A stretch of 64,000 nt of DNA from Planctomycetales bacterium (GTDB lineage Bacteria; Planctomycetota; Planctomycetia; Isosphaerales; Isosphaeraceae). Under the pieces are notes generated by a model. That model ran no database searches. It was not told the origin of the DNA and saw only the letters and a list, made by a program, of their open reading frames with translations. The stretch is taken from positions 1-64,000 of the forward strand of contig DAIDHX010000018.1 in assembly GCA_027451885.1 (NCBI GenBank). The letters run 5' to 3'. The first letter of the stretch is position 1, and each line of letters opens with the position of its first letter. The position numbers were made by a program, and so were the translations under genes. This document shows, piece by piece, positions 1 to 64,000 of this stretch.

Positions 1-2019
1 CGGCTGCTCGATTCCACGATTCGCGCCGACCTGGCCGGGGCCACGGCGCGGTTCACCCCGCCGCTCGATCCCAACAACGGCCAAGGCTATTTCGAGTACG
101 GCGAGAATGAATTCGCCGACACCCAGGGGGAAGATTCCGACGACTACCTGCGCTTCACCGCCAAGGCACCCCCCGGCCGGCCGTTCATGGGGCGGATCTA
201 CCTGCCGCCGCCGGGCGGCTCGTTCGCAAATCTGAACGCGGCCCAGCAACAGGTTTACCTGGCCTCGCAGCCGATCATGGTCACCAGCCAGTACGCCGAG
301 ATCATCTACTTTGTCCGCAACGGCAGCCTGTATCGCCGCGTCCTCCTGGTCGATCCCGACCGCAATCAAAGCCAGAACGGGATCTACCAGATGGTCCACA
401 ACCTGGACGCGCTCGGCGTCGCCCCCGCGCCAAGCGCGCTTGGCAATGTGGCCACAAGCTGGCAGTCGATGAACGACCTCTCCGCCCACCCCGCGGCAAC
501 CGCGAACGGCAGCGTGGCGATCGTGGCCAACTCGCTCGGCGATCTCACCAACCGTGAGAACCGATTTCCCTCGCCCCGGTTCGCGAACGACTTCATGACC
601 GGCGTGGGGGCGAACGCCGCGGTCGGCGCGGACGGGATCCCAGACGACGTCAACGGCGATAATGTTCCCGACCTCTATCCCACACTCTACCCCAACATCA
701 TCAACACAGCGCTCTACAACGTCGTCCCCATCAATAATCAGCCGTTCTTTTCGCCCTTCCTGCAGTTCATGGCGTTCCCCTACATCTTTCCAGGAGCCTA
801 CTCCGCGCCCCAGACCATCGCCGGCTTCGCCTATGGCGGCGTCAACGTGAACACCGGCAACGTGGGCTGGATCCATTCGCCCGAGCCGGTGGTCTACAAC
901 CCCGCGCAGAACGGGCCGGTCTATTTCGACCAGACGCCGTACCTTTACCTGTCGATGCTCAACCACAACCCGCTCGACGTGGCTGACAACCTGCCCTTGC
1001 CCGGCACCTCCGCGGGTAACGGCTTGCCCTATCTACAAACCTACTGGGGTTTCCCGACCTGGCGTGAGACATTGTCGCCGCTCTGGAGCGATCCCACGTT
1101 ACCGATCTTCGGCGTCTCGTTCGGCGGCAATAACTATCCTCCCGGGCAGCCGGCGGGGCTTGTACCGCGGTCAACAAGCGTTGTGCCGATCTTCGCCGAC
1201 GGCAACGTGCTCCCCCCCATGGCCGGCTACATGGCGACCACGCCGCCGATACCCTGGCGGGTCAACCCCCAGCCCTACTCCGACTTGAGCGCCGTGAATA
1301 GCGCCTTTTTTTCCGGGGCCGGTCGCGCCACCGATCCGTTCCTCTGGAATGGTAGCTGGGAAGACGACCTGATCATGACCAACGTGCGGAGCTTCGACGT
1401 CAAGGCCTATGACGACGTCTACGCCGGCTACGTGGACCTGGGCTGGGGCGACGACCTGCGGCTGTATCAGCCCTACGCCACGAGCCCAGGCGCGCTTTAT
1501 CCGAACCTGGCCGGGATTTCGCCGCCGCCGTATCTCGGCGGTCTGCCGGCGACCAATAACGGTCCGCTGCCGTTCTTCTGGCCGCCGGTCAGCCCCGCGA
1601 GCACGTTTTTCGCGGGGGCGTACGACATCACGAACCAGACGTTCGCGCACGAGGGGCGGATGCCCCCCTTGACCTCCGACTTTCGGTTCGACGCCCAGGT
1701 GGGGCCGGTGTTGCCGGGCTTCTTCGCGGTCGCGCCCAACTACACAGGCAACGTGGGCGACAACTCGGTCCGCATCACGCGGATGCGGCGGATCTGGGAT
1801 TCGTGGTCGACCGCGTACACCCAGGCGCCAGCGACCGGCGTGAACCCCGCCACCGGGTTCCCGCTCGGGCCGCCGTTCACGCCGCCGGTCTATCCGTCGT
1901 ATCCGCCCCCTTACCCTGCGCCTCTCCGGGGCATCCAGATCCAGATCCGGATCCAGGACCCCAGCGGCCAGAAGGTAAAGTCGCTCACGATCAGGCAGGA
2001 CTTCACGGACAAGTTGTGA
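1..2019 (+). CDS. C-terminal part of a large secreted protein of a pseudopilin-type locus (5' end outside window)
   Basis: The frame is open from the first base with no stop, so the gene begins before the window; an internal ATG at 187 is not a convincing start. About 672 residues are visible, rich in Tyr, Pro, Asn and Gly, with an acidic Asp/Asn-rich stretch near residue 160 (GADGIPDDVNGDNVPDL) that resembles a calcium-binding loop. The last 30 residues (IQIQIRIQDPSGQKVKSLTI) resemble the end of GspJ/PilV-like minor pseudopilins, which close with a beta strand built around such a phrase. It lies 187 bp ahead of a giant pilin-like protein on the same strand, which supports a secretion or pseudopilus role. 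The family assignment is inference; the product is best called hypothetical. Confidence 0.7.
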   Translation, partial: RLLDSTIRADLAGATARFTPPLDPNNGQGYFEYGENEFADTQGEDSDDYLRFTAKAPPGRPFMGRIYLPPPGGSFANLNAAQQQVYLASQPIMVTSQYAEIIYFVRNGSLYRRVLLVDPDRNQSQNGIYQMVHNLDALGVAPAPSALGNVATSWQSMNDLSAHPAATANGSVAIVANSLGDLTNRENRFPSPRFANDFMTGVGANAAVGADGIPDDVNGDNVPDLYPTLYPNIINTALYNVVPINNQPFFSPFLQFMAFPYIFPGAYSAPQTIAGFAYGGVNVNTGNVGWIHSPEPVVYNPAQNGPVYFDQTPYLYLSMLNHNPLDVADNLPLPGTSAGNGLPYLQTYWGFPTWRETLSPLWSDPTLPIFGVSFGGNNYPPGQPAGLVPRSTSVVPIFADGNVLPPMAGYMATTPPIPWRVNPQPYSDLSAVNSAFFSGAGRATDPFLWNGSWEDDLIMTNVRSFDVKAYDDVYAGYVDLGWGDDLRLYQPYATSPGALYPNLAGISPPPYLGGLPATNNGPLPFFWPPVSPASTFFAGAYDITNQTFAHEGRMPPLTSDFRFDAQVGPVLPGFFAVAPNYTGNVGDNSVRITRMRRIWDSWSTAYTQAPATGVNPATGFPLGPPFTPPVYPSYPPPYPAPLRGIQIQIRIQDPSGQKVKSLTIRQDFTDKL

Positions 2020-2206
2020 GTGGGACGCCAGGAGCCGGGAGTGGCAAATCGCGATTCAAGTTCAAGAAGGGTCGGTTGGACGGGGAGCGGCGCGGGAGAT
2101 TCGTTCAGATCCATTGGCATATGAAGATCGATTGGCGGTCGAGCCGTTGGCAGGAGCCTCGGCCGTGCGATCGAATCCGTGAAGATTGCTCGAGGGGAAT
2201 CGTGTC

Positions 2207-5200
2207 ATGCTCGTAACCAGGGGAACTCCACGCGGTCGGCGAGGAATCGCGCTCGTGCTCGTGCTGGCGATGCTGGGGCTGCTGGCCCTGATCGCCGTCA
2301 CGTTCGCGGCCTACTCCGCGCAGGCGAAGATCAATGCGCGCAACTTCGCGCTTGCCGCCTTCAAGCCCCAGGCTGACGAGCTCTTCGACTTCGCGCTTTC
2401 CCAGCTCGTGGGAGACACCGCCGACGTTCGCTCGGTCATCCGCGGCCACAGCCTGGCGCGGGACATGTACGGCAACGACGCGTTCAACAACGGCTACCTG
2501 GCCGTCGGGCCGACCACCGGGCAGCCGTTTCTCATCACCGCCGTCACGAGCACGCCCGGCCAGCCCTACCTGACCTTGACCACCAACATCCTCAACAGCG
2601 ATCCCGGGTTCTTCGGCTACAACTTCACACGCTGGCTCATGCGGGTGACCTACACCGGCAGCTACGGCGGCCCGGGATCCGGCATGGCCAAACCCGTCGA
2701 TCAGACCCTGGAGATCCAGTTCGACAACACTACCTCGGGCCAGTATCGCACGTTCACGGTCAACGCGGTCAACACCAACGACCAGCTCATCAATCCCACG
2801 CTGGGCATGACGAGCCAGGGGGCGTTTGGGCTGTTTCTGAACTCGAACGCCATCGGCAACGGCACCCAGAACTTCTTCCCGTTCGTGCTCGACGGCCGCT
2901 TCCTGCGAGCATTCAATGGCGCGGGGCTGTCGGATATTCCCTCGCCCACGACCAGTGTTCCCGAGGCGTATTACGGCAACTTTCGCTTCAATCCCGACGG
3001 CCTCTCGCCCAACCAGGTGGGCATGGACGAGGACTACGACGCCTGCGATCTCGACAACTGGTTCCTGGCCATCCAGAGCGCGGACGGGCACGTGATGATT
3101 CCTTCGTTCCACCGGCCGGGGATCATCCGGGTCGATAATGGGGCGATCACCAACACTCCGCTCAACGACTGGCAGCCGCTCACTGCCCCCAACTTTTATG
3201 ACTCGGCCGCGCGGATTCTGCGCCCGATTCAGGGGCTGGGCAACGACGCAGCCACCTTCCCCGACCTGTTGCCCGACCCGACGACCGGCAAGATCACCTA
3301 CGACGTCGACAACGACGGCGACGGCGTGACCGATTCGGTCTGGCTTGACCTGGGCTATCCCGCCCGGCGCAACGCGAGCGGCAAGCTCTACAAGCCGCTG
3401 TTCGCGTTCATGGTGATCGGGCTCAACGGCCGGATCCCGCTCAACACCGCCGGGAACCTGGCGAACCCCACCGGACCCACAATCCAGGGACTGGTGAACG
3501 GCACGCAGTACAACTTCCAGATGGGGGCGACGCACGCGACGCACCTGGGCAACTCGATCAGCGAGATCGACCCGACCTATGCACTCCAGAATGCGTTCGA
3601 CAAGAGCACGCTCGACCCCCCGGCGGCGTTCACTGCGCTTTCGCCCTCCATCACCACGATCATCAACGGGAACTATCAACTGGGAGGCCAGCAGTCGAAT
3701 GGCCAGATCGATTCGTCGGGCGTGGACGTGCGGCTCACGCAATTGCGGAACCTGCTCGCGGGGACGCGGCCGCAGCCGAATCCGTCGCCGGGCCTGAACA
3801 TCCAGAATTTTCCCAACGGCAACGTCAACGGCGACCTGGATCTCGTGCTCTATTCCACGGGTCCGTCGACCGAAGGGCAGCCGTACTTCATGCCCAACGG
3901 CATCGCGGGCATTCCGGGCTCAGGCTCAGGCGTGCCGGACGCGTTCAAGACCGACGGCAACACCGGCCTGCCGTACGTCACCCGAACCACAACGCCCGTT
4001 CCCGGGCGCTGGGGCGAGGCGAATTCGGTTCCTGGCATTCCCTTCGCCAATCCCTACGGCAACGGCGGAGCCACTCCCCCCACGCCGCAGTTCGTGAACG
4101 TGGTGGGCACCACCTACGCCGATGTGACCGGGCAAACCTACGGCCCGGCGTACAACAACCAGGTCCGCGCGGGCTACTCGCTCGACGTCACCGACCTGGT
4201 GAACGGCACCCCGCGCGATGCCGCCGATGACAACTTCAACGCCTTCGACCCGATGCCGCTCGGCCACGTGGGCGAGGTGGGCGATAGCGACTTTTACGAC
4301 GTCACAGGCGCACTCCAGCTTCCAGTCGAACGCATCCGCCGCTTCGTGACCCCCATGGATATCAATGGCACGGGATTCGTCACCGCCTGGCGGGGCGGGC
4401 GTCTTGGCGGCGGCGGAGGCGGACCCAGCAGCAACGGCTACGATGCCTTCGGCCGCGTTCAGTTCAGCAGCTATTACCGACCCGCCGGCTCGCCAGGCGT
4501 GATCAACTACAGCGGCGCAGCGGGCGGCAATGTGGGCTCGATTATTTACCCCTGGGCCTCGGGTGCGAACTACGCCCCGGATCTTACCAACAATCTGCTC
4601 CACGGCTTCGAGTCGTTCCGGTTCCCCTACGTTGGCAGCGGCGGCCGCGCCCAGAGCATGGGCGGCGCACCCTATGACTTCCCGCTCGGCATCCCCGCGA
4701 CGCCGATCCCGTATCCGCCGCCAACCTTTCCCACCTACGACGCCTCGGTCAACTCGGTTACCAACCTGATGACCAACGGCGCCTACAATCCCTCCAACTT
4801 CCCCGGGCGCAACTCCGACGGCGTGAACGACGCCGAGGAGATGAATCTCTACACCCCCAATGCGCTCCTGGATTCGCCCTACGGCCCGAGCGACCTGGAA
4901 TGGCTCTACCGCCAGCAGGATGTCGACGGCGCCTCGCTTTCCAGCCGGCTCTCGCAGCTCGCGCCCATCAGCCTCACCAATGGGCTCGACGGCCAGCGCA
5001 GGCGCAGGCTGTTCTCACTCGACAGCTTCGACACCAACGCGTTCGTCTGGGCCAACGACAACCCCGGCGGCGCGTTCCCCAACAACAGCTCGTTCCTGAC
5101 CGCCATCTCCACGAACCCGATCAACATCGTCGCGCAGAGCGCGAGCTTCGCCCAGCTCTCCTTGAATCCCGGCAACCCCTACCAGAACCTGATCCCCTAC

Positions 5201-8200
5201 ATCGCCACGCCCACGCTCGCGCACCGCGACCGCAAGATCAATCTCAATTATCCCCTGCCGGTCTCAAACGACCCCAACGAGCCGATCCGCCAGAAGTGGA
5301 TCACCGACACCTACAACCTCATGAAGTCGATCCTGCCGCCACGGGCGATCGACACGCCGGAAGAGCGGGCGCAGCTCAGCCAGTACATCATCAATATCAT
5401 CGACTTCCGCGACCCAGACGCCACCATGACGCACTGGGTCAACCCGGATATCGCGGTCTATTCGCCGCAGCTTGCAACCGCGGGCGCGACCGCGCCCACG
5501 ATCGCGACCCAGCCGTACACTCTCCAGTTCGTGGGGACCACGGGCCTTACTTCCAATCAGATTTACCTCGACCAGTACGGCATGGAGTACAACCCCGTCG
5601 CCATTAACGAGGCGATGGCGTACACCTTCCGCTACTCACCCGGCGGCGCGGGGGGCGGCACGCCGCTGCAAACCTATCGCTTCATGATCGAGCTCGTGAA
5701 CACCCAGACCCAGCCCGCGATGGTGCCCGGTACGGTCAATGCTGGTATTCTCGACCTGGGAAACAACATCAACAACGTCGCCAACGATCCTTACGGCAAC
5801 GGCTCGTGGGATATCGTGTTCGCAGGCGACGATCCCTACAGCCGACCTGATCCCTACACCGGCCAGTTGCCTTATTACGGCAATCTCTACGGTCTGACGC
5901 CGCTGAACCAGGATTCGTTCTATTCGCTGTTCCCGTCACCCGCCGGCAGCGGCGTGCCGACTCCTGTGCCGGGCCAGGATGTTCAGCTTCTGCCTCTGCT
6001 GGGCAACCGCGCAGGCGCTAACAACACCAGCATTCCGATCCCACAGCAGGACAACGCCACGGCGGGGACGCTCGCCCAGAATTATTTCTATGTGTTCGGC
6101 AACCTGCCCCCCATGTACGCCGCCTCGAGCGGCGGCAAGCAAAGCACCACGGTCTACGAGGCAGGCGCGCTCCAGCCAGGGACGTATTACGCGAGTATCA
6201 ATCAGTCGTACACCAACGGTTACAACCCGCCGATGACCGCGGCGGCGATGATCCAGACGCTCTACAACCAGAATGTGGTGAACTCGAATCTGCCAGGTAC
6301 GACGCTCGCCAACGGCGACTATGATCCATTCGACCTCAACAACGTCGGCCCGAATCCGCTGCAACCGCAAACCATCGGCCTGCCGGGATTCTTCACAACT
6401 CCGGCCGCGTCCTCGGGGCTTGCACCCCAGAGTCTGCGCCTGGGCGTGATTCCCGGCCTCCAGCAGGGGGCAGGCGCAACGGGGGGCACACCGCCCAATA
6501 CGTACCTCTGGAAGGTTCCCGCGCCGGCGGCGAACAGTTCGTATTACATCTGGGTTTGCCTCAGAAGGCCGGCCAACCCCTTCGCGCCGGTGTCCGCGAA
6601 CAACCCCATGCTGGTCGTCGACTCCATGCGGATTCCGTATGTCGACGGCACGGGCTCGGCTCCAAACGGCAGCGGCGTCTCGGGTACGGTCAACACCATC
6701 TACTCAGCGCAGCGGTTCCAGCCCTATCGCGGCGGCCATGCCGTCCCCCCCATGTCGGTCGCCGGGACGCCGACCAACGCCATCGACACCCACTACGGCT
6801 ACAGCGAGCAGATCGTCGCGCCAACGTACAACTCGCTGCCGGCCCTGGCGACGATCCTTCCCGTCGGCAACCCCCAGCAGGCCCAGGGGATCTACACGAT
6901 CACAACCCAGGGGGCCAACATCACGCAGAACGCCGCCACGGCCCCCTACTTTCACACCATGGGATGGGCCAACGAAGATGAGATGGGAGCCACACTCCCA
7001 ACCGCTGGTTTCGTCAATGAGTTCTGGGACTATTTCCCGTTCCACGACCGCGACTTCACGAGCGTGGCCGAGCTCATGCTCGTGCCCGCGACCGCGCCCG
7101 GCCTCTTCACCAAGCAATTCGCCGAATTCGCGCCTTCGCAGCAGAACGTCACGAACATCTTCAGCAGCGTAACGCCGCTTACCGTGCCAAGCTCGCTCTT
7201 CAGCACCGCGATCGTCGGCGGCGGGTCGAATGCGAATCTCCCCGCGATTCCGCCGTTCACGGGCTCTACCACGACCGGCTCCGGCCTGACCTGGGTTCTA
7301 TCGGCCCAGAACAGCGGGACCGGGCGGAACATGTTCACAATCGGCAACGGGCCAGGGTTTGTGAATACAGGGGGCACGCCGTCCTCGCTCTATGCCACGG
7401 CCTCAACGCCGCTCTGGAGCTACGCCGGCATCATGTACGCGGTTCTGGCGCCCCCCGTCCAGCCGCACACCTTCCCCTACCTGAGCGACCGGTTCTTCTA
7501 TTCCGGATTCGGCGGTGCAAACTCGGTGGACACCGCCGGTAAGACCGTGGGCGGGTACGCGGCCGACGGCTGGTTCAAGATGTTCGAGTTCGTCGAGGTG
7601 CCAAGCGCTGTCCTGGGCGCGACCGGTACCGTCTCCCAGGGAATCAACTTCGACTGGGTGCGCCAGGATATGCGCCCGGGCCAGCTCAACCTGAACCTCA
7701 TCATCGATGAGGAAGTGTTCCTGAGCGTGCTCGGCAGGCAATCGTATAACCCGTACAACCCCCAGATTGGCGCAGGGCCGACGTGGGATCAATTCACGCA
7801 AACACGGCTGAATTTCGACCAGATCACGCCATCGTACGTCCAGGCGAACTTCACGCCGGGTTCAGCCAATTTTCCACTGCCGTTGCCCGCCGGCGCGAAC
7901 CCGATCCCGATGGTGGTCACCTCCACGCTGTCCAACGGGTCGCCCGCTTCGGCGTATCCATTCGCAACGGCGGGGGCGAATTACGGTAACCCCGCGCTCG
8001 CCGCTTACGATCCCGTGACCAATTACTTCCTCACGGCCAACGGGGGTACACCGATCGCCTCGGTGGGGCTCAAGGCGGCGTGGGTCCAGTTCCTCTGGTT
8101 GCGGCACGGCGGCTCGGGCTACATGTTCGGCCACGGCTTCGGCGCCGTTGGGCAAAACTATGCGATCACGCCCACGGCCTCGGTCGCGGGCGCTCCCGCG

Positions 8201-9241
8201 GGATTCGGCACGATGATTCCCAAGGAAACCCCCTTCCGGGCGCTTTCCTACCCCGATATCGACTTCACCGTGATGCGGCCGGCGGCCCTGCCGCCTACCG
8301 GGTACACCAATCCCCCCTTGAACACGACGCCGAATCTTTCCGGCGCGGTTCCGCAGTATTACACGGCCGATCCCGGCGTACGCGCGCCGGAGACGATTCA
8401 ACCCGCCACGGGTGCAACGCTCACGTTCAACCAGGGCTATCCGACCTCCACGGCGACTGGCGTAACCACCTACTATTACCCCGGGTCGGCAACGACCATG
8501 GGGAACATCTACTACCCCTATCTGCCGCCGCCGATTCCGCCCCGGCGGCTGTTCCAGATGCCGGACCTTTACTTCGGGGTCGCGGGCACGCCGCCGTCGG
8601 CCACCTCGCCCGCGCCGAGCCACGCCAGCGAGGGGGGCGATCCTTACGTCAACAACATGTCGCCGCTCGCCACCGTCAGCCTGCCCGGCCCGCCCGGAGT
8701 GCTGCCGCCGCTCACCAACGGCACCAACGCGGTCGTGCTCACCGACAACGTCGTCAATCTCTACTGGCCGTCCGGCAACCCGAGCTTCCCCGGCGGCAGC
8801 GCGGCGGTCTTCACCTCCGGCGCAACGCTCACCGCCATTCCACTCCCGGTGAGCAATGTCTCAAACCTCAACGGCAGCCCGACTCCGATCCCCAGCCCGT
8901 ACCTGGGCGCGAACGGCACTGACCTGCGGCAGCATCCCTTCTATCGCAGCGAGGAGATGCAGCGCGTGCTGAACCTGACCACCGTGCGTACCCACCAGTA
9001 CGCCGTCTGGATCACCGTTGGGTTCTTCGAGGTCAAGCGCCAGGGCGATCTGGGCATGCTGGCCAGCGCAACTCCCTACCTGGCGTTCGACATCATGGGG
9101 CCGGAGATCACCGGCACCTCGGGGGCAAGCGCCCGATTCCGAGAATTCGTACTCATCGACCGTTTGAAGCTCACCGGCTTTAACCACCTGGCGGCCGGCC
9201 AGTTCCGCCATGCCGTCGTTTACCGCAGAAGAATCCAGTAA
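2207..9241 (+). CDS. Giant (2344 aa) protein with type IV pilin-like N-terminus
   Basis: I chose ATG 2207 because GAGGGG lies 7-10 bases upstream; a TTG at 2186 would add seven residues. Residues 1-35 have a short basic leader ending in RRG, then a hydrophobic helix (IALVLVLAMLGLLALIAVTF), the layout of a GspK/type IV prepilin segment processed by prepilin peptidase. The remaining 2300 residues are Asn, Gly, Pro, Tyr and Thr rich, with few charges, as expected of an extracellular beta-rich protein. DVDNDGDGVTDS near residue 370 has the Asp spacing of a calcium-binding EF-hand or dockerin-like loop. No Glu at the usual +5 position is seen, as in GspK-type minor pseudopilins. GspK proteins are about 300-400 residues, so this is roughly six times larger. 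The function is unknown; surface or secretion-tip display is inferred. Confidence 0.85.
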   Translation: MLVTRGTPRGRRGIALVLVLAMLGLLALIAVTFAAYSAQAKINARNFALAAFKPQADELFDFALSQLVGDTADVRSVIRGHSLARDMYGNDAFNNGYLAVGPTTGQPFLITAVTSTPGQPYLTLTTNILNSDPGFFGYNFTRWLMRVTYTGSYGGPGSGMAKPVDQTLEIQFDNTTSGQYRTFTVNAVNTNDQLINPTLGMTSQGAFGLFLNSNAIGNGTQNFFPFVLDGRFLRAFNGAGLSDIPSPTTSVPEAYYGNFRFNPDGLSPNQVGMDEDYDACDLDNWFLAIQSADGHVMIPSFHRPGIIRVDNGAITNTPLNDWQPLTAPNFYDSAARILRPIQGLGNDAATFPDLLPDPTTGKITYDVDNDGDGVTDSVWLDLGYPARRNASGKLYKPLFAFMVIGLNGRIPLNTAGNLANPTGPTIQGLVNGTQYNFQMGATHATHLGNSISEIDPTYALQNAFDKSTLDPPAAFTALSPSITTIINGNYQLGGQQSNGQIDSSGVDVRLTQLRNLLAGTRPQPNPSPGLNIQNFPNGNVNGDLDLVLYSTGPSTEGQPYFMPNGIAGIPGSGSGVPDAFKTDGNTGLPYVTRTTTPVPGRWGEANSVPGIPFANPYGNGGATPPTPQFVNVVGTTYADVTGQTYGPAYNNQVRAGYSLDVTDLVNGTPRDAADDNFNAFDPMPLGHVGEVGDSDFYDVTGALQLPVERIRRFVTPMDINGTGFVTAWRGGRLGGGGGGPSSNGYDAFGRVQFSSYYRPAGSPGVINYSGAAGGNVGSIIYPWASGANYAPDLTNNLLHGFESFRFPYVGSGGRAQSMGGAPYDFPLGIPATPIPYPPPTFPTYDASVNSVTNLMTNGAYNPSNFPGRNSDGVNDAEEMNLYTPNALLDSPYGPSDLEWLYRQQDVDGASLSSRLSQLAPISLTNGLDGQRRRRLFSLDSFDTNAFVWANDNPGGAFPNNSSFLTAISTNPINIVAQSASFAQLSLNPGNPYQNLIPYIATPTLAHRDRKINLNYPLPVSNDPNEPIRQKWITDTYNLMKSILPPRAIDTPEERAQLSQYIINIIDFRDPDATMTHWVNPDIAVYSPQLATAGATAPTIATQPYTLQFVGTTGLTSNQIYLDQYGMEYNPVAINEAMAYTFRYSPGGAGGGTPLQTYRFMIELVNTQTQPAMVPGTVNAGILDLGNNINNVANDPYGNGSWDIVFAGDDPYSRPDPYTGQLPYYGNLYGLTPLNQDSFYSLFPSPAGSGVPTPVPGQDVQLLPLLGNRAGANNTSIPIPQQDNATAGTLAQNYFYVFGNLPPMYAASSGGKQSTTVYEAGALQPGTYYASINQSYTNGYNPPMTAAAMIQTLYNQNVVNSNLPGTTLANGDYDPFDLNNVGPNPLQPQTIGLPGFFTTPAASSGLAPQSLRLGVIPGLQQGAGATGGTPPNTYLWKVPAPAANSSYYIWVCLRRPANPFAPVSANNPMLVVDSMRIPYVDGTGSAPNGSGVSGTVNTIYSAQRFQPYRGGHAVPPMSVAGTPTNAIDTHYGYSEQIVAPTYNSLPALATILPVGNPQQAQGIYTITTQGANITQNAATAPYFHTMGWANEDEMGATLPTAGFVNEFWDYFPFHDRDFTSVAELMLVPATAPGLFTKQFAEFAPSQQNVTNIFSSVTPLTVPSSLFSTAIVGGGSNANLPAIPPFTGSTTTGSGLTWVLSAQNSGTGRNMFTIGNGPGFVNTGGTPSSLYATASTPLWSYAGIMYAVLAPPVQPHTFPYLSDRFFYSGFGGANSVDTAGKTVGGYAADGWFKMFEFVEVPSAVLGATGTVSQGINFDWVRQDMRPGQLNLNLIIDEEVFLSVLGRQSYNPYNPQIGAGPTWDQFTQTRLNFDQITPSYVQANFTPGSANFPLPLPAGANPIPMVVTSTLSNGSPASAYPFATAGANYGNPALAAYDPVTNYFLTANGGTPIASVGLKAAWVQFLWLRHGGSGYMFGHGFGAVGQNYAITPTASVAGAPAGFGTMIPKETPFRALSYPDIDFTVMRPAALPPTGYTNPPLNTTPNLSGAVPQYYTADPGVRAPETIQPATGATLTFNQGYPTSTATGVTTYYYPGSATTMGNIYYPYLPPPIPPRRLFQMPDLYFGVAGTPPSATSPAPSHASEGGDPYVNNMSPLATVSLPGPPGVLPPLTNGTNAVVLTDNVVNLYWPSGNPSFPGGSAAVFTSGATLTAIPLPVSNVSNLNGSPTPIPSPYLGANGTDLRQHPFYRSEEMQRVLNLTTVRTHQYAVWITVGFFEVKRQGDLGMLASATPYLAFDIMGPEITGTSGASARFREFVLIDRLKLTGFNHLAAGQFRHAVVYRRRIQ

Positions 9242-9302
9242 CGGATCCGCCACGACGAGGAGGGATCGGCGTATGAGAGATTAAGAGTCAACCAGATCTC
9301 AA

Positions 9303-9334
9303 CCGCCCCGCCGGATGCGTCCAGGGAGGGGCGG
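9303..9334 (+). terminator. Candidate hairpin terminator after the giant pilin-like gene
   Basis: CCGCCCC (9303-9309) pairs perfectly with GGGGCGG (9328-9334) across an 18-base loop holding a small inner GGA/TCC stem. A second hairpin, GATCGC/GCGATC (9347-9363), follows and leads into a T-rich run near 9370-9388. Together they probably stop transcription of the upstream gene, but neither is a textbook stem plus immediate T-tract. Confidence 0.4.
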
Positions 9335-9438
9335 CTCGTCGTTGCGGATCGCAACACGCGATCAGCCATTGGTTTGTTTCGTTTTTTCGGATCGTTCTCA
9401 TTGCTCGCAATGTCGTACCCAGGGGCGCGGACCTTTGC

Positions 9439-9468
9439 TTGCCAGGCTGAGCGCCCCGGCGATAGAAT
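9439..9468 (+). promoter_or_regulatory. Candidate sigma-70-type promoter of the DUF1559 gene
   Basis: TTGCCA (9439-9444), an 18-base spacer, then TAGAAT (9463-9468). The predicted start near 9475 would give a leader of about 34 bases before the ATG at 9509. It lies downstream of the hairpins at 9303-9363, so the DUF1559 gene can be transcribed separately from the giant gene. Confidence 0.45.
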
Positions 9469-9508
9469 TCAAGATCGGCAACTCCTCTTCACGTGGAAAG
9501 GACTGAAC

Positions 9509-10813
9509 ATGACCCCCCGTCCCCGCCTGGTTCGCCCGCGCGGCTTCACCCTGATCGAGTTGCTGGTCGTGATCAGCATCATCGGAATCCTGGTGGGCCT
9601 GCTCCTCCCCGCCGTCAACTCGGCCCGCGAAGCTGGCCGCCGTACCCAGTGCCAGAGCAACATGCGCAACATCGTGCTCGCAGTCCTGGGTTACACCAAC
9701 AACCAGAACGTCTTTCCTCCCGCCGGCGAATTCGGCGAGGACGCGACCACGCTGACAGCGCTCACCTCGGGCAACACCCTCCCCACGGGGTCGGTTGTTC
9801 CCACCTGGTTTCCGAACCAGACCAGCCAGCGCGGTGTTCCGATGTATAGCTGGGTTGTGCCCACGCTCCCCTACATGGACAACCAGGAACTCTACAACCA
9901 GTGGACGTTCTTCTACAGCACGGGCTCAAATGCGGGTTCGCCCGCGCCCTACTTCGACACGGGTGCCTTCAACATCGCCGGCCAGGCTTCGAACCTGAAG
10001 ATCGCTGACACGGCCATCGGCATTCTCCGCTGCCCGGACGATAACACGATCCAGATCAACCAGGGCAACCTGAGCTACGTGGTCAACGGCGGCATGGCGC
10101 TTTGGCAAGCGCTTCCGGTGGGTTGGATTGGCGGTCAACTGGATGGCTCGCCCACCACCACGCCCATAAACAGTCCGCTTGTTCTCGCCCCCACGGCGAT
10201 GGGCTGGGCGGGTTCGGTGGGTGTCATGGTCAAGACGGGCGTGATGTTCACGGAGTCGACCCTGCCCCAGGGTGTGCCCAGCTCGATTCGCATTCCCTGG
10301 AACGTGCGTTCGACGCTGAACGGCATCGTCGACGGCCCGAGCAGCACCTTCATGATGAGCGAAAACACGCTCACGGGCGTAAGCGCCACGCCGACGCCCT
10401 ATTCGAACGGCCTCACCACGAACTGGGCAACCCCACTGCCGACTTTTACCTCGTTCTTCATGCCGTCGAGCGTGTGCGGCGTGCCCAACTCGTACAACTG
10501 CACCTCGGGGATGCTCACCCCGTCCGCGCCAGGACAGGGAGACATCGACGGCCTGGGCTGGGCGTTCGCCAACAAGGTTGGCACCTTCACCAACATCAAT
10601 TTCGGCCAGAATCTCACGTTCGAGGGCTCGTTCCCGTTCTCGAATAGCGCCCATCCGGGCGGCTGCAACATGGGCTTCTGCGACGGCGCAGTGCGGTTCA
10701 TCCGCAACACGATCGACGGCACCGTCTACTCGAAGATCATCACCCCGGCCGGCAGCAAGCTGCCCATCTACATGAAGCAGCTTCCGGTCGAGCAGGATGC
10801 CTTCGTGAACTGA
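9509..10813 (+). CDS. DUF1559 family prepilin-like protein
   Basis: 434 residues. ATG 9509 is set by GGAAAGGA (9495-9502) six bases upstream. The N-terminus carries a prepilin cleavage and helix motif, [18 protein letters not shown], with the conserved Glu five residues after the Phe, so prepilin peptidase processing is expected. It continues with [20 protein letters not shown], the usual start of the DUF1559 domain, and ends with the H-x-G-G-x-N-x-G-F-x-D-G signature ([12 protein letters not shown]) near residue 385, as in the planctomycete 'H-X9-DG' family. Members are abundant in Planctomycetota, are predicted to be surface or pseudopilus proteins, and have no established biochemical role. 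It stands apart from the upstream giant by two hairpins and has its own candidate promoter. Confidence 0.93.
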
Positions 10814-10829
10814 GCCTGCCGCGGCAGGC
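10814..10829. repeat. 16-base perfect palindrome just after the DUF1559 stop codon
   Basis: GCCTGCCGCGGCAGGC reads the same on both strands and begins within one base of the preceding stop codon. As RNA it would form a loopless stem, so it is more likely a DNA-binding site or simple end-of-gene sequence than a hairpin terminator. Confidence 0.5.
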
Positions 10830-10851
10830 GCCGCATGCAACCCACCAAGAC

Positions 10852-10888
10852 ACCCCGCGGAACGCCCGAACCCGGGCCTCCGCGGGGT
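10852..10888 (+). terminator. Long GC-rich hairpin between the DUF1559 gene and leuC
   Basis: ACCCCGCGGA (10852-10861) pairs perfectly with TCCGCGGGGT (10879-10888). The loop contains an inner GCCCG/CGGGC stem, so the whole could fold as one long hairpin. No strong T-tract follows (tgtccgttccc). It could terminate the DUF1559 transcript or be part of a leuCD leader, since leuC starts 45 bases downstream. Confidence 0.5.
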
Positions 10889-10933
10889 TGTCCGTTCCCG
10901 GAAAGTCTCTCCCCGAGGACCAATAGACGTACC

Positions 10934-12346
10934 ATGGCGACGACGCTCTTTCGCAAGGTCTGGGACCAGCACCTGGTCGTGAAATCAGATCGGGCAAACC
11001 TGCTCTACATCGACCGGCACCTGATTCATGAGGTCACAAGTCCGCAGGCATTTGACGGACTCCGTCTTGCCGGGCGCAAGGTCCGCAGGCCCGACCTCAC
11101 GGTGGCGACCATCGACCACAACGTGCCCACCGACAACCAGCTCGTGATCAGCGACCCGCTCTCGCGCAAGCAAATCGAGACGCTCCGGAGCAACTGCCGC
11201 GAATTTGGCGTTCCGCTTCACGACATCGCCAGCGGCCGGCAAGGGATCGTGCACGTGATCGGGCCGGAGCTCGGGCTCACGCTGCCGGGTACAACGATCG
11301 TTTGCGGCGACAGCCATACCAGCACCCATGGCGCCTTTGGCGCGCTTGCCTTTGGCATCGGCACCAGCGAGGTCGAACATGTGCTGGCCACGCAAACGCT
11401 CTGGCAGGGCGCCCGGCCTGATACGCTGGGGATCGAGGTCACGGGCCGGCTGGCGCCTGGGCTCGAGCCCAAGGACATCATTCTGGCCGTGATCCGCGCG
11501 ATCGGCGTCGGTGGTGCGACAGGGCACGTGATTGAATACTTCGGACCGGCGATTTCCGCGCTCTCCATGGAAGGCCGGCTCACAATCTGCAATATGTCGA
11601 TCGAAGCAGGCGCCCGCGCGGGGATGATCGCGCCTGACGACGTGACCATCGACTATCTGGCGAGTGGTGAACGTCCCTTCGCGCCCAAGGGGCGTGACTT
11701 CGACGCAGCCGCGGCGGATTGGCGATCGCTTCGAACCGACGATCCGAGCACGTATGACAAGCACGTTTCGATCGACGCAAGCGTACTTGCGCCCCAGGTC
11801 ACGTGGGGCACAAACCCCGCGATGACCGTCGATGTGACGGGCGTGGTTCCCGAGCCGGAGGCAACCCCGTTCGCCACCGCGTCCGATGCGCGGAGAGCCC
11901 TTGAATACATGGGACTCAGGCCGGGCACGCCGATCGAGCAAATCGCCGTTGATGTGGTCTTCATCGGTTCTTGCACCAACGGCCGGATCGAGGATCTCCG
12001 CTCCGCGGCCCGGGTCTTCCGGGGCCGGCACACAGCCAGCGGCGTTCGTGCGCTCGTGGTGCCGGGGAGTGAGGCCGTGCGCAAGCAGGCCGAGGCGGAA
12101 GGGCTCGACCGCATCTTCGTTGAGGCGGGCGCGGAGTGGCGACAATCAGGCTGCAGCATGTGCCTGGCCATGAACCCAGATCGGCTCACGCCCGGTCAAC
12201 GCTCGGCCAGTACGAGCAACCGCAATTTTGAAGGACGGCAAGGCCCCGCCGGGCGCACCCACCTGGTCAGCCCCGCGATGGCCGCCGCGGCCGCCGTCAC
12301 AGGCCACTTCACCGACGTGCGCAAGCTGCTGAGCGCAAGCGCTTGA
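10934..12346 (+). CDS. leuC: 3-isopropylmalate dehydratase large subunit
   Basis: 470 residues from ATG 10934, close to the usual length of about 466. With LeuD it interconverts 2- and 3-isopropylmalate, the second step of leucine synthesis, using a [4Fe-4S] cluster as Lewis acid. The three cluster cysteines are C347 (GSCTNGR), C407 and C410 ([11 protein letters not shown]), at the same numbers as in E. coli Leu[21 protein letters not shown] and the N-terminal [16 protein letters not shown] motif are also intact. The alternative upstream GTG/ATG starts would read through the leader hairpin and are rejected. leuD follows after 32 bases, so the two are co-transcribed. Confidence 0.97.
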
Positions 12347-12378
12347 TTTTCCTCCACTCAAGTGATTAGACGAGGCCC

Positions 12379-13059
12379 ATGGAACCCTTTCGCACGCACC
12401 GCGGACAGCTCGCGCTCCTCGACTGGAGCGATGTGAACACCGACCTCATCATCCCCGCCCGTTATCTCAAGCGCATCGAGCGCACCGGCTTCGGCCCCTT
12501 GCTCTTCGCCGACAAGCGCTACGCGCCAGGCGCAGCACCCGAGCCAGACGCCCCCGAGAAGGCCGGGCCACTGGCGGCCGACTTCCCCCTGAACTCGCCC
12601 ACGTTCCGCGACGCAACACTCCTGGTCGTGGGACGCAACTTCGGCTGCGGATCCAGCCGAGAGCACGCCGTCTGGGCCGTTCAACAGGCTGGTTTCAGGG
12701 CGGTGATCGCCCCAGGACCCGGCGAAGGCTTTGCTGATATCTTCGAGTCCAACGCCTATAACAACGGTCTTTTGCCCATCGAGCTCCCCGATGCCGACTG
12801 GCAAACCATCGCCCAGGCGACACGCGAAAACCCAGGCCGTGCATTCGCGACAATCGATCTCGAAACGCTCACCATCACGGTTGAGACCCAGGGCGAATCC
12901 ACCCCCCGCGCGAAGATCGCCTTCGCCATCCCGGAGGCCCAGCGCACACGGCTGCTCAAGGGGCTGGACGCCATCGCCGAGACGCTCGCGCATGAGACTG
13001 AGATCGCCCGTCATGAGCAAACGCGGCCAGCCTGGATGACCCCCACCGCACCACACTGA
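12379..13059 (+). CDS. leuD: 3-isopropylmalate dehydratase small subunit
   Basis: 226 residues, typical for LeuD (about 200). It supplies the swivelling domain that completes the isopropylmalate isomerase active site. Seen in the sequence: the N-terminal DVNTDLIIPARYLK segment, the GRNFGCGSSREHAVWA motif (substrate-binding Ser/Arg) near residue 90, and a short alpha-helical C-terminus. It begins 32 bases after leuC on the same strand and completes a leuCD pair; leuA and leuB are not in the window. The cys promoter lies 77 bases downstream of its stop, with no obvious terminator between. Confidence 0.97.
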   Translation: MEPFRTHRGQLALLDWSDVNTDLIIPARYLKRIERTGFGPLLFADKRYAPGAAPEPDAPEKAGPLAADFPLNSPTFRDATLLVVGRNFGCGSSREHAVWAVQQAGFRAVIAPGPGEGFADIFESNAYNNGLLPIELPDADWQTIAQATRENPGRAFATIDLETLTITVETQGESTPRAKIAFAIPEAQRTRLLKGLDAIAETLAHETEIARHEQTRPAWMTPTAPH

Positions 13060-13135
13060 TTCTCGTACCACGGCCACAACCCAAAAGGGCAGCTTGAGTT
13101 ACACGCCAGACAAATCTCCTGGAAGCTCGCTTCCC

Positions 13136-13171
13136 TTGCTTTAGATCACGAATCGACATAAGATTTGTCGA
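13136..13171 (+). promoter_or_regulatory. cysH promoter with an inverted-repeat operator across the -10 box
   Basis: TTGCTT (13136-13141), a 17-base spacer and TAAGAT (13159-13164) form a good sigma-70-type promoter. The -10 box lies within the 7-base centre of a perfect dyad, TCGACA (13153-13158) and TGTCGA (13166-13171). A dimeric regulator bound here would block RNA polymerase. The Rrf2-family gene two positions downstream is the obvious candidate (inference). I do not find the dyad ahead of the Rrf2 gene or the sat gene. Confidence 0.55.
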
Positions 13172-13201
13172 ATTCAATCTCGGCGAGGCGAGGAGATTCA
13201 G

Positions 13202-13921
13202 ATGGTGGCAACTGAGACGGTGCTCGACGAGGAACTGGTCGAGGCGAATGAGCGGCTTGCCCAGGCTGGGCCCCAGGAAATCCTGCGCTGGGCTGTCGAG
13301 CGATTTCATCCTCGTTTGACCATGGCCACCGCCTTTGGGGCCGAAGGATGCGTGATTCTGCACATGCTGGCCGAGATCGAGCCGCGTGTGCGGGTGTTCA
13401 ATCTGGATACGGGTTACCAGTTCGCGGAAACGCTCGTGCTGCGCCAGCGGATCGCGGATCGATACGGCATCGAAGTCGAGCTGGTGGGATCAGATACGGC
13501 GGTTGCCGATTACGAGAAGCAACATGCGGGTCCGGTTTATCTGTCAAATCCCGATCAATGTTGTTATGATCGAAAGATCGTTCCCTTGCGTCGCGCGCTT
13601 GTGGGATACGACGCCTGGATCACAGCGATCCGCGCGGACCAATCGCGCGATCGAGCCACGGCGCAGGCGGTATCACGGGATCACAAGTTTGGCCTCGTGA
13701 AGGTGAATCCCCTTCTACGGTGGACGCGCAGAGACGTCTGGGCGTTTATCGTGAGTCGGCAGGTTCCCTACAACCCCTTGCACGATCAGGGTTTTCCGTC
13801 GATCGGGTGCTGGCCGTGCACGCGGCCGGTGCAAGATGGCGACGATGAGCGAGCGGGCCGTTGGGCTGGCCAGGCCAAGACGGAGTGTGGATTACATTCG
13901 CTGGATAGTAGCCAGCTTTGA
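13202..13921 (+). CDS. cysH: Assimilatory adenylyl-sulfate (APS) reductase, [4Fe-4S] type
   Basis: 239 residues, ATG 13202 preceded by GGCGAGGAGATTCAG. It reduces APS (or PAPS) to sulfite using thioredoxin in assimilatory sulfate reduction. The adenylyl-binding region is TMATAFGAEG, with the FNLDTGYQF loop near residue 70. Cys pairs C120-C121 (QCCYDRKIVPL) and C203-C206 (GCWPCTRPV) are the four [4Fe-4S] ligands that mark APS-type rather than PAPS-only enzymes. C229 in KTECGLH is the catalytic thiol of the conserved ECGLH tail. It is the first gene of a cysH-rrf2-sat/cysC unit that begins at the promoter/operator at 13136-13171. The presence of an APS kinase domain downstream leaves open whether APS or PAPS is the natural substrate. 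Confidence 0.95.
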   Translation: MVATETVLDEELVEANERLAQAGPQEILRWAVERFHPRLTMATAFGAEGCVILHMLAEIEPRVRVFNLDTGYQFAETLVLRQRIADRYGIEVELVGSDTAVADYEKQHAGPVYLSNPDQCCYDRKIVPLRRALVGYDAWITAIRADQSRDRATAQAVSRDHKFGLVKVNPLLRWTRRDVWAFIVSRQVPYNPLHDQGFPSIGCWPCTRPVQDGDDERAGRWAGQAKTECGLHSLDSSQL

Positions 13922-13960
13922 GGCGCTCCCGGCAGCATTCGAAATGTGACGAGCGGCTGA

Positions 13961-14380
13961 ATGAAGGTCTCCGCAAAAGCTGAATACGCCTGTCTGGCGA
14001 TGCTTGCTCTGGCGCGGCGTGGTGTCGAGTCACCGCCGGTCCCGATCCGCGAGATCTCTGGGGCTTACGGGATCCCGGAACGGTACCTTGTGCAGATCTT
14101 GCTTCAGCTCAAGGGGGCTGGGCTGGTGGCGAGCACGCGGGGTGCGTCGGGCGGATATCAGCTTGCCCGCGCGGCGATGTCGATTTCTCTCGGGGAGATC
14201 TTGACGGCGATTGACGGTCCGGACGAAAGTCCACGAGAAGGAGCCAGCAGCAAGCGTCCGTCCACACCTGTGCTCGCTTCGGTTTGGGAGAGTGTGCGTC
14301 AAGCCGAGAAAGCGGTTCTCGATCGGACGATGATCGGGGAGCTTGCGGCGCGAACCGCGCCTCATGACTGGACGATTTAA
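13961..14380 (+). CDS. Rrf2 family transcriptional regulator, likely sulfur-assimilation repressor
   Basis: 139 residues. The winged helix-turn-helix of Rrf2 proteins covers about residues 1-75: KAEYACLAMLALA, PIREISGAYGIPERYLVQIL (recognition region) and the wing GLVASTRGASGGYQLARA. The cluster-binding Cys triad of IscR/NsrR is absent; the only Cys is C11, so it should not hold an Fe-S cluster, which resembles CymR, the cysteine-metabolism repressor of Firmicutes. It sits between cysH (39 bases upstream) and sat/cysC (78 bases downstream), so control of sulfate assimilation is strongly suggested by context. It is probably autoregulated from the promoter ahead of cysH. Confidence 0.9.
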   Translation: MKVSAKAEYACLAMLALARRGVESPPVPIREISGAYGIPERYLVQILLQLKGAGLVASTRGASGGYQLARAAMSISLGEILTAIDGPDESPREGASSKRPSTPVLASVWESVRQAEKAVLDRTMIGELAARTAPHDWTI

Positions 14381-14458
14381 ACGCCGAGCGGGGCGGCGCT
14401 GCCGCGTCGTCTCGAACGAGCGAGTTTTGTCATTCCTTTTTGAACGAGGAGAATAGCC

Positions 14459-16201
14459 ATTACCGCCTCGCCTGCAACTTCCGGCCGTACCGCCTTAAAC
14501 CCACCCTACGGTGGATCACTTGTCAACTTGATTGTGGATGAGGCCCGCGCGGCCGAGATGAAGGCGTCCGCCAAGGACTACCCGAGCCTGACTCTTGATG
14601 AACGCGCCCTGTGTGATCTGGAACTCCTGGCCACTGGTGGATTTTCACCGCTTACAACTTTCATGGGCAAGGCCGATTACGAGCGTGTCGTGGCCGAGTC
14701 CCGGCTCGCGAACGGCGTTCTCTGGCCGTTGCCAGTGACGCTGCCTGTCGCCCCGGGCGCGGTGGCGCAGGGCAAACCCGCCGCGCTTCGCGATGTCTAC
14801 GGCAACCTGCTCGCGTTTCTCCACGTCGATGAGATTTACGAGGCCGACAAGGAGAGCGAGGCGAAGCACGCCTACGGCTCGTTGGACGCGGCCCATCCCT
14901 CGGTCGGCTATCTCCGCAAGCTGCCCAGCCATTATGCTTCGGGTCGACTTGAAGTCATTCGCACGCCGCCGCACTTCGACTTCACTCCGCTGCGGCGGAC
15001 CCCGGCCGACCTGCGTGCCCACTTCGCCGAAATGGGCTGGAGCAAGATCGTCGCCTTCCAGACCCGCAACCCCCTGCACCGCGCCCACGAAGAGCTCACC
15101 AAACGCGCAGCGGAGCAGATCAAGGGTGGACTGCTGATCCACCCCGTCGTCGGCGTGACCAAGCCGGGCGATGTCGATCACTACACCCGCGTGCGCTGCT
15201 ACCGGGCCCTTGTGGATCATTACTACAAGCCTGGCTCCGTTGTGCTCAGCCTGCTGCCGCTGGCGATGCGCATGGCCGGCCCGCGCGAGGTGCTGCTGCA
15301 CGCGATCATTCGCCGCAACTTCGGCTGCACCCACTTCATCGTCGGGCGCGACCACGCCGGGCCGGGCAAGGATTCCACCGGCAAGCCGTTCTACGATCCC
15401 TACGCCGCTCAGGAAGCCATGGGTAAGCATGCCGCCGAGCTCGGCATGGAAATGGTCGACTTCAAGCAGATGGTCTACCTGCCCGACAAGGACCAGTACG
15501 CACCCGTGGACGAGGTGCCCGCCGGAACCCGCACCGCGGATATCTCCGGAACGCAGGTCCGCGACGACTATCTTGCCAAGGGCAACCCGCTGCCGGAGTG
15601 GTTCAGCCGGCCGGCGGTCGCCAAGATCCTGGGCGATGCCAATCCTCCCAAATTCCGCCAGGGTTTGACGATCTGGTTCACGGGGCTTTCGGGCTCGGGC
15701 AAGAGCACCATCGCCCACGCGCTTGTGGAACGGCTTGCCGAGTACGGGCGCAACTGCTCGCTGCTCGACGGCGACGAGATCCGCACGCATCTTTCGAAGG
15801 GCCTGGGCTTCAGCAAGGAAGATCGCGATACCAACATCCGCCGCGTGGGATACGTGGCCGGGATGGTGGCACAGCACGGCGGCACGACGCTCTGTTCGGT
15901 GATCAGCCCGTACCGCGCTGTGCGTGACGAGGCCCGTAAGATGTCGAAGGGGAATTTCGTCGAGGTTTACTGCTCGACGCCCATCGAGGTGTGCGAACAG
16001 CGCGACGTGAAGGGCATGTACGCCAAGGCCCGGGCGGCAGTGGCCGAGGGCAAGCCAATGGGATTCACCGGCGTCGACGATCCCTACGAGGCACCCTTGA
16101 ATCCGGAAGTCGCCATCGACACCGGCAAGCTGTCGGTCGCCGAATGTGCGGACGCGATCATCAAGTATCTGCTCGAGAAGGGCTATCTCGTCGCGGACTG
16201 A
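14459..16201 (+). CDS. sat: Bifunctional sulfate adenylyltransferase / adenylylsulfate kinase, apparent ATT start
   Basis: About 580 residues. Residues 1-395 are ATP sulfurylase: the N-terminal NPPYGGSLVN motif, QTRNPLHRAHEEL with the catalytic His pair at about 207 and 210, and VGRDHAGPG. The C-terminal 180 residues are APS kinase, with Walker A GLSGSGKST at 409-417, DGDEIR and the FTGVDDPYEAP lid. The protein makes APS from sulfate and ATP, then PAPS. The earliest ATG/GTG/TTG in frame (TTG 14528) would delete the conserved PPYGGSLVN segment. An in-frame stop lies at 14441, and the only codon at proper distance from GAGGAG (14446-14451) is ATT at 14459, which I take as the start. Third gene of the cys unit; a strong hairpin follows it. 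Confidence 0.93.
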   Translation: MTASPATSGRTALNPPYGGSLVNLIVDEARAAEMKASAKDYPSLTLDERALCDLELLATGGFSPLTTFMGKADYERVVAESRLANGVLWPLPVTLPVAPGAVAQGKPAALRDVYGNLLAFLHVDEIYEADKESEAKHAYGSLDAAHPSVGYLRKLPSHYASGRLEVIRTPPHFDFTPLRRTPADLRAHFAEMGWSKIVAFQTRNPLHRAHEELTKRAAEQIKGGLLIHPVVGVTKPGDVDHYTRVRCYRALVDHYYKPGSVVLSLLPLAMRMAGPREVLLHAIIRRNFGCTHFIVGRDHAGPGKDSTGKPFYDPYAAQEAMGKHAAELGMEMVDFKQMVYLPDKDQYAPVDEVPAGTRTADISGTQVRDDYLAKGNPLPEWFSRPAVAKILGDANPPKFRQGLTIWFTGLSGSGKSTIAHALVERLAEYGRNCSLLDGDEIRTHLSKGLGFSKEDRDTNIRRVGYVAGMVAQHGGTTLCSVISPYRAVRDEARKMSKGNFVEVYCSTPIEVCEQRDVKGMYAKARAAVAEGKPMGFTGVDDPYEAPLNPEVAIDTGKLSVAECADAIIKYLLEKGYLVAD

Positions 16202-16225
16202 AGCGCCATGGCAAAACGGCAGACA

Positions 16226-16257
16226 CGCTTCTCCCTGCCCACAAGCGGGGAGAAGCG
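16226..16257. terminator. Bidirectional hairpin between convergent sat and cytochrome genes
   Basis: CGCTTCTCCC (16226-16235) pairs perfectly with GGGAGAAGCG (16248-16257) over a 12-base loop, followed by attaccgttcttctc. It lies between the sat stop (16201) and the stop of the minus-strand cytochrome gene (16282), so it can end both transcripts. Confidence 0.6.
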
Positions 16258-16281
16258 ATTACCGTTCTTCTCACAAACGCC

Positions 16282-18123
16282 TCACAGGCACTTCAAGTAC
16301 GCGAGCAGGTCGTTCAGCTCCTGCTCGCTGAGTGATCCCAGGCCTGTGACCTTCTCCGGCGAATGGTCGCCGGTGAGGATCTCGCGCAGGGTCTTCGCCC
16401 TGCCGTCATGCAGGTAAGGATCCTTGTCGTAGAGCCCCTTGAGCGAGGGGGGATTGTAGCCGCGGTAGCGGTCCTCGGCGACTTCCAGCCCAACTTCGTG
16501 GATCTTACCGTCGGTGAATTCCTCGCCCCCGTGGCAGGTGTTGCACGCGGCCCTGGGCGAGCGAAAGACCTCGCGCCCGCGCACGGCCGCGGCAGGCAGG
16601 CTGCCGTCCTTGTTGCGATGGGGATTTGGCGGATATTCGAGAGTCCCCAGATACGCCACAAGGGCCCTCACATCCTCGCTGCTGGGCCGTGAGCCCTGCA
16701 TGCTCTTCGTGAACGACTCGACCATGGCGTCGTCGAGGCTCTTCTGCCAGCCGTGCCAGGTCCAGGGCCCTGTTTTGGTGGTTCCACGCAGGGTTGGAAC
16801 CTTCTTGCGGCTGCGCTCGTGGAACGTGCTGCGGTCCTGCCAACCGTCGTTGAGCGTGTCGAAATCGAGCCCGTTCGTGTGGCCGTCGGAATGGCAAGTA
16901 TTGCAGCTATACCACTGGTTGAACGAGCGCTCGGCGGCGTGAAAGAGCATTTCGCCCTTGCGGGCCAGTGTGATCGTCTTCGGACCTCCAAGCGCGATCG
17001 ATCGCACAACCTGAGCGGAGTCGGCGTCCACAACCTGAATCGCGTTTTCGAGATAGTTGGCAACGTAAAGCGTCTTCGAGTCGGGGCCGAAGGCCAGCTC
17101 GGTCGGCCGCCCGCCCAGGTTGACTCGCCTGTATCGGCCGTCGTTGCGGAGGAGCTCGGGAGCGATCAGGTCGCGCGAGCTATTCATGCGCCAGGGAAGC
17201 GGCTTGCCGTCCGTGCGAAAGATCATCACCTCGTGCGTGCCGCCGCAGGAGACAGCGATCAAGCGGCCGTCCTGGCTTATGGCGACGCCGTGCGCGTCGG
17301 ACGCGGCCTTGCCCTGCGTGTCGAGCGTGAGCGTCTCGAACTCGATCGAACCGCTGGTTCCAAACCGCGTCAGCCGCTGGCCGAGCACCCAGCCCAGGTC
17401 GATATTGCTGCGCGTGGTGGGAAAGCGGCGGTTGCGCATGTTGGCAACATAGCCCTGCTTCCCATCCGCGCTGAGCGCAACCTGGCGCAGGTTTTCGCCA
17501 TCGATCGGAATGGTCCGCGCGACCTTCCATCCCGGCACGTCGATGATCGCCACGCTGCGCCCGCGGGCACAGCCAACGATCAAGGTTTTATCATCTGCTG
17601 ATATTGCGATATTTCTGGGCTCACGTTCCACGGTCAATCGCCCCGTGACCGCGCGCCTGGCCAGATCGACGCGGGCGACCTCGTTCGCCACCCCGATCGC
17701 GACATAGGCTGTCTTGCCGTCGCGGCTGAGCACCACGCCACGTGGTTCCGGCCCAACCTCCACTCGCCCGGCGATCGCCAGTTTGTTTCCCTGAATTCCC
17801 AGCACAGCGATCTCCCCGCCGTACCAGTGGGCGACGATCCCCAGCCTGCCGTCTCGGGAGATGGCGACCCCAGCCGGCTTTTCGCCCGTTTTCAGCTCGT
17901 CGAGCACTCGTCCCGCATCCAGGTCCACCAGTGAGACCGAGCCGGAAGTCTGGTTCGCGGAGAGCAGCCGTTTGCCGTCAGCGGAAACCGCAAGCGCGAT
18001 CGGCGAGCGATCCGGTACGTTCCTGTCATCGCCGGCCCTGATCACAACAGGAACAACGACAGCCGCAAGGCTCGCGAGGGCGATGAGCCCGGCCGAGCAA
18101 AGTCGCAGGGGGACAATCCGCAT
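16282..18123 (-). CDS. Secreted YNCE-like beta-propeller fused to a two-haem cytochrome c (MauG/CcpA-like)
   Basis: 613 residues from ATG 18123, chosen because it opens a clean signal peptide (MRIVPLRLCSAGLIALASLA). Residues 30-390 are repeated beta-propeller blades of the LAVSADGKRLLSAN / VVLSRDGKTAYVAI type. Residues 400-613 carry two c-haem sites, C407-NTC-H411 and C527-NTC-H531, in a dihaem peroxidase-like domain that also contains LHDGRAKTLREILTGDHSP, typical of the MauG/CcpA group. The protein should be periplasmic and redox-active; peroxide reduction or substrate oxidation cannot be distinguished. It follows argS on the minus strand after 96 bases and may be read from the same transcript. 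Such propeller-cytochrome fusions are common in Planctomycetota. Confidence 0.88.
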   Translation of the reverse strand: MRIVPLRLCSAGLIALASLAAVVVPVVIRAGDDRNVPDRSPIALAVSADGKRLLSANQTSGSVSLVDLDAGRVLDELKTGEKPAGVAISRDGRLGIVAHWYGGEIAVLGIQGNKLAIAGRVEVGPEPRGVVLSRDGKTAYVAIGVANEVARVDLARRAVTGRLTVEREPRNIAISADDKTLIVGCARGRSVAIIDVPGWKVARTIPIDGENLRQVALSADGKQGYVANMRNRRFPTTRSNIDLGWVLGQRLTRFGTSGSIEFETLTLDTQGKAASDAHGVAISQDGRLIAVSCGGTHEVMIFRTDGKPLPWRMNSSRDLIAPELLRNDGRYRRVNLGGRPTELAFGPDSKTLYVANYLENAIQVVDADSAQVVRSIALGGPKTITLARKGEMLFHAAERSFNQWYSCNTCHSDGHTNGLDFDTLNDGWQDRSTFHERSRKKVPTLRGTTKTGPWTWHGWQKSLDDAMVESFTKSMQGSRPSSEDVRALVAYLGTLEYPPNPHRNKDGSLPAAAVRGREVFRSPRAACNTCHGGEEFTDGKIHEVGLEVAEDRYRGYNPPSLKGLYDKDPYLHDGRAKTLREILTGDHSPEKVTGLGSLSEQELNDLLAYLKCL

Positions 18124-18219
18124 CAGACAGATCCTCGAGCGGTGTCTCGGAGTAGGATGCGCGGGCAGCCACGGTTGGCCCGGCAAAGGGTTGCCACGAA
18201 TCGCGCCGGGCGGTGAGGA

Positions 18220-19938
18220 TTACATCCGGTCGACAACGTCAATTCCAAGCATTTCGAGCCCATTTTTCAAGGTGCGGGCCGTCAGGTCGCAAAGCACCAG
18301 CCGGCTTCGCCTCCGCTCGGGCGATTCTGCCTTGAGCACGGGGCAACCTTCAAAAAACGTGCTAAACGCATTCGCCAGGTCGAACAGATGGTCCGTGAGG
18401 ATATTAGGCTTGCGATCTTCCGCGGCAAGCTCGAGCACCTCCGGCAGCCGCAAAAGACGAATCGCCAGCCCGCGTTCGGCCGGGTGATCGAGCACAATCG
18501 CCGGTGGATTGGAGCGGATCTCAGGGGCGGATTCGCCCCCCTTGCGAAAGATGCTCTGGATGCGGGCGTAGGCGTACTGGAGATACGTGGCGGTGTTGCC
18601 GTTCATCGCCAGCATCTTGCCCCAGTCGAACACATAGTCGCTGATGCGGTTCTGGGACAGGTCGGCGTACTTGACCGCGCCGAGCCCAACCACTTCCGCA
18701 ACCCGTTGGCGTTCTTCGGGATCGAGCTCGGGGCTATTCTCGTCGACGACCTGCCGGGCACGCGCGACCGCCTCATCGAGCAGCGATTCAAGCCCCACCA
18801 CGTCGCCATCACGCGTCTTGAAGGGACGGCGATCCGAGCCCAGGATCGTCCCGAACGCCACATGGTCAAACTGGACCTGATCGAATCCCCACTTGCGCGC
18901 GACCTCAAAGAGCTGCTTGAAATGGTCCCCCTGGCGATGATCGACCACGTAGAGGATGTGTTGCGGCTGCCATTCGCTCATCCGGTAGGCGATCGTCGCC
19001 AGATCCGTTGTGGCGTATGTGAATGCGCCATCACTCTTTCGAATGATCATCGGGGCCTCAAAGCCCTGCACGAAGACGACGATCGCGCCGTCGCTTTCAA
19101 CGGCCATGCCGCGGTCCGTCAGCCTGCGGACGATGTCCGCGAGCTGGTCATCATAGAAGCTTTCGCCAAGCTGGACGTCAAAGCGCACGCCCAGGCGGTC
19201 GTAGACCGTGGCGAGCGCCTTGAGAGCATGCGGCATGAACTGCTTCCAGAGCGATCGGTTTTCCGGATCGCCGGCGTGGAGCCTGGCCGTCTCCGCCCGC
19301 GCGGCCTCGACCGCGGCGGTGTCGCCGGCCCTGGCACGCTCCTGAGCCAGGCGGTAGAGGCGTGCCAGTTCGGCCACGGGATCGGCCGCATAGGCTGCCT
19401 CATCGCGGGCGGTCTTCCAGCCCCAGAGAATCATTCCGAACTGGGAGCCCCAGTCGCCCAGGTGATTGTCGCGAATCACCCGATGCCCGAGCGCAGTCAT
19501 GATCCGAGCCAGGCTGTCGCCGATGATCGTTGAGCGCAAGTGGCCAACGTGCATGGGCTTGGCGACGTTGGGCGAGGAAAAATCGATGACGATCGTCTGG
19601 AGCTCCGCCGGAGGCTCGAGGCCAAGCCGAGCGTCATCCACGAGCGCGATCATGGAACGCGCGAGGAAGGAGTCGTGCAGGCGAATATTGAGGAAACCGG
19701 GTCCGGCGGGCTCGGGAGAAGCCGCCAGCGGCTCAAGATCGAGCGTGCGCGCCAGCTCAAGTGCCAGCTCGCGAGGCGGGCGCCCAAGCGCCTTGCCCGC
19801 GGCCATGCAGCCGTTGGCCTGATAATCCCCGTGCCTGGGATCACCCGCGGGACGAACCGCCCGGGCGAATGCCGCTCGATCAACCCCCTCGGGCGCTGCG
19901 GCTGCAATCACCTTGCGCAAGCGTTCAAGAACATTCAT
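18220..19938 (-). CDS. argS: Arginyl-tRNA synthetase
   Basis: 572 residues, normal for ArgRS. It attaches arginine to tRNA-Arg and is a class Ia enzyme. Seen: an N-terminal Add-1 type domain (about 1-105), the HIGH signature as HVGH at 130-133 within SSPNVAKPMHVGHLRST, the DNHLGDWGSQFGMILWG segment, and the C-terminal anticodon-binding domain starting around YLQYAYARIQSIFRK and including LRLPEVLELA. ArgRS enzymes commonly lack a clear KMSKS, as here. It lies 30 bases after rsfS and 96 bases before the cytochrome gene, all on the minus strand. Confidence 0.97.
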   Translation of the reverse strand: MNVLERLRKVIAAAAPEGVDRAAFARAVRPAGDPRHGDYQANGCMAAGKALGRPPRELALELARTLDLEPLAASPEPAGPGFLNIRLHDSFLARSMIALVDDARLGLEPPAELQTIVIDFSSPNVAKPMHVGHLRSTIIGDSLARIMTALGHRVIRDNHLGDWGSQFGMILWGWKTARDEAAYAADPVAELARLYRLAQERARAGDTAAVEAARAETARLHAGDPENRSLWKQFMPHALKALATVYDRLGVRFDVQLGESFYDDQLADIVRRLTDRGMAVESDGAIVVFVQGFEAPMIIRKSDGAFTYATTDLATIAYRMSEWQPQHILYVVDHRQGDHFKQLFEVARKWGFDQVQFDHVAFGTILGSDRRPFKTRDGDVVGLESLLDEAVARARQVVDENSPELDPEERQRVAEVVGLGAVKYADLSQNRISDYVFDWGKMLAMNGNTATYLQYAYARIQSIFRKGGESAPEIRSNPPAIVLDHPAERGLAIRLLRLPEVLELAAEDRKPNILTDHLFDLANAFSTFFEGCPVLKAESPERRRSRLVLCDLTARTLKNGLEMLGIDVVDRM

Positions 19939-19968
19939 GACGACCGTGCATCGCTCCTCGACTGACCG

Positions 19969-20496
19969 TCACCCGCCCTGCCCGGCTTGCGCTTCGCTGC
20001 TCGACGCGTCGGTCCATTCCACCCGAGGCGCATCACCCCAGATTTCCTCGATCGCGTAAAACGCCCGATCCTCTGGGGAGAAGATATGGACCACAAAGTC
20101 GCCGTAGTCGATCAGGGTCCAGCGCCCTTCCTCGAACCCTTCCATGCCCAGCTTATGCTCACCAAGCTGCTTCATCTCGTGGTCGATCTCGCTTGCCATG
20201 GCCCGGCTTTGCCGCCGAGCCGCCGCGGTTGCGATCACGAAGAAATCGACGAGCGGGGTGGCTTTCCGCAAGTCCAGCAGCAGGACATCCCTGGCTCGAT
20301 TATCGCTGGCGAGTCGCGCGCAGATTCGGGCGTGCTCAAGCGCAATGGCCTGGCGCCTGGGCTCGCGGCGGACGAGCGCTTCGCGAGGCGTCTCGTCCTG
20401 CGCTGCCCGAGAGCTCGCAAGCCGCCGAGGACGCGATTGAGTCTCGGGATGAGGAGATGCGGGCGTGCCGCCGTTCGTGAGATTCGTTTCCGTCAT
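19969..20496 (-). CDS. rsfS: Ribosomal silencing factor RsfS (Iojap/YbeB family)
   Basis: 175 residues from ATG 20496. RsfS binds ribosomal protein L14 and blocks subunit joining when translation should slow. The domain spans about residues 55-160: ARDVLLLDLRKATPLVDFFV, IATAAARRQSRAMASEI and EGRWTLIDYGDFVVHIFSPE are the family's signature stretches. The first 50 residues are a charged, probably disordered extension not found in the roughly 105-residue E. coli protein. It lies immediately upstream of argS, so two translation genes share an operon. Confidence 0.95.
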   Translation of the reverse strand: MTETNLTNGGTPASPHPETQSRPRRLASSRAAQDETPREALVRREPRRQAIALEHARICARLASDNRARDVLLLDLRKATPLVDFFVIATAAARRQSRAMASEIDHEMKQLGEHKLGMEGFEEGRWTLIDYGDFVVHIFSPEDRAFYAIEEIWGDAPRVEWTDASSSEAQAGQGG

Positions 20497-20760
20497 CCCG
20501 TTCTTCCCGTTGAGCAGAGTAGCCAGCCCCTTTCCACGCGGTCAGGAACACCAGGGCAGACCCTGTTCAGAGCACAAAGACCCCGCCAGGGTTCACTCGT
20601 CCATTAACTCTAACGTGCGGCATCCCGTGCCGCCAGCGGCAATGGCCAAAGTCGAGCCGCGGACGCAGGGAGGCCAGCATAATGCCCAGGCTGGTAAAGG
20701 CTTGCAACCTGCCACCGGGCAACGTGCGCGGGAGCGCCAGCAAGGAAGCCCCACGCTTCA

Positions 20761-20833
20761 GCACCCCCACGGGGACTCGAACCCCGGTCCCTTGGCTGAG
20801 AACCAAGTATCCTAGGCCGCTAGACGATGGGGG
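20761..20833 (-). tRNA. tRNA-Glu (anticodon CTC)
   Basis: The 73-base minus-strand sequence folds as a tRNA: acceptor GCCCCCA with TGGGGGT (a G-U closing pair), D-arm TCGTCTAGCGGCCTAGGAT, anticodon stem CTTGG/CCAAG with loop TTCTCAG (anticodon CTC, reading GAG), and T-arm GGGGTTCGAGTCCCC. Discriminator G73 matches tRNA-Glu. CCA is not encoded. No variable-arm extension or intron. Confidence 0.95.
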
Positions 20834-20846
20834 CATAGGGTTCATC

Positions 20847-20874
20847 TATCATAAGGGCCGAAGCAAGGCCGTCA
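20847..20874 (-). promoter_or_regulatory. Promoter of the tRNA-Glu gene
   Basis: On the minus strand, TTGACG (20869-20874), a 16-base spacer and TATGAT (20847-20852) lie just upstream of the tRNA. Transcription should start about 7 bases past the -10, near 20840, giving a very short 5' leader for RNase P to remove. Confidence 0.65.
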
Positions 20875-21025
20875 AGGGCCGAGAGTCGCGCTTGCAGCGG
20901 GCGGTCTGCGGTCGTAAGGCTCTTGTCGGCTTGAAGTCGATTGAGCAATCTAGGGCAGCGCATCGGCTGTGCCAGGGAGTGCGCGGCCGAGCCACGGCGA
21001 CCTACTTTGACCGAGCAACCCGGTA

Positions 21026-21835
21026 ATGCCCACGATCGAGCTTGACGGCCGTGAATTCTATTACGAGCAATCGGGCGAGGAAGGTTCGGCCCTGGTCTTC
21101 CTGAGCGGACTGGGGGGCGATCACCGCGCCTTCAGCCGGCCCGTCCGGCACTTTTCGGCACGCCATCGCGCGTTTGCCTTCGACGCCCGTGACGCCGGCC
21201 GCAGCCACCGGGCGGCCACGGATTACACCACGGCCGAGATGGCCCGGGACGTTGCGCACTGGATCTCGGCGCTCGGTCTTGGTCCCACGCATGTGGTGGG
21301 TCAGTCGCTCGGAGGGCTTGTCGCGCAGGAGCTCGCGCTCGCGCGGCCCGATCTGGTGAAGAGTCTCGTGCTGGCCTCAACCCATCCTGGAGCGAATGCC
21401 TGGCGACGCGCGGTGATCGAGTCGTGGATTGCCATGCGGCAGACGCTCGATGCCGGTGAGTTCACCCGCGCGGTGCTACCGTGGCTTGTCGCACCTTCGT
21501 ACTATGCTCGCGAAGGGGGCGTTGAGGGGCTAATCACGTTCGCCGCGCGGAACCCCTGGCCGCAAGACGCCCAGGCGTTCACGCGGCAGGCGCGCGCGGC
21601 GATGACGCACGAAGCCGGGGACCGCCTGGCGGCGATCGAGGCGCCTTGCCTTGTGCTCGTGGGCGAGCTTGATCTGGTGAATCCGCCGGGAACGAGCGCG
21701 GAGCTTGCGGTTCGGATCCCAGGCGCGCGGAGCGTGGTGCTTCCCGGAGTCGGCCACATGCCGCACGTCGAGGACCAGGCGGGCTTCCGGGGCGCGGTCG
21801 AGGACTTCGTCACCGCGGTCGACGCGCCTGCCTGA
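21026..21835 (+). CDS. Alpha/beta-fold hydrolase (3-oxoadipate enol-lactonase-like)
   Basis: 269 residues, the usual size of a single-domain alpha/beta hydrolase. The nucleophile elbow is GQSLGG (Ser near residue 94), the acid is Asp in VGELDLV (near 214), and the base is His in GVGHMPHVE (near 242). The oxyanion loop is FLSGLGGD. The overall layout resembles PcaD/BioH-type esterases, but no pathway neighbours are present (malQ follows after 39 bases), so the substrate cannot be named. There is no good ribosome-binding site in front of ATG 21026. Confidence 0.88.
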
Positions 21836-21874
21836 GCGTTCGTGGCCGAACCGCACAAAGAGGGAGAGTGAGCG

Positions 21875-23491
21875 ATGAGACTGCCGAGGGCCTGCGGAGT
21901 TTTGCTGCATCCGACCTCGCTGCCTGGCCCGCGCCCGGTTGGCGAGATTGGGCCCTCCGCGCACGCGTTCGTCGACTTCCTCGCCGCGACGGGCCAGCGC
22001 TACTGGCAAATGCTCCCTCTTGGTCCCACAGGTTACGGCAATTCGCCCTACCAGTCGCACTCGTCGTTCGCGGGCAACCGGCTTCTGATCGACCTTGATG
22101 ACCTTGTTGAACGCGGCTGGCTCCGCGCGGGGGAATGCCCTCAAGCGCCCGGCCGCCCCGACGGAACGGCGGACTTCGACCTCGCCGCGCATCTCAAGGA
22201 TCGGGCCTTCGAGATCGCGTTTGAGCGCTTCTCCACTGGCGGCGCGGATCCCCAGTTCGAGGCGTTCCAGCAGGCGAACCGCGACTGGCTCGACGATTTC
22301 ACGCTCTACTGGGCCATCAAGGAAGAGGAACAGGGCCGGCCGTGGTACGAATGGCCCCGCGCCATCGCCGGGCGCAAAGGCGCAGCGGTCTCCACCAATC
22401 GCAAGCGGCTCGCCAGGCGCATCCGCCTGCACACCTTCGTGCAGTATGTGTTTGATCTGCAATGGCGCAAGCTCCGCGAGCATTGCCGCCAGGCGGGCGT
22501 CATGCTTGTCGGCGACGTGCCGATCTTCGTCGCGCACGATAGCGCGGACGTCTGGGCCAATCCGGGCCTGTTTCAACTGAGCGATCGCGGCATTCCGACG
22601 GCCGTGGCCGGTGTTCCGCCCGATTGCTTCAACGAGGACGGCCAGCTCTGGGGCAACCCGCTCTACAACTGGCGCATTCACGCCGAGTCTGACTTCGCCT
22701 GGTGGGGCGACCGCCTGCGCAGGCTGCTCGAGCGGGTCGACCTGGTGCGGATCGATCACTTCCGCGGCTTCGAAGCCTACTGGGAAATCCCCGCCGGATC
22801 ACCCACCGCCGCAACAGGGCGCTGGGTGCCTGGCCCAGGCGCTGCGCTTTTTGAGTCGCTCCGCCGCCGCCTGGGATCGCTCCCCTTGCTCGCGGAAGAT
22901 CTGGGATTCATCACCCCCGCCGTCGAGGCCCTCCGCGACCAGTTCGAGCTCCCCGGCATGCGCGTGCTTCAGTTCGGCTTCGGCCCCGACGAGGGCTCGG
23001 AAAAATATCTCCCGCATCGATATCTGCCCCACTCCGTCGTCTATACAGGAACGCACGACAACGACACCACCGTCGGCTGGTTCACCTCCTCTGAGATCAC
23101 CACGACCCAGACGCGTGAACAGATCGACGCCGAGCGCGCCTTCGCCCGGCTCTATCTGCACGGGACCGACCCCGTACACTGGGAAATGATCCGGCTCGCG
23201 CTCGCGTCGGTGGCCGACACCGCGATCGTGCCGATGCAGGATGTGCTCGGCCTCGATGGCCGCGCCCGCATGAATCTCCCCGGCCGGGCGGAGGGCAACT
23301 GGGGATTCCGCCTGGCCTCGCTCACATTCGACGACGACATCCGCAACCGTCTCGCGCGCCTCACCGCGCTTTACGGCCGCTGGAATGGCCGCGTGCCCCA
23401 GGCGCACGATCCTCACCATCGCGCACCCGCTCCCCCCGCGGCCGCGGAGCCCGTCCGCCAGCCTGAACTCCTGGTTCAGACCGCGCCGTGA
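21875..23491 (+). CDS. malQ: 4-alpha-glucanotransferase (amylomaltase)
   Basis: 538 residues, typical of GH77 amylomaltases (about 500). It transfers alpha-1,4-glucan chains during maltodextrin or glycogen turnover in the cytoplasm. Diagnostic segments: the N-terminal GVLLHPTSLPGP and WQMLPLGPTGYGNSPYQSHS, catalytic nucleophile Asp in VDLVRIDHFRGFEAYWEIP, general acid Glu in LLAEDLGFIT, and Asp in YTGTHDNDTTVGWF. GGGAGAG precedes ATG 21875 at proper distance. Its last 16 bases overlap the end of the convergent CBS gene. About 30 residues after the catalytic domain are Pro/Ala rich and variable. Confidence 0.96.
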   Translation: MRLPRACGVLLHPTSLPGPRPVGEIGPSAHAFVDFLAATGQRYWQMLPLGPTGYGNSPYQSHSSFAGNRLLIDLDDLVERGWLRAGECPQAPGRPDGTADFDLAAHLKDRAFEIAFERFSTGGADPQFEAFQQANRDWLDDFTLYWAIKEEEQGRPWYEWPRAIAGRKGAAVSTNRKRLARRIRLHTFVQYVFDLQWRKLREHCRQAGVMLVGDVPIFVAHDSADVWANPGLFQLSDRGIPTAVAGVPPDCFNEDGQLWGNPLYNWRIHAESDFAWWGDRLRRLLERVDLVRIDHFRGFEAYWEIPAGSPTAATGRWVPGPGAALFESLRRRLGSLPLLAEDLGFITPAVEALRDQFELPGMRVLQFGFGPDEGSEKYLPHRYLPHSVVYTGTHDNDTTVGWFTSSEITTTQTREQIDAERAFARLYLHGTDPVHWEMIRLALASVADTAIVPMQDVLGLDGRARMNLPGRAEGNWGFRLASLTFDDDIRNRLARLTALYGRWNGRVPQAHDPHHRAPAPPAAAEPVRQPELLVQTAP

Positions 23492-23910
23492 ATGTAAGAC
23501 AGCAGGTGCTGGTTCTCCGTGTGCACCTTGTCGAAAAGGAGCTTCACCACGTCCCCCACCGACACAATGCCCACAACCTCGCCGTTTTCCACGACCGGCA
23601 CCTTGGCGATGTTCCGCTCGCTCATCTTGCCCATCACGGCGTCGACCTCGTCATGAGGCGCGCACACGATCGGATTCCGGGTCATGACGTCGCGGACCCG
23701 CAGCCGCGAGAAGCTCTCGCCACGATTGTGAATCAACCGCAGCACGTCCCGTTCGCTCAGGATTCCTGTCAGCCGACCCTCCTGATCCACGATCGGCAAC
23801 GAGCCGATATTGTTCTGCACCAGCTTCGCCACAGCCTCGCCGACCGTGGCCTCGTCGTCGAGCACAATCACGTGCCGTCCCTTGCTCTCGATCACGTTTC
23901 GGACCAGCAT
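23476..23910 (-). CDS. Two-CBS-domain protein
   Basis: 144 residues from ATG 23910; in-frame sequence upstream of this Met has no CBS character. It contains two CBS motifs in tandem, roughly residues 8-62 (VGEAVAKLVQNNIGSLPIVD, GILSERDVLRLI) and 75-130 (VRDVMTRNPIVCAPHDEVDA, VPVVENGEVVGIVSVGDVVK). Such stand-alone Bateman modules bind adenine nucleotides and regulate partner proteins. The target here is not evident from context. The 3' end overlaps malQ tail to tail by 16 bases. Confidence 0.92.
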   Translation of the reverse strand: MLVRNVIESKGRHVIVLDDEATVGEAVAKLVQNNIGSLPIVDQEGRLTGILSERDVLRLIHNRGESFSRLRVRDVMTRNPIVCAPHDEVDAVMGKMSERNIAKVPVVENGEVVGIVSVGDVVKLLFDKVHTENQHLLSYIHGAV

Positions 23911-24090
23911 GGGGGTGCCTCCAGAATCTGCCGCAGGTGCGTCCGCACAGGGGAAGTGAAAACGAACGCCGGCCTGATATCGACCCAGGGGAAATGTGAC
24001 GATTCGTGATTGTCTCGCGCGGGATTGCCGCGTGCAAACCTTTTTTCGACACATTGTGAAAGCTTTTGAGCCAGAGGGAGCCAGGCGTTC

Positions 24091-25662
24091 ATGGGACGCG
24101 AAACGACGGCCGCCGAGCCAGATCCCAGGCGCGCGCCGCCGCCACATCCCCGGCTCGTCGTGGCGGCGTGCCTGTTCTTCCTGATCAGCGGCTTCCTGCT
24201 CCGAGCGTTGAACGCGTCGCAACCCATTGTTGAGAACTACGTCGGCCGTCAGATTCCCACCGCGATGGTCGCGCGCAACCTGGAGCGCGGCTCGGGATTT
24301 CTCCATCCCGTGCTCGGTACCGAGCCGTTTCCAAACTATTTCGTGGTCGAGCCGCCGCTCTATCAGGCCTGCGCGATCGCGCTTCGATTGGTCTCGTCGC
24401 TGGCGCTTGCCGACTGCGGGCGGCTCACCTCCGCCATCGCGTCTGGCATCGCGGCCGCCGCGCTCGGGCTGATTGTGATCAAGCGCGAGTCGTTCACAAT
24501 CGCCTCCTGGTCGGTGTTTGTCTTCCTCATCCTCCCAGTTGAAATCCGCTACGGCCGCGCCTTCCAGCCGGATGCCTTCGCGTGCGCGCTCGTGATGGCG
24601 GGGCTGGCGTTCCTGTGCCTCGCCGATCGAACACCGAACACGCCTTTCTCCACCGCGCCGATCGAACGCATGCTGGCCGTCGCGGGCCTTGGCCTCGTTT
24701 CCGTCGGGCTCGCCTGCCGCATCCTGCTCGCATTCTTGCTCGTGCCGATCGCGGTGCGCAATCGGCTCACGGCACGGACCGTAGCGATCCTGGCGATCAC
24801 GCTCTTACCGGGCCTGGCCTGGCAAGCCTGGGCATATGGTCTGGCCGCCGCGGGCGAATCCCGCGCTGCGCTCGATAATCAAGCGATCTGGCTCTCCGGC
24901 GGCGGACCAATCGCCTGGCTCGATCCCGCCTGGATCCGGGGCGTGGCGTGGGCCTTTTGCGTGCGCGTTTTCACCCCGCTGGGATTGATCCTGGGTGCGT
25001 GCGGACTCGCCTCGCGAATCCGTGAGCATGACCGTCTCTGGCTCGTCTGGGCGGGCGCCACACTCGCCGCCATGGCGCTTCTGGGCGCAAAGCTGCACCA
25101 CGAGTATTACTGGCTCCCGCTCGCGCCCGCCATCGCCGTCGGTTCAGGCCGGATAATCACGCGATCCGCCGAGCGCGGATGGATGCTCGGCGGCCTTGCG
25201 CTGGCAATCCCCCTCGCCGCGCTTGCGTTCTACCAGGCACGCTCCACCTACCAGACGCCCCCCGAATGGCTCGGCATCACCCTCGCGGGCAAGCGCGTGG
25301 CGGAGCTTGTGCCACCAGACGGCGTTGTCGTCGCCCCCGAGGCGCTTTTGTTCTACGCCGACCGCCGCGGCTGCCGGCTCGAATGGACGCCCTCCGCGGT
25401 CCGCCGCGCGGCCGGTGAATGGGGCGACCAGACCTCGATCGCCACCCCGCTCCAGCTCGTCGCGTTCTACAAGAGCAAGGGTGCAACCCACTTCGCGGAC
25501 CTCGGCGGCGGATTGAAATCAAGCGAGCGAATGGCCTTGCACGATGCCATCCGCCGACGATACAAGGTGTTAAGGGATCGCCCCGAGGTTCTGATCGCCG
25601 AACTGGTCGATCCTGAGACGCTTCTTCATGCCTATCGACAACCGCCCGCTGACGGTCCCTGA
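24091..25662 (+). CDS. Multi-pass membrane glycosyltransferase (GT39/ArnT-like)
   Basis: 523 residues with about ten hydrophobic segments starting at LVVAACLFFLISGFLLRAL. Dolichyl/undecaprenyl-phosphate sugar-dependent GT-C enzymes show an acidic motif in the first external loop and a later F-QPD segment; here NYFVVEPPLYQACAIAL and GRAFQPDAFACALVMAGLAF occupy those places. The last 100 residues form a soluble domain. It probably transfers a sugar from a lipid carrier on the outer face of the membrane. The 3' end overlaps panB by 35 bases, so translation of the two is likely linked although their functions are unrelated. The acceptor is unknown. Confidence 0.8.
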   Translation: MGRETTAAEPDPRRAPPPHPRLVVAACLFFLISGFLLRALNASQPIVENYVGRQIPTAMVARNLERGSGFLHPVLGTEPFPNYFVVEPPLYQACAIALRLVSSLALADCGRLTSAIASGIAAAALGLIVIKRESFTIASWSVFVFLILPVEIRYGRAFQPDAFACALVMAGLAFLCLADRTPNTPFSTAPIERMLAVAGLGLVSVGLACRILLAFLLVPIAVRNRLTARTVAILAITLLPGLAWQAWAYGLAAAGESRAALDNQAIWLSGGGPIAWLDPAWIRGVAWAFCVRVFTPLGLILGACGLASRIREHDRLWLVWAGATLAAMALLGAKLHHEYYWLPLAPAIAVGSGRIITRSAERGWMLGGLALAIPLAALAFYQARSTYQTPPEWLGITLAGKRVAELVPPDGVVVAPEALLFYADRRGCRLEWTPSAVRRAAGEWGDQTSIATPLQLVAFYKSKGATHFADLGGGLKSSERMALHDAIRRRYKVLRDRPEVLIAELVDPETLLHAYRQPPADGP

Positions 25663-26428
25663 ATTCCTCGCCCGCAAGGCCGAGCGCAAGCGGATCTCGG
25701 TGCTCACGGCCTACGATTACGCCATGGCCCGGCTGCTGGATGCCGCTGGCGTTGACTGCCTGCTCGTCGGCGACTCGATGGGCACCACCGTGCAGGGATA
25801 TGCCGACACCCTCAAGGTCACGCTCGAGCAGATGATCTATCACGGCGAGATGGTCGCCCGCGCGGCCAAACGCGCGCTCGTTGTGGTCGACCTGCCCTTC
25901 ATGAGCTACCAGTCCTCGACGCGCAAGGCGATCGAATCCGCCGGCCGCGTGATCAAGGAAACCGGCTGCCAGGCCGTGAAGCTCGAGGGGGGCGTGGTGC
26001 AGGCGAGAACGATTCGCAGGCTGGTCGACGCGGGGATTCCCGTGATGGGCCACGTGGGCATGACGCCGCAATCGATCCGCCGGCTGGGTTCCTACAAGGT
26101 CGAGCGCGCAGCCGATCGCGTGCTGGCCGATGCGCTCGCCGTGGCCGAGGCGGGCGCCTTCGCCGTGGTGCTCGAATGCATCCCTGGCACCGTGGCCGCC
26201 TCGATCACCAACCAACTGACCATCCCCACCATCGGCATCGGCGCAGGGCCGCACTGCGACGGCCAGGTGCTTGTGCTCCACGACGTTCTGGGCCTCATCG
26301 AGGACTTCAAGCCTCGTTTCGCCCGCCGCTACGCCACGCTCGGCGACCAGATCAAGAAAGCCGCCGAAGAGTACGTGAGCGACGTGTCGCACGGCCGCTT
26401 TCCCGACGAGACGGAAACCTATCGCTAG
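25628..26428 (+). CDS. panB: 3-methyl-2-oxobutanoate hydroxymethyltransferase
   Basis: 266 residues, typical of PanB. It makes ketopantoate from 2-oxoisovalerate and methylene-tetrahydrofolate, the first committed step to pantothenate and coenzyme A. Hallmarks: VLTAYDYAMARLLDAAGVD, LLVGDSMGTTVQGYADTLKV (metal- and substrate-binding Asp), HGEMVARA, GHVGMTPQSIRRLGSYKV, and catalytic Glu in VLECIP followed by PTIGIGAGPHCDGQVLV. The ATG is inside the preceding gene, giving a 35-base overlap. panC is not in the window. Confidence 0.97.
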   Translation: MPIDNRPLTVPEFLARKAERKRISVLTAYDYAMARLLDAAGVDCLLVGDSMGTTVQGYADTLKVTLEQMIYHGEMVARAAKRALVVVDLPFMSYQSSTRKAIESAGRVIKETGCQAVKLEGGVVQARTIRRLVDAGIPVMGHVGMTPQSIRRLGSYKVERAADRVLADALAVAEAGAFAVVLECIPGTVAASITNQLTIPTIGIGAGPHCDGQVLVLHDVLGLIEDFKPRFARRYATLGDQIKKAAEEYVSDVSHGRFPDETETYR

Positions 26429-26462
26429 CAAGCGCCCCTCACCTCGCTTCCGGAGCATCGCC

Positions 26463-26825
26463 ATGTCCACCACATCACACGAAGAGCTCCTGCGTAAGAA
26501 GTGCGTCCCCTGCGAAGGCGGTATCCCACCGCTCAACCGCGCGGAAGCCGAAGCCCTCATGCCCAGCGTTCCCGGCTGGGAGCTCGACGAGGACGCAAGC
26601 CGCATCAGCCGCGCCTGGACAATGAAGCACTTCATGGCCGGGATCGACTTCATCAACCGCGTCGCCGCCCTCGCCGAGGACGAAGGCCACCACCCCGACC
26701 TGCATCTCGAGGGCTATCGCCGCATGACCATCGTTCTCTGGACCCACGCCGTCTCCGGCCTGACCGAGAACGACTTCATCCTCGCGGCCAAGATCAACGA
26801 GCTGCCAGTCAAGCTCCGCGCCTGA
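26463..26825 (+). CDS. phhB: 4a-hydroxytetrahydrobiopterin dehydratase (pterin carbinolamine dehydratase)
   Basis: 120 residues, matching the family (about 95-120). The enzyme dehydrates 4a-hydroxypterin formed by aromatic amino acid hydroxylases. The catalytic signature is clear: DEGHHPDLHLEGYRRMTIVLW, THAVSGLTENDFILAAKI, with the three conserved His residues. It follows panB after 34 bases. No pterin-dependent hydroxylase is in the window, so it may serve a recycling role elsewhere or a second role such as transcription coactivation, known for animal homologues only. Confidence 0.93.
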   Translation: MSTTSHEELLRKKCVPCEGGIPPLNRAEAEALMPSVPGWELDEDASRISRAWTMKHFMAGIDFINRVAALAEDEGHHPDLHLEGYRRMTIVLWTHAVSGLTENDFILAAKINELPVKLRA

Positions 26826-26867
26826 CTGAAAGCGCGGCTCGCGCAAAGCACCCCGGCCTGAGCAGCG

Positions 26868-27752
26868 CTAACGCCCAAAAAGCGGCGGAAACAGCGGCTG
26901 CCGCGCGATCTCGGCGGGATCGACCGCCGAGATCCGCGACTGGAGCTCCAGCAAATGCGCCCGCATCGCGTCCCGCGCTGCGCCCGCTTGCTCAAGCTTC
27001 GCAGCCAGCTTGAGCTCGCCGTGCGATTCCCCCTGCTCCTCCAGCAAACGCTTGAACCGCGCACGCGACTCGTCGTTGCCGTCGAGCATCAGATGCACCC
27101 ACGCCCACGCCTCGCGATAGTCCCGCGGCGTCATCTGATGCACATCCTCGAGCGTATCCAGCCGCTCCAGGCTGGGCGTCCAGCCCGCCGCCATGTCGTC
27201 GAGCAACCGCTCCGTGCGCTGACGAAGCTGCGCAGGCCGCGCCAGGTCGTTCTCGAAATACTCCGCCAGACCCTCGTCAACCCACAGCGGCAGCTCGCCG
27301 TACGCCCCACGCAGTAGCGCGTGCGCCGCCTCGTGCCGCAGGTCCTCCTCAAGCCTTGGACCAGCATATGTATACACCAACCGCTCATTGCCCCGCGCCA
27401 GGAAAAACGCGCGCCGCGACGGCAGTTCTGGATAGTAAAACTTGAGAAAATGTGCAAACGTTTCGCGATCGTCGAGCACGTAGATCTCGATCCCGCCGGT
27501 TTCGCGCGCGGGTGCAACGCCCAGCTTGCCTGCGAAGTCGCGTTCGAGCTCGGCCAGGCAGCGTACCGCGGGGCTCTGGGGGGTGAGGTTCGAGTTCGAG
27601 AAGATCACGAACGGGCCTGTGCGGACACGGTCACGGCTGGGCACGAGGGGCGCCCCGCGGTCGATCAAGCTGTGGCAGCCGGGCGCGGCCAGAAAACCCG
27701 CGAGCGCAAGCCCAGCCAGCATGCGCAGGATTGGAGAGCGTTGGCTGGGCAC
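26868..27752 (-). CDS. DUF1570-like lipoprotein with HExxH metallopeptidase motif
   Basis: 294 residues from GTG 27752 (GAGGA six bases upstream). The N-terminus is a lipoprotein signal ending in LAGFLAAPGC, so the mature protein should be lipid-anchored. The mid-region has HEAAHALLRG near residue 146 and DEGLAEYFEND about 20 residues later, the HExxH plus downstream Glu of gluzincin-type peptidases; this pattern is known for the planctomycete DUF1570 family. Protease activity is plausible but unproven. It is the last gene of a GT4-kinase-DUF1570 unit (24 bases after the kinase gene). Confidence 0.85.
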   Translation of the reverse strand: MPSQRSPILRMLAGLALAGFLAAPGCHSLIDRGAPLVPSRDRVRTGPFVIFSNSNLTPQSPAVRCLAELERDFAGKLGVAPARETGGIEIYVLDDRETFAHFLKFYYPELPSRRAFFLARGNERLVYTYAGPRLEEDLRHEAAHALLRGAYGELPLWVDEGLAEYFENDLARPAQLRQRTERLLDDMAAGWTPSLERLDTLEDVHQMTPRDYREAWAWVHLMLDGNDESRARFKRLLEEQGESHGELKLAAKLEQAGAARDAMRAHLLELQSRISAVDPAEIARQPLFPPLFGR

Positions 27753-27776
27753 GAAGTTCCTCGCATTTCCGGGAGA

Positions 27777-29582
27777 TTACGACAGCGGCCTGCCTCTGCG
27801 TTCATTGCGGTCGCGTTTGCGCCCGATCGCGCGGTCAACCGCGCGCCAGAAGCTGCGCCAGTCCGCCTTCGAGCCTAACCCGCCCGGGCGATACGCGCGC
27901 AGAAACCGCAACACGTCCGTGCGCCCAATGCCGGGAAACGAAAGCGCGCTTGCCGCCAGCCGCGCCAGGTCGCGCACCCGGCGATGCCGCGGCAGCGGAT
28001 GCGCAAGCGTCACCCCCACCAGGTCGATCAGCATCGGGTTGCCGCCGTCGGGCGACAGCAAGATGTTCGACGCCTTCAGGTCGCGGTGCGACAGCGACCG
28101 ATCGTGCAGCGTCCGGATCAACCGCGCGATCGACTCGATCACATCCCGCGTCCGCGCCCGCCGTTGCGGCTCGGGAAGCGCAGGCAAAACCTGGCTCAGG
28201 TACGTCGCCAGGTTGACCGCGTTCTCTTCCTTGAGCGTGATCAGGTAGGTCTCGCGCGGCAGAAACCAGCCGATCGGGTCTTGCCGGAACGACCGCCTGC
28301 GCGCGATGTACGCCAGGTTCCGCGGCGTGGGAATCCCCCGCGCCACCAGGTGCTGACCCGCCTGCCACGACCGCCACGCCTGGCTCGGCCGAAAGATCGA
28401 CAGGATCGGGTCGATCCACTTCCGCAGGTTGAACCGCTTCACGACCACGCGCGCAGGCGCACCCTTGACCGAGAGCGTGCCCAGAGCGACCGTCGTTGTG
28501 CGCGAGTCCTTGATCAGCTCAGCCGTGGGACCATCGAACGCCGAGTCTGGATCGGCCACGAGCGCGGCCGCCGCCTCGGGATCCAGGTCGCGCGACACCG
28601 CGGCCCAGCAGAGCCCCGCCGCGAGCGTCGTGAAATACTTGTTCTCCCCCCGGCAGCGCTTTCCCCAGCGCCTCCAAAGGCGCTCGGCCCAGTTCCGCGT
28701 CTCGGTTTCGATTCCCCTGGCGAACGCGCGCGGCGAGGGGGGATCAGCCGCGCGCCTCTCCGCCACATACGCCTTCACAAACCGCCAGCGATCCACCCGG
28801 CTGCTCCGCAACCAGAAAAAATGATCCAGAAGCGCCAGGTTTTGCGACGCCATCGCCCACGTCACCTGCTTGCTCTTGCGGAGCGCATCCAGATCGAGCA
28901 TCACCAGCTCGGGATCGCCCGCCGCGGTGAACCGCACCAGCAGATTGCCGGGATGAAAATCCTGGTGCAACAGCCCCGCGTCGTGCAGCCGTGCCGTCAT
29001 CGCCGCGAGCGCTTCCGCCAGCAGCCTGCGCGTTCGCGAGCGATCCGGCTCAGGCCAATCAGGCAAGATCCGCTCGACGAATTCATCCAGCGGCGTCGTC
29101 TCTTCAATCCCCAGCGTGACCAGATAGTTCTCGAACAGAAACCCCCGCCTGCGCCGCTCTCCAAGCGCAACCGGCGTGATCGTGGGCACGCCGAGCGACG
29201 CCACCAGGCGCGAGCGCTTGCCCTCGTTCCGCCCCTTGCCGCGGCGAATCCATTGCCGCAGCATCGCGCGGCGGTTGGGGATCAGAAAATGCTTGATGTA
29301 GATCGGCCCGCGGTCCAGATTCACCCGGTAAACAATCCGGTGCGGACCCGCCTTGACGACCTCGACCCGCCCCTCCGCGCGCCAGGCGTCCAGGCGCAGC
29401 CCGCTCTCGCCGAGCAGCTCGCGGCCCCAGCCCCCGGTATGCCACCAGCCAATGTCGTCCACCCGCGTCCACGACCAGTCAGGCGGCTTGAACATCCGCT
29501 CGAGCTCAAACTCCACCCCCGCCGCCGCGTGCGCACGCGCGGACGTTCGCGAAAGCCGAGGTGGATGAAGGCTCGTGCTCAT
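27777..29582 (-). CDS. Protein with two fused LPS-kinase-like (WaaP/Kdo kinase) domains
   Basis: 601 residues from ATG 29582, which overlaps the stop of the upstream glycosyltransferase as ATGA. Domain 1 (about 55-310) has a Lys in RGPIYIKHFL, the catalytic loop HQDFHPGN at 206-213 and metal Asp in MLDLDAL. Domain 2 (about 345-590) has Lys in ARVVVKRFNLR, HRDLKASN at 499-506 and Asp in MLIDLVG. Both domains keep every residue needed for phosphotransfer, unlike many tandem kinases where one half is dead. WaaP-type kinases phosphorylate inner-core heptose or Kdo of lipopolysaccharide; the neighbouring GT4 enzyme supports an envelope glycolipid substrate. Cytoplasmic: no signal or membrane helix. 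Confidence 0.88.
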   Translation of the reverse strand: MSTSLHPPRLSRTSARAHAAAGVEFELERMFKPPDWSWTRVDDIGWWHTGGWGRELLGESGLRLDAWRAEGRVEVVKAGPHRIVYRVNLDRGPIYIKHFLIPNRRAMLRQWIRRGKGRNEGKRSRLVASLGVPTITPVALGERRRRGFLFENYLVTLGIEETTPLDEFVERILPDWPEPDRSRTRRLLAEALAAMTARLHDAGLLHQDFHPGNLLVRFTAAGDPELVMLDLDALRKSKQVTWAMASQNLALLDHFFWLRSSRVDRWRFVKAYVAERRAADPPSPRAFARGIETETRNWAERLWRRWGKRCRGENKYFTTLAAGLCWAAVSRDLDPEAAAALVADPDSAFDGPTAELIKDSRTTTVALGTLSVKGAPARVVVKRFNLRKWIDPILSIFRPSQAWRSWQAGQHLVARGIPTPRNLAYIARRRSFRQDPIGWFLPRETYLITLKEENAVNLATYLSQVLPALPEPQRRARTRDVIESIARLIRTLHDRSLSHRDLKASNILLSPDGGNPMLIDLVGVTLAHPLPRHRRVRDLARLAASALSFPGIGRTDVLRFLRAYRPGGLGSKADWRSFWRAVDRAIGRKRDRNERRGRPLS

Positions 29583-30703
29583 CGATCGCCAATCTGGTGG
29601 AGTGGCCGCATGGAGCCCCGCGCGGGACCAGACGCCAGCCGAGGCCTCGCTTGACCACGCTCGCCCGACTCCAGCGTCCAACACTCCCCCGCCCCGGTCG
29701 AGACGCGCCCCGTCGCCGACGCCACAAACGCCCGCGACCACGCCCCAACCGAATAACCCTGCTCAACCCGCCTCCGCCCTTCCGCTCCCATCGCCTCACG
29801 CAGCTCCGGGTCCTGACCCAGCCGCCGGATCGCCCGCGCCCATTCCTCAGGCGATTTCGCCAGATAACCCGTCTCCCCCGTCCGCACCAGCTCCATGTGC
29901 GCACCAACAGGATTCGCAACCACCGGCAGACCCGCCGCCTGATACTGCAACACCTTGAGCCCGCACTTGCCCCGGCTCCAGGCGTCGTCCGGCAACAGGC
30001 TCACCCCAACGTGCCCCTTCGCAAGCTCCGCCGCCTCGCTCGACTCGCTCCACACCACCGGAACCACCGGCAGCGGGAACGCCGCCGGGAATCGGTCGCA
30101 AAGAATCCGCATCCGCGCCCGCGGGCTAAGCCGCGCAGCCTCCTCCCACACGGAACCCGCCTGCTCGATCCCCTTGAGCGTGCTCGACGAACCAATCCAC
30201 ACCAGCTCCGGCCCAGCCTCGAGCCCCACGCAGCCCTGCTGTGCCACGCGATACCTGGCGGGATCGACGCAGGTGGGAATCACATGCACGCGCGTGGGAT
30301 CGGCCCCCGCGCGGAGCGCACAATCCGCCAGGAAATCGTTGCCCGCGATCACGGCGTCGACCGTGCGCACCGTGCGGGCAAACCGCCGCTCACGCCAGTA
30401 CGATCGCGGCCCGCGCGGGTCGTACGAATCGCGGAATAACACCGCGTCGTCGAAATCGAACGCGAGATACCGCGCGGACCTGCGCAGAATCGCAAGCTGC
30501 CAGGCCGGCAAAAGCTTGCGCTGAAGCAGCACGGCGTCATGCTCGCCGGCCGAGCGAAGCCGGCTCAGCCGTGATGCCAGGCCGCGCCCCAGCGGCTGGC
30601 AATCAAGCGTCACCCCTTCGCGCACTAGCGCAGGCTCAAACGCCTTGACGCGGTAGCGGCAGCAGACGTGGTCGGAGGATTCAACCAGGGCGAGTAGTTT
30701 CAT
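29579..30703 (-). CDS. GT4-family glycosyltransferase
   Basis: 374 residues, ATG 30703 with AAGGAGGA five bases upstream. The N-terminal half starts MKLLALVESSDHVCCRYRVK. The C-terminal nucleotide-sugar domain has VWIGSSSTLKGIE, then GKCGLKVLQYQAAGLPVVAN with the E/K-rich donor-binding pattern of GT4 enzymes, and GETGYLAKSPEEWARAI. The last 40 residues are a variable tail. It is coupled to the double-kinase gene by ATGA and has a candidate promoter at 30766-30793, so it heads the operon. The sugar and acceptor are not predictable. Confidence 0.9.
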   Translation of the reverse strand: MKLLALVESSDHVCCRYRVKAFEPALVREGVTLDCQPLGRGLASRLSRLRSAGEHDAVLLQRKLLPAWQLAILRRSARYLAFDFDDAVLFRDSYDPRGPRSYWRERRFARTVRTVDAVIAGNDFLADCALRAGADPTRVHVIPTCVDPARYRVAQQGCVGLEAGPELVWIGSSSTLKGIEQAGSVWEEAARLSPRARMRILCDRFPAAFPLPVVPVVWSESSEAAELAKGHVGVSLLPDDAWSRGKCGLKVLQYQAAGLPVVANPVGAHMELVRTGETGYLAKSPEEWARAIRRLGQDPELREAMGAEGRRRVEQGYSVGAWSRAFVASATGRVSTGAGECWTLESGERGQARPRLASGPARGSMRPLHQIGDR

Positions 30704-30765
30704 GCCGTCCTCCTTGACGGTCAGCGCTCCGGGTTCCGGACCCCGGGACGGCCCTCCACGCGCGG

Positions 30766-30793
30766 ATCTTAACCAAACGCGGGCGATTGTAAA
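30766..30793 (-). promoter_or_regulatory. Candidate promoter of the GT4-kinase-DUF1570 operon
   Basis: On the minus strand, TTTACA (30788-30793), a 16-base spacer and TAAGAT (30766-30771). Predicted start near 30759, about 55 bases before the GT4 ATG. Nothing else is recognisable in the 277-base gap between the PhyH and GT4 genes. Confidence 0.5.
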
Positions 30794-30980
30794 GGGCGAT
30801 CCCGTAGGCGGCCAATGCTCGCGCGTTCACATGCCCCAGGACCAACGCGCCGGCACAATGCCAAAATCGTCGGACCCGGCCTCAACCCTCAGAGCCGACC
30901 AGCCTGACCCGGCCAGACCCACTCCACCGCGCGGAATCTCCACATCCCCACAGCCCGTTCCACCTGAGCCCGAAGCCACT

Positions 30981-31718
30981 CTACAGACCCACGAAATCGT
31001 GCCACTCAAAGCCGTCGGGCAACGCACGGTGCGCAGCGAACTCGAGGTGGAGGATCCGCCTGTGGTCCTGGTTCCCGGGCAGACTGTTCAAGCTATTGTG
31101 AGCCACCAGAGGACGGATGAGCAGCACATCCCCCTGGCGACACAGGATCCTGCGGGCACTCCCAGGATCGATGTCCATCGACTTCCCAGTTCGGTGCGAA
31201 CCGGGGATGACGGTCACTGGACCGTTTTGATCCGTCACATCATCCAGATGAACACGCGCGGTCACCATCGCTTCCAGAACCGATCGCGAAGCCTCAACGT
31301 GCGGCACGCCGGCCTTGACCGTGGGATGGCGCAGCTCAGCGCTTGGCAAACGATTATCACGTACCGAAATGGTCAAATCCTTGTGCCATGGCAAGGCCCA
31401 GCTCTGCTGCGGGGGCTTATCAAAAAAAAGCGCGCGGACCAGGCCCAAACGCCCCCCCAGAATCTCGCGAAGCGCGGCGAGCAGCCTGTCTCGCCTCCAG
31501 ATTTCGGCCACCTCCGGAATGAGCTGCAGCACGTTGCGCGCGCCCACGACCGCACCCTGACGCTGAATCACGGCCGCGCCCGGCCGGTGAAACGCGTCAG
31601 CCAACTCCGTTCGAAGCCGCGCCACCTCGTCGCCATCCAGGACCGCGTCCAGGATCACGAACCCATCACGATCCATCGCGTCCAGAATCGGGCCACTCGT
31701 CACACCACTTGAATTCAT
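30981..31718 (-). CDS. Phytanoyl-CoA dioxygenase (PhyH) family protein
   Basis: 245 residues from ATG 31718; a GTG at 31760 would add 14 residues. Non-haem iron/2-oxoglutarate dioxygenase fold: the Fe-binding pair is His and Asp in WHKDLTIS (about residues 108-110), the distal His is in VAHNSL (about 206), and the 2-oxoglutarate-binding Arg lies in HRRILHLEF. RDGFVILDAVLDGDEVARLR near residue 17 is the usual PhyH beginning. The family hydroxylates diverse substrates including lipids and natural products; the neighbours give no clue beyond the envelope operon downstream. It borders the low-GC island on its 5' side and could be part of that insertion. Confidence 0.88.
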   Translation of the reverse strand: MNSSGVTSGPILDAMDRDGFVILDAVLDGDEVARLRTELADAFHRPGAAVIQRQGAVVGARNVLQLIPEVAEIWRRDRLLAALREILGGRLGLVRALFFDKPPQQSWALPWHKDLTISVRDNRLPSAELRHPTVKAGVPHVEASRSVLEAMVTARVHLDDVTDQNGPVTVIPGSHRTGKSMDIDPGSARRILCRQGDVLLIRPLVAHNSLNSLPGNQDHRRILHLEFAAHRALPDGFEWHDFVGL

Positions 31719-32051
31719 GAGCAGACACCGATGCCGAGAATCGTCTCGCGAATCGAGCACCAGGACTCACCCCCACGCAGGAGCGCCCCAGAAGGCCCCA
31801 TCCAGATCCGGCCAAGTCTAGGAATTCCTCCCACCGCTCGTCAACCGAATGAAGAAGCCACAGGCGATCGGCAGTCTTGCTCACCAATCGAGCTTCCCCG
31901 CGCCACGCGTCTGACCTTTTCGCGATCCGCCAGCCGCTGGCAACGCGATCCCCGCACGGCGGTCCAATGGCGGAACATCGCCGGAACAGCAGCCTTCTGC
32001 GCGACCCTTTTGCCCTGCCGTGTCCCGCGGAAATGAGACAGCCCACACTTC

Positions 32052-32336
32052 TTACTCGGAGAGAGCACCAGGCGAAAGTCCCAGATTGCGATATCCCCTG
32101 GTACGCGCGCACAGACGGTTGTGCAAGAACAGGAAACGCATGATGTAAACCTCCTCTTGGAACCAGCCGCCTTCCAGCCTGACCTCAACCAGCAGATCCC
32201 CATCGTTTGCCCTGATCCACTGGTCAAAAGGCGTGCGGCGAACCGCCTCTCGACGCTCCGGGTCCGTGATGAATTCCAGGGGACTGATCAAATCGAGCTC
32301 GCCTTCAAGATTGTTACTTCGAAGGACACCAAGCAA
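32052..32336 (-). CDS. Hypothetical 94-aa ORF, possibly the 3' part of a broken gene
   Basis: A TTG at 32336 opens 94 residues with a natural-looking composition (ISPLEFITDPERREAVRR, LLVEVRLEGGWFQEEVYIM). The same frame continues upstream through IKEQDALDQLL to a single TAG. Beyond the TAG it reads for at least 31 further plausible residues (LAIAELVFVGRNALDYWDFG). This suggests a gene of at least 135 codons cut by one nonsense codon, or two small genes in one frame. No family is recognised. SD support for the TTG is absent. Confidence 0.35.
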   Translation of the reverse strand: MLGVLRSNNLEGELDLISPLEFITDPERREAVRRTPFDQWIRANDGDLLVEVRLEGGWFQEEVYIMRFLFLHNRLCARTRGYRNLGLSPGALSE

Positions 32337-32379
32337 CTGGTCCAGTGCGTCTTGTTCCTTGATCTACGACGACATTCTT

Positions 32380-32715
32380 TCATAACGAAGGCCGAAGTCC
32401 CAGTAATCGAGAGCGTTGCGCCCCACAAACACCAACTCGGCAATGGCAAGGATTGTCACCGATGAGCACTTGACCCGGACTCTTACACCTCTTCTGGCAC
32501 TGGTGGCGGACACGCCTTATTACCCCAGCGGATTCGGGGATTCTTACAGACTGTTCCTGCAGTTCCCCAAGGCGAGATTTCGAGACCCGTTTCCATCGCA
32601 GCGTGCCGTCGGTGCCACATAACATGATTTCCAGACCGCCGGAGTCCTTGCTCTCGATCGTGATTCCTCCGCGCAGCTTGGGGAGTCGAGCCGCGCCAAG
32701 GCCCCAAATCAGCAA
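32380..32715 (-). CDS. Hypothetical 111-aa ORF of uncertain reality
   Basis: TTG start at 32715. The first 60 residues look protein-like (LPKLRGGITIESKDSGGLEI, MLCGTDGTLRWKRVS), while the last 45 become Cys/Arg-rich and out of character, which suggests a frameshift into the frame that contains the ORF fragment at 32337-32462. No ribosome-binding site and no family match. It may be the 5' part of the same decayed gene as 32052-32336. Confidence 0.25.
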   Translation of the reverse strand: MLIWGLGAARLPKLRGGITIESKDSGGLEIMLCGTDGTLRWKRVSKSRLGELQEQSVRIPESAGVIRRVRHQCQKRCKSPGQVLIGDNPCHCRVGVCGAQRSRLLGLRPSL

Positions 32716-33110
32716 AACCGGAGATAAAACTCCGCCAGTTCGCCCTTCACGACCGTTCAGGGCTTGTGATCAGATGCACACAAGGACAGTCGTTGTCGCA
32801 TCCATTGTCTCCTCGTGGCCGCGGCGAACTGTCGAGACCAGTCCGCCTGGAGTTCGAACCTCACTACAATCCTCACTCTCGGCGCCAGCCGATCCAGCCA
32901 GGTAAGAATACGGGCACATATTTTTTCGGATCTTGCCGTTGTGCATTAGATTGATGTTGAGTAGATCCCGAAAAAGCACCCAGCGCCTGCTCGCGATCGA
33001 CACCCGAGATTCACGCCAGCGAATCTGAGTCCGCCATCCACCCTCGCCCTGTCACATCGACTCCAACTGCCGCACAACCCTCGGCCGCGAGCACATGACA
33101 GGCCGCGCCC

Positions 33111-33815
33111 ATGCGCACACTTAAAAATGCACACCTGCACTCATGCATCTGTTTCGTTCCCAAAGCATTGTTAAACATCCGGGGGGGTGAAGCCGTGCAC
33201 AGCGAACCCAACGCGCCTGTTCGAACCGAACCCAATGGTCCGTTGGATTTGACGCAGGAGACTACATTGCAAAATGTTACGTCGCGTCTGAGCAACGCCA
33301 ATCGCGCCCTGTCGGACATGCACGGTGAAGCCGTGCGCAGCGAACCCAACGCGCCTGTTCGAACCGAACCCAATGGTCCGTCGGATTTGACGCAGGAGAC
33401 TACATCGCAAAATGTTACGTCGCGTCTGAGCAACGCCAATCGCGCCCTGTCGGACCTGCACGGTGAAGCCGTCGATCGCGACCGGTTGGACCTCCGGAGT
33501 GAAGCCATTGGGCCCGTTCACACCAAGGCCATTGATTCCCCGACCGGAGGCAACTCGGCCCGACCGACCGCAGCCAACGCCCCGCGCGAAAACCAGGCCG
33601 ACCGCCAGCGAGTGAACCCATCACACCAGAGCGGCGTCAGGGGCGGAAAACTCGTTACAGGCGGAAAACTCGTTACAGGCGGAACAGCGCGACGGGGCTT
33701 CGCCGGCGAACCGAGCGAACCCACCAAAGGCCCAGGCAAGCCTGGCAAGGCCGGTAAGGATCACTCAGTTCGGGGTCGAACGTGCGCGGCAGCAAACTCG
33801 GATTGCCCCATTTGA
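33111..33815 (+). CDS. Hypothetical repeat-containing ORF (234 aa), uncertain
   Basis: ATG 33111 opens a frame through the 138-base tandem repeat, encoding two 46-residue units that begin GEAVxSEPNAPVRTEPNGP and contain LTQETTxQNVTSRLSNANRA. The units differ by a few mostly amino-acid-changing substitutions. The rest is low-complexity, Gly/Lys/Arg/Pro-rich. No signal peptide and no clear ribosome-binding site. The minus strand is also open across the repeat, so coding is not certain. If real it ends about 100 bases ahead of the ABC exporter. Confidence 0.3.
   Translation: MRTLKNAHLHSCICFVPKALLNIRGGEAVHSEPNAPVRTEPNGPLDLTQETTLQNVTSRLSNANRALSDMHGEAVRSEPNAPVRTEPNGPSDLTQETTSQNVTSRLSNANRALSDLHGEAVDRDRLDLRSEAIGPVHTKAIDSPTGGNSARPTAANAPRENQADRQRVNPSHQSGVRGGKLVTGGKLVTGGTARRGFAGEPSEPTKGPGKPGKAGKDHSVRGRTCAAANSDCPI
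33186..33472. repeat. 138-base tandem repeat, two full units plus a 9-base start of a third
   Basis: Unit boundaries fall at TGAAGCCGT: positions 33188, 33326 and 33464, a period of exactly 138 bases (46 codons). The two full units are nearly identical with scattered substitutions such as CAC/CGC and TTG/TCG. The third diverges after nine bases. High identity indicates a recent duplication. Confidence 0.9.
33643..33678. repeat. 18-base direct repeat in tandem (two copies)
   Basis: GCGGAAAACTCGTTACAG occurs at 33643-33660 and again at 33661-33678, followed by a partial copy (GCGGAA). This is a second recent duplication within the same island. Confidence 0.9.
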
Positions 33816-33918
33816 AAGGTCGTGGTAAAGAACTCCCGCCCGAGCGCTCCCGGCCGGCATCGGCCAGGGGGCGCTGCATGGACGCGGCTCGGGCCCCTCG
33901 AGGCGACGGCTCTCGATC

Positions 33919-36279
33919 ATGAAGAATTTCGTGCGCCTGGTCCGGTTCGCCTGGCCCTACAAAACACGGTTCGCCCTCTCGGTCGGCTGCGCGGCCATGG
34001 TCGCGCTCCTCTTCTTTACCGAGCTGGGCGCGGTTTATCCGCTTCTGCATATCCTCTTCGACAGCCAGAATCCCCGGGCCTGGATCAACCAGCGGATCGA
34101 AAAATCCGACGAATCGATCCGCATCCTCGAGGCCCGCAAGGCTGAGGCCCAGGCCGTGATCAGCGCAGGGCGCGGAGCCGACGCCGATCGCAAGGCGCTC
34201 GAAGCCCGCTATCAGACCGTGCACGGCCAGCTTGAAGAACTCGAGAAAGGCCTCCGCGGCTGGGAAGCGCGCATTGGATTCTCCGCGCTCCACGACGCCC
34301 GCACCGCCCCCAGCGAAACGGAGCTCGAGGGCCTGGAACGCCTCCGCGGCGAGCACAGGCTCGCGCTCGCGCGTGTCAAGGAGCTTTCTGACTGCGGAGC
34401 GCTGCTCAAGCAGGGGGAAATTCCCAGCCTTGAACGCAGGCCGCTCGACCTTGACGGCGACATCAAACACGAACTCAAGTGGAAGTGGCGGTACCAGCTT
34501 GCCAAGCCGTACATCGACCGGTATCTCCCCGGCGACCCGTTCACCACGCTGGTGCTTCTGCTCGGCCTGGTGATGGTCGGCGTGGCGATCAAGGGGTGCT
34601 TTGTCTTCTTTCAGGAGACGCTGGTCGCCGACGTGATGCAGCTCACCCTGTTCGATATCCGCAACCGCTTTTTCCGCCGCACGATCAACCTGGATCTCGC
34701 CAGCTTTTCGAGCCAGGGCTCGTCGGAGCTGCTCGCCCGCTTCACGAACGACATGGAATCGTTCGGCCAGGGCCTGAGCACGCTCATGAGCAAGCTGGTC
34801 CGCGAGCCCATGCGGGTGACGGTGTGCCTCTGTGGCGCACTCTGGTTTAACTGGCGGTTGACGTGCCTGACGCTCGTGCTGGTGCCGATCTCGGCCACCG
34901 CGACCTATCGCGTGGGCAAGGTCATGAAGCGTGCGGTCAGGCGCTCGCTCGAGAGCATGTCGTCGATCTACAAGATCCTCCAGGAAACGTTCCAGGGCAT
35001 GAAGGTCGTCAAGTCGTTCGCCATGGAACGGGTTGAGCGCCGGCGGTTCTTCCGCGAGACCAAGAACCTCTACAAGAAGAGCGTCAAGGTCGCGATGATC
35101 GACGCGACCTCCGACCCCGTGCTGGAGCTGCTGTCGCTGACGACGGTGGCGATTGCGCTTCTGGCCGGGTCGTACCTGGTGCTCAACCGCACGATCTACC
35201 TGAACCTGGGCTTTGCGCAGCTCCAGCTTGCCTCGAGCCCGATGGTCATCCAGGACCTGCTCACGCTTTACGCCATGCTGGGCGCTGTGTCGGACCCGAT
35301 CCGCAAGCTGGCGAACGTGCATTCGAAGATTCAGCGTGCGAGTGCGGCGGCGGACCGGATCTGCGGGCTGATGGATCGACGGCCGATCATCCACGACCGC
35401 GCGACCGCCCAGCCCGCGCCCCGGCATCGCGACCGGATCGAGCTCGACGACGTGGTCTTTGGCTACAACCCCGCCGAACCCGTGCTCAAGGGCATCAGCC
35501 TGACGGTCGACCATGGTGAGACGATCGCACTTGTGGGCCCCAACGGCTGCGGCAAGACGACGCTCATGAACCTGCTGCCGCGATTCTGGGACGTGAACTC
35601 AGGCGCGATCAGGATCGACGGTCAGGACATCCGCGAGCTGCAAATCCGCACCCTCAGGCGCCAGATTGGAATCGTGCTCCAGGAAACGATCCTGTTCCAG
35701 GACACCATCGCGGCGAACATCGCCTACGGCAACCCGGGCGCGAGCCGCAAGGCGGTCATCGAAGCGGCCGAGCGATCCTTCGCCCACGGGTTCATCTCCG
35801 CCCTGCCCCAGGGTTACGACACTGTGATCGGCGAGCGCGGGCTGGGGCTCTCCGGCGGCCAGCGGCAACGGATCGCGCTCGCCCGGGCCATGCTCTGCGA
35901 CCCCGCCATCCTGATCCTCGACGAGGCCACAAGCGCAGTCGATATCCAGGACGAAGCCTTGATCCGCAAGGCCATCGCCGAGTTCGCTCGCGGCCGAACC
36001 ACGTTCCTTATCTCCCACAACCTCGCGACCATCCAGTCCGTTGATCGCATCGTCCTCATGCGCGACGGACGCATCGAAGGCATCGGCACCGACCAGGAGC
36101 TCAGGCGCACCTCGGCCCTCTACCGCAAGCTAAACCAGATCCACTACCAGAACGCGGATGTTGATTTGATTCGACCTGCCACCCCCCGATACCAGGTCGA
36201 TTCCCCCGACCCAAACCGAAATCCAGCCACAGACCGGCATACGCACTTGCCTTCCCATGCGCCTCGAGCACACAATTGA
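33919..36279 (+). CDS. MsbA-like ABC exporter (fused permease and ATPase) with a coiled-coil insertion
   Basis: 786 residues versus about 580 for MsbA. The first membrane helix (about 20-45) is followed by a charged, helical 150-residue insertion (about 55-200, rich in Glu, Arg, Leu and Ala heptads) before the second helix FTTLVLLLGLVMVGVAIKG; by topology this should be periplasmic. The remaining permease continues to about residue 485. The ATPase has Walker A GPNGCGKTT at 540-548, signature LSGGQ at 644-648, Walker B ILILDEATS at 664-672 and a switch His in LISHNLA. A Pro-rich hydrophilic tail of about 45 residues ends the protein. As a homodimer it should flip lipid A-like or other amphiphiles. 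It is monocistronic here. Confidence 0.92.
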   Translation: MKNFVRLVRFAWPYKTRFALSVGCAAMVALLFFTELGAVYPLLHILFDSQNPRAWINQRIEKSDESIRILEARKAEAQAVISAGRGADADRKALEARYQTVHGQLEELEKGLRGWEARIGFSALHDARTAPSETELEGLERLRGEHRLALARVKELSDCGALLKQGEIPSLERRPLDLDGDIKHELKWKWRYQLAKPYIDRYLPGDPFTTLVLLLGLVMVGVAIKGCFVFFQETLVADVMQLTLFDIRNRFFRRTINLDLASFSSQGSSELLARFTNDMESFGQGLSTLMSKLVREPMRVTVCLCGALWFNWRLTCLTLVLVPISATATYRVGKVMKRAVRRSLESMSSIYKILQETFQGMKVVKSFAMERVERRRFFRETKNLYKKSVKVAMIDATSDPVLELLSLTTVAIALLAGSYLVLNRTIYLNLGFAQLQLASSPMVIQDLLTLYAMLGAVSDPIRKLANVHSKIQRASAAADRICGLMDRRPIIHDRATAQPAPRHRDRIELDDVVFGYNPAEPVLKGISLTVDHGETIALVGPNGCGKTTLMNLLPRFWDVNSGAIRIDGQDIRELQIRTLRRQIGIVLQETILFQDTIAANIAYGNPGASRKAVIEAAERSFAHGFISALPQGYDTVIGERGLGLSGGQRQRIALARAMLCDPAILILDEATSAVDIQDEALIRKAIAEFARGRTTFLISHNLATIQSVDRIVLMRDGRIEGIGTDQELRRTSALYRKLNQIHYQNADVDLIRPATPRYQVDSPDPNRNPATDRHTHLPSHAPRAHN

Positions 36280-36589
36280 AGATGTACCCTCGTGAAACTC
36301 CGCAACCGGTTCAGCCGTCCTTGATCGCAGGTCGCGACGTCGCGCACCAAACTTTTTGAGCCAGCCATGGTTGCACGCTCGCGCCCTGGTTGAAATGATC
36401 TTGATTTTTTTGGGACGAAGGCCCGTCACGCGGAGACGTTCCGTTCGTACTTTGGGTGATATTCCGCATTCCAAGATGCATTCACCCACGAAAGCCGGCT
36501 TGGTGTTTTGGTTAGCGTCAAGTTTTTGATTGCCTGACATTTGGGTTCAAGAAGCACCCGCGGTTTGTTTGAAAATCAGGGAGAAGTCC
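36280..36589. other. 310-base intergenic region between exporter and DUF1549 gene
   Basis: AT-richer than the surrounding genes, with T-runs near 36351 and 36406. It must contain the promoter of the DUF1549-DUF1501 pair, but I cannot single out one -35/-10 pair with confidence. No tRNA, repeat or strong hairpin seen. Confidence 0.5.
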
Positions 36590-38248
36590 ATGACGCAACG
36601 ATGGGCTTGCTGGTCAGGGGGCGTACGTGGCGGGCGAGTTCTGGGGTTTGCGATTGGGCTGGCGTTGTTGCCGTGCCTGGTGCTGGTGTTGCCGGCTCGG
36701 GCGGGCGACGACACCAGGAGCGCCCAGGATTCGGTTCGTACACCGACGTCACTCCCTTACATTGATGAGATGATCGAGGCGGGCTGGAAGAAGGCCAAGG
36801 TTGTTCCGGCCAGGATTTGCAGCGACGACGAGTTCCTCCGCCGGGCGTATCTCGACCTGCTTGGTCGAATCCCGACGGTTGAAGAGGCGCGTGGGTTTCT
36901 CGCGACCAAGGCGCCTGACAAGCGGCCGAAGCTGGTGGACTACCTGCTCAACCATCCTGATTTCTCCAAGGATTTCGCCACGCAGTGGACCATTCTTCTG
37001 ATCGGCCGGGGCCGCCAGGACCGGATGGTCGACCGGACTGCGCTCACGGGTTGGCTGCGCAAGCAGTTCAATGCGAACCGGCCCTGGAACGAGGTCGTAC
37101 AGGATCTTGTGGGGGCGAGCGGTTCGAACAAGGAAAACGGCGCGGTCAATTACATCCTGGCCCACATGGACGGCGACGCAGTGCCGCTGACGTCGCGAAC
37201 GACGCGGCTGTTCCTGGGGCAGCAGATCCAGTGCACTCAGTGCCACAACCATCCCACGAACGAGTGGAAGCAAGACGATTTCTGGGGTATTAACGCGTTT
37301 TTCAAGGGGCTCAAGACCGAGGACGTGACCAAGGCGAACGCGACGGGTCTTGAAGCGTATGACCACACCGAGCTGCACGACGAGCCCACCGAGGAATTCT
37401 CCCGCTTCGAGCGTAGAAACGGCCTCATGGGCGTGGCGTTCCCGAAGTTTCTGGACGGCCGCAAGATCAGCCAGGGGACCGACGTCGTGCGCCGGACCGA
37501 ACTGGCGAAGCTGATCGCCGATCCCAAGAACGACTCGATGGCGAAGGCGTTCGTGAATCGGATGTGGGGCCATTTCCTGGGCCGGGGGTTTGTGAACCCG
37601 GTTGACGACTTCGGCCCGCACAACCCCCCTTCGCATCCCGAGCTGCTCGATCGGCTCGCCGAGGACTTCCAGAAGAGCAACTTCGACGTCAAGGCGCTCT
37701 GCCGCTGGATCACCTCGAGCAAGACGTACCAGTTAAGCGACCTGCGCACCAAGGCCAACGAGAAGGACGAGGGCCTGTTCAACGTGATGCAGCTCAAGCC
37801 GATGTCGCCGGAACAGCTTTTCGATTCGTTGATCACGGCGACCACCTCGCACCGTTCGGGGGTGCGTGAGCAGGATCAGCGGCGGCGCGACGATTGGCTG
37901 CGACAGTTTCTGTTCGCGTTCGCCAACGATGAGGGGGAGGAAACCACAAACTTCCAGGGCACGATTCCCCAGGCCCTCATGATGATGAACGGCGAACTGA
38001 TGAAAACCGCGCTCTCCGGGAAACCGGGCAGCTTTCTGGCAGATGTACTGGCAAGCGCAAGGCGGTCACGCGCGCCGGTGAACTACATGGTCGACTCGAT
38101 TTATCTGGCGTCGCTTTCGCGTTATCCAACCGCGAGGGAACGGCAGTTCGCGCATCACTTCCTGGAGACCAATCCGGATTCCCTGCAAGTGTTGCAGGAC
38201 CTTTTCTGGGCGTTGCTGAACTCGAACGAATTCATCCTGGTGCACTGA
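36590..38248 (+). CDS. DUF1549/DUF1553 domain protein with one c-haem-type CxxCH
   Basis: 552 residues from ATG 36590, supported by AGGGAGAAG upstream; it gives a signal peptide (GGRVLGFAIGLALLPCLVLV). The N-terminal DUF1549 region has DDEFLRRAYLDLLGRIPTVEEA, and the C-terminal DUF1553 region has FVNRMWGHFLGRGFVNPVDD and NPPSHPELLDRLAEDF. C215-TQC-H219 within QIQCTQCHNHP is a possible haem-attachment site. These proteins are hugely amplified in Planctomycetota and nearly always precede a DUF1501 gene, as here (72 bases downstream). Their function is not established; sulfatase-linked polysaccharide use has been proposed from context in other genomes. No Planctomycete cytochrome c (PSD1) domain is seen. 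Confidence 0.93.
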   Translation: MTQRWACWSGGVRGGRVLGFAIGLALLPCLVLVLPARAGDDTRSAQDSVRTPTSLPYIDEMIEAGWKKAKVVPARICSDDEFLRRAYLDLLGRIPTVEEARGFLATKAPDKRPKLVDYLLNHPDFSKDFATQWTILLIGRGRQDRMVDRTALTGWLRKQFNANRPWNEVVQDLVGASGSNKENGAVNYILAHMDGDAVPLTSRTTRLFLGQQIQCTQCHNHPTNEWKQDDFWGINAFFKGLKTEDVTKANATGLEAYDHTELHDEPTEEFSRFERRNGLMGVAFPKFLDGRKISQGTDVVRRTELAKLIADPKNDSMAKAFVNRMWGHFLGRGFVNPVDDFGPHNPPSHPELLDRLAEDFQKSNFDVKALCRWITSSKTYQLSDLRTKANEKDEGLFNVMQLKPMSPEQLFDSLITATTSHRSGVREQDQRRRDDWLRQFLFAFANDEGEETTNFQGTIPQALMMMNGELMKTALSGKPGSFLADVLASARRSRAPVNYMVDSIYLASLSRYPTARERQFAHHFLETNPDSLQVLQDLFWALLNSNEFILVH

Positions 38249-38320
38249 ACCAACACCGCGTCAGACCTGGCCCGGTCCTGTGCCGGGGCGATCTGGAGCG
38301 TCTTCAAGGAGATCGTGGTC

Positions 38321-39604
38321 ATGTGGGAAAACGCGCTTGCAAGCGGGATGACGCGGCGGCACTGGCTGGGGCACCTGGCCGCCACCACGCTGGGGATTCC
38401 GGCGATTCAGTTCTTTTCGTCGCTTGAGGCCAACGCCGCGGCGCTCAAGAAGACGAACCGAAGCTGCATCGTGCTCTGGATGGGAGGCGGGCCAAGCCAT
38501 CTGGACATCTGGGATCTGAAGCCGGATAGCGAAAAGAACGGCGGACCGTTCAAGCCGATCGACACCTCGGCCTCTGGGGTAAAGATCAGCGAGCACATGC
38601 CGCTGACCGCCAAGCAGATGAATCACCTGAGCATCATCCGCTCGCTCGATTCGAAGGAGGGCAACCACGATCGCGGCCGGTATGTCATGCACACCGGCTA
38701 TCCGCCCAATCCCACGGTCGTGCACGCGGGCTTCGGCTCGGTCTGCGCGCTTGAGCTGGGCGAGAAGCTCGAGAACTTCGACCTGCCGCACTGCATTTCG
38801 ATCAACTCACCCGGCGTGGGCGCGGGGTTCCTGGGGATGTCGTACGCGCCGTTCGTGGTTCAGAACCCGAACGCACCGATCGCGAATCTCCAGCCCCCTG
38901 GCGACGTCAACTGGCAGCGGATGCAGCGGCGGCTGAAGATGCTCACCACGGTTGAGGATCAGTTCATCGCCCAGCGCAAGGTGCAATCGGCGTCGGATCA
39001 CAAGGCGATCTACGCCAAGACGCTGCGGATGATGAACTCGAAGTACCAGGACGCCTTCAATCTGAAGGGCGAGCCCGACACGGTGCGCGACGCCTACGGC
39101 CGCGGCTCGTTCGGGTCGGGCTGCCTCATGGCCCGGCGGCTGGTTGAGCAGGGCGTGACCTACGTCGAGGTTTCGCTCGACGGTTGGGACACGCACACGA
39201 ACAACTTCGACGCGTTGTCGCGGCGGCTGTTGCCCGAGCTCGACAAGGGCATGTCGTCGCTCGTGGCGGACCTGGCGAGCCGCGGCCTGCTGGAGACGAC
39301 GTCGATCGTGTGGATGGGCGAGTTCGGGCGCACCCCGCGGATCAACCAGAACGCCGGCCGCGATCACTGGCCGCGGAGCTGGTCGGTCGTGATGGGCGGC
39401 GGCGGCATCAAGGGGGGCCAGATCGTGGGCGCCACCGATAAGGACGGCGTTGACGTTGTCGACCGTCCGGTTGGTGTGATGGACCTGATCGCCACCCTGA
39501 GCAAGGGCATGGGCATCAACGTGGCCACGCAGTACACCACGCCCCGCGGCCGGCCGATGAAGCTGGTTGACGGAGGCGCACCGATCAAGGAGCTTGTCGG
39601 CTAG
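38321..39604 (+). CDS. DUF1501 family secreted protein with Tat-type leader
   Basis: 427 residues from ATG 38321 (AAGGAG nine bases upstream). MTRRHWLGHLAATTLGIPAI near the start is a twin-arginine-like leader, implying export in folded form. The DUF1501 domain is a relative of the alkaline phosphatase/sulfatase fold: CIVLWMGGGPSHLDIWDLKP, the mid EVSLDGWDTHTNNF and MGEFGRTPRINQNAGRDHWP segments contain the conserved Asp/His residues likely to bind metal. It pairs with the DUF1549 gene upstream and is followed by a strong terminator. The substrate is unknown. Confidence 0.94.
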   Translation: MWENALASGMTRRHWLGHLAATTLGIPAIQFFSSLEANAAALKKTNRSCIVLWMGGGPSHLDIWDLKPDSEKNGGPFKPIDTSASGVKISEHMPLTAKQMNHLSIIRSLDSKEGNHDRGRYVMHTGYPPNPTVVHAGFGSVCALELGEKLENFDLPHCISINSPGVGAGFLGMSYAPFVVQNPNAPIANLQPPGDVNWQRMQRRLKMLTTVEDQFIAQRKVQSASDHKAIYAKTLRMMNSKYQDAFNLKGEPDTVRDAYGRGSFGSGCLMARRLVEQGVTYVEVSLDGWDTHTNNFDALSRRLLPELDKGMSSLVADLASRGLLETTSIVWMGEFGRTPRINQNAGRDHWPRSWSVVMGGGGIKGGQIVGATDKDGVDVVDRPVGVMDLIATLSKGMGINVATQYTTPRGRPMKLVDGGAPIKELVG

Positions 39605-39640
39605 GCCAGCCGCCAGGCGCATCCTTGCCAATCTCTCCCG

Positions 39641-39671
39641 AACGCCCGGGCTCCGGTGGTCCGGGCGTTTT
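39641..39671. terminator. Rho-independent terminator after the DUF1501 gene
   Basis: AACGCCCGG (39641-39649) pairs perfectly with CCGGGCGTT (39661-39669) over an 11-base loop, followed by TT and C. It lies between the convergent DUF1501 gene (stop 39604) and the giant minus-strand gene (stop 39721), and the hairpin can serve both. Confidence 0.75.
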
Positions 39672-39720
39672 CATGTCCCTGCCTGATGCTTCGTGACACC
39701 TTCGGGCGCTGCCATGCCAG

Positions 39721-42700
39721 CTACGCACCCCGGGCGATGGCGATAAACGTCCAGACGCAGGCAGCGGTGAGAACCAGCGGGCCGCCCGCCCAGCCGACGA
39801 GCAAAAGCGCAGCGGCAAGCCCTGCACGCAGGCGGCTCCTGCGCCTGGTGGGCGTCCCCAGCACAACCACGGCAATGAGCAATGTGATTATACATGTGAG
39901 CATAAACAGATCTTTGGCATCGTTTGGACTGGCGGCCACAAGCTCGATCACCGGGGATACCGCCGTCGATTGCGGCAGGCCGGGGATCGACCCGACCAGG
40001 TAGAGGGCGTTTCCAAGCTCGGGGATCCGCTCGGCGGGGCTCGATTCGCTCGCTCCTGTACGCGGCTGCGCCTGGGATTGCGGGTTCTCCAGGCCCAGAT
40101 AAGTGCGTGCGGCGGCGAGGTCGGCCTCGAGCCCCAGGCCGCGCGTGAGCTCTGCCCATTCCACACGTGCAAGCGCAACCATCTCAGCGTCCTTGAGTGC
40201 ACTTTGCGCCCGGGCCGAGCCTGCAACCAGCCGATCCCGCAGAGCGCTCCGGTCCGCGTCTCGCAGAATGAGCTCGTGGTTGACGAGGTAGGAGGTCAGG
40301 CGTTCGTGGTCGCGACTGCTGGAACGGTCGATTCTGGGAAGAAAATCGCGGGTGGCGAGAGCTTGAGCATCGGCACGGGCGAGATCGTAGCGCGCGGCGG
40401 AGACGGCTTCAAGGCTGCCTGCAACGGGAGCCGCGGCGAGAGATCTGGGGGCGTGAATGGCGATGACGGCGGGCGTGGATGCGCCACTGGCTTCTGGGAA
40501 TCGCACCGTCACGCGCTTGCCGCGTGAGCTTCCCTGCGGCGGAGGGGCGGACCAGAGCAGGCCCACTCGCGACGCCCGGGCGGGGTTGACCGGCACCGAC
40601 CAGAGCTCACGCGCTGACCGCAGAGGCGTGGCGGGCGCGCCGTCGACGCTCGCCCACAGGAGTGTGGCGGATTCCGGAAGCAGAAACGCGAACGCACGGG
40701 CATCCGGGGAGACGTCGTAAAACACGCGCCCAAGCTGCGACCGGTCCGCGGCGACGACGACAGCCAAATCCGCCTGCCTCGCCGTCGCCGACTCCTCGAG
40801 CCCCTCGCGGGGAGCGGTTTTCTCCCGCGGCGACTGTACCCGCAAAACCCAGGGCTCATTCACAACGCGAAAGACTCCCACTCGATTCCCCAGGCGCTGA
40901 AACTCCGGCGAGGAGAATCCCTCATTGCGTGCGATCGCCCTGAGACCCACCGAGCTATCGGTCGTAAGTGCGCGACTGGTCGCGTTCAGGATGCTCACAC
41001 GTTCGTCAAGATTGCCAAGACCCAACGGAGCGATTTCGGGATGAACGATTTCACGCTCGGCGGGAAGTGGAATGCTCGAGCGCAGCACAAAGCGCCGAGA
41101 GCCCCAAATTGGGCGCTGCGGCGTGATTGTCCAGAAGGCGGATACGCCCCGCGTTTCCCTGGTGATCTGGAACTCGCCCGCGTCGTGCATCGTCGCTCGC
41201 GCAGCCCAGACCGCCGGCAGCCGAAGATGAATCGCACCGAGGGCTCCTCCAACCACGTCGTAGCGAAGGACAGCGGTCCACTCAGCGGATTCCAGATCAA
41301 TGGCAAGCTGGCTCTCAATGCTTACATTCGTGCGGGGCGGCAGCGAGTCCCATTCCAGCTCACCCAGGCGCGCGGAGTCCTCAACGCGGAATGTCATGCG
41401 GTGCGTCTGGCCAGGCGTCCCGGCCGAGACATTCGATTCCGACGAGATCAGGAGCAGTCCCGGCCCATTGCGAGTCTCGGTTCGCGTGGCGGACGCAAGT
41501 GTAAGGAACGCGCCTTCCTGGGGTTCTTCCCAGTTGATCCAGGGAACCGGGCAGGTCCGTCTGCGCGATCCCACGGCGAGCGGATTCTCGACAATGGGAA
41601 TCCAGCCCTTGACGACCAGGTTGCGCTCACCGGAGACGGGAGCGGGACCAAGCTCGACGGCGAGCCGCTTCTGGTCATCGACCGCCCAGTCTCCCACGCT
41701 GCCGCCAGAGACCTCAGTGACCGACATCCCGTCTGGCAGGCGGCCAACGATGCGAGTGGGCCGGCCCGAGATCTCACCCAGGCTGGCCTCGAGAAGAAGC
41801 GAGAGCCGGCCCGGCTCGATCGAAACGGCGAGCGTGGGCTTGATCTTCAACCGGCTACGTGCGGGGGAGGTCGCCAGCGCGATGGTTGCCCCCTTGGAAA
41901 ACCGCCCCGCGCCGCAGAATGTCAGCGGAGTGTCGGGCAGCCGATCCCAGGCTGCGACGAAGGTCAGGTCTGGCACGATTTCGAGGCCGGGCTGGGCCTC
42001 GAGCCGTCCGACCCAGTCGCCAGGTCTGCGTGCACCCAGGAGTCCGGAATAGCTATCCCAGGCGACTGGCTCAAGCCGCGGCAAGCGGCGAGCCGGTTTG
42101 CGTGCGGCGTCCGCACGGTGGCAATCGATCTCAATGGCTGCGCCGGCGCGCAGCGGAGGATCAACATGCAGGATCCACTCACCTCGCGGGGCGTCTTCCG
42201 TGAGGAACAGGTCATGTGCACCAGGCACGCGCACGCTGCGCGCCACAAGCCCAGGCTCGCGGCCGAAGCGGACAACGGAGATGCCTGCGCCTTCGCGGAT
42301 GGTGAAGCGTGCGCGAAGCCAGTCGCCGGCCGGCGCGGTCTCCCAGAGCAAGAGCCCTTCGCCGGCGATCCGCGGCGAGGACGGCGAAGGCGCTGCGGGA
42401 CGCGACCAGCGCACGTGGATACGATCCATGGGGCCAAGCCAGCCGCTGATCCGCGACTCGCCCTCGCGAGCCAGATTTCCTCGGGACGCGATTTCAATCC
42501 CCGCCGCCTCGGCCGGATCGGTTTCCAGCACGATGCGTGCCGTCGCCACCGCCCCCACCGGCAGGTTGAGCTCCTGGCCGTCGCGATCGGATTGCAAGAG
42601 CCCCTGCCTGCTCAGCACGAGCCGCCTGCCTCGGCCGGGCGGCAGCGAGACCGAGGCCATACGCCCGCCAGGCTGGATCGAGATCAGAGCGGGGGAGCCG

Positions 42701-45700
42701 TCAACCTGCGCCTGGAGCTCACGCGCTTGCGCAGCAGGAAAAACCCAGGCCGAGGGCAACACGCCCGGGACGTCGATCTCAAGCTCGGTTTCGACAAGAC
42801 ACGCCCCTGCTCCAATCCGCCGCAGACGATGAACGGCCGAGCGTGCAACGGGTTCAAGCGTTGCGGAGGACCGCTCAGGATCACTTGCCGCAATCAACCG
42901 GTTGTAATCCACGAGCCGGAGCACCACGCGGTCGAGCCGCCGGCCGGGATCAAATTCGCCTTCGTAGGGAAAGATCGCCAGGATCGCGTTTTGCTCCTTC
43001 GGCTGCTCCGGCCAGACTGCCGCGCGGGTCGAGGAGCTTGCAATAACGGTCACAATCGCGATCCGGAACGCCGCACCAAAGAGCCTGCGGGTGAGCGAGC
43101 TCTCCGTTCTTCTGGGAACGCGGCTCGATGGACGTCCAAGATTTGCCAGCGCCCGGGCCACCTGGTCCCCGAGCGCAGCGCACACACCGCCGAAGCTCGC
43201 AATGGCCAGGTTCGCGAATTGAGCGGGAGCAAACCACGCGAGAAGCAGCATCGCCGCCGCCGCGACGATCACGCCGGCTCGCGCTTGAGGGATCTTCTTG
43301 AGCAGAGCCGCGGCGCTGATCCATGCACTCGCAAGCACCAGCCAGTAAGCCAGGTCCCTGCTCGGTTGCGAATCGAGCTCGATCGCGCAGTCATGGTCGG
43401 GCCAGCCCGCGCGGACAAGCCGCGAGGAGGTCCATCCAGGGGGCCGCCTGAGGCGGTCCGTGGGCTCGTCGCTGGCGGCCGTGCCTGAGCGTGACGTCGG
43501 CTCCGCGCGCCAGCGGGCGACTGTCTGGAACCGGTCCGCCGTATCCGAGCCGCGAATGAGCGTCTGGTTCACCGATCGATTGACCCAGTCCGCCGTGGCG
43601 AGCTCGCGCGCGTCGTCCTCGCTCGTCACGACGATGGTGCCTGCGATCGCAACGGCCGCGAGCCCGTTACGGCTCAGTACCGCCCGTGTCACGGATGCGC
43701 CCGGCTTGACCGTGGCAGACGCCAGCCTGGTCCGCGGTCCGATTCCCGCCGTGTCCAGGCCCAGCCGATCCACAAGGATCGGCGTGACCCCTGCATCAAG
43801 CCGGGTCAGCCAGCCCGAGGCGGTGGACTCGATCGACTCCGAACCAGGTGGAAGCTCAGGCAGCTCGGTCCTTTGTTCGCCCTTGAACCAGCGGGCAAAT
43901 CGCGTGATCCAGGGCCATTCCGCAGCCTGCGGCGGCGCGTGCGTGGACAGCCGATCTTCCGGCTCCGCACCCGCCGGCACCCATCCCGAGCCCCACGCGA
44001 GCAGACCGCGCGAGGGAGCCGTGGCAACATCCCACACGAACGACGCGCACGGCAGATCAAGGCCCGGCAGAATCGGTTCGAGTCGTGCGCCCGGACTTGC
44101 GGCCTGCGGCTCGCTCTCGTAGTCGATCACGAGCGCAGTGGAGCGGAGGGCCGTTGCTTCATCGAGCGGTACACGAAAGCCCGAACCCTCGCGTAGCAAG
44201 GGAACAATGGCGCCATCGCGGCGGACCTGAATCAGCCGGACCATGGGGGGCGGTTTGAGCACGAGCGCGCGGCTTGAGCGGAGACTGGCAACCAGGCGGA
44301 GCCGATGAATCGATCGCCCGTCCGCGTCCACGATCGTGAACAGAAGTGCCTGGCGCACGATGCCTGCGCCTTCAAGCGGGGTGAGCCGCTCGGCGGCGAC
44401 CTCGAGCCGGCCGCCTGGACGGCCATAAGAATAGGCGTGGGTAATACGCCCAGGGGTGGAGGTATCAACGGCCTCGGTTTCAAGCTCGAGTGCGGTGTCG
44501 ATGGGGTTGTCGGCGGGAGCGGTCTCAAATAGGCCTGGGTCGAGCCGGGTGAGGCCCGTCGCCTCGACCCGTGTGCGTGTGCCAAGCGGAGACTCGATCC
44601 GGATTTCGCCGCGAGCCAGAAAGGCTGCAGGCACGCACAGCAAGGGAATCGAGCCGACACCTTCCCAGGCATAGCGCGCGCGGAAGGAGACGCTCCGTTC
44701 AGTCCGGGCAGGAACCGCGAGCGTGAGCACAAGCGCAGAGCCGCCAGCCGGAAAGCCAAGCTGCTGCGCGGCTGGGACCGCCAGCGGGCGTGCGCTGATC
44801 GCTCCCGGCTCGGACTCGTCCTCGAATCGCCAGGCCTCGAAGCCTGATCCCGCACGGTCGATCCAGACTGGCAGTTCCACCACGGAGCTCGATCCCGCCA
44901 CAACACGGACCTTGCCCTCGAGAACCAATCTGCGTGCGGCGGGGTCCATCCTCGCGGTTGAATGAATCTGCACCCAGGGTGCGCGGTCGATGCGCCCGCG
45001 CTCGACGCGAAGCATGGCGTCAGGCGTCAAATAACGCCATTCAAGCGCGGGGCGGGCGTGTGAAAGCGCAGCCTCACCAACGGAATTTGAGCCCGGATCC
45101 AGCCAGGCGACCCCGCGCGCAAGCGTGGGCTCGACGATCGTCTCCGGGTCGACCCAGGCAGCCCAGGACTCGTCCGCTGGGCGAACTCCGAGCGCCCGCA
45201 CACGCGGCATCTCGATGGGACCCCCGCCGCTGCGCTCGACCGATCGCGCCTTGATCAGAAGCCCAAGCCGCGATTTTGCAAGCGCGGTCGCGGGGATTTC
45301 GGCCGTGAACACCGTTCGGCCGCCGGTTCCAGGCCCGAGATGCCAGACCACGGGTTCATCCACGCCTTCGATCGCGGCTTGCTCGGGAATCCAGCCGCGC
45401 GAGAGCTCCACGCTCGCCTCAGCCAGCATGCCCCGGCGAACAGAATAATCAAGCCGGCACTCGAGCCGCGGCGGCGCTTGATCGAGCCGGGCCAGGCCAC
45501 GCACCAGGCAGGATGCATCGACATGCGAGTCTGTGAAGATAAGATCTGCTGGCGATTCGAGAGAGTCGCATTCGAAGGTGACCTTGTCGGTGCCGGCCGT
45601 TCGATCGCCCACGCGCCGGCCGTGCGTGGCGCGGGTCTCGAAGGCTGGGCTCGACTCACCCAGGAGCACGCTGGCAGTTCCGCCGAGCCAGACGGCGGAT

Positions 45701-46740
45701 TTGGGCAGAACGACGGGGATCGGCCACGCACCGGACGCCGGCATGCGGGCGTGCGCGCGTATGACAAGCTCCGCCGGGCTGGTGTTGCCCAGCGCAACCG
45801 TCACCCTGGTACCCGCGCCGTCTCGCTCAACCCGGTAAGAGCGCAGGGCTGATCCGGTCACTGACTCGAGCTCGAGCGCGGGATCGACGCTCAGCTCCAG
45901 CGGCTCGGAATTCCGCGGGTCGAATTCAACGCGGCATGCCGTGGTCCAGTCGGCCAGATCGCCGGCCGCCGTGCCGCGGGCCTTGAAATCGAGAGTGCTT
46001 GCCGAAGTCACCCAGGCGCGTTCAGGTGCGAGCGGCAGACCTGATGCATCAACATACGCGCGAAAGTCAATACCATCCGAGTCGCCCGTGATTTTCCAGC
46101 GCTGGGCGGCGGCCGCGGGCGCCTGGGCCTGGCGTGTGAGCGTACCCAGGGCGCACCTGGGCGTCCAGGCGGCGGGGAGCTCCAGCTCGAGCTCTGAATT
46201 CAGGCAGGCCGGCAGCGCGAGCGGGAGCACCTGGGCGCCCGGGAGCGAGCGGGGGCGAAGCTCCCAATCGATCACAATCGAGCGCCTGGCCCCGTTTGGC
46301 AGCCGCAGGCCGAGCCTGCCCTGATCGGTTGCGAAGAGAAGCTCCTTCGCCGCGGAGCCTGGCAGAATCGCCGGCGACCAGGGTTCGAGTAAGAGATCGC
46401 CGCCATCGGTTCCAGGAGCGAGGACAAGCTCGCTCGAGCCGGCAAGCACCGAGCCATCCCAGCGCGCGCGGTGCCGTGCCTTGATGAGCAAGGGTTGGAC
46501 GCGCGGGTTGCCCGCGGCGAGGCCGATCCGGGCGGCCCGCGCCTCGAATTCCGCGGCTGGCATAACCCGCAGTTCCTCGCCCCGAAACCATTCCGCAACC
46601 CGGTCGGCCGGGGCCTTGATCCGCACGATCTGAGGCCCAGCCCCGCCGCTCAGGACCAGCATCAAAGCCGCGGCCGCGCACAACGCTGCGCGTGCGGCGT
46701 GGGGCGATGCAACGTGAGATCGGAAGGGCTCGTTCGGCAA
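39721..46740 (-). CDS. Giant (2339 aa) secreted/membrane protein made of two fused modules
   Basis: The TTG at 46740 is supported by GGGAGA at the end of the preceding gene; the next ATG would remove part of the signal peptide (AARAALCAAAALMLVLSGGA). Residues 40-1125 are a long series of beta-rich segments with no recognised domain. Membrane helices lie at about 1130-1190 (YWLVLASAWISAAALL, AMLLLAWFAPAQFANLAI). At about 1218-1240 a second signal-like segment appears (LFGAAFRIAIVTVIAS, then AVWPEQPK), followed by another 1030 beta-rich residues and C-terminal helices at about 2280-2339. I read this as two complete modules of the neighbouring 1124-residue protein fused end to end. The location should be periplasmic with inner-membrane anchors. 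Function unknown. Confidence 0.85.
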   Translation of the reverse strand: MPNEPFRSHVASPHAARAALCAAAALMLVLSGGAGPQIVRIKAPADRVAEWFRGEELRVMPAAEFEARAARIGLAAGNPRVQPLLIKARHRARWDGSVLAGSSELVLAPGTDGGDLLLEPWSPAILPGSAAKELLFATDQGRLGLRLPNGARRSIVIDWELRPRSLPGAQVLPLALPACLNSELELELPAAWTPRCALGTLTRQAQAPAAAAQRWKITGDSDGIDFRAYVDASGLPLAPERAWVTSASTLDFKARGTAAGDLADWTTACRVEFDPRNSEPLELSVDPALELESVTGSALRSYRVERDGAGTRVTVALGNTSPAELVIRAHARMPASGAWPIPVVLPKSAVWLGGTASVLLGESSPAFETRATHGRRVGDRTAGTDKVTFECDSLESPADLIFTDSHVDASCLVRGLARLDQAPPRLECRLDYSVRRGMLAEASVELSRGWIPEQAAIEGVDEPVVWHLGPGTGGRTVFTAEIPATALAKSRLGLLIKARSVERSGGGPIEMPRVRALGVRPADESWAAWVDPETIVEPTLARGVAWLDPGSNSVGEAALSHARPALEWRYLTPDAMLRVERGRIDRAPWVQIHSTARMDPAARRLVLEGKVRVVAGSSSVVELPVWIDRAGSGFEAWRFEDESEPGAISARPLAVPAAQQLGFPAGGSALVLTLAVPARTERSVSFRARYAWEGVGSIPLLCVPAAFLARGEIRIESPLGTRTRVEATGLTRLDPGLFETAPADNPIDTALELETEAVDTSTPGRITHAYSYGRPGGRLEVAAERLTPLEGAGIVRQALLFTIVDADGRSIHRLRLVASLRSSRALVLKPPPMVRLIQVRRDGAIVPLLREGSGFRVPLDEATALRSTALVIDYESEPQAASPGARLEPILPGLDLPCASFVWDVATAPSRGLLAWGSGWVPAGAEPEDRLSTHAPPQAAEWPWITRFARWFKGEQRTELPELPPGSESIESTASGWLTRLDAGVTPILVDRLGLDTAGIGPRTRLASATVKPGASVTRAVLSRNGLAAVAIAGTIVVTSEDDARELATADWVNRSVNQTLIRGSDTADRFQTVARWRAEPTSRSGTAASDEPTDRLRRPPGWTSSRLVRAGWPDHDCAIELDSQPSRDLAYWLVLASAWISAAALLKKIPQARAGVIVAAAAMLLLAWFAPAQFANLAIASFGGVCAALGDQVARALANLGRPSSRVPRRTESSLTRRLFGAAFRIAIVTVIASSSTRAAVWPEQPKEQNAILAIFPYEGEFDPGRRLDRVVLRLVDYNRLIAASDPERSSATLEPVARSAVHRLRRIGAGACLVETELEIDVPGVLPSAWVFPAAQARELQAQVDGSPALISIQPGGRMASVSLPPGRGRRLVLSRQGLLQSDRDGQELNLPVGAVATARIVLETDPAEAAGIEIASRGNLAREGESRISGWLGPMDRIHVRWSRPAAPSPSSPRIAGEGLLLWETAPAGDWLRARFTIREGAGISVVRFGREPGLVARSVRVPGAHDLFLTEDAPRGEWILHVDPPLRAGAAIEIDCHRADAARKPARRLPRLEPVAWDSYSGLLGARRPGDWVGRLEAQPGLEIVPDLTFVAAWDRLPDTPLTFCGAGRFSKGATIALATSPARSRLKIKPTLAVSIEPGRLSLLLEASLGEISGRPTRIVGRLPDGMSVTEVSGGSVGDWAVDDQKRLAVELGPAPVSGERNLVVKGWIPIVENPLAVGSRRRTCPVPWINWEEPQEGAFLTLASATRTETRNGPGLLLISSESNVSAGTPGQTHRMTFRVEDSARLGELEWDSLPPRTNVSIESQLAIDLESAEWTAVLRYDVVGGALGAIHLRLPAVWAARATMHDAGEFQITRETRGVSAFWTITPQRPIWGSRRFVLRSSIPLPAEREIVHPEIAPLGLGNLDERVSILNATSRALTTDSSVGLRAIARNEGFSSPEFQRLGNRVGVFRVVNEPWVLRVQSPREKTAPREGLEESATARQADLAVVVAADRSQLGRVFYDVSPDARAFAFLLPESATLLWASVDGAPATPLRSARELWSVPVNPARASRVGLLWSAPPPQGSSRGKRVTVRFPEASGASTPAVIAIHAPRSLAAAPVAGSLEAVSAARYDLARADAQALATRDFLPRIDRSSSRDHERLTSYLVNHELILRDADRSALRDRLVAGSARAQSALKDAEMVALARVEWAELTRGLGLEADLAAARTYLGLENPQSQAQPRTGASESSPAERIPELGNALYLVGSIPGLPQSTAVSPVIELVAASPNDAKDLFMLTCIITLLIAVVVLGTPTRRRSRLRAGLAAALLLVGWAGGPLVLTAACVWTFIAIARGA

Positions 46741-46743
46741 GGG

Positions 46744-49700
46744 TCATTCTCCCGAGCGCGACTCCGCCCTGGCGTAGTCGATGGTGGTCGAGGTGCGGAC
46801 CCGAATTTCGGTCGAGCCTTCCGAGCCCACGGCCGAGGCGCGATCGAGCGACGAATCCGCGGTCGGCCGGATTGTTCGCCCGCTCGGCTCCGAGGGCACG
46901 ATCGCCCGCGCCCGGGCCAGCCTGCGCTCGATCAAGAGCCCGAGCAGGCTGAGCACGAAGCCCAGAAACGACGATTGCAGGAGCAGCACGACCTCGCTGG
47001 GTGCGAACAGGGCAGCGCTCGCGGCCGCGAAGCCAAGAGCCGCAAGCGCAAGCATGTGAAAGCGGATCCGCGCGAAGATGGCTGCGAACCCCGCCGCGAG
47101 TACAAGCCCCGAGCACAGGGCAACGAGGGCCGCCCGGGACCAGATGCGGGGCGAGAACGGAACGGGCTCAAGCGCGCGGCTGAAGACAAGCCTGCGAGTA
47201 TCATCGCCATCGTCCGCGGAGGCATCGTCGACCACAACGCGCGAGGACGAGCCGACGACCCAGTCGAGCAGCGCGGCTGCGCTTCGCAGGGGCTGCCGCC
47301 GCCAGGCCACGCGCTCGAAGACCCAGTGATTCAGATCGGTCCAACCTGGGGGAGTTCCGACCAGCTCGCGATTGGCGGGGATGCGCACTTCCCAGATACT
47401 CTGCAAAACGACGCTGCCGCGCGCGAGCCTTGGGGCGGTCCAGCTTGACCGGGGCGCGGCGGAATCGTAGCCCAGCTCGACGAGCACGGGCACAGCACGC
47501 TGGTTGCTTGCGAGCCGCAACCGGAACTGGCTGATTGCGTCCCCCTGCTCGACTGCCTCCGCCGGCCGGCCGTTGATCCTGGCCTCGAGCAAGCGGGCGT
47601 CCTCGGGCAGCTCGAGGGTGATCTCGGGCAAGCGGGATTCAAGCTGGAGCCATGCGCGGTGCGATGTTGAATCGGCCCAGATCGAGGTACGAATGAGCTG
47701 CCGGGAGACAACCACGTCAGGCAAGGGTGCGGGGATCTCGGCGCGGATCGAGAAGTTGAAGGGGTGCGAGACGGCCGCGGTGGTTGCCTCGGCGAATTCG
47801 ATTGGTGCGCCCGAACCTTCCTGTTCAGGCGCGGGGTCCACGCGTGTCCAGGCGGAATCGGCGGAGTCGAGATGAAGGTCGGGATCGAGCTCGAGCATGA
47901 CGTGGGTGGGGCCGCTCGCGCCGTCGATTGTGGCGATGCGGGGCGCGTGTGCCGAGCGCGGGCTGGCGTCAAGCGGCGGCTCGAACGGCAGCTTGGCCCG
48001 AAACGCGAGCCGCAACGACTCGGTGGCAGGCTGGGCGAATGTGAGCCGCCAGCGGGCGCCCCCGTCGCTCGTCTTGCCCAGATCTTCCTTGCGCTCGACT
48101 TCCTGTTCCAGAATCTCCCAGCGATCGCCGATCTCAGCGGGGACGGTGATCTCGATCGCGCGCACGATGCCATGCCGGATCCGCAGCCGTGTCTGCTGGA
48201 GCAAGTCAAGACCCTGCCGCGTTGCACGTACGTTGAGTCTGGCGTCCTGGATGAGCTCGCGGGGCCGGCGTGTGAGCTTCAGCGACACCGTGCTCGCCCC
48301 CGCCGACAATCCCAGCAACACAGGCGCGCCCAGCCCTTCCTCGACCGCGAGCGGCTTCATCCAGTCGCGGGGCCTTGCGTCGTCGCCAAATTCTGGTTCG
48401 CTCAATCGAGGAGTCGCGGCGGGATCACCCTCGACTTCCACGAGCAGCGACCGCGCTGGGTGAATTGCGAGCCGCGCTGCCCCACGCGCAGCCGCCGTCG
48501 TCACGAGACCCAGCAAGACCGGACCTGAGCCTGGAATCGACTGCCGCGACCGGACCACCAGCGTTACGTTCTTCTGTTCGCGGGCCGCCGCGCTTAAGCG
48601 GATACGCAGCGGCCGCACGCCGGACCGCGCGTCGCGATTGTTCGCGGGAGGATTCGCCAGCTCGATCGCCTCCGCGGGGCCGATCGAGGTGATCTCGAGC
48701 CCAGGCGCAACCTCGAGCTCCAGATCCTCAATCCGGCCTCGGACCGGCTCGAGAATGATACGGGTTTCGCTTTCGGCGAGCTCCGGTCGCAGCTCCACGA
48801 AGGCGGTCGATCGCGCCAGGTAAAGCGGCGGCGAAGATTCGATCCCCAGCTCGAGCCGGAACGGCTGGTCGCGGAACTCAAGCGCCAGGTGCGTGTCCGG
48901 CCGAGCGCGAAGCTCAGCGGGCAGCTTCTGCGGATTGATGCGCCGGAGCCCTGACGCGGCGGCTACACTCACCCACAGCTCCGCGCCGTGGACCACGCTC
49001 ACCGCACCGGTTTGCCGTTTGGCGTGGCGGAGCGGAAATCCCTGAAAACGCAGCTTGAGCCCGTCCCCCTTGCTGATCGCCCTGCGCGTCTTGATCATCA
49101 CCCGCGCGACGCCACCGGGGCGGAGCGGGTCAGGCAGGCGGATCTTGAGCGCATGTTCCTCACGCGTGCGCTCAAAAGTCGGCTCAGCGGCGGGATCGTC
49201 GAGCAGCCGGGTCTCGATCACCTCGTCCGCGTCATCGAGACGGAATTCGAGCTCGCGCGCCACTCCGCGCACCGAGCGGATGGCCCAGGCGGCCTGAGTC
49301 GTCGCCTGGTCGAGATCGAGCTCGATGGCCACGTCTCCCTCGGCGGTAAGAACCGGGGCCAGACCCAGCTCGCGGTCTCGTTTTGTCGACCAGGAGGCTT
49401 CGATTCGGGAACGGGGCGAGAGCCGAGCGGAAAGTCTGCGTCCCTTGCCGCCGGGCACGGGGGAAAGTCCGTAATCTTCATTTCCCGCGACCAGCACATC
49501 CGTTTCCTCGTCGGGGAAGTCGAGCTCGAGGGAAGTCGAGGCAGCTTCGGGCGTGGCCAGGGTGATCGACCGGCGGGCGAGACTTGAGATCACGTCGGCG
49601 CGGAGTGCGACCTCGATCTTGTGCGTGCCAGCGCCTTCGACCAGGACCTCCCAGCGCCTGTCTGGGGTCATACGCACGGGGAGATCGCGATCGGCTTCGC

Positions 49701-50118
49701 GTGCGGCTGAGATTCGCAAGTCGTCGAGCCGAATCGAGGTCCAGACCGGCAGCTCGCCCTTGACGGCAATCGCGAGCTCGAGCTTGAGATCGGCAACATC
49801 TCCCTCGATTCGCCCATGCACGGCGACCGATTCCACGGCGGAGCGTGGTTCGGATTTGCCGCGGTTGCCGCGGGGCGCATCCACCGCGAACGCCTCGGGC
49901 TTCACGATCGCGAAATCGGGATCAGCGATCTTGCGCCAGAGCTCGGCAAGATCCTTCGGGCTCACGATCACATACCAGGGCAAGGGAGCGGAGGCCGAAG
50001 CGGAATCCGCGCTGGCCGGGCCCGGGCGTGCTTGCCTGGGATTCGCGCGAGGATCATCCGCACCCGCCGCGACGGCGAGCACGAGCGTGGCCAGCAGCCC
50101 GCGTACGATCCTCCTCAT
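46744..50118 (-). CDS. Large (1124 aa) secreted protein with C-terminal membrane helices
   Basis: Start at ATG 50118, giving signal peptide MRRIVRGLLATLVLAVAAGA; upstream in-frame starts would put 23 residues ahead of it. Residues 50-990 are beta-rich with many Arg/Glu/Asp and no recognised family. Hydrophobic helices cover about 993-1065 (AALVALCSGLVLAAG, AALFAPSEVVLLLQSSFLGF), followed by a 60-residue hydrophilic tail. The helix pattern x-FAP-x-L-x-SF-x-G matches that in the middle of the downstream giant (WFAPAQFANLAIASFGG), which points to common origin. It is the second gene of a FecR-like, 1124-aa, 2339-aa series, and its stop codon is followed by one codon and then the TTG start of the next gene in the same frame. 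Confidence 0.85.
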   Translation of the reverse strand: MRRIVRGLLATLVLAVAAGADDPRANPRQARPGPASADSASASAPLPWYVIVSPKDLAELWRKIADPDFAIVKPEAFAVDAPRGNRGKSEPRSAVESVAVHGRIEGDVADLKLELAIAVKGELPVWTSIRLDDLRISAAREADRDLPVRMTPDRRWEVLVEGAGTHKIEVALRADVISSLARRSITLATPEAASTSLELDFPDEETDVLVAGNEDYGLSPVPGGKGRRLSARLSPRSRIEASWSTKRDRELGLAPVLTAEGDVAIELDLDQATTQAAWAIRSVRGVARELEFRLDDADEVIETRLLDDPAAEPTFERTREEHALKIRLPDPLRPGGVARVMIKTRRAISKGDGLKLRFQGFPLRHAKRQTGAVSVVHGAELWVSVAAASGLRRINPQKLPAELRARPDTHLALEFRDQPFRLELGIESSPPLYLARSTAFVELRPELAESETRIILEPVRGRIEDLELEVAPGLEITSIGPAEAIELANPPANNRDARSGVRPLRIRLSAAAREQKNVTLVVRSRQSIPGSGPVLLGLVTTAAARGAARLAIHPARSLLVEVEGDPAATPRLSEPEFGDDARPRDWMKPLAVEEGLGAPVLLGLSAGASTVSLKLTRRPRELIQDARLNVRATRQGLDLLQQTRLRIRHGIVRAIEITVPAEIGDRWEILEQEVERKEDLGKTSDGGARWRLTFAQPATESLRLAFRAKLPFEPPLDASPRSAHAPRIATIDGASGPTHVMLELDPDLHLDSADSAWTRVDPAPEQEGSGAPIEFAEATTAAVSHPFNFSIRAEIPAPLPDVVVSRQLIRTSIWADSTSHRAWLQLESRLPEITLELPEDARLLEARINGRPAEAVEQGDAISQFRLRLASNQRAVPVLVELGYDSAAPRSSWTAPRLARGSVVLQSIWEVRIPANRELVGTPPGWTDLNHWVFERVAWRRQPLRSAAALLDWVVGSSSRVVVDDASADDGDDTRRLVFSRALEPVPFSPRIWSRAALVALCSGLVLAAGFAAIFARIRFHMLALAALGFAAASAALFAPSEVVLLLQSSFLGFVLSLLGLLIERRLARARAIVPSEPSGRTIRPTADSSLDRASAVGSEGSTEIRVRTSTTIDYARAESRSGE

Positions 50119-50279
50119 CCGGGTGACATACTCCTCGGTTACCACGATCGACCGATTCCCGTCCCAGGGCCAGGCGGAGGCGGTCAATCGGGTGTCACGG
50201 ACGGCGCCAAACCCACCGTCATCCTAGCAAATTACGGTCCTGCTCTCCACGCTGCGAACCAGGGGCAAAGCGGACTCGC

Positions 50280-52301
50280 CTAACGCCCCTTGCCTGTCGC
50301 GGCCTGAGCCTTCTCCTGGGTTTTCCGCGCGATGTCCCGCCAGGCGGCCAGGCCGCGTCCCTCGGGATGGTCGGGGTCGTAACCAAGGTTATCGCGTCCC
50401 GTCAGATGCATCAGATCTTCCAGGGCCAGCTCGCGGAGGCCGATCGATTCCTGCTCAGGAGCAAGCAGGGAGGCCAGCTCGGTGAGCAGCTCGGGATTGC
50501 TGGCCAGCTCCCGGGGGTGGCCCTCGATCATGCGTGCGACAAGCAAGCCGCGATCCTCGCCGAATTCTTCCGCGAGCTGGTCGCGCATGCGAGCGGCCGC
50601 CTCGGGCCCCAGGCCCAAAACCTCCCGCGCGGCGGCGATCGCAGCCTTGCGCGTCACGGGGTCGTTCTCGCGTGAAAAGAGCGGCGTGAGCAGCGAATAA
50701 TCGCCGATCGACTTCACCGCCCAGACGGCCAGCCGCTTGATCTCCGGGCGCTTGTCGTCGATGGCGGCGACGATCTCGGCCATGATCGGCCGGTCGGGCA
50801 CAATCATCTTGTAGAAGCTCTCTGCAAGCTGGAGCACGTACGGAGGCTGCGGGCCGAGCGTGGCCCAGGCGGGGGGCGCGTCGGGCGAGCCGCGCTCGAT
50901 CTTCGTCCCCCGCGCGATGTGCGCGGCGTTGGTCACCGTGAGACGCTCCCGCGCATCGCCGAGCCCGAGCGTCACTTCGCCTTCCACACAGTAGACCGCC
51001 AGCGGCGGTGAAGGCTCAACATAGTGATCATCGAGCCTGCGCACGGCCCGTTCCAGACCGATTACGCTTTCCTGGGCGGCCGCGATGGCGAGCGATCGCG
51101 CAGGCGTGCCAACCTGGAGCGTCACGCCCGCGGGAAGTCCGACAACCAGACGGCCGTGCACGAGCTCGATCGTCTGCGCGGCGTCCGCCGGGGCGCTCTG
51201 GAGCCGGATCTCCGTGTCGCCCACAAGCCCGACCCTGAGTCCGCCGAGCGCGAGCTCGGCGCGGAACGGGTCGAGGCAGAGGATCCGGTCGAGCCGCCCG
51301 AGCGAGGTCTTCGCCGTCAGCCGATTCCACTGCCGCTCCTCGTTATCGTAGCGCAAAACCAGCACCTGCGCTGGGTCAAGCACACCAACCCTGGGCCTCG
51401 GTCGGGGCGTAGGCGCGGGACTGGCAACCGCGGGCTCGCCCCTGGTCTCGGGCTTTTCCTCGGCTGCCGGTGCGGGCTTCTTTTCCATCTTGGACGAAGC
51501 CAGATCGGTGGCGGCGGAAGGCTGCGGATTCGGCGGATTTCCAACCGCAGAAGCATGCTCCTCCGCGCCAGGGGTTGGAGCCGGCTGCGGGCTGGGCGAA
51601 GTCTCCGGCAAACCAGAGCGTGCTTCCGCTCCCGGAGCCCCGGCCAGAGCGCCCGGATCTGGTTTCGCCGCTTCAGCCACGACCGCGGCCGGCTTGCCCT
51701 TCGTCTCAACCCGGAATGCGAGCGGCGACGGCTGCGACGTCACACTCCACCACGCCGACCACACGGCCACAACCCCGAGCGCCAGACAGACCGCAAGAGG
51801 TGCAAGCCGCTGCACAACCGACCGCGTCCCCGGCTGATCTCCAGCCCATTCCAGGAGCGAGCCCGACACCGATTCGCCCGAGTCATTCGATCCCGCCCAC
51901 GCTCCCGCAACCTTGGCCTCGCGCCCCTTCACAAGCTGATACATCCGCAACCGCGCTTCCGGCGGCACCTTCGCCTTCTGGCCCAGCAGACTCAGAATCT
52001 GATGCACACTCGAGACCTCGGCCAGATTCACGTCCGAGGTCAGACACTTCTTCTCATATTCCCCCACAGCCTCGGGATCGAGCTCATTGTCGAGGTAGCT
52101 CGCCACAATGTTCGGATCCGTGCCTTCCGGGCCGGAACTGCTGGGCGCTGTCAGCCTGCGCTGGCGAGTCACGCGGGCAATTCGCTCGGCCAGATCACGC
52201 GCGAGCGGGGTCTCCTTCACCTGGATCCCAATCTCACGCACCTGGGAAGGAGGCAATGTATCGTCGAGCCAGGCCAGGAGCGTTCGGAGCGTGAGTCGCA
52301 T
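50280..52301 (-). CDS. Membrane protein with FecR-like and HEAT-like regions
   Basis: 673 residues from ATG 52301. Residues 1-160 are cytoplasmic and include SYLDNELDPEAVGEYEKKCL, a pattern seen in planctomycete anti-sigma-like proteins. One membrane helix lies at about 163-183 (LAPLAVCLALGVVAVWSAW). A Pro/Ala/Glu-rich linker (190-300) leads to a beta region resembling FecR (LVGDTEIRL, ELVHGRLVVGLPAGVTL, YCVEGEVTLGLG), and then alpha-helical HEAT-like repeats at about 500-600 (RPEIKRLAVWAVKSIG, DPVTRKAAIAAAREVL). This suggests sensing of an envelope signal and passing it inward. It heads the series of giant secreted proteins, 161 bases upstream. No sigma factor gene is present, so regulation of one is only an inference. 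Confidence 0.8.
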   Translation of the reverse strand: MRLTLRTLLAWLDDTLPPSQVREIGIQVKETPLARDLAERIARVTRQRRLTAPSSSGPEGTDPNIVASYLDNELDPEAVGEYEKKCLTSDVNLAEVSSVHQILSLLGQKAKVPPEARLRMYQLVKGREAKVAGAWAGSNDSGESVSGSLLEWAGDQPGTRSVVQRLAPLAVCLALGVVAVWSAWWSVTSQPSPLAFRVETKGKPAAVVAEAAKPDPGALAGAPGAEARSGLPETSPSPQPAPTPGAEEHASAVGNPPNPQPSAATDLASSKMEKKPAPAAEEKPETRGEPAVASPAPTPRPRPRVGVLDPAQVLVLRYDNEERQWNRLTAKTSLGRLDRILCLDPFRAELALGGLRVGLVGDTEIRLQSAPADAAQTIELVHGRLVVGLPAGVTLQVGTPARSLAIAAAQESVIGLERAVRRLDDHYVEPSPPLAVYCVEGEVTLGLGDARERLTVTNAAHIARGTKIERGSPDAPPAWATLGPQPPYVLQLAESFYKMIVPDRPIMAEIVAAIDDKRPEIKRLAVWAVKSIGDYSLLTPLFSRENDPVTRKAAIAAAREVLGLGPEAAARMRDQLAEEFGEDRGLLVARMIEGHPRELASNPELLTELASLLAPEQESIGLRELALEDLMHLTGRDNLGYDPDHPEGRGLAAWRDIARKTQEKAQAATGKGR

Positions 52302-52441
52302 GGCGTCGTCCTCGTCAGCAAATGGCGAATCCAACTCGATCTCAACCGCGTGAGTTCGAGCCCGCTTCGCCGCTCTACCTATATGTGTGCCTCGCCAGAC
52401 GTTGATCCGTCGAACTTCCACGATTTTTTTTGGGAAAACGC

Positions 52442-54727
52442 TCACTTCGTTCCCGGCGAACGCGTGTCCAGACCGCGCACGCCGGAGCGGCCACGGAATC
52501 GATAGAGCCGAAACGCCGGGTCATGCTCCTTCTCTCCATAGAGCAGCTCGAAGCGGTCCGGCCTGGCGTCTGCCCATACCCGCTCGATCGGAAAGCCCTG
52601 GGCATCGGCGACATTGTGCGGGCCTTCGCCCACGTTGACGCGGGTGGTCACCAGCAGGGTCACGCCCTCGGCCTCGAGGTTTTCGAGCCAGGCGTCGAGA
52701 TCAGGATGAAGCCGATCCCAGCCCGGCCGAGGATTCGGCCACGTGTGCTCACCCTGGGCAATCGCCGCGCGGTGGTAATCGTGCAGCAGCCAGTGGCGAT
52801 GGCGGTCGATGTTCACATATCGCACCTGGTTGCGCAAACCTTCGCCGAGCAAGAAGTATGGGAGATTGGTGCCCGCATAGGCCACGGTTGTGCCCCGCGG
52901 TCCGGACCAGTAGTCGAGGTTCAGCCAACCGCGGAAGAAATCGGGGAAGGGCGCGTAGAATCGGATCCGTTCATCGTGGACGGTCGCGTAAACATCGAGT
53001 ATTCCGGCTGCGCTCCAGATTAGAAGAGCCAGCCCTGCGGCGAGTGCTCGGCGCGAGGGGCGTGTGGCGTGCATCGCCCAGCCGGCCGCCCACACTGCCG
53101 CGGCCGAGGCGGCGATCAAAACCGCCAGGCTGCCAAGAGGCGCCAGGGAAGCCCTTTCAGGGCTGGGCGCGACCGTACGCGAGAGCCTCTGAAGAAACGG
53201 CACGGGAGCCTCGACGGCGTTGGGAATCAGTGGAGAAAGGTCCCAGGGGATGGCAGACTCAACTGCGGCGATCGGCCACGTTTGGGGTGTCCAGAGATGC
53301 AGCGCCAGCAGCCCTGCGGCGAGTGCTCCCAGCACCCGGCTGCGCTCCAGGAACAAGGCCAGGGGCGCGGCGGCAAACCCGAGCGCCTGGAGCATGAATC
53401 GCTGCTGCGTTCGGTAAGGGATGAACGCCCAGTAAAAGCCCACATTCACGATGGCGAGCAGGGCAAGCCCGGCCAGAAGCATCCGCCGCGGTTCGCCGCC
53501 GCGACCCAGCACCGGCCCGGCGAGCGCGAAAACAAGCGCTGCAATCCATGCAGGCGCAAGCCGGGGATCGAGCACGGCGAGCATGATGTCGCCCAGGGCT
53601 CTCCAGTTCCCAGCAGGAATGTAGTACGGACTGGCGTGCATCGCCTCCGGTCCATACCAACCCTCAAGGAATGTGTGGCCGAAAAGTCGAACCGCGAGCG
53701 GGTAAAGGGGATTCCCCGTCAAAAGCGCATTCCTGGCGAACCAGTACCCGGCGGTGACGAGCGGCGTCAAAAGAAGCATCAGAAGCCGGCGGATCTGGCC
53801 GCGCCTTGAGCCTGGCGATCGGAGAACAATCCCTGCGCCGAACAGAAGCAAAGGCGGGATAAACACCAGTCCGACGGCCTTGGTTCCAAGCGCAAGCCCG
53901 GCGGCGAGCCCCGCGAGACCCAGTTCCGACCCCCGCTCGGGATCGTTGGCGAATCGCACGAGGAAGTAGGCCGAGAGCATCTGGCCGGCGATGAAGATGG
54001 TGTCGACGTTCGGCGTGGCGGAAAACACCAGGAGTGGCGTCGAAGTGATGAACCAGCAGGCGGCGACCACACTCGAAGCCCGTTGCGCGCCCAGATCGCG
54101 GGCCATTCCGAACGCGGCAAGCGCGGCGATGAGCAAAAACGGCGCCTGGCCCGCCCGCGCCAGGCGATCACCGCCCCAAACTGTCATGAGCCAGGTGAAC
54201 CAGAGGTCGCCGTTCGCGGGAAAGTAGGTCGCGGCGTTCTCTCCAAACGGGGCGGCAACGAGCTCCAGGCTCCCCGCGCGCATCCACCGCGCGGCGAAGT
54301 AGAGATGATAAATCGGGCCGTCGCTCATCACCCGGACGGCAAGCATGAGCGCCTGGAACAACAAGGGCGCGGCGGTGGCGAGCACGAGCACGAGGACAAT
54401 CCGCGTCTGCCACGGCCAACCTCTCTCGGACGGAGGAGACTCGCCCCGCGAAGCGCGCGGCTCAGGCGCGAGACGCCCGAGCAGAAAGATCGGGATCGCA
54501 ACGATCCAAACTCCGCTGCGCGAGATCCCCGCGCATGCTGAAAGCGCTTCCAGCCCCAGTGTGCTCACGGTCCAGAAGAGGATCGCCCCCGCAAGCCAGC
54601 CGGGGAGCCCAGCCGGCTGCCCCAGCCATCCCCGCGCGATCCGCATGCATCCCACGCCCAGAACGGCACATGCTGCGAGGCCAGGAAGCGCGCGCCAAAT
54701 TTCCCCAACCACCCCCTGCTCAAACAA
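52442..54727 (-). CDS. Large polytopic membrane glycosyltransferase-like protein (GT-C type)
   Basis: 761 residues from TTG 54727. About 12-14 hydrophobic helices run from residue 15 to 560. The first large external loop contains VMSDGPIYHLYFAARWMRAG, whose Asp fits the acidic position of GT-C transferases that use lipid-phosphate sugars, and SATPNVDTIFIAGQMLSAY resembles the family's next loop. The last 160 residues are a soluble domain (DYWSGPRGTTVAYAG, VRYVNIDRHRHWLLHDYHR). It lies 140 bases ahead of the FecR-like gene on the minus strand and may be in one transcript with it. Acceptor unknown. Confidence 0.82.
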   Translation of the reverse strand: MFEQGVVGEIWRALPGLAACAVLGVGCMRIARGWLGQPAGLPGWLAGAILFWTVSTLGLEALSACAGISRSGVWIVAIPIFLLGRLAPEPRASRGESPPSERGWPWQTRIVLVLVLATAAPLLFQALMLAVRVMSDGPIYHLYFAARWMRAGSLELVAAPFGENAATYFPANGDLWFTWLMTVWGGDRLARAGQAPFLLIAALAAFGMARDLGAQRASSVVAACWFITSTPLLVFSATPNVDTIFIAGQMLSAYFLVRFANDPERGSELGLAGLAAGLALGTKAVGLVFIPPLLLFGAGIVLRSPGSRRGQIRRLLMLLLTPLVTAGYWFARNALLTGNPLYPLAVRLFGHTFLEGWYGPEAMHASPYYIPAGNWRALGDIMLAVLDPRLAPAWIAALVFALAGPVLGRGGEPRRMLLAGLALLAIVNVGFYWAFIPYRTQQRFMLQALGFAAAPLALFLERSRVLGALAAGLLALHLWTPQTWPIAAVESAIPWDLSPLIPNAVEAPVPFLQRLSRTVAPSPERASLAPLGSLAVLIAASAAAVWAAGWAMHATRPSRRALAAGLALLIWSAAGILDVYATVHDERIRFYAPFPDFFRGWLNLDYWSGPRGTTVAYAGTNLPYFLLGEGLRNQVRYVNIDRHRHWLLHDYHRAAIAQGEHTWPNPRPGWDRLHPDLDAWLENLEAEGVTLLVTTRVNVGEGPHNVADAQGFPIERVWADARPDRFELLYGEKEHDPAFRLYRFRGRSGVRGLDTRSPGTK

Positions 54728-54859
54728 AGCTCACCCTCGGCAGCACGGACTCCGGACACGCCTTCGCTTTACGTACGCGTCCAGGGTCGAGTATGATCCA
54801 GTCGACTGGACCCGCCGGTCGGCAATGTCTCGCCCGTGGGGCATCGGATCAGCAACCAC

Positions 54860-54888
54860 TTGGACGACCGTATTCTACTGATTAAGAA
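54860..54888 (+). promoter_or_regulatory. Candidate promoter of the isomerase-ROK kinase pair
   Basis: TTGGAC (54860-54865), a 17-base spacer and TAAGAA (54883-54888). Predicted start near 54895, about 45 bases before ATG 54941. It lies in the divergent gap between the minus-strand GT-C gene and the isomerase gene. Confidence 0.4.
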
Positions 54889-54940
54889 GCTGGACTGATA
54901 CTCAGGCCAACCCGATCCAGAACCAGTTGAGGACGTGAAT

Positions 54941-55555
54941 ATGCTGGGTGCAACCCTGGGCGCGAGCGATTATCTGGCGAGAGTTTGCGACGAAATCAAG
55001 CGACTCGATTGCGAGCAACTTGAAAAAGTCTGTGATCTGATTGAGCAAGCCTACGACGCCGGCCGGTTCGTCTTCATCTGCGGAAACGGCGGCTCGGGCG
55101 CAAACGCCTCTCACCTGTGCGAGGATCTCGCCAAGGGCACGCTTCGCGACTTCGAAAACCAGAAGCGGCTCAAGGTTCTTTCGCTTACCGACAACACCTC
55201 CGGCATCATGGCCTGGGCGAACGACGAAGGCTATGACCGCATCTTCCTGGAACAGCTCAAAAACTACGCCTCGCCCGGCGATGTGCTGCTTGCGATCTCG
55301 GGCTCAGGCAACAGCCCCAACATCCTCAAGGCCGTGAGCTGGGCCAATGAACATGGCCTGAAGACGGTCGGCTTCACCGGCTTTAGCGGCGGTAAGCTGA
55401 AGACCCTGGCCCATTACAACGTCCACGCCCCAATCGACGATATGGGCATCACCGAGTCGCTCCACCAGGTTGCGTTTCACTGGATGATCGACGACCTCTA
55501 CCGCCGCTTTGGCGCCCGGAGCGCTGTTTCAAACGGAGTGGCCGTCAAGAGTTAG
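54941..55555 (+). CDS. gmhA: SIS-domain phosphosugar isomerase, GmhA-like
   Basis: 204 residues from ATG 54941 (GAGGA seven bases upstream; a GTG six bases earlier is less likely). GmhA converts sedoheptulose 7-phosphate to heptose 7-phosphate for the LPS inner core. Family marks: FICGNGGSGANASHLCEDLAK with the conserved Glu, LSLTDNTSGIMAWANDEGYD, ISGSGNSPNILKAV (phosphate loop) and the C-terminal ITESLHQVAFHWMIDDLYRR with His. Length and motifs fit GmhA, but related DnaA-initiator-associating DiaA and other SIS isomerases share these. The ROK kinase eight bases downstream and a GT9 enzyme nearby favour a heptose or LPS-like role. Confidence 0.82.
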   Translation: MLGATLGASDYLARVCDEIKRLDCEQLEKVCDLIEQAYDAGRFVFICGNGGSGANASHLCEDLAKGTLRDFENQKRLKVLSLTDNTSGIMAWANDEGYDRIFLEQLKNYASPGDVLLAISGSGNSPNILKAVSWANEHGLKTVGFTGFSGGKLKTLAHYNVHAPIDDMGITESLHQVAFHWMIDDLYRRFGARSAVSNGVAVKS

Positions 55556-55563
55556 GAAGTCGC

Positions 55564-56550
55564 TTGGGCCGCGCGTACATCGGGATTGAGATCGGCGGCA
55601 CCAAGCTTCAGCTCGGCCTGGGATTCGACGACGAATCCATCGCTGCGCTCTGGCGTGGCGCGGTCGAGCCGAGCCGGGGTGCGCCCGGGATTCTCGCTCA
55701 AATTGCCGATGCTTATCCCCGGCTGCTGGCCCAGGCCAAGGTCTCGGCGGCGGAAGTCGCAGCCGTGGGCGTGGGCTTCGGCGGTCCCGTGGACTCAGCG
55801 CGCGGTGTCGTTCATCATTCGTTCCAGGTACAAGGCTGGGACCAGTTTCCGCTCGCGGACTGGATTCGAACGACCCTGGGGCTCAGCCATGTCGCGGTGG
55901 CCAACGACGCTGACTCCGCCGGTCTGGCGGAGGCGATCCGGGGCGCAGGCAAGGGTTGCTCACCGCTCCTCTACTCGAACGTCGGCAGCGGCATCGGAGG
56001 CGCTCTCATCATCGCGGGCGCCATTTACGATGGTTCGGGCGCAGGCGCACTCGAGATCGGCCATTTGCTCGTCCCCGACCCGCTTGATCCTTCTGCCCCC
56101 GTGCGCGAACTCGAACACATCGCCTCAGGCTGGGCAATCGCCCAACGAGGCCGCGAGACCGCACGCCAGCTCCGTTCCCACGCATCGCAGCCCAATGCCT
56201 TGATCGACCACGCCAGCGGCGATCCCGAAGCGATCAGCGCTGTCACCGTGTTTCAGGCCGCTCAAAATGGCGACCCAATCGCGACCGCGATCGTCGCCCG
56301 CGCCAGAGCCGCCTTCGCCTTCGCCCTGGCTCAGGCCGTGACCCTGCTCGCACCCAAACGCATCGTCATCGGCGGCGGCGTCTCACTGGCCGATCCGAAT
56401 CTCTGGCTGCTTCCACTCCGCGGCGAAGTGGCTGAACGCACCTTCCCTCCCTTCCGCGACACCTTCGACATCGTCACCGCCGCCCTCGGCGAGGAAGTCG
56501 TCGTCCACGGCGCCCTCGAGCTGGCTCGATCGCGAACCTTTCCACGCTAA
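55564..56550 (+). CDS. ROK family sugar kinase lacking the zinc-binding motif
   Basis: 328 residues from TTG 55564 (AGGAAG upstream), eight bases after the isomerase gene, so they are translated together. The ATP motif is IGIEIGGTKLQLGL (Glu replaces the more common Asp, as in some fructokinases); the catalytic Asp is in ANDADSAGLAEAI, and SNVGSGIGGAL is the second phosphate loop. The ROK zinc signature (C-x-C-G-x2-G-C-x-E after GH) is absent: after EIGHLLV comes PDPLDPSAPVRELEH. Zinc-free ROK members are known, so activity is still plausible. The sugar is unknown; the isomerase neighbour suggests it phosphorylates a heptose or hexose derivative. Confidence 0.88.
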   Translation: MGRAYIGIEIGGTKLQLGLGFDDESIAALWRGAVEPSRGAPGILAQIADAYPRLLAQAKVSAAEVAAVGVGFGGPVDSARGVVHHSFQVQGWDQFPLADWIRTTLGLSHVAVANDADSAGLAEAIRGAGKGCSPLLYSNVGSGIGGALIIAGAIYDGSGAGALEIGHLLVPDPLDPSAPVRELEHIASGWAIAQRGRETARQLRSHASQPNALIDHASGDPEAISAVTVFQAAQNGDPIATAIVARARAAFAFALAQAVTLLAPKRIVIGGGVSLADPNLWLLPLRGEVAERTFPPFRDTFDIVTAALGEEVVVHGALELARSRTFPR

Positions 56551-56649
56551 TCCTCCACCAGGTCCTCGAACCAGGAGATCCCCTCCAGCGGAAATGGCCT
56601 GGGAGCGGACTGCTTTTCAAAAAAATGTATCGCAAAAATGCCCGATGAC

Positions 56650-56679
56650 TTGACATCCACGCACGCAACCACCTAGGAT
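56650..56679 (+). promoter_or_regulatory. Strong-looking sigma-70-type promoter
   Basis: TTGACA (56650-56655, perfect -35), an 18-base spacer and TAGGAT (56674-56679). No annotated start codon lies within 300 bases downstream except weak ones, which makes a non-coding or leader transcript likely. Confidence 0.55.
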
Positions 56680-57043
56680 TCCATTGGATGGTTTCGTGCC
56701 GAGGTGTCGTGCAGTAAATGGCGGTCAGGGATTGGCAAATCTGCCGAACGAGTGACCAGGACTGCCCTGAAACGGGGCGACGAACGACCGATTTCGCGGC
56801 ATCGAGGCATGGAAGGCGAATGTCTCAACGGGCGTCGAGACGGCGATTCTGAGGTGAAGAGACGCGCCAGGGGACTCGGTCAGGGGCCGAGGACGGAGCC
56901 TGGATCGAGACGGCTGAAAAGTCTCTAACCTCTTTTTTCAAAAATCTTTAGATCGCGATCACAAACGGCTGCGAAGGGCGTATGGTTGCGTGCAGGGGAT
57001 CCTGTTGCCGGTTTCGGTCCCTGGTGCCGTGGGAGAGTCGACC

Positions 57044-57334
57044 ATGAGCTATTCTCGAATTTTTTCGCGATTTTCTGCACTCGGCCTCGATTTTGCCCTG
57101 CATGTTTTGTGTGTGCAGCGATCGATTTCGGCGTCCCTGTTGAAATCCCCACGAATTGCAATCTGTCTTCTGAACCGAGACGGTTCTATTTTCGTCTATA
57201 CGAGCAGGAGAGGATCGGGCATGATTCGCCGAGCGGAACGTTCCCCTGGCGGATGGTGCGAGGAGGTTCGGTTGGATTGGATCCGCTGGAGGCCGTGGGT
57301 TTCGCGAACCTGTGCGGAAAAGGGACTGTCGTAG
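57044..57334 (+). CDS. Possible small protein (96 aa), low support
   Basis: ATG 57044 is preceded by GGGAGAG at six bases, a good ribosome-binding site. The 96-residue product (start MSYSRIFSRFSALGLDFALH) has no recognisable domain; its C-terminal half is Arg/Trp rich. Other frames are also open here, so this may be chance. Listed because of the site in front of it. Confidence 0.25.
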   Translation: MSYSRIFSRFSALGLDFALHVLCVQRSISASLLKSPRIAICLLNRDGSIFVYTSRRGSGMIRRAERSPGGWCEEVRLDWIRWRPWVSRTCAEKGLS

Positions 57335-57381
57335 CCTCGAAAGACCTTCGCGTTCGTCTCTCTTTTTGATCGGGGGTTGCC

Positions 57382-57624
57382 ATGACCGCGCGATTGTCCG
57401 AAACCCAGCTTTGGCAGCAGAACCTGGCGTCACTGATCCGTTCGGGTCTCTTTTCGAGAGCCGAAACGCGAGAGTCTCACGGTCTTTACGCGGTTGTTGG
57501 GGTTTATCCTGACAACACGTACTCAGCGCCTCTTGCTAAGTACTCCGACGTGCGCAGGGCGATGGACGCCGCGAATCTGGCCAATCGCCTGGCCCTGACC
57601 AAGCAGACAAGCAACGCGAACTGA
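57382..57624 (+). CDS. Small hypothetical protein (80 aa)
   Basis: ATG 57382 is preceded by GGGGG at about seven bases. The product is hydrophilic and evenly composed (ETQLWQQNLASLIRSGLFSR, LAKYSDVRRAMDAANLANRL), unlike chance ORFs in GC-rich DNA, with a predicted helical C-terminus. No signal peptide or known family. It stands alone between the intergenic region and a strong terminator at 57647-57679, so it is monocistronic. Confidence 0.6.
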   Translation: MTARLSETQLWQQNLASLIRSGLFSRAETRESHGLYAVVGVYPDNTYSAPLAKYSDVRRAMDAANLANRLALTKQTSNAN

Positions 57625-57646
57625 TTGCGTTTTGTTTCCGACCACG

Positions 57647-57679
57647 CACCCGCGTCATCATCCTGTGATGGCGCGGGTG
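57647..57679 (+). terminator. Rho-independent terminator after the 80-aa gene
   Basis: A 14-base stem, CACCCGCGTCATCA (57647-57660) with TGATGGCGCGGGTG (57666-57679), has only one G-U wobble and a five-base loop, and is followed by TTCTTGTTC. This is the clearest terminator in the window. Confidence 0.85.
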
Positions 57680-57734
57680 TTCTTGTTCGTCGAGCCTGGG
57701 CCAGGACGGCGATCTTTCGCGGGATTCTCGAGTC

Positions 57735-59639
57735 ATGGATGTCTCGGGGCAACGACGCTGGATTCTGGGTCTTCTCGTCGCCTTCGCCAGCCTGCGAGGC
57801 GCGGGGGATCGCCCCTGCGCTACTCCTGCGCCGAGCCAGCTTCTCGAAGACGCCGGTCTCCGCCTCAGCCAGTCGCTCTCTGCCGAGGCGCTCACCCAGC
57901 TTGCCTACAACGGCCATTTGCTTCTGGATGCGCTGACGCGTGCCGAGCGATCCGCGCTGGCGCGTGGTGGACTGCGGTTTCAGGTTTCCGCGCCGGCGGA
58001 GGTTTTCCTTGCCGCGGCCGAGCAGGCGCCGCCATTCTGGCTTGGAGAGCGCGGGTTCGAGCCCACTCCAGTGCAGCTTGAGAACGAAGACACGCGCTGG
58101 CGGGTCTTTCGCCGTCAGGTACCGGCGGGGCTGGTCGAGCTGGGTGTGAACGGGCTGGACCAGACGCCTGCGAGCCATTATGTGGTTTTCGTCCGCCCGC
58201 TTCACCGCGAGACTGGCGCCGAGGTGACGCTCGACTCTCGCTCGGCCAGCCGCTTCCGCGTGCGTGCCTCGTCCGCTCAACCGAGCGCTGCGTGGGATGT
58301 GGAGCATCGCTTTGGAACGCTCCCCGATTTTCTGCAAGCGGCCATCTTGATTCAGCCTGCCCACGCCGACCGCCATGCGACGGTGCTCGCGCGCGCCCGC
58401 GTCTGGAAGACGCACGTTGTGGCTGGGCAAGCGCCTGACCAGGTAGTGGTGAGCTTCGGCCAGGACTCGGCACGCACGCTCGTATGGACCTGGCGCACGT
58501 CGCGGAAATCCCCCTCTGATTGGTTACGCCTCGCACGCCTGCCTGCTAGAAAAGCTACAAGTGCTGCGCCCGGCCAGGCGCTCGACATTGTGCGCACCCT
58601 GAGATCGCAAACGGAGCAGTTTCCCACGCCGAGCGTGCTCAACGACCCCGTGCTTGTGCGGCACCGGGCGGAGGCGAACGGCCTCGAGCCCGATACGCGC
58701 TATGTTTACTCGATCGGCGATGGCACACGCTGGTCCCCCTGGCAGCCGATCAAGACTGCGCCCGGGCCTGGCAAGCGCACGCGGTTCCTTTATCTGGGCG
58801 ATGCGCAAACGGGTTTCCCCGGCTGGGGGAAGCTGCTGGCTACCGCGTCCGCGCGCGTACCCGATGCCGACTTCTTGCTCATCGCCGGCGATCTTGTCGA
58901 CCGTGGCAACGAGCGGACCAACTGGGACCACTTTTTTCTTCGCGCGGCGGGCGTCTTCGACCGTATTCCGCTCATGCCCTGCGTGGGCAATCACGAGTAT
59001 CTCGACCGCGGCCCGCAACTCTACCAGGCGTATTTTGAGCTGCCGGGCAATGGTCCCGCGGGGTCGGGCAAGGATCTGGTTTATTCGTTCACCTGCGGCG
59101 ACGTCTTGCTCGCGGTTCTCGACAGCACGATCGCCGCGGCCAGCGCGCGCGCGGCGAAGCAGCAGGCGGACTGGCTCGATCAGGTGCTCACGGCCTCAAC
59201 GGCGCGCTTCAAGATCGTGGCCTTCCATCACCCGCTCTACCCGTCGCACCCCTGGCGCGACGTGCCGGGCCTGCGCTCAGCCTGGATCCCAGTGCTCGAC
59301 CGCCATGGCGTCGACCTGGTGCTGCAAGGGCACGACCACGCCTATCTGCGCACGTATCCCATGCGCGGAGATCGCAGGGCGACCGCGAAGGAACGAGGGA
59401 CAATCTATGTGATCGCGGTCTCGGGTGACAAGTTTGTCCCCGAGCAGCCTGCGCGTGACTACATCGAGGTCGGGCGCACGAGCACCTCGACGTACCAGGT
59501 GATCGACGTCGACCCCGCCACGGACCGGCTCAGGTTCGAGGCATGGACCGAGACGGGTGAGCAGATCGACGCGTTTGTGCTTGAGAAGCCGCGCGGGAGC
59601 GACACCATCGCGCGCGGACCGGGTGGCCACCTGCGCTAG
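57735..59639 (+). CDS. Secreted purple-acid-phosphatase-like metallophosphoesterase
   Basis: 634 residues from ATG 57735 with an N-terminal hydrophobic leader (WILGLLVAFASLRGAG). Residues 150-340 include a fibronectin-like stretch (ANGLEPDTRYVYSIGDG) that commonly precedes this enzyme. The calcineurin-type domain has all metal ligands: D356 (YLGDAQTG), D386 (GDLVDRG), N419-H420 (GNHE), H498/H499 (HHPLYPSH) and H533-x-H535 (GHDHAYLR). Such enzymes hydrolyse phosphomonoesters outside the cytoplasm. The first 150 residues match no family I recognise. Its stop overlaps by four bases the end of a small minus-strand gene. Confidence 0.92.
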   Translation: MDVSGQRRWILGLLVAFASLRGAGDRPCATPAPSQLLEDAGLRLSQSLSAEALTQLAYNGHLLLDALTRAERSALARGGLRFQVSAPAEVFLAAAEQAPPFWLGERGFEPTPVQLENEDTRWRVFRRQVPAGLVELGVNGLDQTPASHYVVFVRPLHRETGAEVTLDSRSASRFRVRASSAQPSAAWDVEHRFGTLPDFLQAAILIQPAHADRHATVLARARVWKTHVVAGQAPDQVVVSFGQDSARTLVWTWRTSRKSPSDWLRLARLPARKATSAAPGQALDIVRTLRSQTEQFPTPSVLNDPVLVRHRAEANGLEPDTRYVYSIGDGTRWSPWQPIKTAPGPGKRTRFLYLGDAQTGFPGWGKLLATASARVPDADFLLIAGDLVDRGNERTNWDHFFLRAAGVFDRIPLMPCVGNHEYLDRGPQLYQAYFELPGNGPAGSGKDLVYSFTCGDVLLAVLDSTIAAASARAAKQQADWLDQVLTASTARFKIVAFHHPLYPSHPWRDVPGLRSAWIPVLDRHGVDLVLQGHDHAYLRTYPMRGDRRATAKERGTIYVIAVSGDKFVPEQPARDYIEVGRTSTSTYQVIDVDPATDRLRFEAWTETGEQIDAFVLEKPRGSDTIARGPGGHLR

Positions 59640-59791
59640 CGGTGCAGGCCGCGGACGATCTCAACGAGCCGCTCAATCCGCCCCGGAACAACCATCACGA
59701 GATACACAACGCCCCAACCGAGAGCCCAGGCCAGTGCCAGCCAGCCACGCCAATCAGCGCGCATCTCGGCGGTAGGATCAACTTCGGGCAT
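59636..59791 (-). CDS. 51-residue single-pass membrane protein
   Basis: ATG 59791 with GGAG seven bases upstream opens 51 residues: an acidic start (MPEVDPTAEMRADW), one hydrophobic helix (WLALAWALGWGVVYLVMVV) and a basic tail (PGRIERLVEIVRGLHR). This is a typical type of small membrane subunit. It follows the GT9 gene by 27 bases on the same strand, so it is the last gene of that operon. It ends four bases inside the convergent phosphoesterase gene (shared CTAG). Confidence 0.65.
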   Translation of the reverse strand: MPEVDPTAEMRADWRGWLALAWALGWGVVYLVMVVPGRIERLVEIVRGLHR

Positions 59792-59818
59792 GTGTGTCTC
59801 CAGGACAGGATTGGGCTT

Positions 59819-61165
59819 CTAGAGAGGATTATGTGGCGATTCCGCGTGATGGGCGCGTGCCCAGAGCCGAAGCGCTGAGCGGTAGACCCGCTCGGGATCG
59901 AGCTGGGTCATGCAGGGATGGCCTGCGAGCGGGCAGGTCTTCTGGTGGCACGGCTGGCACGGCACGCGTTTGCGAAGCACAAGCGTGTGCCGCGACCAGG
60001 GCCGCCATTGCCCCGGTCGATTGGTGCCGCTAAAGAGGATCACGGAGAGCGTGCCGGCGGACGCGGCCAGATGCGCGGGTCCCGAATCGGCGCCGATGAA
60101 GAGATCCGCGCGTTCCAGCAGGGCGGTGGTTTCCACGACGGAGAGCCTGCCGGACCAGTCGCGGAGCCGTTCGTGCGGCGGCAGCGCGCGGGCGAGCGCG
60201 ACGTCGTCCGGCCCGCCGATGACGATGACCCGCCAGCCGTCGTCAAGAAAGCGTGCGATCAGCGTGCGCCAGGAGCCATGCGGCCAGCGCTTGGCGGCAG
60301 TGCCAGCACCCAGATGCACGGTCAGCAGCGGGGCCTGGCTGGCGAACCGCGCGGCATGCAGGCGTTCCGGATCGATCCAGTCGATCGAGGACTCTTCCAC
60401 AACCGGAGCGCTGGCTTGCGACCTGCGCCTGGCGAGCGCCCGCGTCCTGCGGTCCGCGCGCCGGCTGGACCGCCTGGGCCAGGATTCCGCGAGCCTGCGC
60501 GCCACCATCGCCCGATCGCGGTCAGCCACCTGAACCTCGAGCCGCGGTTGATCCGGCGTCTCGATACCGAGCTCGCGCACCAGCGCCAGACGCGAGCGCA
60601 CCTCATGCCGCCCCGGGCGCCAGGACGCCACGTCCGTGAGCAGAAACGCACCCCCGCCCATGTCCCAGCCCAGTCTGCGCGGAATCCCCGCCAGCACCAG
60701 CACCAGCACCGAGAGCACGTCCCCGCGGACGTCGATCCCCAGGTCGTAACCTCGAGGCCGCAACGACAGCCCCAGCCGCCATACCGCACGCAGCAGGCTG
60801 AACCGCTCGCGCTTGCGCTCAAACCACGTCTGCTGCGCCACCAGCACCTGCCGCAGCCGCGGGTCGGCTTCGAAGATCTCGTGATTACTGGGCGATGCCA
60901 GCACGTCAATCACCGCGTCGGGATAAGCCGCCGCCAGCTCGCCGATGAGCGGGGTGGAGAGCACCGCGTCACCCAGATGGTCGAGCTGAACGATCAGGAT
61001 TCGCCGGGGGTTCGCCACTGTTCGCGGCGGCCGCACAAGCCGGAAAACCCCAGCGCAGACCGAGCCCACCGCGTCGAGCGCGTGCACGAGCAACCGCCAG
61101 CGCAGCTTGCTATAGCGGTATCGGCCGAGCCGCACGGGCTTTCGATCAAGCCGCGATCCGCTCAT
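59819..61165 (-). CDS. GT9-family glycosyltransferase (heptosyltransferase-like)
   Basis: 448 residues versus about 330-350 for WaaC/WaaF. The N-terminal domain has RILIVQLDHLGDAVLSTPLI, the GT9 acceptor-side motif with catalytic Asp. The C-terminal ADP-heptose domain has LTVHLGAGTAAKRWPHGSWR, VIVIGGPDDVALARAL and LFIGADSGPAHLAASAG. A basic 60-residue insertion between domains (about 225-275, Arg/Ala-rich) and a 50-residue N-terminal extension make it longer. CQPCHQKTCPLAGHPCM near the end is the Cys-rich stretch also found in bacterial WaaF relatives. It overlaps the end of the upstream GT4 gene by 20 bases. Confidence 0.9.
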   Translation of the reverse strand: MSGSRLDRKPVRLGRYRYSKLRWRLLVHALDAVGSVCAGVFRLVRPPRTVANPRRILIVQLDHLGDAVLSTPLIGELAAAYPDAVIDVLASPSNHEIFEADPRLRQVLVAQQTWFERKRERFSLLRAVWRLGLSLRPRGYDLGIDVRGDVLSVLVLVLAGIPRRLGWDMGGGAFLLTDVASWRPGRHEVRSRLALVRELGIETPDQPRLEVQVADRDRAMVARRLAESWPRRSSRRADRRTRALARRRSQASAPVVEESSIDWIDPERLHAARFASQAPLLTVHLGAGTAAKRWPHGSWRTLIARFLDDGWRVIVIGGPDDVALARALPPHERLRDWSGRLSVVETTALLERADLFIGADSGPAHLAASAGTLSVILFSGTNRPGQWRPWSRHTLVLRKRVPCQPCHQKTCPLAGHPCMTQLDPERVYRSALRLWARAHHAESPHNPL

Positions 61166-62270
61166 AAATCTCCGCCGTGATCTCTGCGGCCCTGGGCCAC
61201 AGGTAATGGTCCTTCACCCGCGCCCGCAGACGCGGGTCAGCCCCCTGGTTCCAGCATCGTTCCACCGCCTGAGCGATCTCGCGCGGGTGGTCGGGCCGCG
61301 CATATTCGGCAAGATCGCCGAAGTACTCGCGCGTCGAGCCGTACGGCGTGATCACCACCGCCACGCCCGCGAGCGCGGCTTCAAGCGCGGCCAGACCAGG
61401 CGTCTCAAACCAGCTTGGTAGCGCAAAGACACGTGCAGCCTGATAGGCCGAGGCCAGGAGCGGGTCGTCCGCCTCGAGCCGGCCCAGCCAGGTCACGCGC
61501 CCGCGCCCCGCATCGCGACATCGCTTCAGGTACGCCTCACAACCCGCGGGCGCATCCCCCGCGACCATCAGATGCCGCCCGGAGTTCTCGAGGGCTTCAA
61601 TCAGCCCCAGCAGATTCTTGCGCGGCTCGACCCGGCCCGCGAAAAACACGAAGTCACGGCCGCCATACCGGCTAGTGAACAGGTGCGGATCGGCCATGCC
61701 AAACCCGGGATCGACGCCGTTTGGTACAACATGGAGCCGCTCGTGGGGCACGCCAAAGAGCCGCGCGAGCTGATGCGCTTCGGCCTGGGAATTGGGCAGC
61801 ACGGCGCCGGCCAGATGGAGCAGAGTTCGCTTCCAACCTGGCAGTGCCGGCATGAGCGCACGCAAGCCGTATGCGGCGAGTGCACGCAGCCTGCGGGACG
61901 ATCGCGTCTCGAGCGCGGCAAGCGCAGCCGGCTGGAACCAGGAAATCGGCGAGAGCGCAACCGGCACGTTCCGTTTGCGTGCCCATTGTGCAAGCGCAAG
62001 CCCCTCGCGCGACATGCCAAAGAGATGGAGCACGCGCGCGTCCTCGATGCGGTCGGTCCAGGGCGAAAAAAGCCTGACGGGAACGCCCAGCCGTTCGAGC
62101 CAGCGCCCTGTTTGCACGAGCTGATTCTCGCCACCGCCGGGCGCCTGGAACGCGGTGACATTCGCGGCAAAAAGCGCGCAGCCAGGCGCGGGGGGCGCGG
62201 AGGCCCGCGCGCGAATCCAATCGCGGTCGCTCTCGGTCGAACTGGCTTCGATCGCGAGACCCTGCGTCAT
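61146..62270 (-). CDS. GT4-family glycosyltransferase
   Basis: 374 residues from ATG 62270, which overlaps the preceding stop as ATGA. The Rossmann halves are visible: FQAPGGGENQLVQTGRWLER near the start (Gly-rich loop), VVPNGVDPGF, VFFAGRVEPRKNLLGLIEAL and the donor-binding WFETPGLAALEAALAGVAVV with the E-x7-E pattern. It probably uses a nucleotide sugar. Third gene of the operon 64000 to 59636; its end overlaps the GT9 gene by 20 bases. Confidence 0.93.
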   Translation of the reverse strand: MTQGLAIEASSTESDRDWIRARASAPPAPGCALFAANVTAFQAPGGGENQLVQTGRWLERLGVPVRLFSPWTDRIEDARVLHLFGMSREGLALAQWARKRNVPVALSPISWFQPAALAALETRSSRRLRALAAYGLRALMPALPGWKRTLLHLAGAVLPNSQAEAHQLARLFGVPHERLHVVPNGVDPGFGMADPHLFTSRYGGRDFVFFAGRVEPRKNLLGLIEALENSGRHLMVAGDAPAGCEAYLKRCRDAGRGRVTWLGRLEADDPLLASAYQAARVFALPSWFETPGLAALEAALAGVAVVITPYGSTREYFGDLAEYARPDHPREIAQAVERCWNQGADPRLRARVKDHYLWPRAAEITAEIYERIAA

Positions 62271-63757
62271 GCCTCGGCCCCCGTGTGCCACTGCTTGAAT
62301 CGCCGCAAGGAACGTTTCAGCTCACGCCTCAGCGTGCCGGTTGGCAAGTTCTCGATCGGGATCGTCGTCTCCCAGTCGAGCGCTTCGCGGAGCACGCGCT
62401 TCAGGCTCGGCGGCCGCCGGATCGGTTCCGGCGCGGCAAGCCCGTCGCCGGGTCCCGAGATACGCTCGTAGGCAAGACTCGCGAGATCGAGCGTGAGCCT
62501 GGGCCCGCACTGCGGCACGACCGAGCGGAACCCCCCGCGCTCGATCACGACCGCCAGCGGATAACGCGCGTCCCACTCCTCGAACTGGATCTCGACCTTG
62601 CCGCGCTCACGCGCGAGCACAAGCCAGCGCCTGGAGCCACGCCAGCGCCAGTAGCGCGCAAGATCCGTGAACGTCACGCGCCAGGTGAGCGGATCGGCCG
62701 CGGCCGCGGCTGCAACCTGCGTGACCACGCCCGTCATCCGTGCCAGCCGGCCCTCGGGGTGGCCATAGATCACCACCAGCTCGCCGGCCGCCGTCCGCGC
62801 CCGCACCACACGGTCGAAATAGGCGCCCACGCGGTCGGGGTCGGTCACACCGGCTTCCAGAAACAGCCCCTCGCACACAGGGTGAATGGGAATCTGTAGC
62901 ACCCGTGAAAAGCGGTCGCGCTTCCAGGGGAAGAATGGGAAATCGTCGTAGGCAAGCTGGAATTCCGATGAGTAGAGATATCCCAGTTCCTCGAGTACGT
63001 CGTCGAGCGCGGCGTGATATCGCCCGTGAGGCGCGGCGAATCCCAACGGTTCAATCCCCGCGCCGCGCAGAATCCGGTCGGCGCGCTCGAGGTTCGCACG
63101 ATTGGCCTCGAAGTCGCGATGCACGAAATGGAAATGCCCGTGCGACTGCGTGTCGAGCCGCCGCAGGTCGGCGATCACCGTATCATGATGAGCGTATGCT
63201 TGCGTGCTCACAAACTGTGTACTAAATGTGTCGAGAGCCTGCCGCGCACGGGCGAAGCGGTGATAATCACCGGGCGCTGGCTCATCGAGATCAGCGCGGA
63301 AGCTAAACGCCGAGCGATACGGATAAGGGAACGGCGCCAGGCGAATCCAGGCGCCTCCCGCGAGGGTCACCGCGTCGCGCAAGCGCTCGATCAGCGCGCG
63401 GCGGATAGCGGCCTTGGGCCGCCTGGCCACACGCTCGACGACACGCGCGCCGGCGATCGACCAGGCCGAGTCAACCGCGCGATCATCGACAAGCGCCGCG
63501 AATGGATCGAGATCCTGGCCGTCGCGGAGGAAGTCCACATCGATCGCCGTTTGGCCCCGGCAAAGCATCGCCTGAATCTGCGGCTCGCGCGTCTCGGCGC
63601 TGTCGAAGAGCACAAACCGGCCGCGGGCGATCGCGGCGGGGCGCGCCCGCTCAACAACTTCGTAGGGCACACCTTCTTGCGCAAGCGCAAGTTCAAGTCC
63701 GGGAGGGGTGCGCCAGAGCACAAGCGGCAAAAGCGGCAGGTCGAGCGGATCACGCAT
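62267..63757 (-). CDS. NodB-like polysaccharide deacetylase with long flanking regions
   Basis: 496 residues from ATG 63757 (GAGG seven bases upstream). The deacetylase core spans about 145-330: FSFRADLDEP (catalytic Asp-Asp), DTQSHGHFHFVH (metal His residues), GFAAPHGRYHAAL and the IYGHPEGRL motif. The 140-residue N-terminus and 150-residue C-terminus match nothing I recognise. No signal peptide, so action on a cytoplasmic or lipid-linked glycan is more likely than on secreted polymer. It shares 8 bases with the upstream gene and 4 (ATGA) with the GT4 gene. Confidence 0.82.
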   Translation of the reverse strand: MRDPLDLPLLPLVLWRTPPGLELALAQEGVPYEVVERARPAAIARGRFVLFDSAETREPQIQAMLCRGQTAIDVDFLRDGQDLDPFAALVDDRAVDSAWSIAGARVVERVARRPKAAIRRALIERLRDAVTLAGGAWIRLAPFPYPYRSAFSFRADLDEPAPGDYHRFARARQALDTFSTQFVSTQAYAHHDTVIADLRRLDTQSHGHFHFVHRDFEANRANLERADRILRGAGIEPLGFAAPHGRYHAALDDVLEELGYLYSSEFQLAYDDFPFFPWKRDRFSRVLQIPIHPVCEGLFLEAGVTDPDRVGAYFDRVVRARTAAGELVVIYGHPEGRLARMTGVVTQVAAAAAADPLTWRVTFTDLARYWRWRGSRRWLVLARERGKVEIQFEEWDARYPLAVVIERGGFRSVVPQCGPRLTLDLASLAYERISGPGDGLAAPEPIRRPPSLKRVLREALDWETTIPIENLPTGTLRRELKRSLRRFKQWHTGAEA

Positions 63758-64000
63758 GTTTTGCCTCACCCCTCGGCCGCTCGGCCGTCCAGATCACGAA
63801 CCGCCGGGTCGCGGGAATCTGTTCGAACGGGAAACGCCCGCGCTCGTGGCCGGCCAGGATCGGCTCGTACTCGACTCGCGTAAAGCCACGCGCGAGCCGG
63901 CCCGCGAACCTTCTGGGCCACAGCCAGCGCTCGCGGGCGGGATCGCCCAGGGCGTACATGAAGCGCCCGCGCTGCTCGTCGATCGCCTTGACCACAAGCG
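63750..64000 (-). CDS. C-terminal fragment of an unidentified protein (5' end beyond window)
   Basis: The frame runs off the right edge of the window. About 83 residues are visible, including VVKAIDEQRGRFMYALGDPA and FTRVEYEPILAGHERGRFPF, then VIWTAERPRGEAKHA. The pattern could be the end of a Rossmann-type methyltransferase, but it is too short to say. It is the first visible gene of the envelope operon and overlaps the deacetylase start by 8 bases. Confidence 0.6.
   Translation of the reverse strand, partial: LVVKAIDEQRGRFMYALGDPARERWLWPRRFAGRLARGFTRVEYEPILAGHERGRFPFEQIPATRRFVIWTAERPRGEAKHA

Follow-up and report, generated by a model that had tools for sequence, protein, structure and literature searches.

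Gene organization of the A-BC locus

The window, i.e., the whole stretch of 64,000 nucleotides that was analysed, carries on its minus strand two neighbouring genes, A and BC, which together encode three modules (A, B and C), with two associated genes, D and E, on their upstream side. The features are as follows.

Gene A, 46744..50118, minus strand: 1124 aa, with a signal peptide, about five beta-sandwich domains and three C-terminal transmembrane helices
A/BC spacer, 46741..46746, minus strand: TGA (the stop of A), then CCC, followed by the TTG that opens BC
Gene BC, 39721..46740, minus strand: 2339 aa, TTG start, two modules in one chain
Module B, 43090..46740, minus strand: BC residues 1-1217, with an N-terminal hydrophobic segment, a beta ectodomain to about residue 920, an insert and a helix cluster
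Module C, 39724..43089, minus strand: BC residues 1218-2339, with a signal-like segment, a beta ectodomain, a helical bundle (898-997) and C-terminal helices (1055-1119)
B-C junction, 43000..43360, minus strand: helix cluster plus signal-like segment, of predicted topology
Gene D, 50280..52445, minus strand: membrane regulator with anti-sigma-like, FecR-like and HEAT features, found upstream of A in most Isosphaeraceae; an associated gene outside the core
Gene E, 52442..54727, minus strand: glycosyltransferase of the PMT type, lying upstream of D in Isosphaeraceae; likewise associated and outside the core

The open reading frame of gene A spans 46744-50187 (minus strand, 1147 aa), and its likely start is the ATG at 50118, which gives a protein of 1124 aa whose signal peptide, counted from this ATG, is MRRIVRGLLATLVLAVAAGA. 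The TTG start of BC at 46740 is preceded, seven bases upstream, by GGGAGA. Re-reading of the sequence confirmed the coordinates, lengths, common frame and A/BC spacing given in an earlier note on this DNA. As A and BC lie in the same frame with one TGA between them, they might be regarded as a single gene broken by a sequencing or assembly error, but this is extremely improbable, since a stop separates A from the next module in every complete locus examined and BC has an N-terminal hydrophobic segment of its own.

Homology of the three modules

Modules A, B and C are ancient paralogues, each of about 1120-1217 aa. BLASTP among A, B (residues 1-1217) and C (1218-2339) gave nothing significant (best E 0.10), while HHalign comparison of family profiles, built from 22-26 members for each module, matched all three pairs collinearly: A-B with Prob 99.8 and E 2.5e-30 over 839 columns, A-C with Prob 99.7 and E 1.3e-25 over 796 columns, and B-C with Prob 99.1 and E 1.3e-18 over 790 columns, the identity between modules in these alignments being 15-17%. 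Control profiles (reversed, column-shuffled and from four unrelated neighbouring families) reached a Prob of at most 8.8. The proposal of three repeated modules was thus borne out, while the claimed resemblance between the helix regions of A and BC proved insignificant by itself (Prob 18 for A-B, 1.6 for A-C and 8 for B-C), so that module homology rests on the beta ectodomains. The silence of BLASTP and of the helix regions would fit unrelated beta-rich proteins that are alike only in composition and membrane helices; that reading is refuted, and has next to no probability, given the collinear matches (E 1e-18 to 1e-30 against controls below Prob 9) and the fact that, in a locus outside the class (L191), each of the three separate genes is hit by the A profile alone, at 6e-74, 7e-42 and 1e-32. 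Paralogy within giant genes can therefore escape pairwise search, yet be recovered by family profiles.

Domain anatomy and predicted topology

Each module consists of about five beta-sandwich domains of about 175 aa and typically three C-terminal membrane helices. Self-comparison of A detects repeats about 176 residues apart (274-835 versus 450-1024, E 1.7e-15). Modules A and C were modelled with AlphaFold (pLDDT 77.7 and 78.3, respectively), and long hairpins recur near residues 116, 279, 455, 644 and 825 in the A model (numbering of the 1147-aa frame) and near 81, 241, 413, 586 and 770 in the C model; the former ends in three helices (1018-1095), and the latter in a helical bundle followed by three helices. 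Module B has a module-specific insert at about 920-1110, between its beta ectodomain and its helix cluster.

The hydrophobic segments of A are the signal peptide and three at the C-terminus, while BC has one near its N-terminus (18-36), a cluster inside the chain (1129-1173), a signal-like one (1220-1238) and a further cluster at the C-terminus (2278-2329). From these segments, an inner-membrane position is predicted for the helices and a periplasmic one for the ectodomains, with the B-C junction crossing the membrane an even number of times. As four crossings would hold both ectodomains on one side, what had been described as a second signal-like segment within BC is better taken for the fourth and final helix of the link between B and C. 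Moreover, A has a conserved tail after its last membrane helix (46744-46900, minus strand), GSEGSTEIRVR here and VGSDDSTAIRxR in the family consensus, which the predicted topology would place in the cytoplasm. The tail motif is a possible binding motif for a cytoplasmic partner.

The site between the B ectodomain and its helices varies between lineages. In one locus (L222, 6378-7997, minus strand) the B-module insert holds a DUF1559 (SBP_bac_10) domain (E 3.7e-21), and in L192 the same place is occupied by a segment that is pilin-like by eye, with no Pfam match. A reading of the B insert as similar to STN (secretin/TonB short N-terminal) domains was made by eye, found no support in Pfam and was rejected.

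Distribution and gene boundaries in Planctomycetota

The earlier note regarded the set as lineage-specific, which is contradicted by its distribution: the A profile matches 155 of the 199 genomes of the window's class (E<=1e-3), and relatives are present in other classes of the phylum, where 55 of 199 phylum genomes are matched at E<=1e-5. Of the 59 relatives searched, 42 matched A, 29 matched B and 28 matched C. Both A and BC are present in the Isosphaeraceae loci of Singulisphaera acidiphila DSM 18658, Paludisphaera soli and Aquisphaera insulae, and BC is one open reading frame in every Isosphaeraceae locus read completely. The usual arrangement in other families of the class is an A gene with a giant of about 1.8-2.9 kaa behind it; HMMER missed some of these giants, and in most of those the modules were recovered by profile comparison, with weak matches in L123 and L128.

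The order A, B, C is kept, with A and BC adjacent and often with overlapping start and stop codons. Comparison of gene boundaries shows a fused BC as the rule and three separate genes in two lineages outside the class (1128, 1237 and 1138 aa in L191; 1202, 1419 and 1470 aa in L192), and these separate B and C genes support the B-C fusion that had been suggested. No fusion of A with BC was seen among the loci examined, and the TGA plus one codon between them is thus not a fusion in progress. In other genomes, A and the next gene are arranged either with an overlap of the nTGA type or with a gap of 0-86 nt; the start of the giant, or of the second gene, overlaps the stop of A as nTGA in 24 of 45 other loci, so A and BC are probably translationally coupled.

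Some lineages have two modules only (L195-L197, L202, L203, L226 and L227). One genome (G021, locus L107) has an A-like gene of 1323 aa with no giant next to it, which shows that A can be retained when BC is not its neighbour; this may be a natural loss or move of BC.

Evolution of the module set

A tree of 118 modules sorts by position (A, B or C) and not by organism, with 5 label changes over 104 modules of 36 loci; 500 shuffles never gave fewer than 39. The three clades of one locus type (A, B and C) are supported at 0.95, 1.0 and 0.99, and the order of families is much alike in each, from which it follows that the triplication predates the families of the class. The same module kinds occur in other classes, which suggests that it also predates the radiation of the phylum. 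In a second locus type, only A forms a supported clade, and the deeper order is therefore less certain. Some genomes (G042, G058) have both locus types, which makes duplication of the set as a unit probable. Tandem duplication, as proposed in the earlier note, is thus upheld by profile homology and by the module tree, but a recent origin is not, since the positions were already distinct before the families of the class diverged. For the B-C state in L191 and L192, the module tree does not separate fusion from fission. Taken jointly, this account of the anatomy and evolution of the A-BC set is held with very high confidence.

Fold and family comparisons

Ost1/ribophorin I (RPN1) is a non-catalytic subunit of the eukaryotic oligosaccharyltransferase and holds the substrate beside the STT3-type catalytic subunit. 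Modelled independently with AlphaFold, A and C have the same best-matching folds, in agreement with their being copies of one module, and by Z the best match of both is Ost1/ribophorin I (Z 14.7 over 317 residues for A and 15.9 over 421 residues for C). The Ost1/RPN1 alignments cover residues 113-452 of A and 411-762 of C, with Z of 13.8-15.9 and an rmsd of 15-28 Å over two domains, and good superposition is thus confined to single domains; the high rmsd most likely reflects differing domain orientations. Integrin alpha chains also score against the models and head the Foldseek list for C, and part of the Ost1 match may therefore be generic beta-sandwich stacking. At its N-terminus, Ost1 carries a pair of similar luminal beta domains (PMC7226087). 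Like the modules, it combines tandem lumen-facing beta domains with a membrane anchor and has no catalytic site. It differs in having two domains and one transmembrane helix, whereas the modules have about five domains and usually three helices and are triplicated, and the likeness is one of fold only, with no detectable relation in sequence: Pfam Ribophorin_I (PF04597) had no match at E<=10 in 21 genomes, including the window's own, and the A, B and C profiles found neither Ost1 nor anything credible among PDB sequences.

The N-terminal non-catalytic beta domain of M1 aminopeptidases (LTA4H, PepN, tricorn F3) also shares the single-domain fold at Z 13-14, matching the A model with Z 14.3 at 3.5-3.6 Å over 159 residues and the C model with Z 13.4 at 2.6 Å over 140 residues. 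In contrast to these enzymes, A, B and C have no peptidase domain, no HEXXH and no M1 Pfam match; Peptidase_M1_N (PF17900) matches elsewhere in the genome and nowhere in A or BC. The invariant residues of the modules are mostly structural, which together with the absence of HEXXH argues against an enzyme, while some conserved charged residues, e.g., D61 and H87 in C and H71 and E505 in B, could be functional. Pfam and NCBIfam searches with the modules and profiles found no family matching A, B or C.

In two papers on planctomycete genomes (PMC5177795, PMC5352709), planctomycetal giant genes (>5 kb) are counted by size, and BC, at 7 kb, falls in this size class. In the literature covered, which is a partial selection, no description was found of the A/BC family, its three modules or its conservation across the phylum.

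Genomic neighbourhood

Genes D and E are regular neighbours of A and BC only in Isosphaeraceae, and neighbours vary elsewhere, so the context gives no clear function. The gene D family is characterized by HEAT matches, and a few of its members also match zf-HC2 and FecR. The PMT-type glycosyltransferase adjoins A/BC only in Isosphaeraceae and one f7 locus. Neighbours in other families include inositol monophosphatase, PGI, SNF2 helicase and ParA-like genes, among others, with housekeeping genes upstream. Outside the class, a VWA-YfbK_C protein is encoded directly upstream of the module genes in several loci (L193, L202-L204, L215, L226 and L227); it has a zf-HC2 match in L202, and in L215 and L227 an ECF sigma factor comes before it.

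Proposed function and alternative explanations

A non-catalytic periplasmic scaffold is the probable role of A-BC, while specific handling of clients, by analogy with Ost1, is a tentative suggestion. Combining these elements, the best overall explanation, to which we give about an even chance, is that A and BC form one conserved three-module assembly that is membrane-anchored, non-catalytic and client-binding. The two proteins would be made together in about equal amounts and would assemble into a single complex, anchored in the inner membrane, whose three arms reach into the periplasm. Rather than acting as an enzyme, it would hold, guide or check envelope or secreted clients, much as Ost1 holds its substrate; a signal might pass to the cytoplasm via the conserved tail of A. 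The "envelope machine" of the earlier note is a plausible hypothesis.

The three arms could also act as a mechanical spacer from the inner membrane to the peptidoglycan or outer membrane across the enlarged periplasm of planctomycetes, with no clients, and the tandem beta-sandwich arms, the membrane anchors, the lack of a catalytic motif, the weak matches to integrin ectodomains and the wide conservation of A/BC are all consistent with such a tether. We consider it unlikely, as no wall-binding domain, whether OmpA-like, peptidoglycan-binding or of another known kind, is found by Pfam, the single domains are a good fit to the Ost1/M1 type and several polar residues are conserved. Alternatively, the ectodomains may sense the envelope and signal via the tail of A or via the upstream anti-sigma-like gene D, an idea favoured by the anti-sigma/FecR-like features of D, by the conserved tail motif and by another lineage in which the genes are preceded by an ECF sigma factor and by a VWA-YfbK_C protein that matches zf-HC2 in L202; since neighbours change between families and neither D nor a sigma factor is a constant partner, a sensor seems quite improbable.

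A more far-reaching version of the client-binding assembly is an ancient three-arm platform of Ost1/ribophorin I-type domains, at which proteins that have just been exported, and may be glycosylated, are received or checked at the inner membrane. This is a long shot; if true, Planctomycetota would have, through homology or convergence, a bacterial counterpart to the side of the endoplasmic reticulum that handles substrates.

Planctomycetota have an unusual, enlarged periplasm and divide without FtsZ. The A-BC set is large, uncharacterised and without a Pfam or NCBIfam match; most genomes sampled from the window's class carry it, and it probably arose before the lineages of the phylum separated. 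Its fixed three-module, membrane-anchored assembly is a concrete candidate for part of this biology, and the Ost1 fold link supplies a testable idea. In Planctopirus limnophila, 108 essential genes shared among planctomycetes are hypothetical or DUF genes (PMC10632474).

Other features of the window

Genes of the DUF1549/DUF1553 and DUF1501 types (36530-39604, plus strand) lie convergently downstream of BC, an arrangement seen in about 12 Isosphaeraceae loci. The window also has a second giant open reading frame (2186-9241, plus strand, 2351 aa), which has no Pfam match, shows no similarity to modules A, B or C, and has an N-terminal segment that is pilin-like by eye. It is followed downstream by a gene for a DUF1559 protein (9374-10813) and then by an aconitase-family frame (10835-12346).
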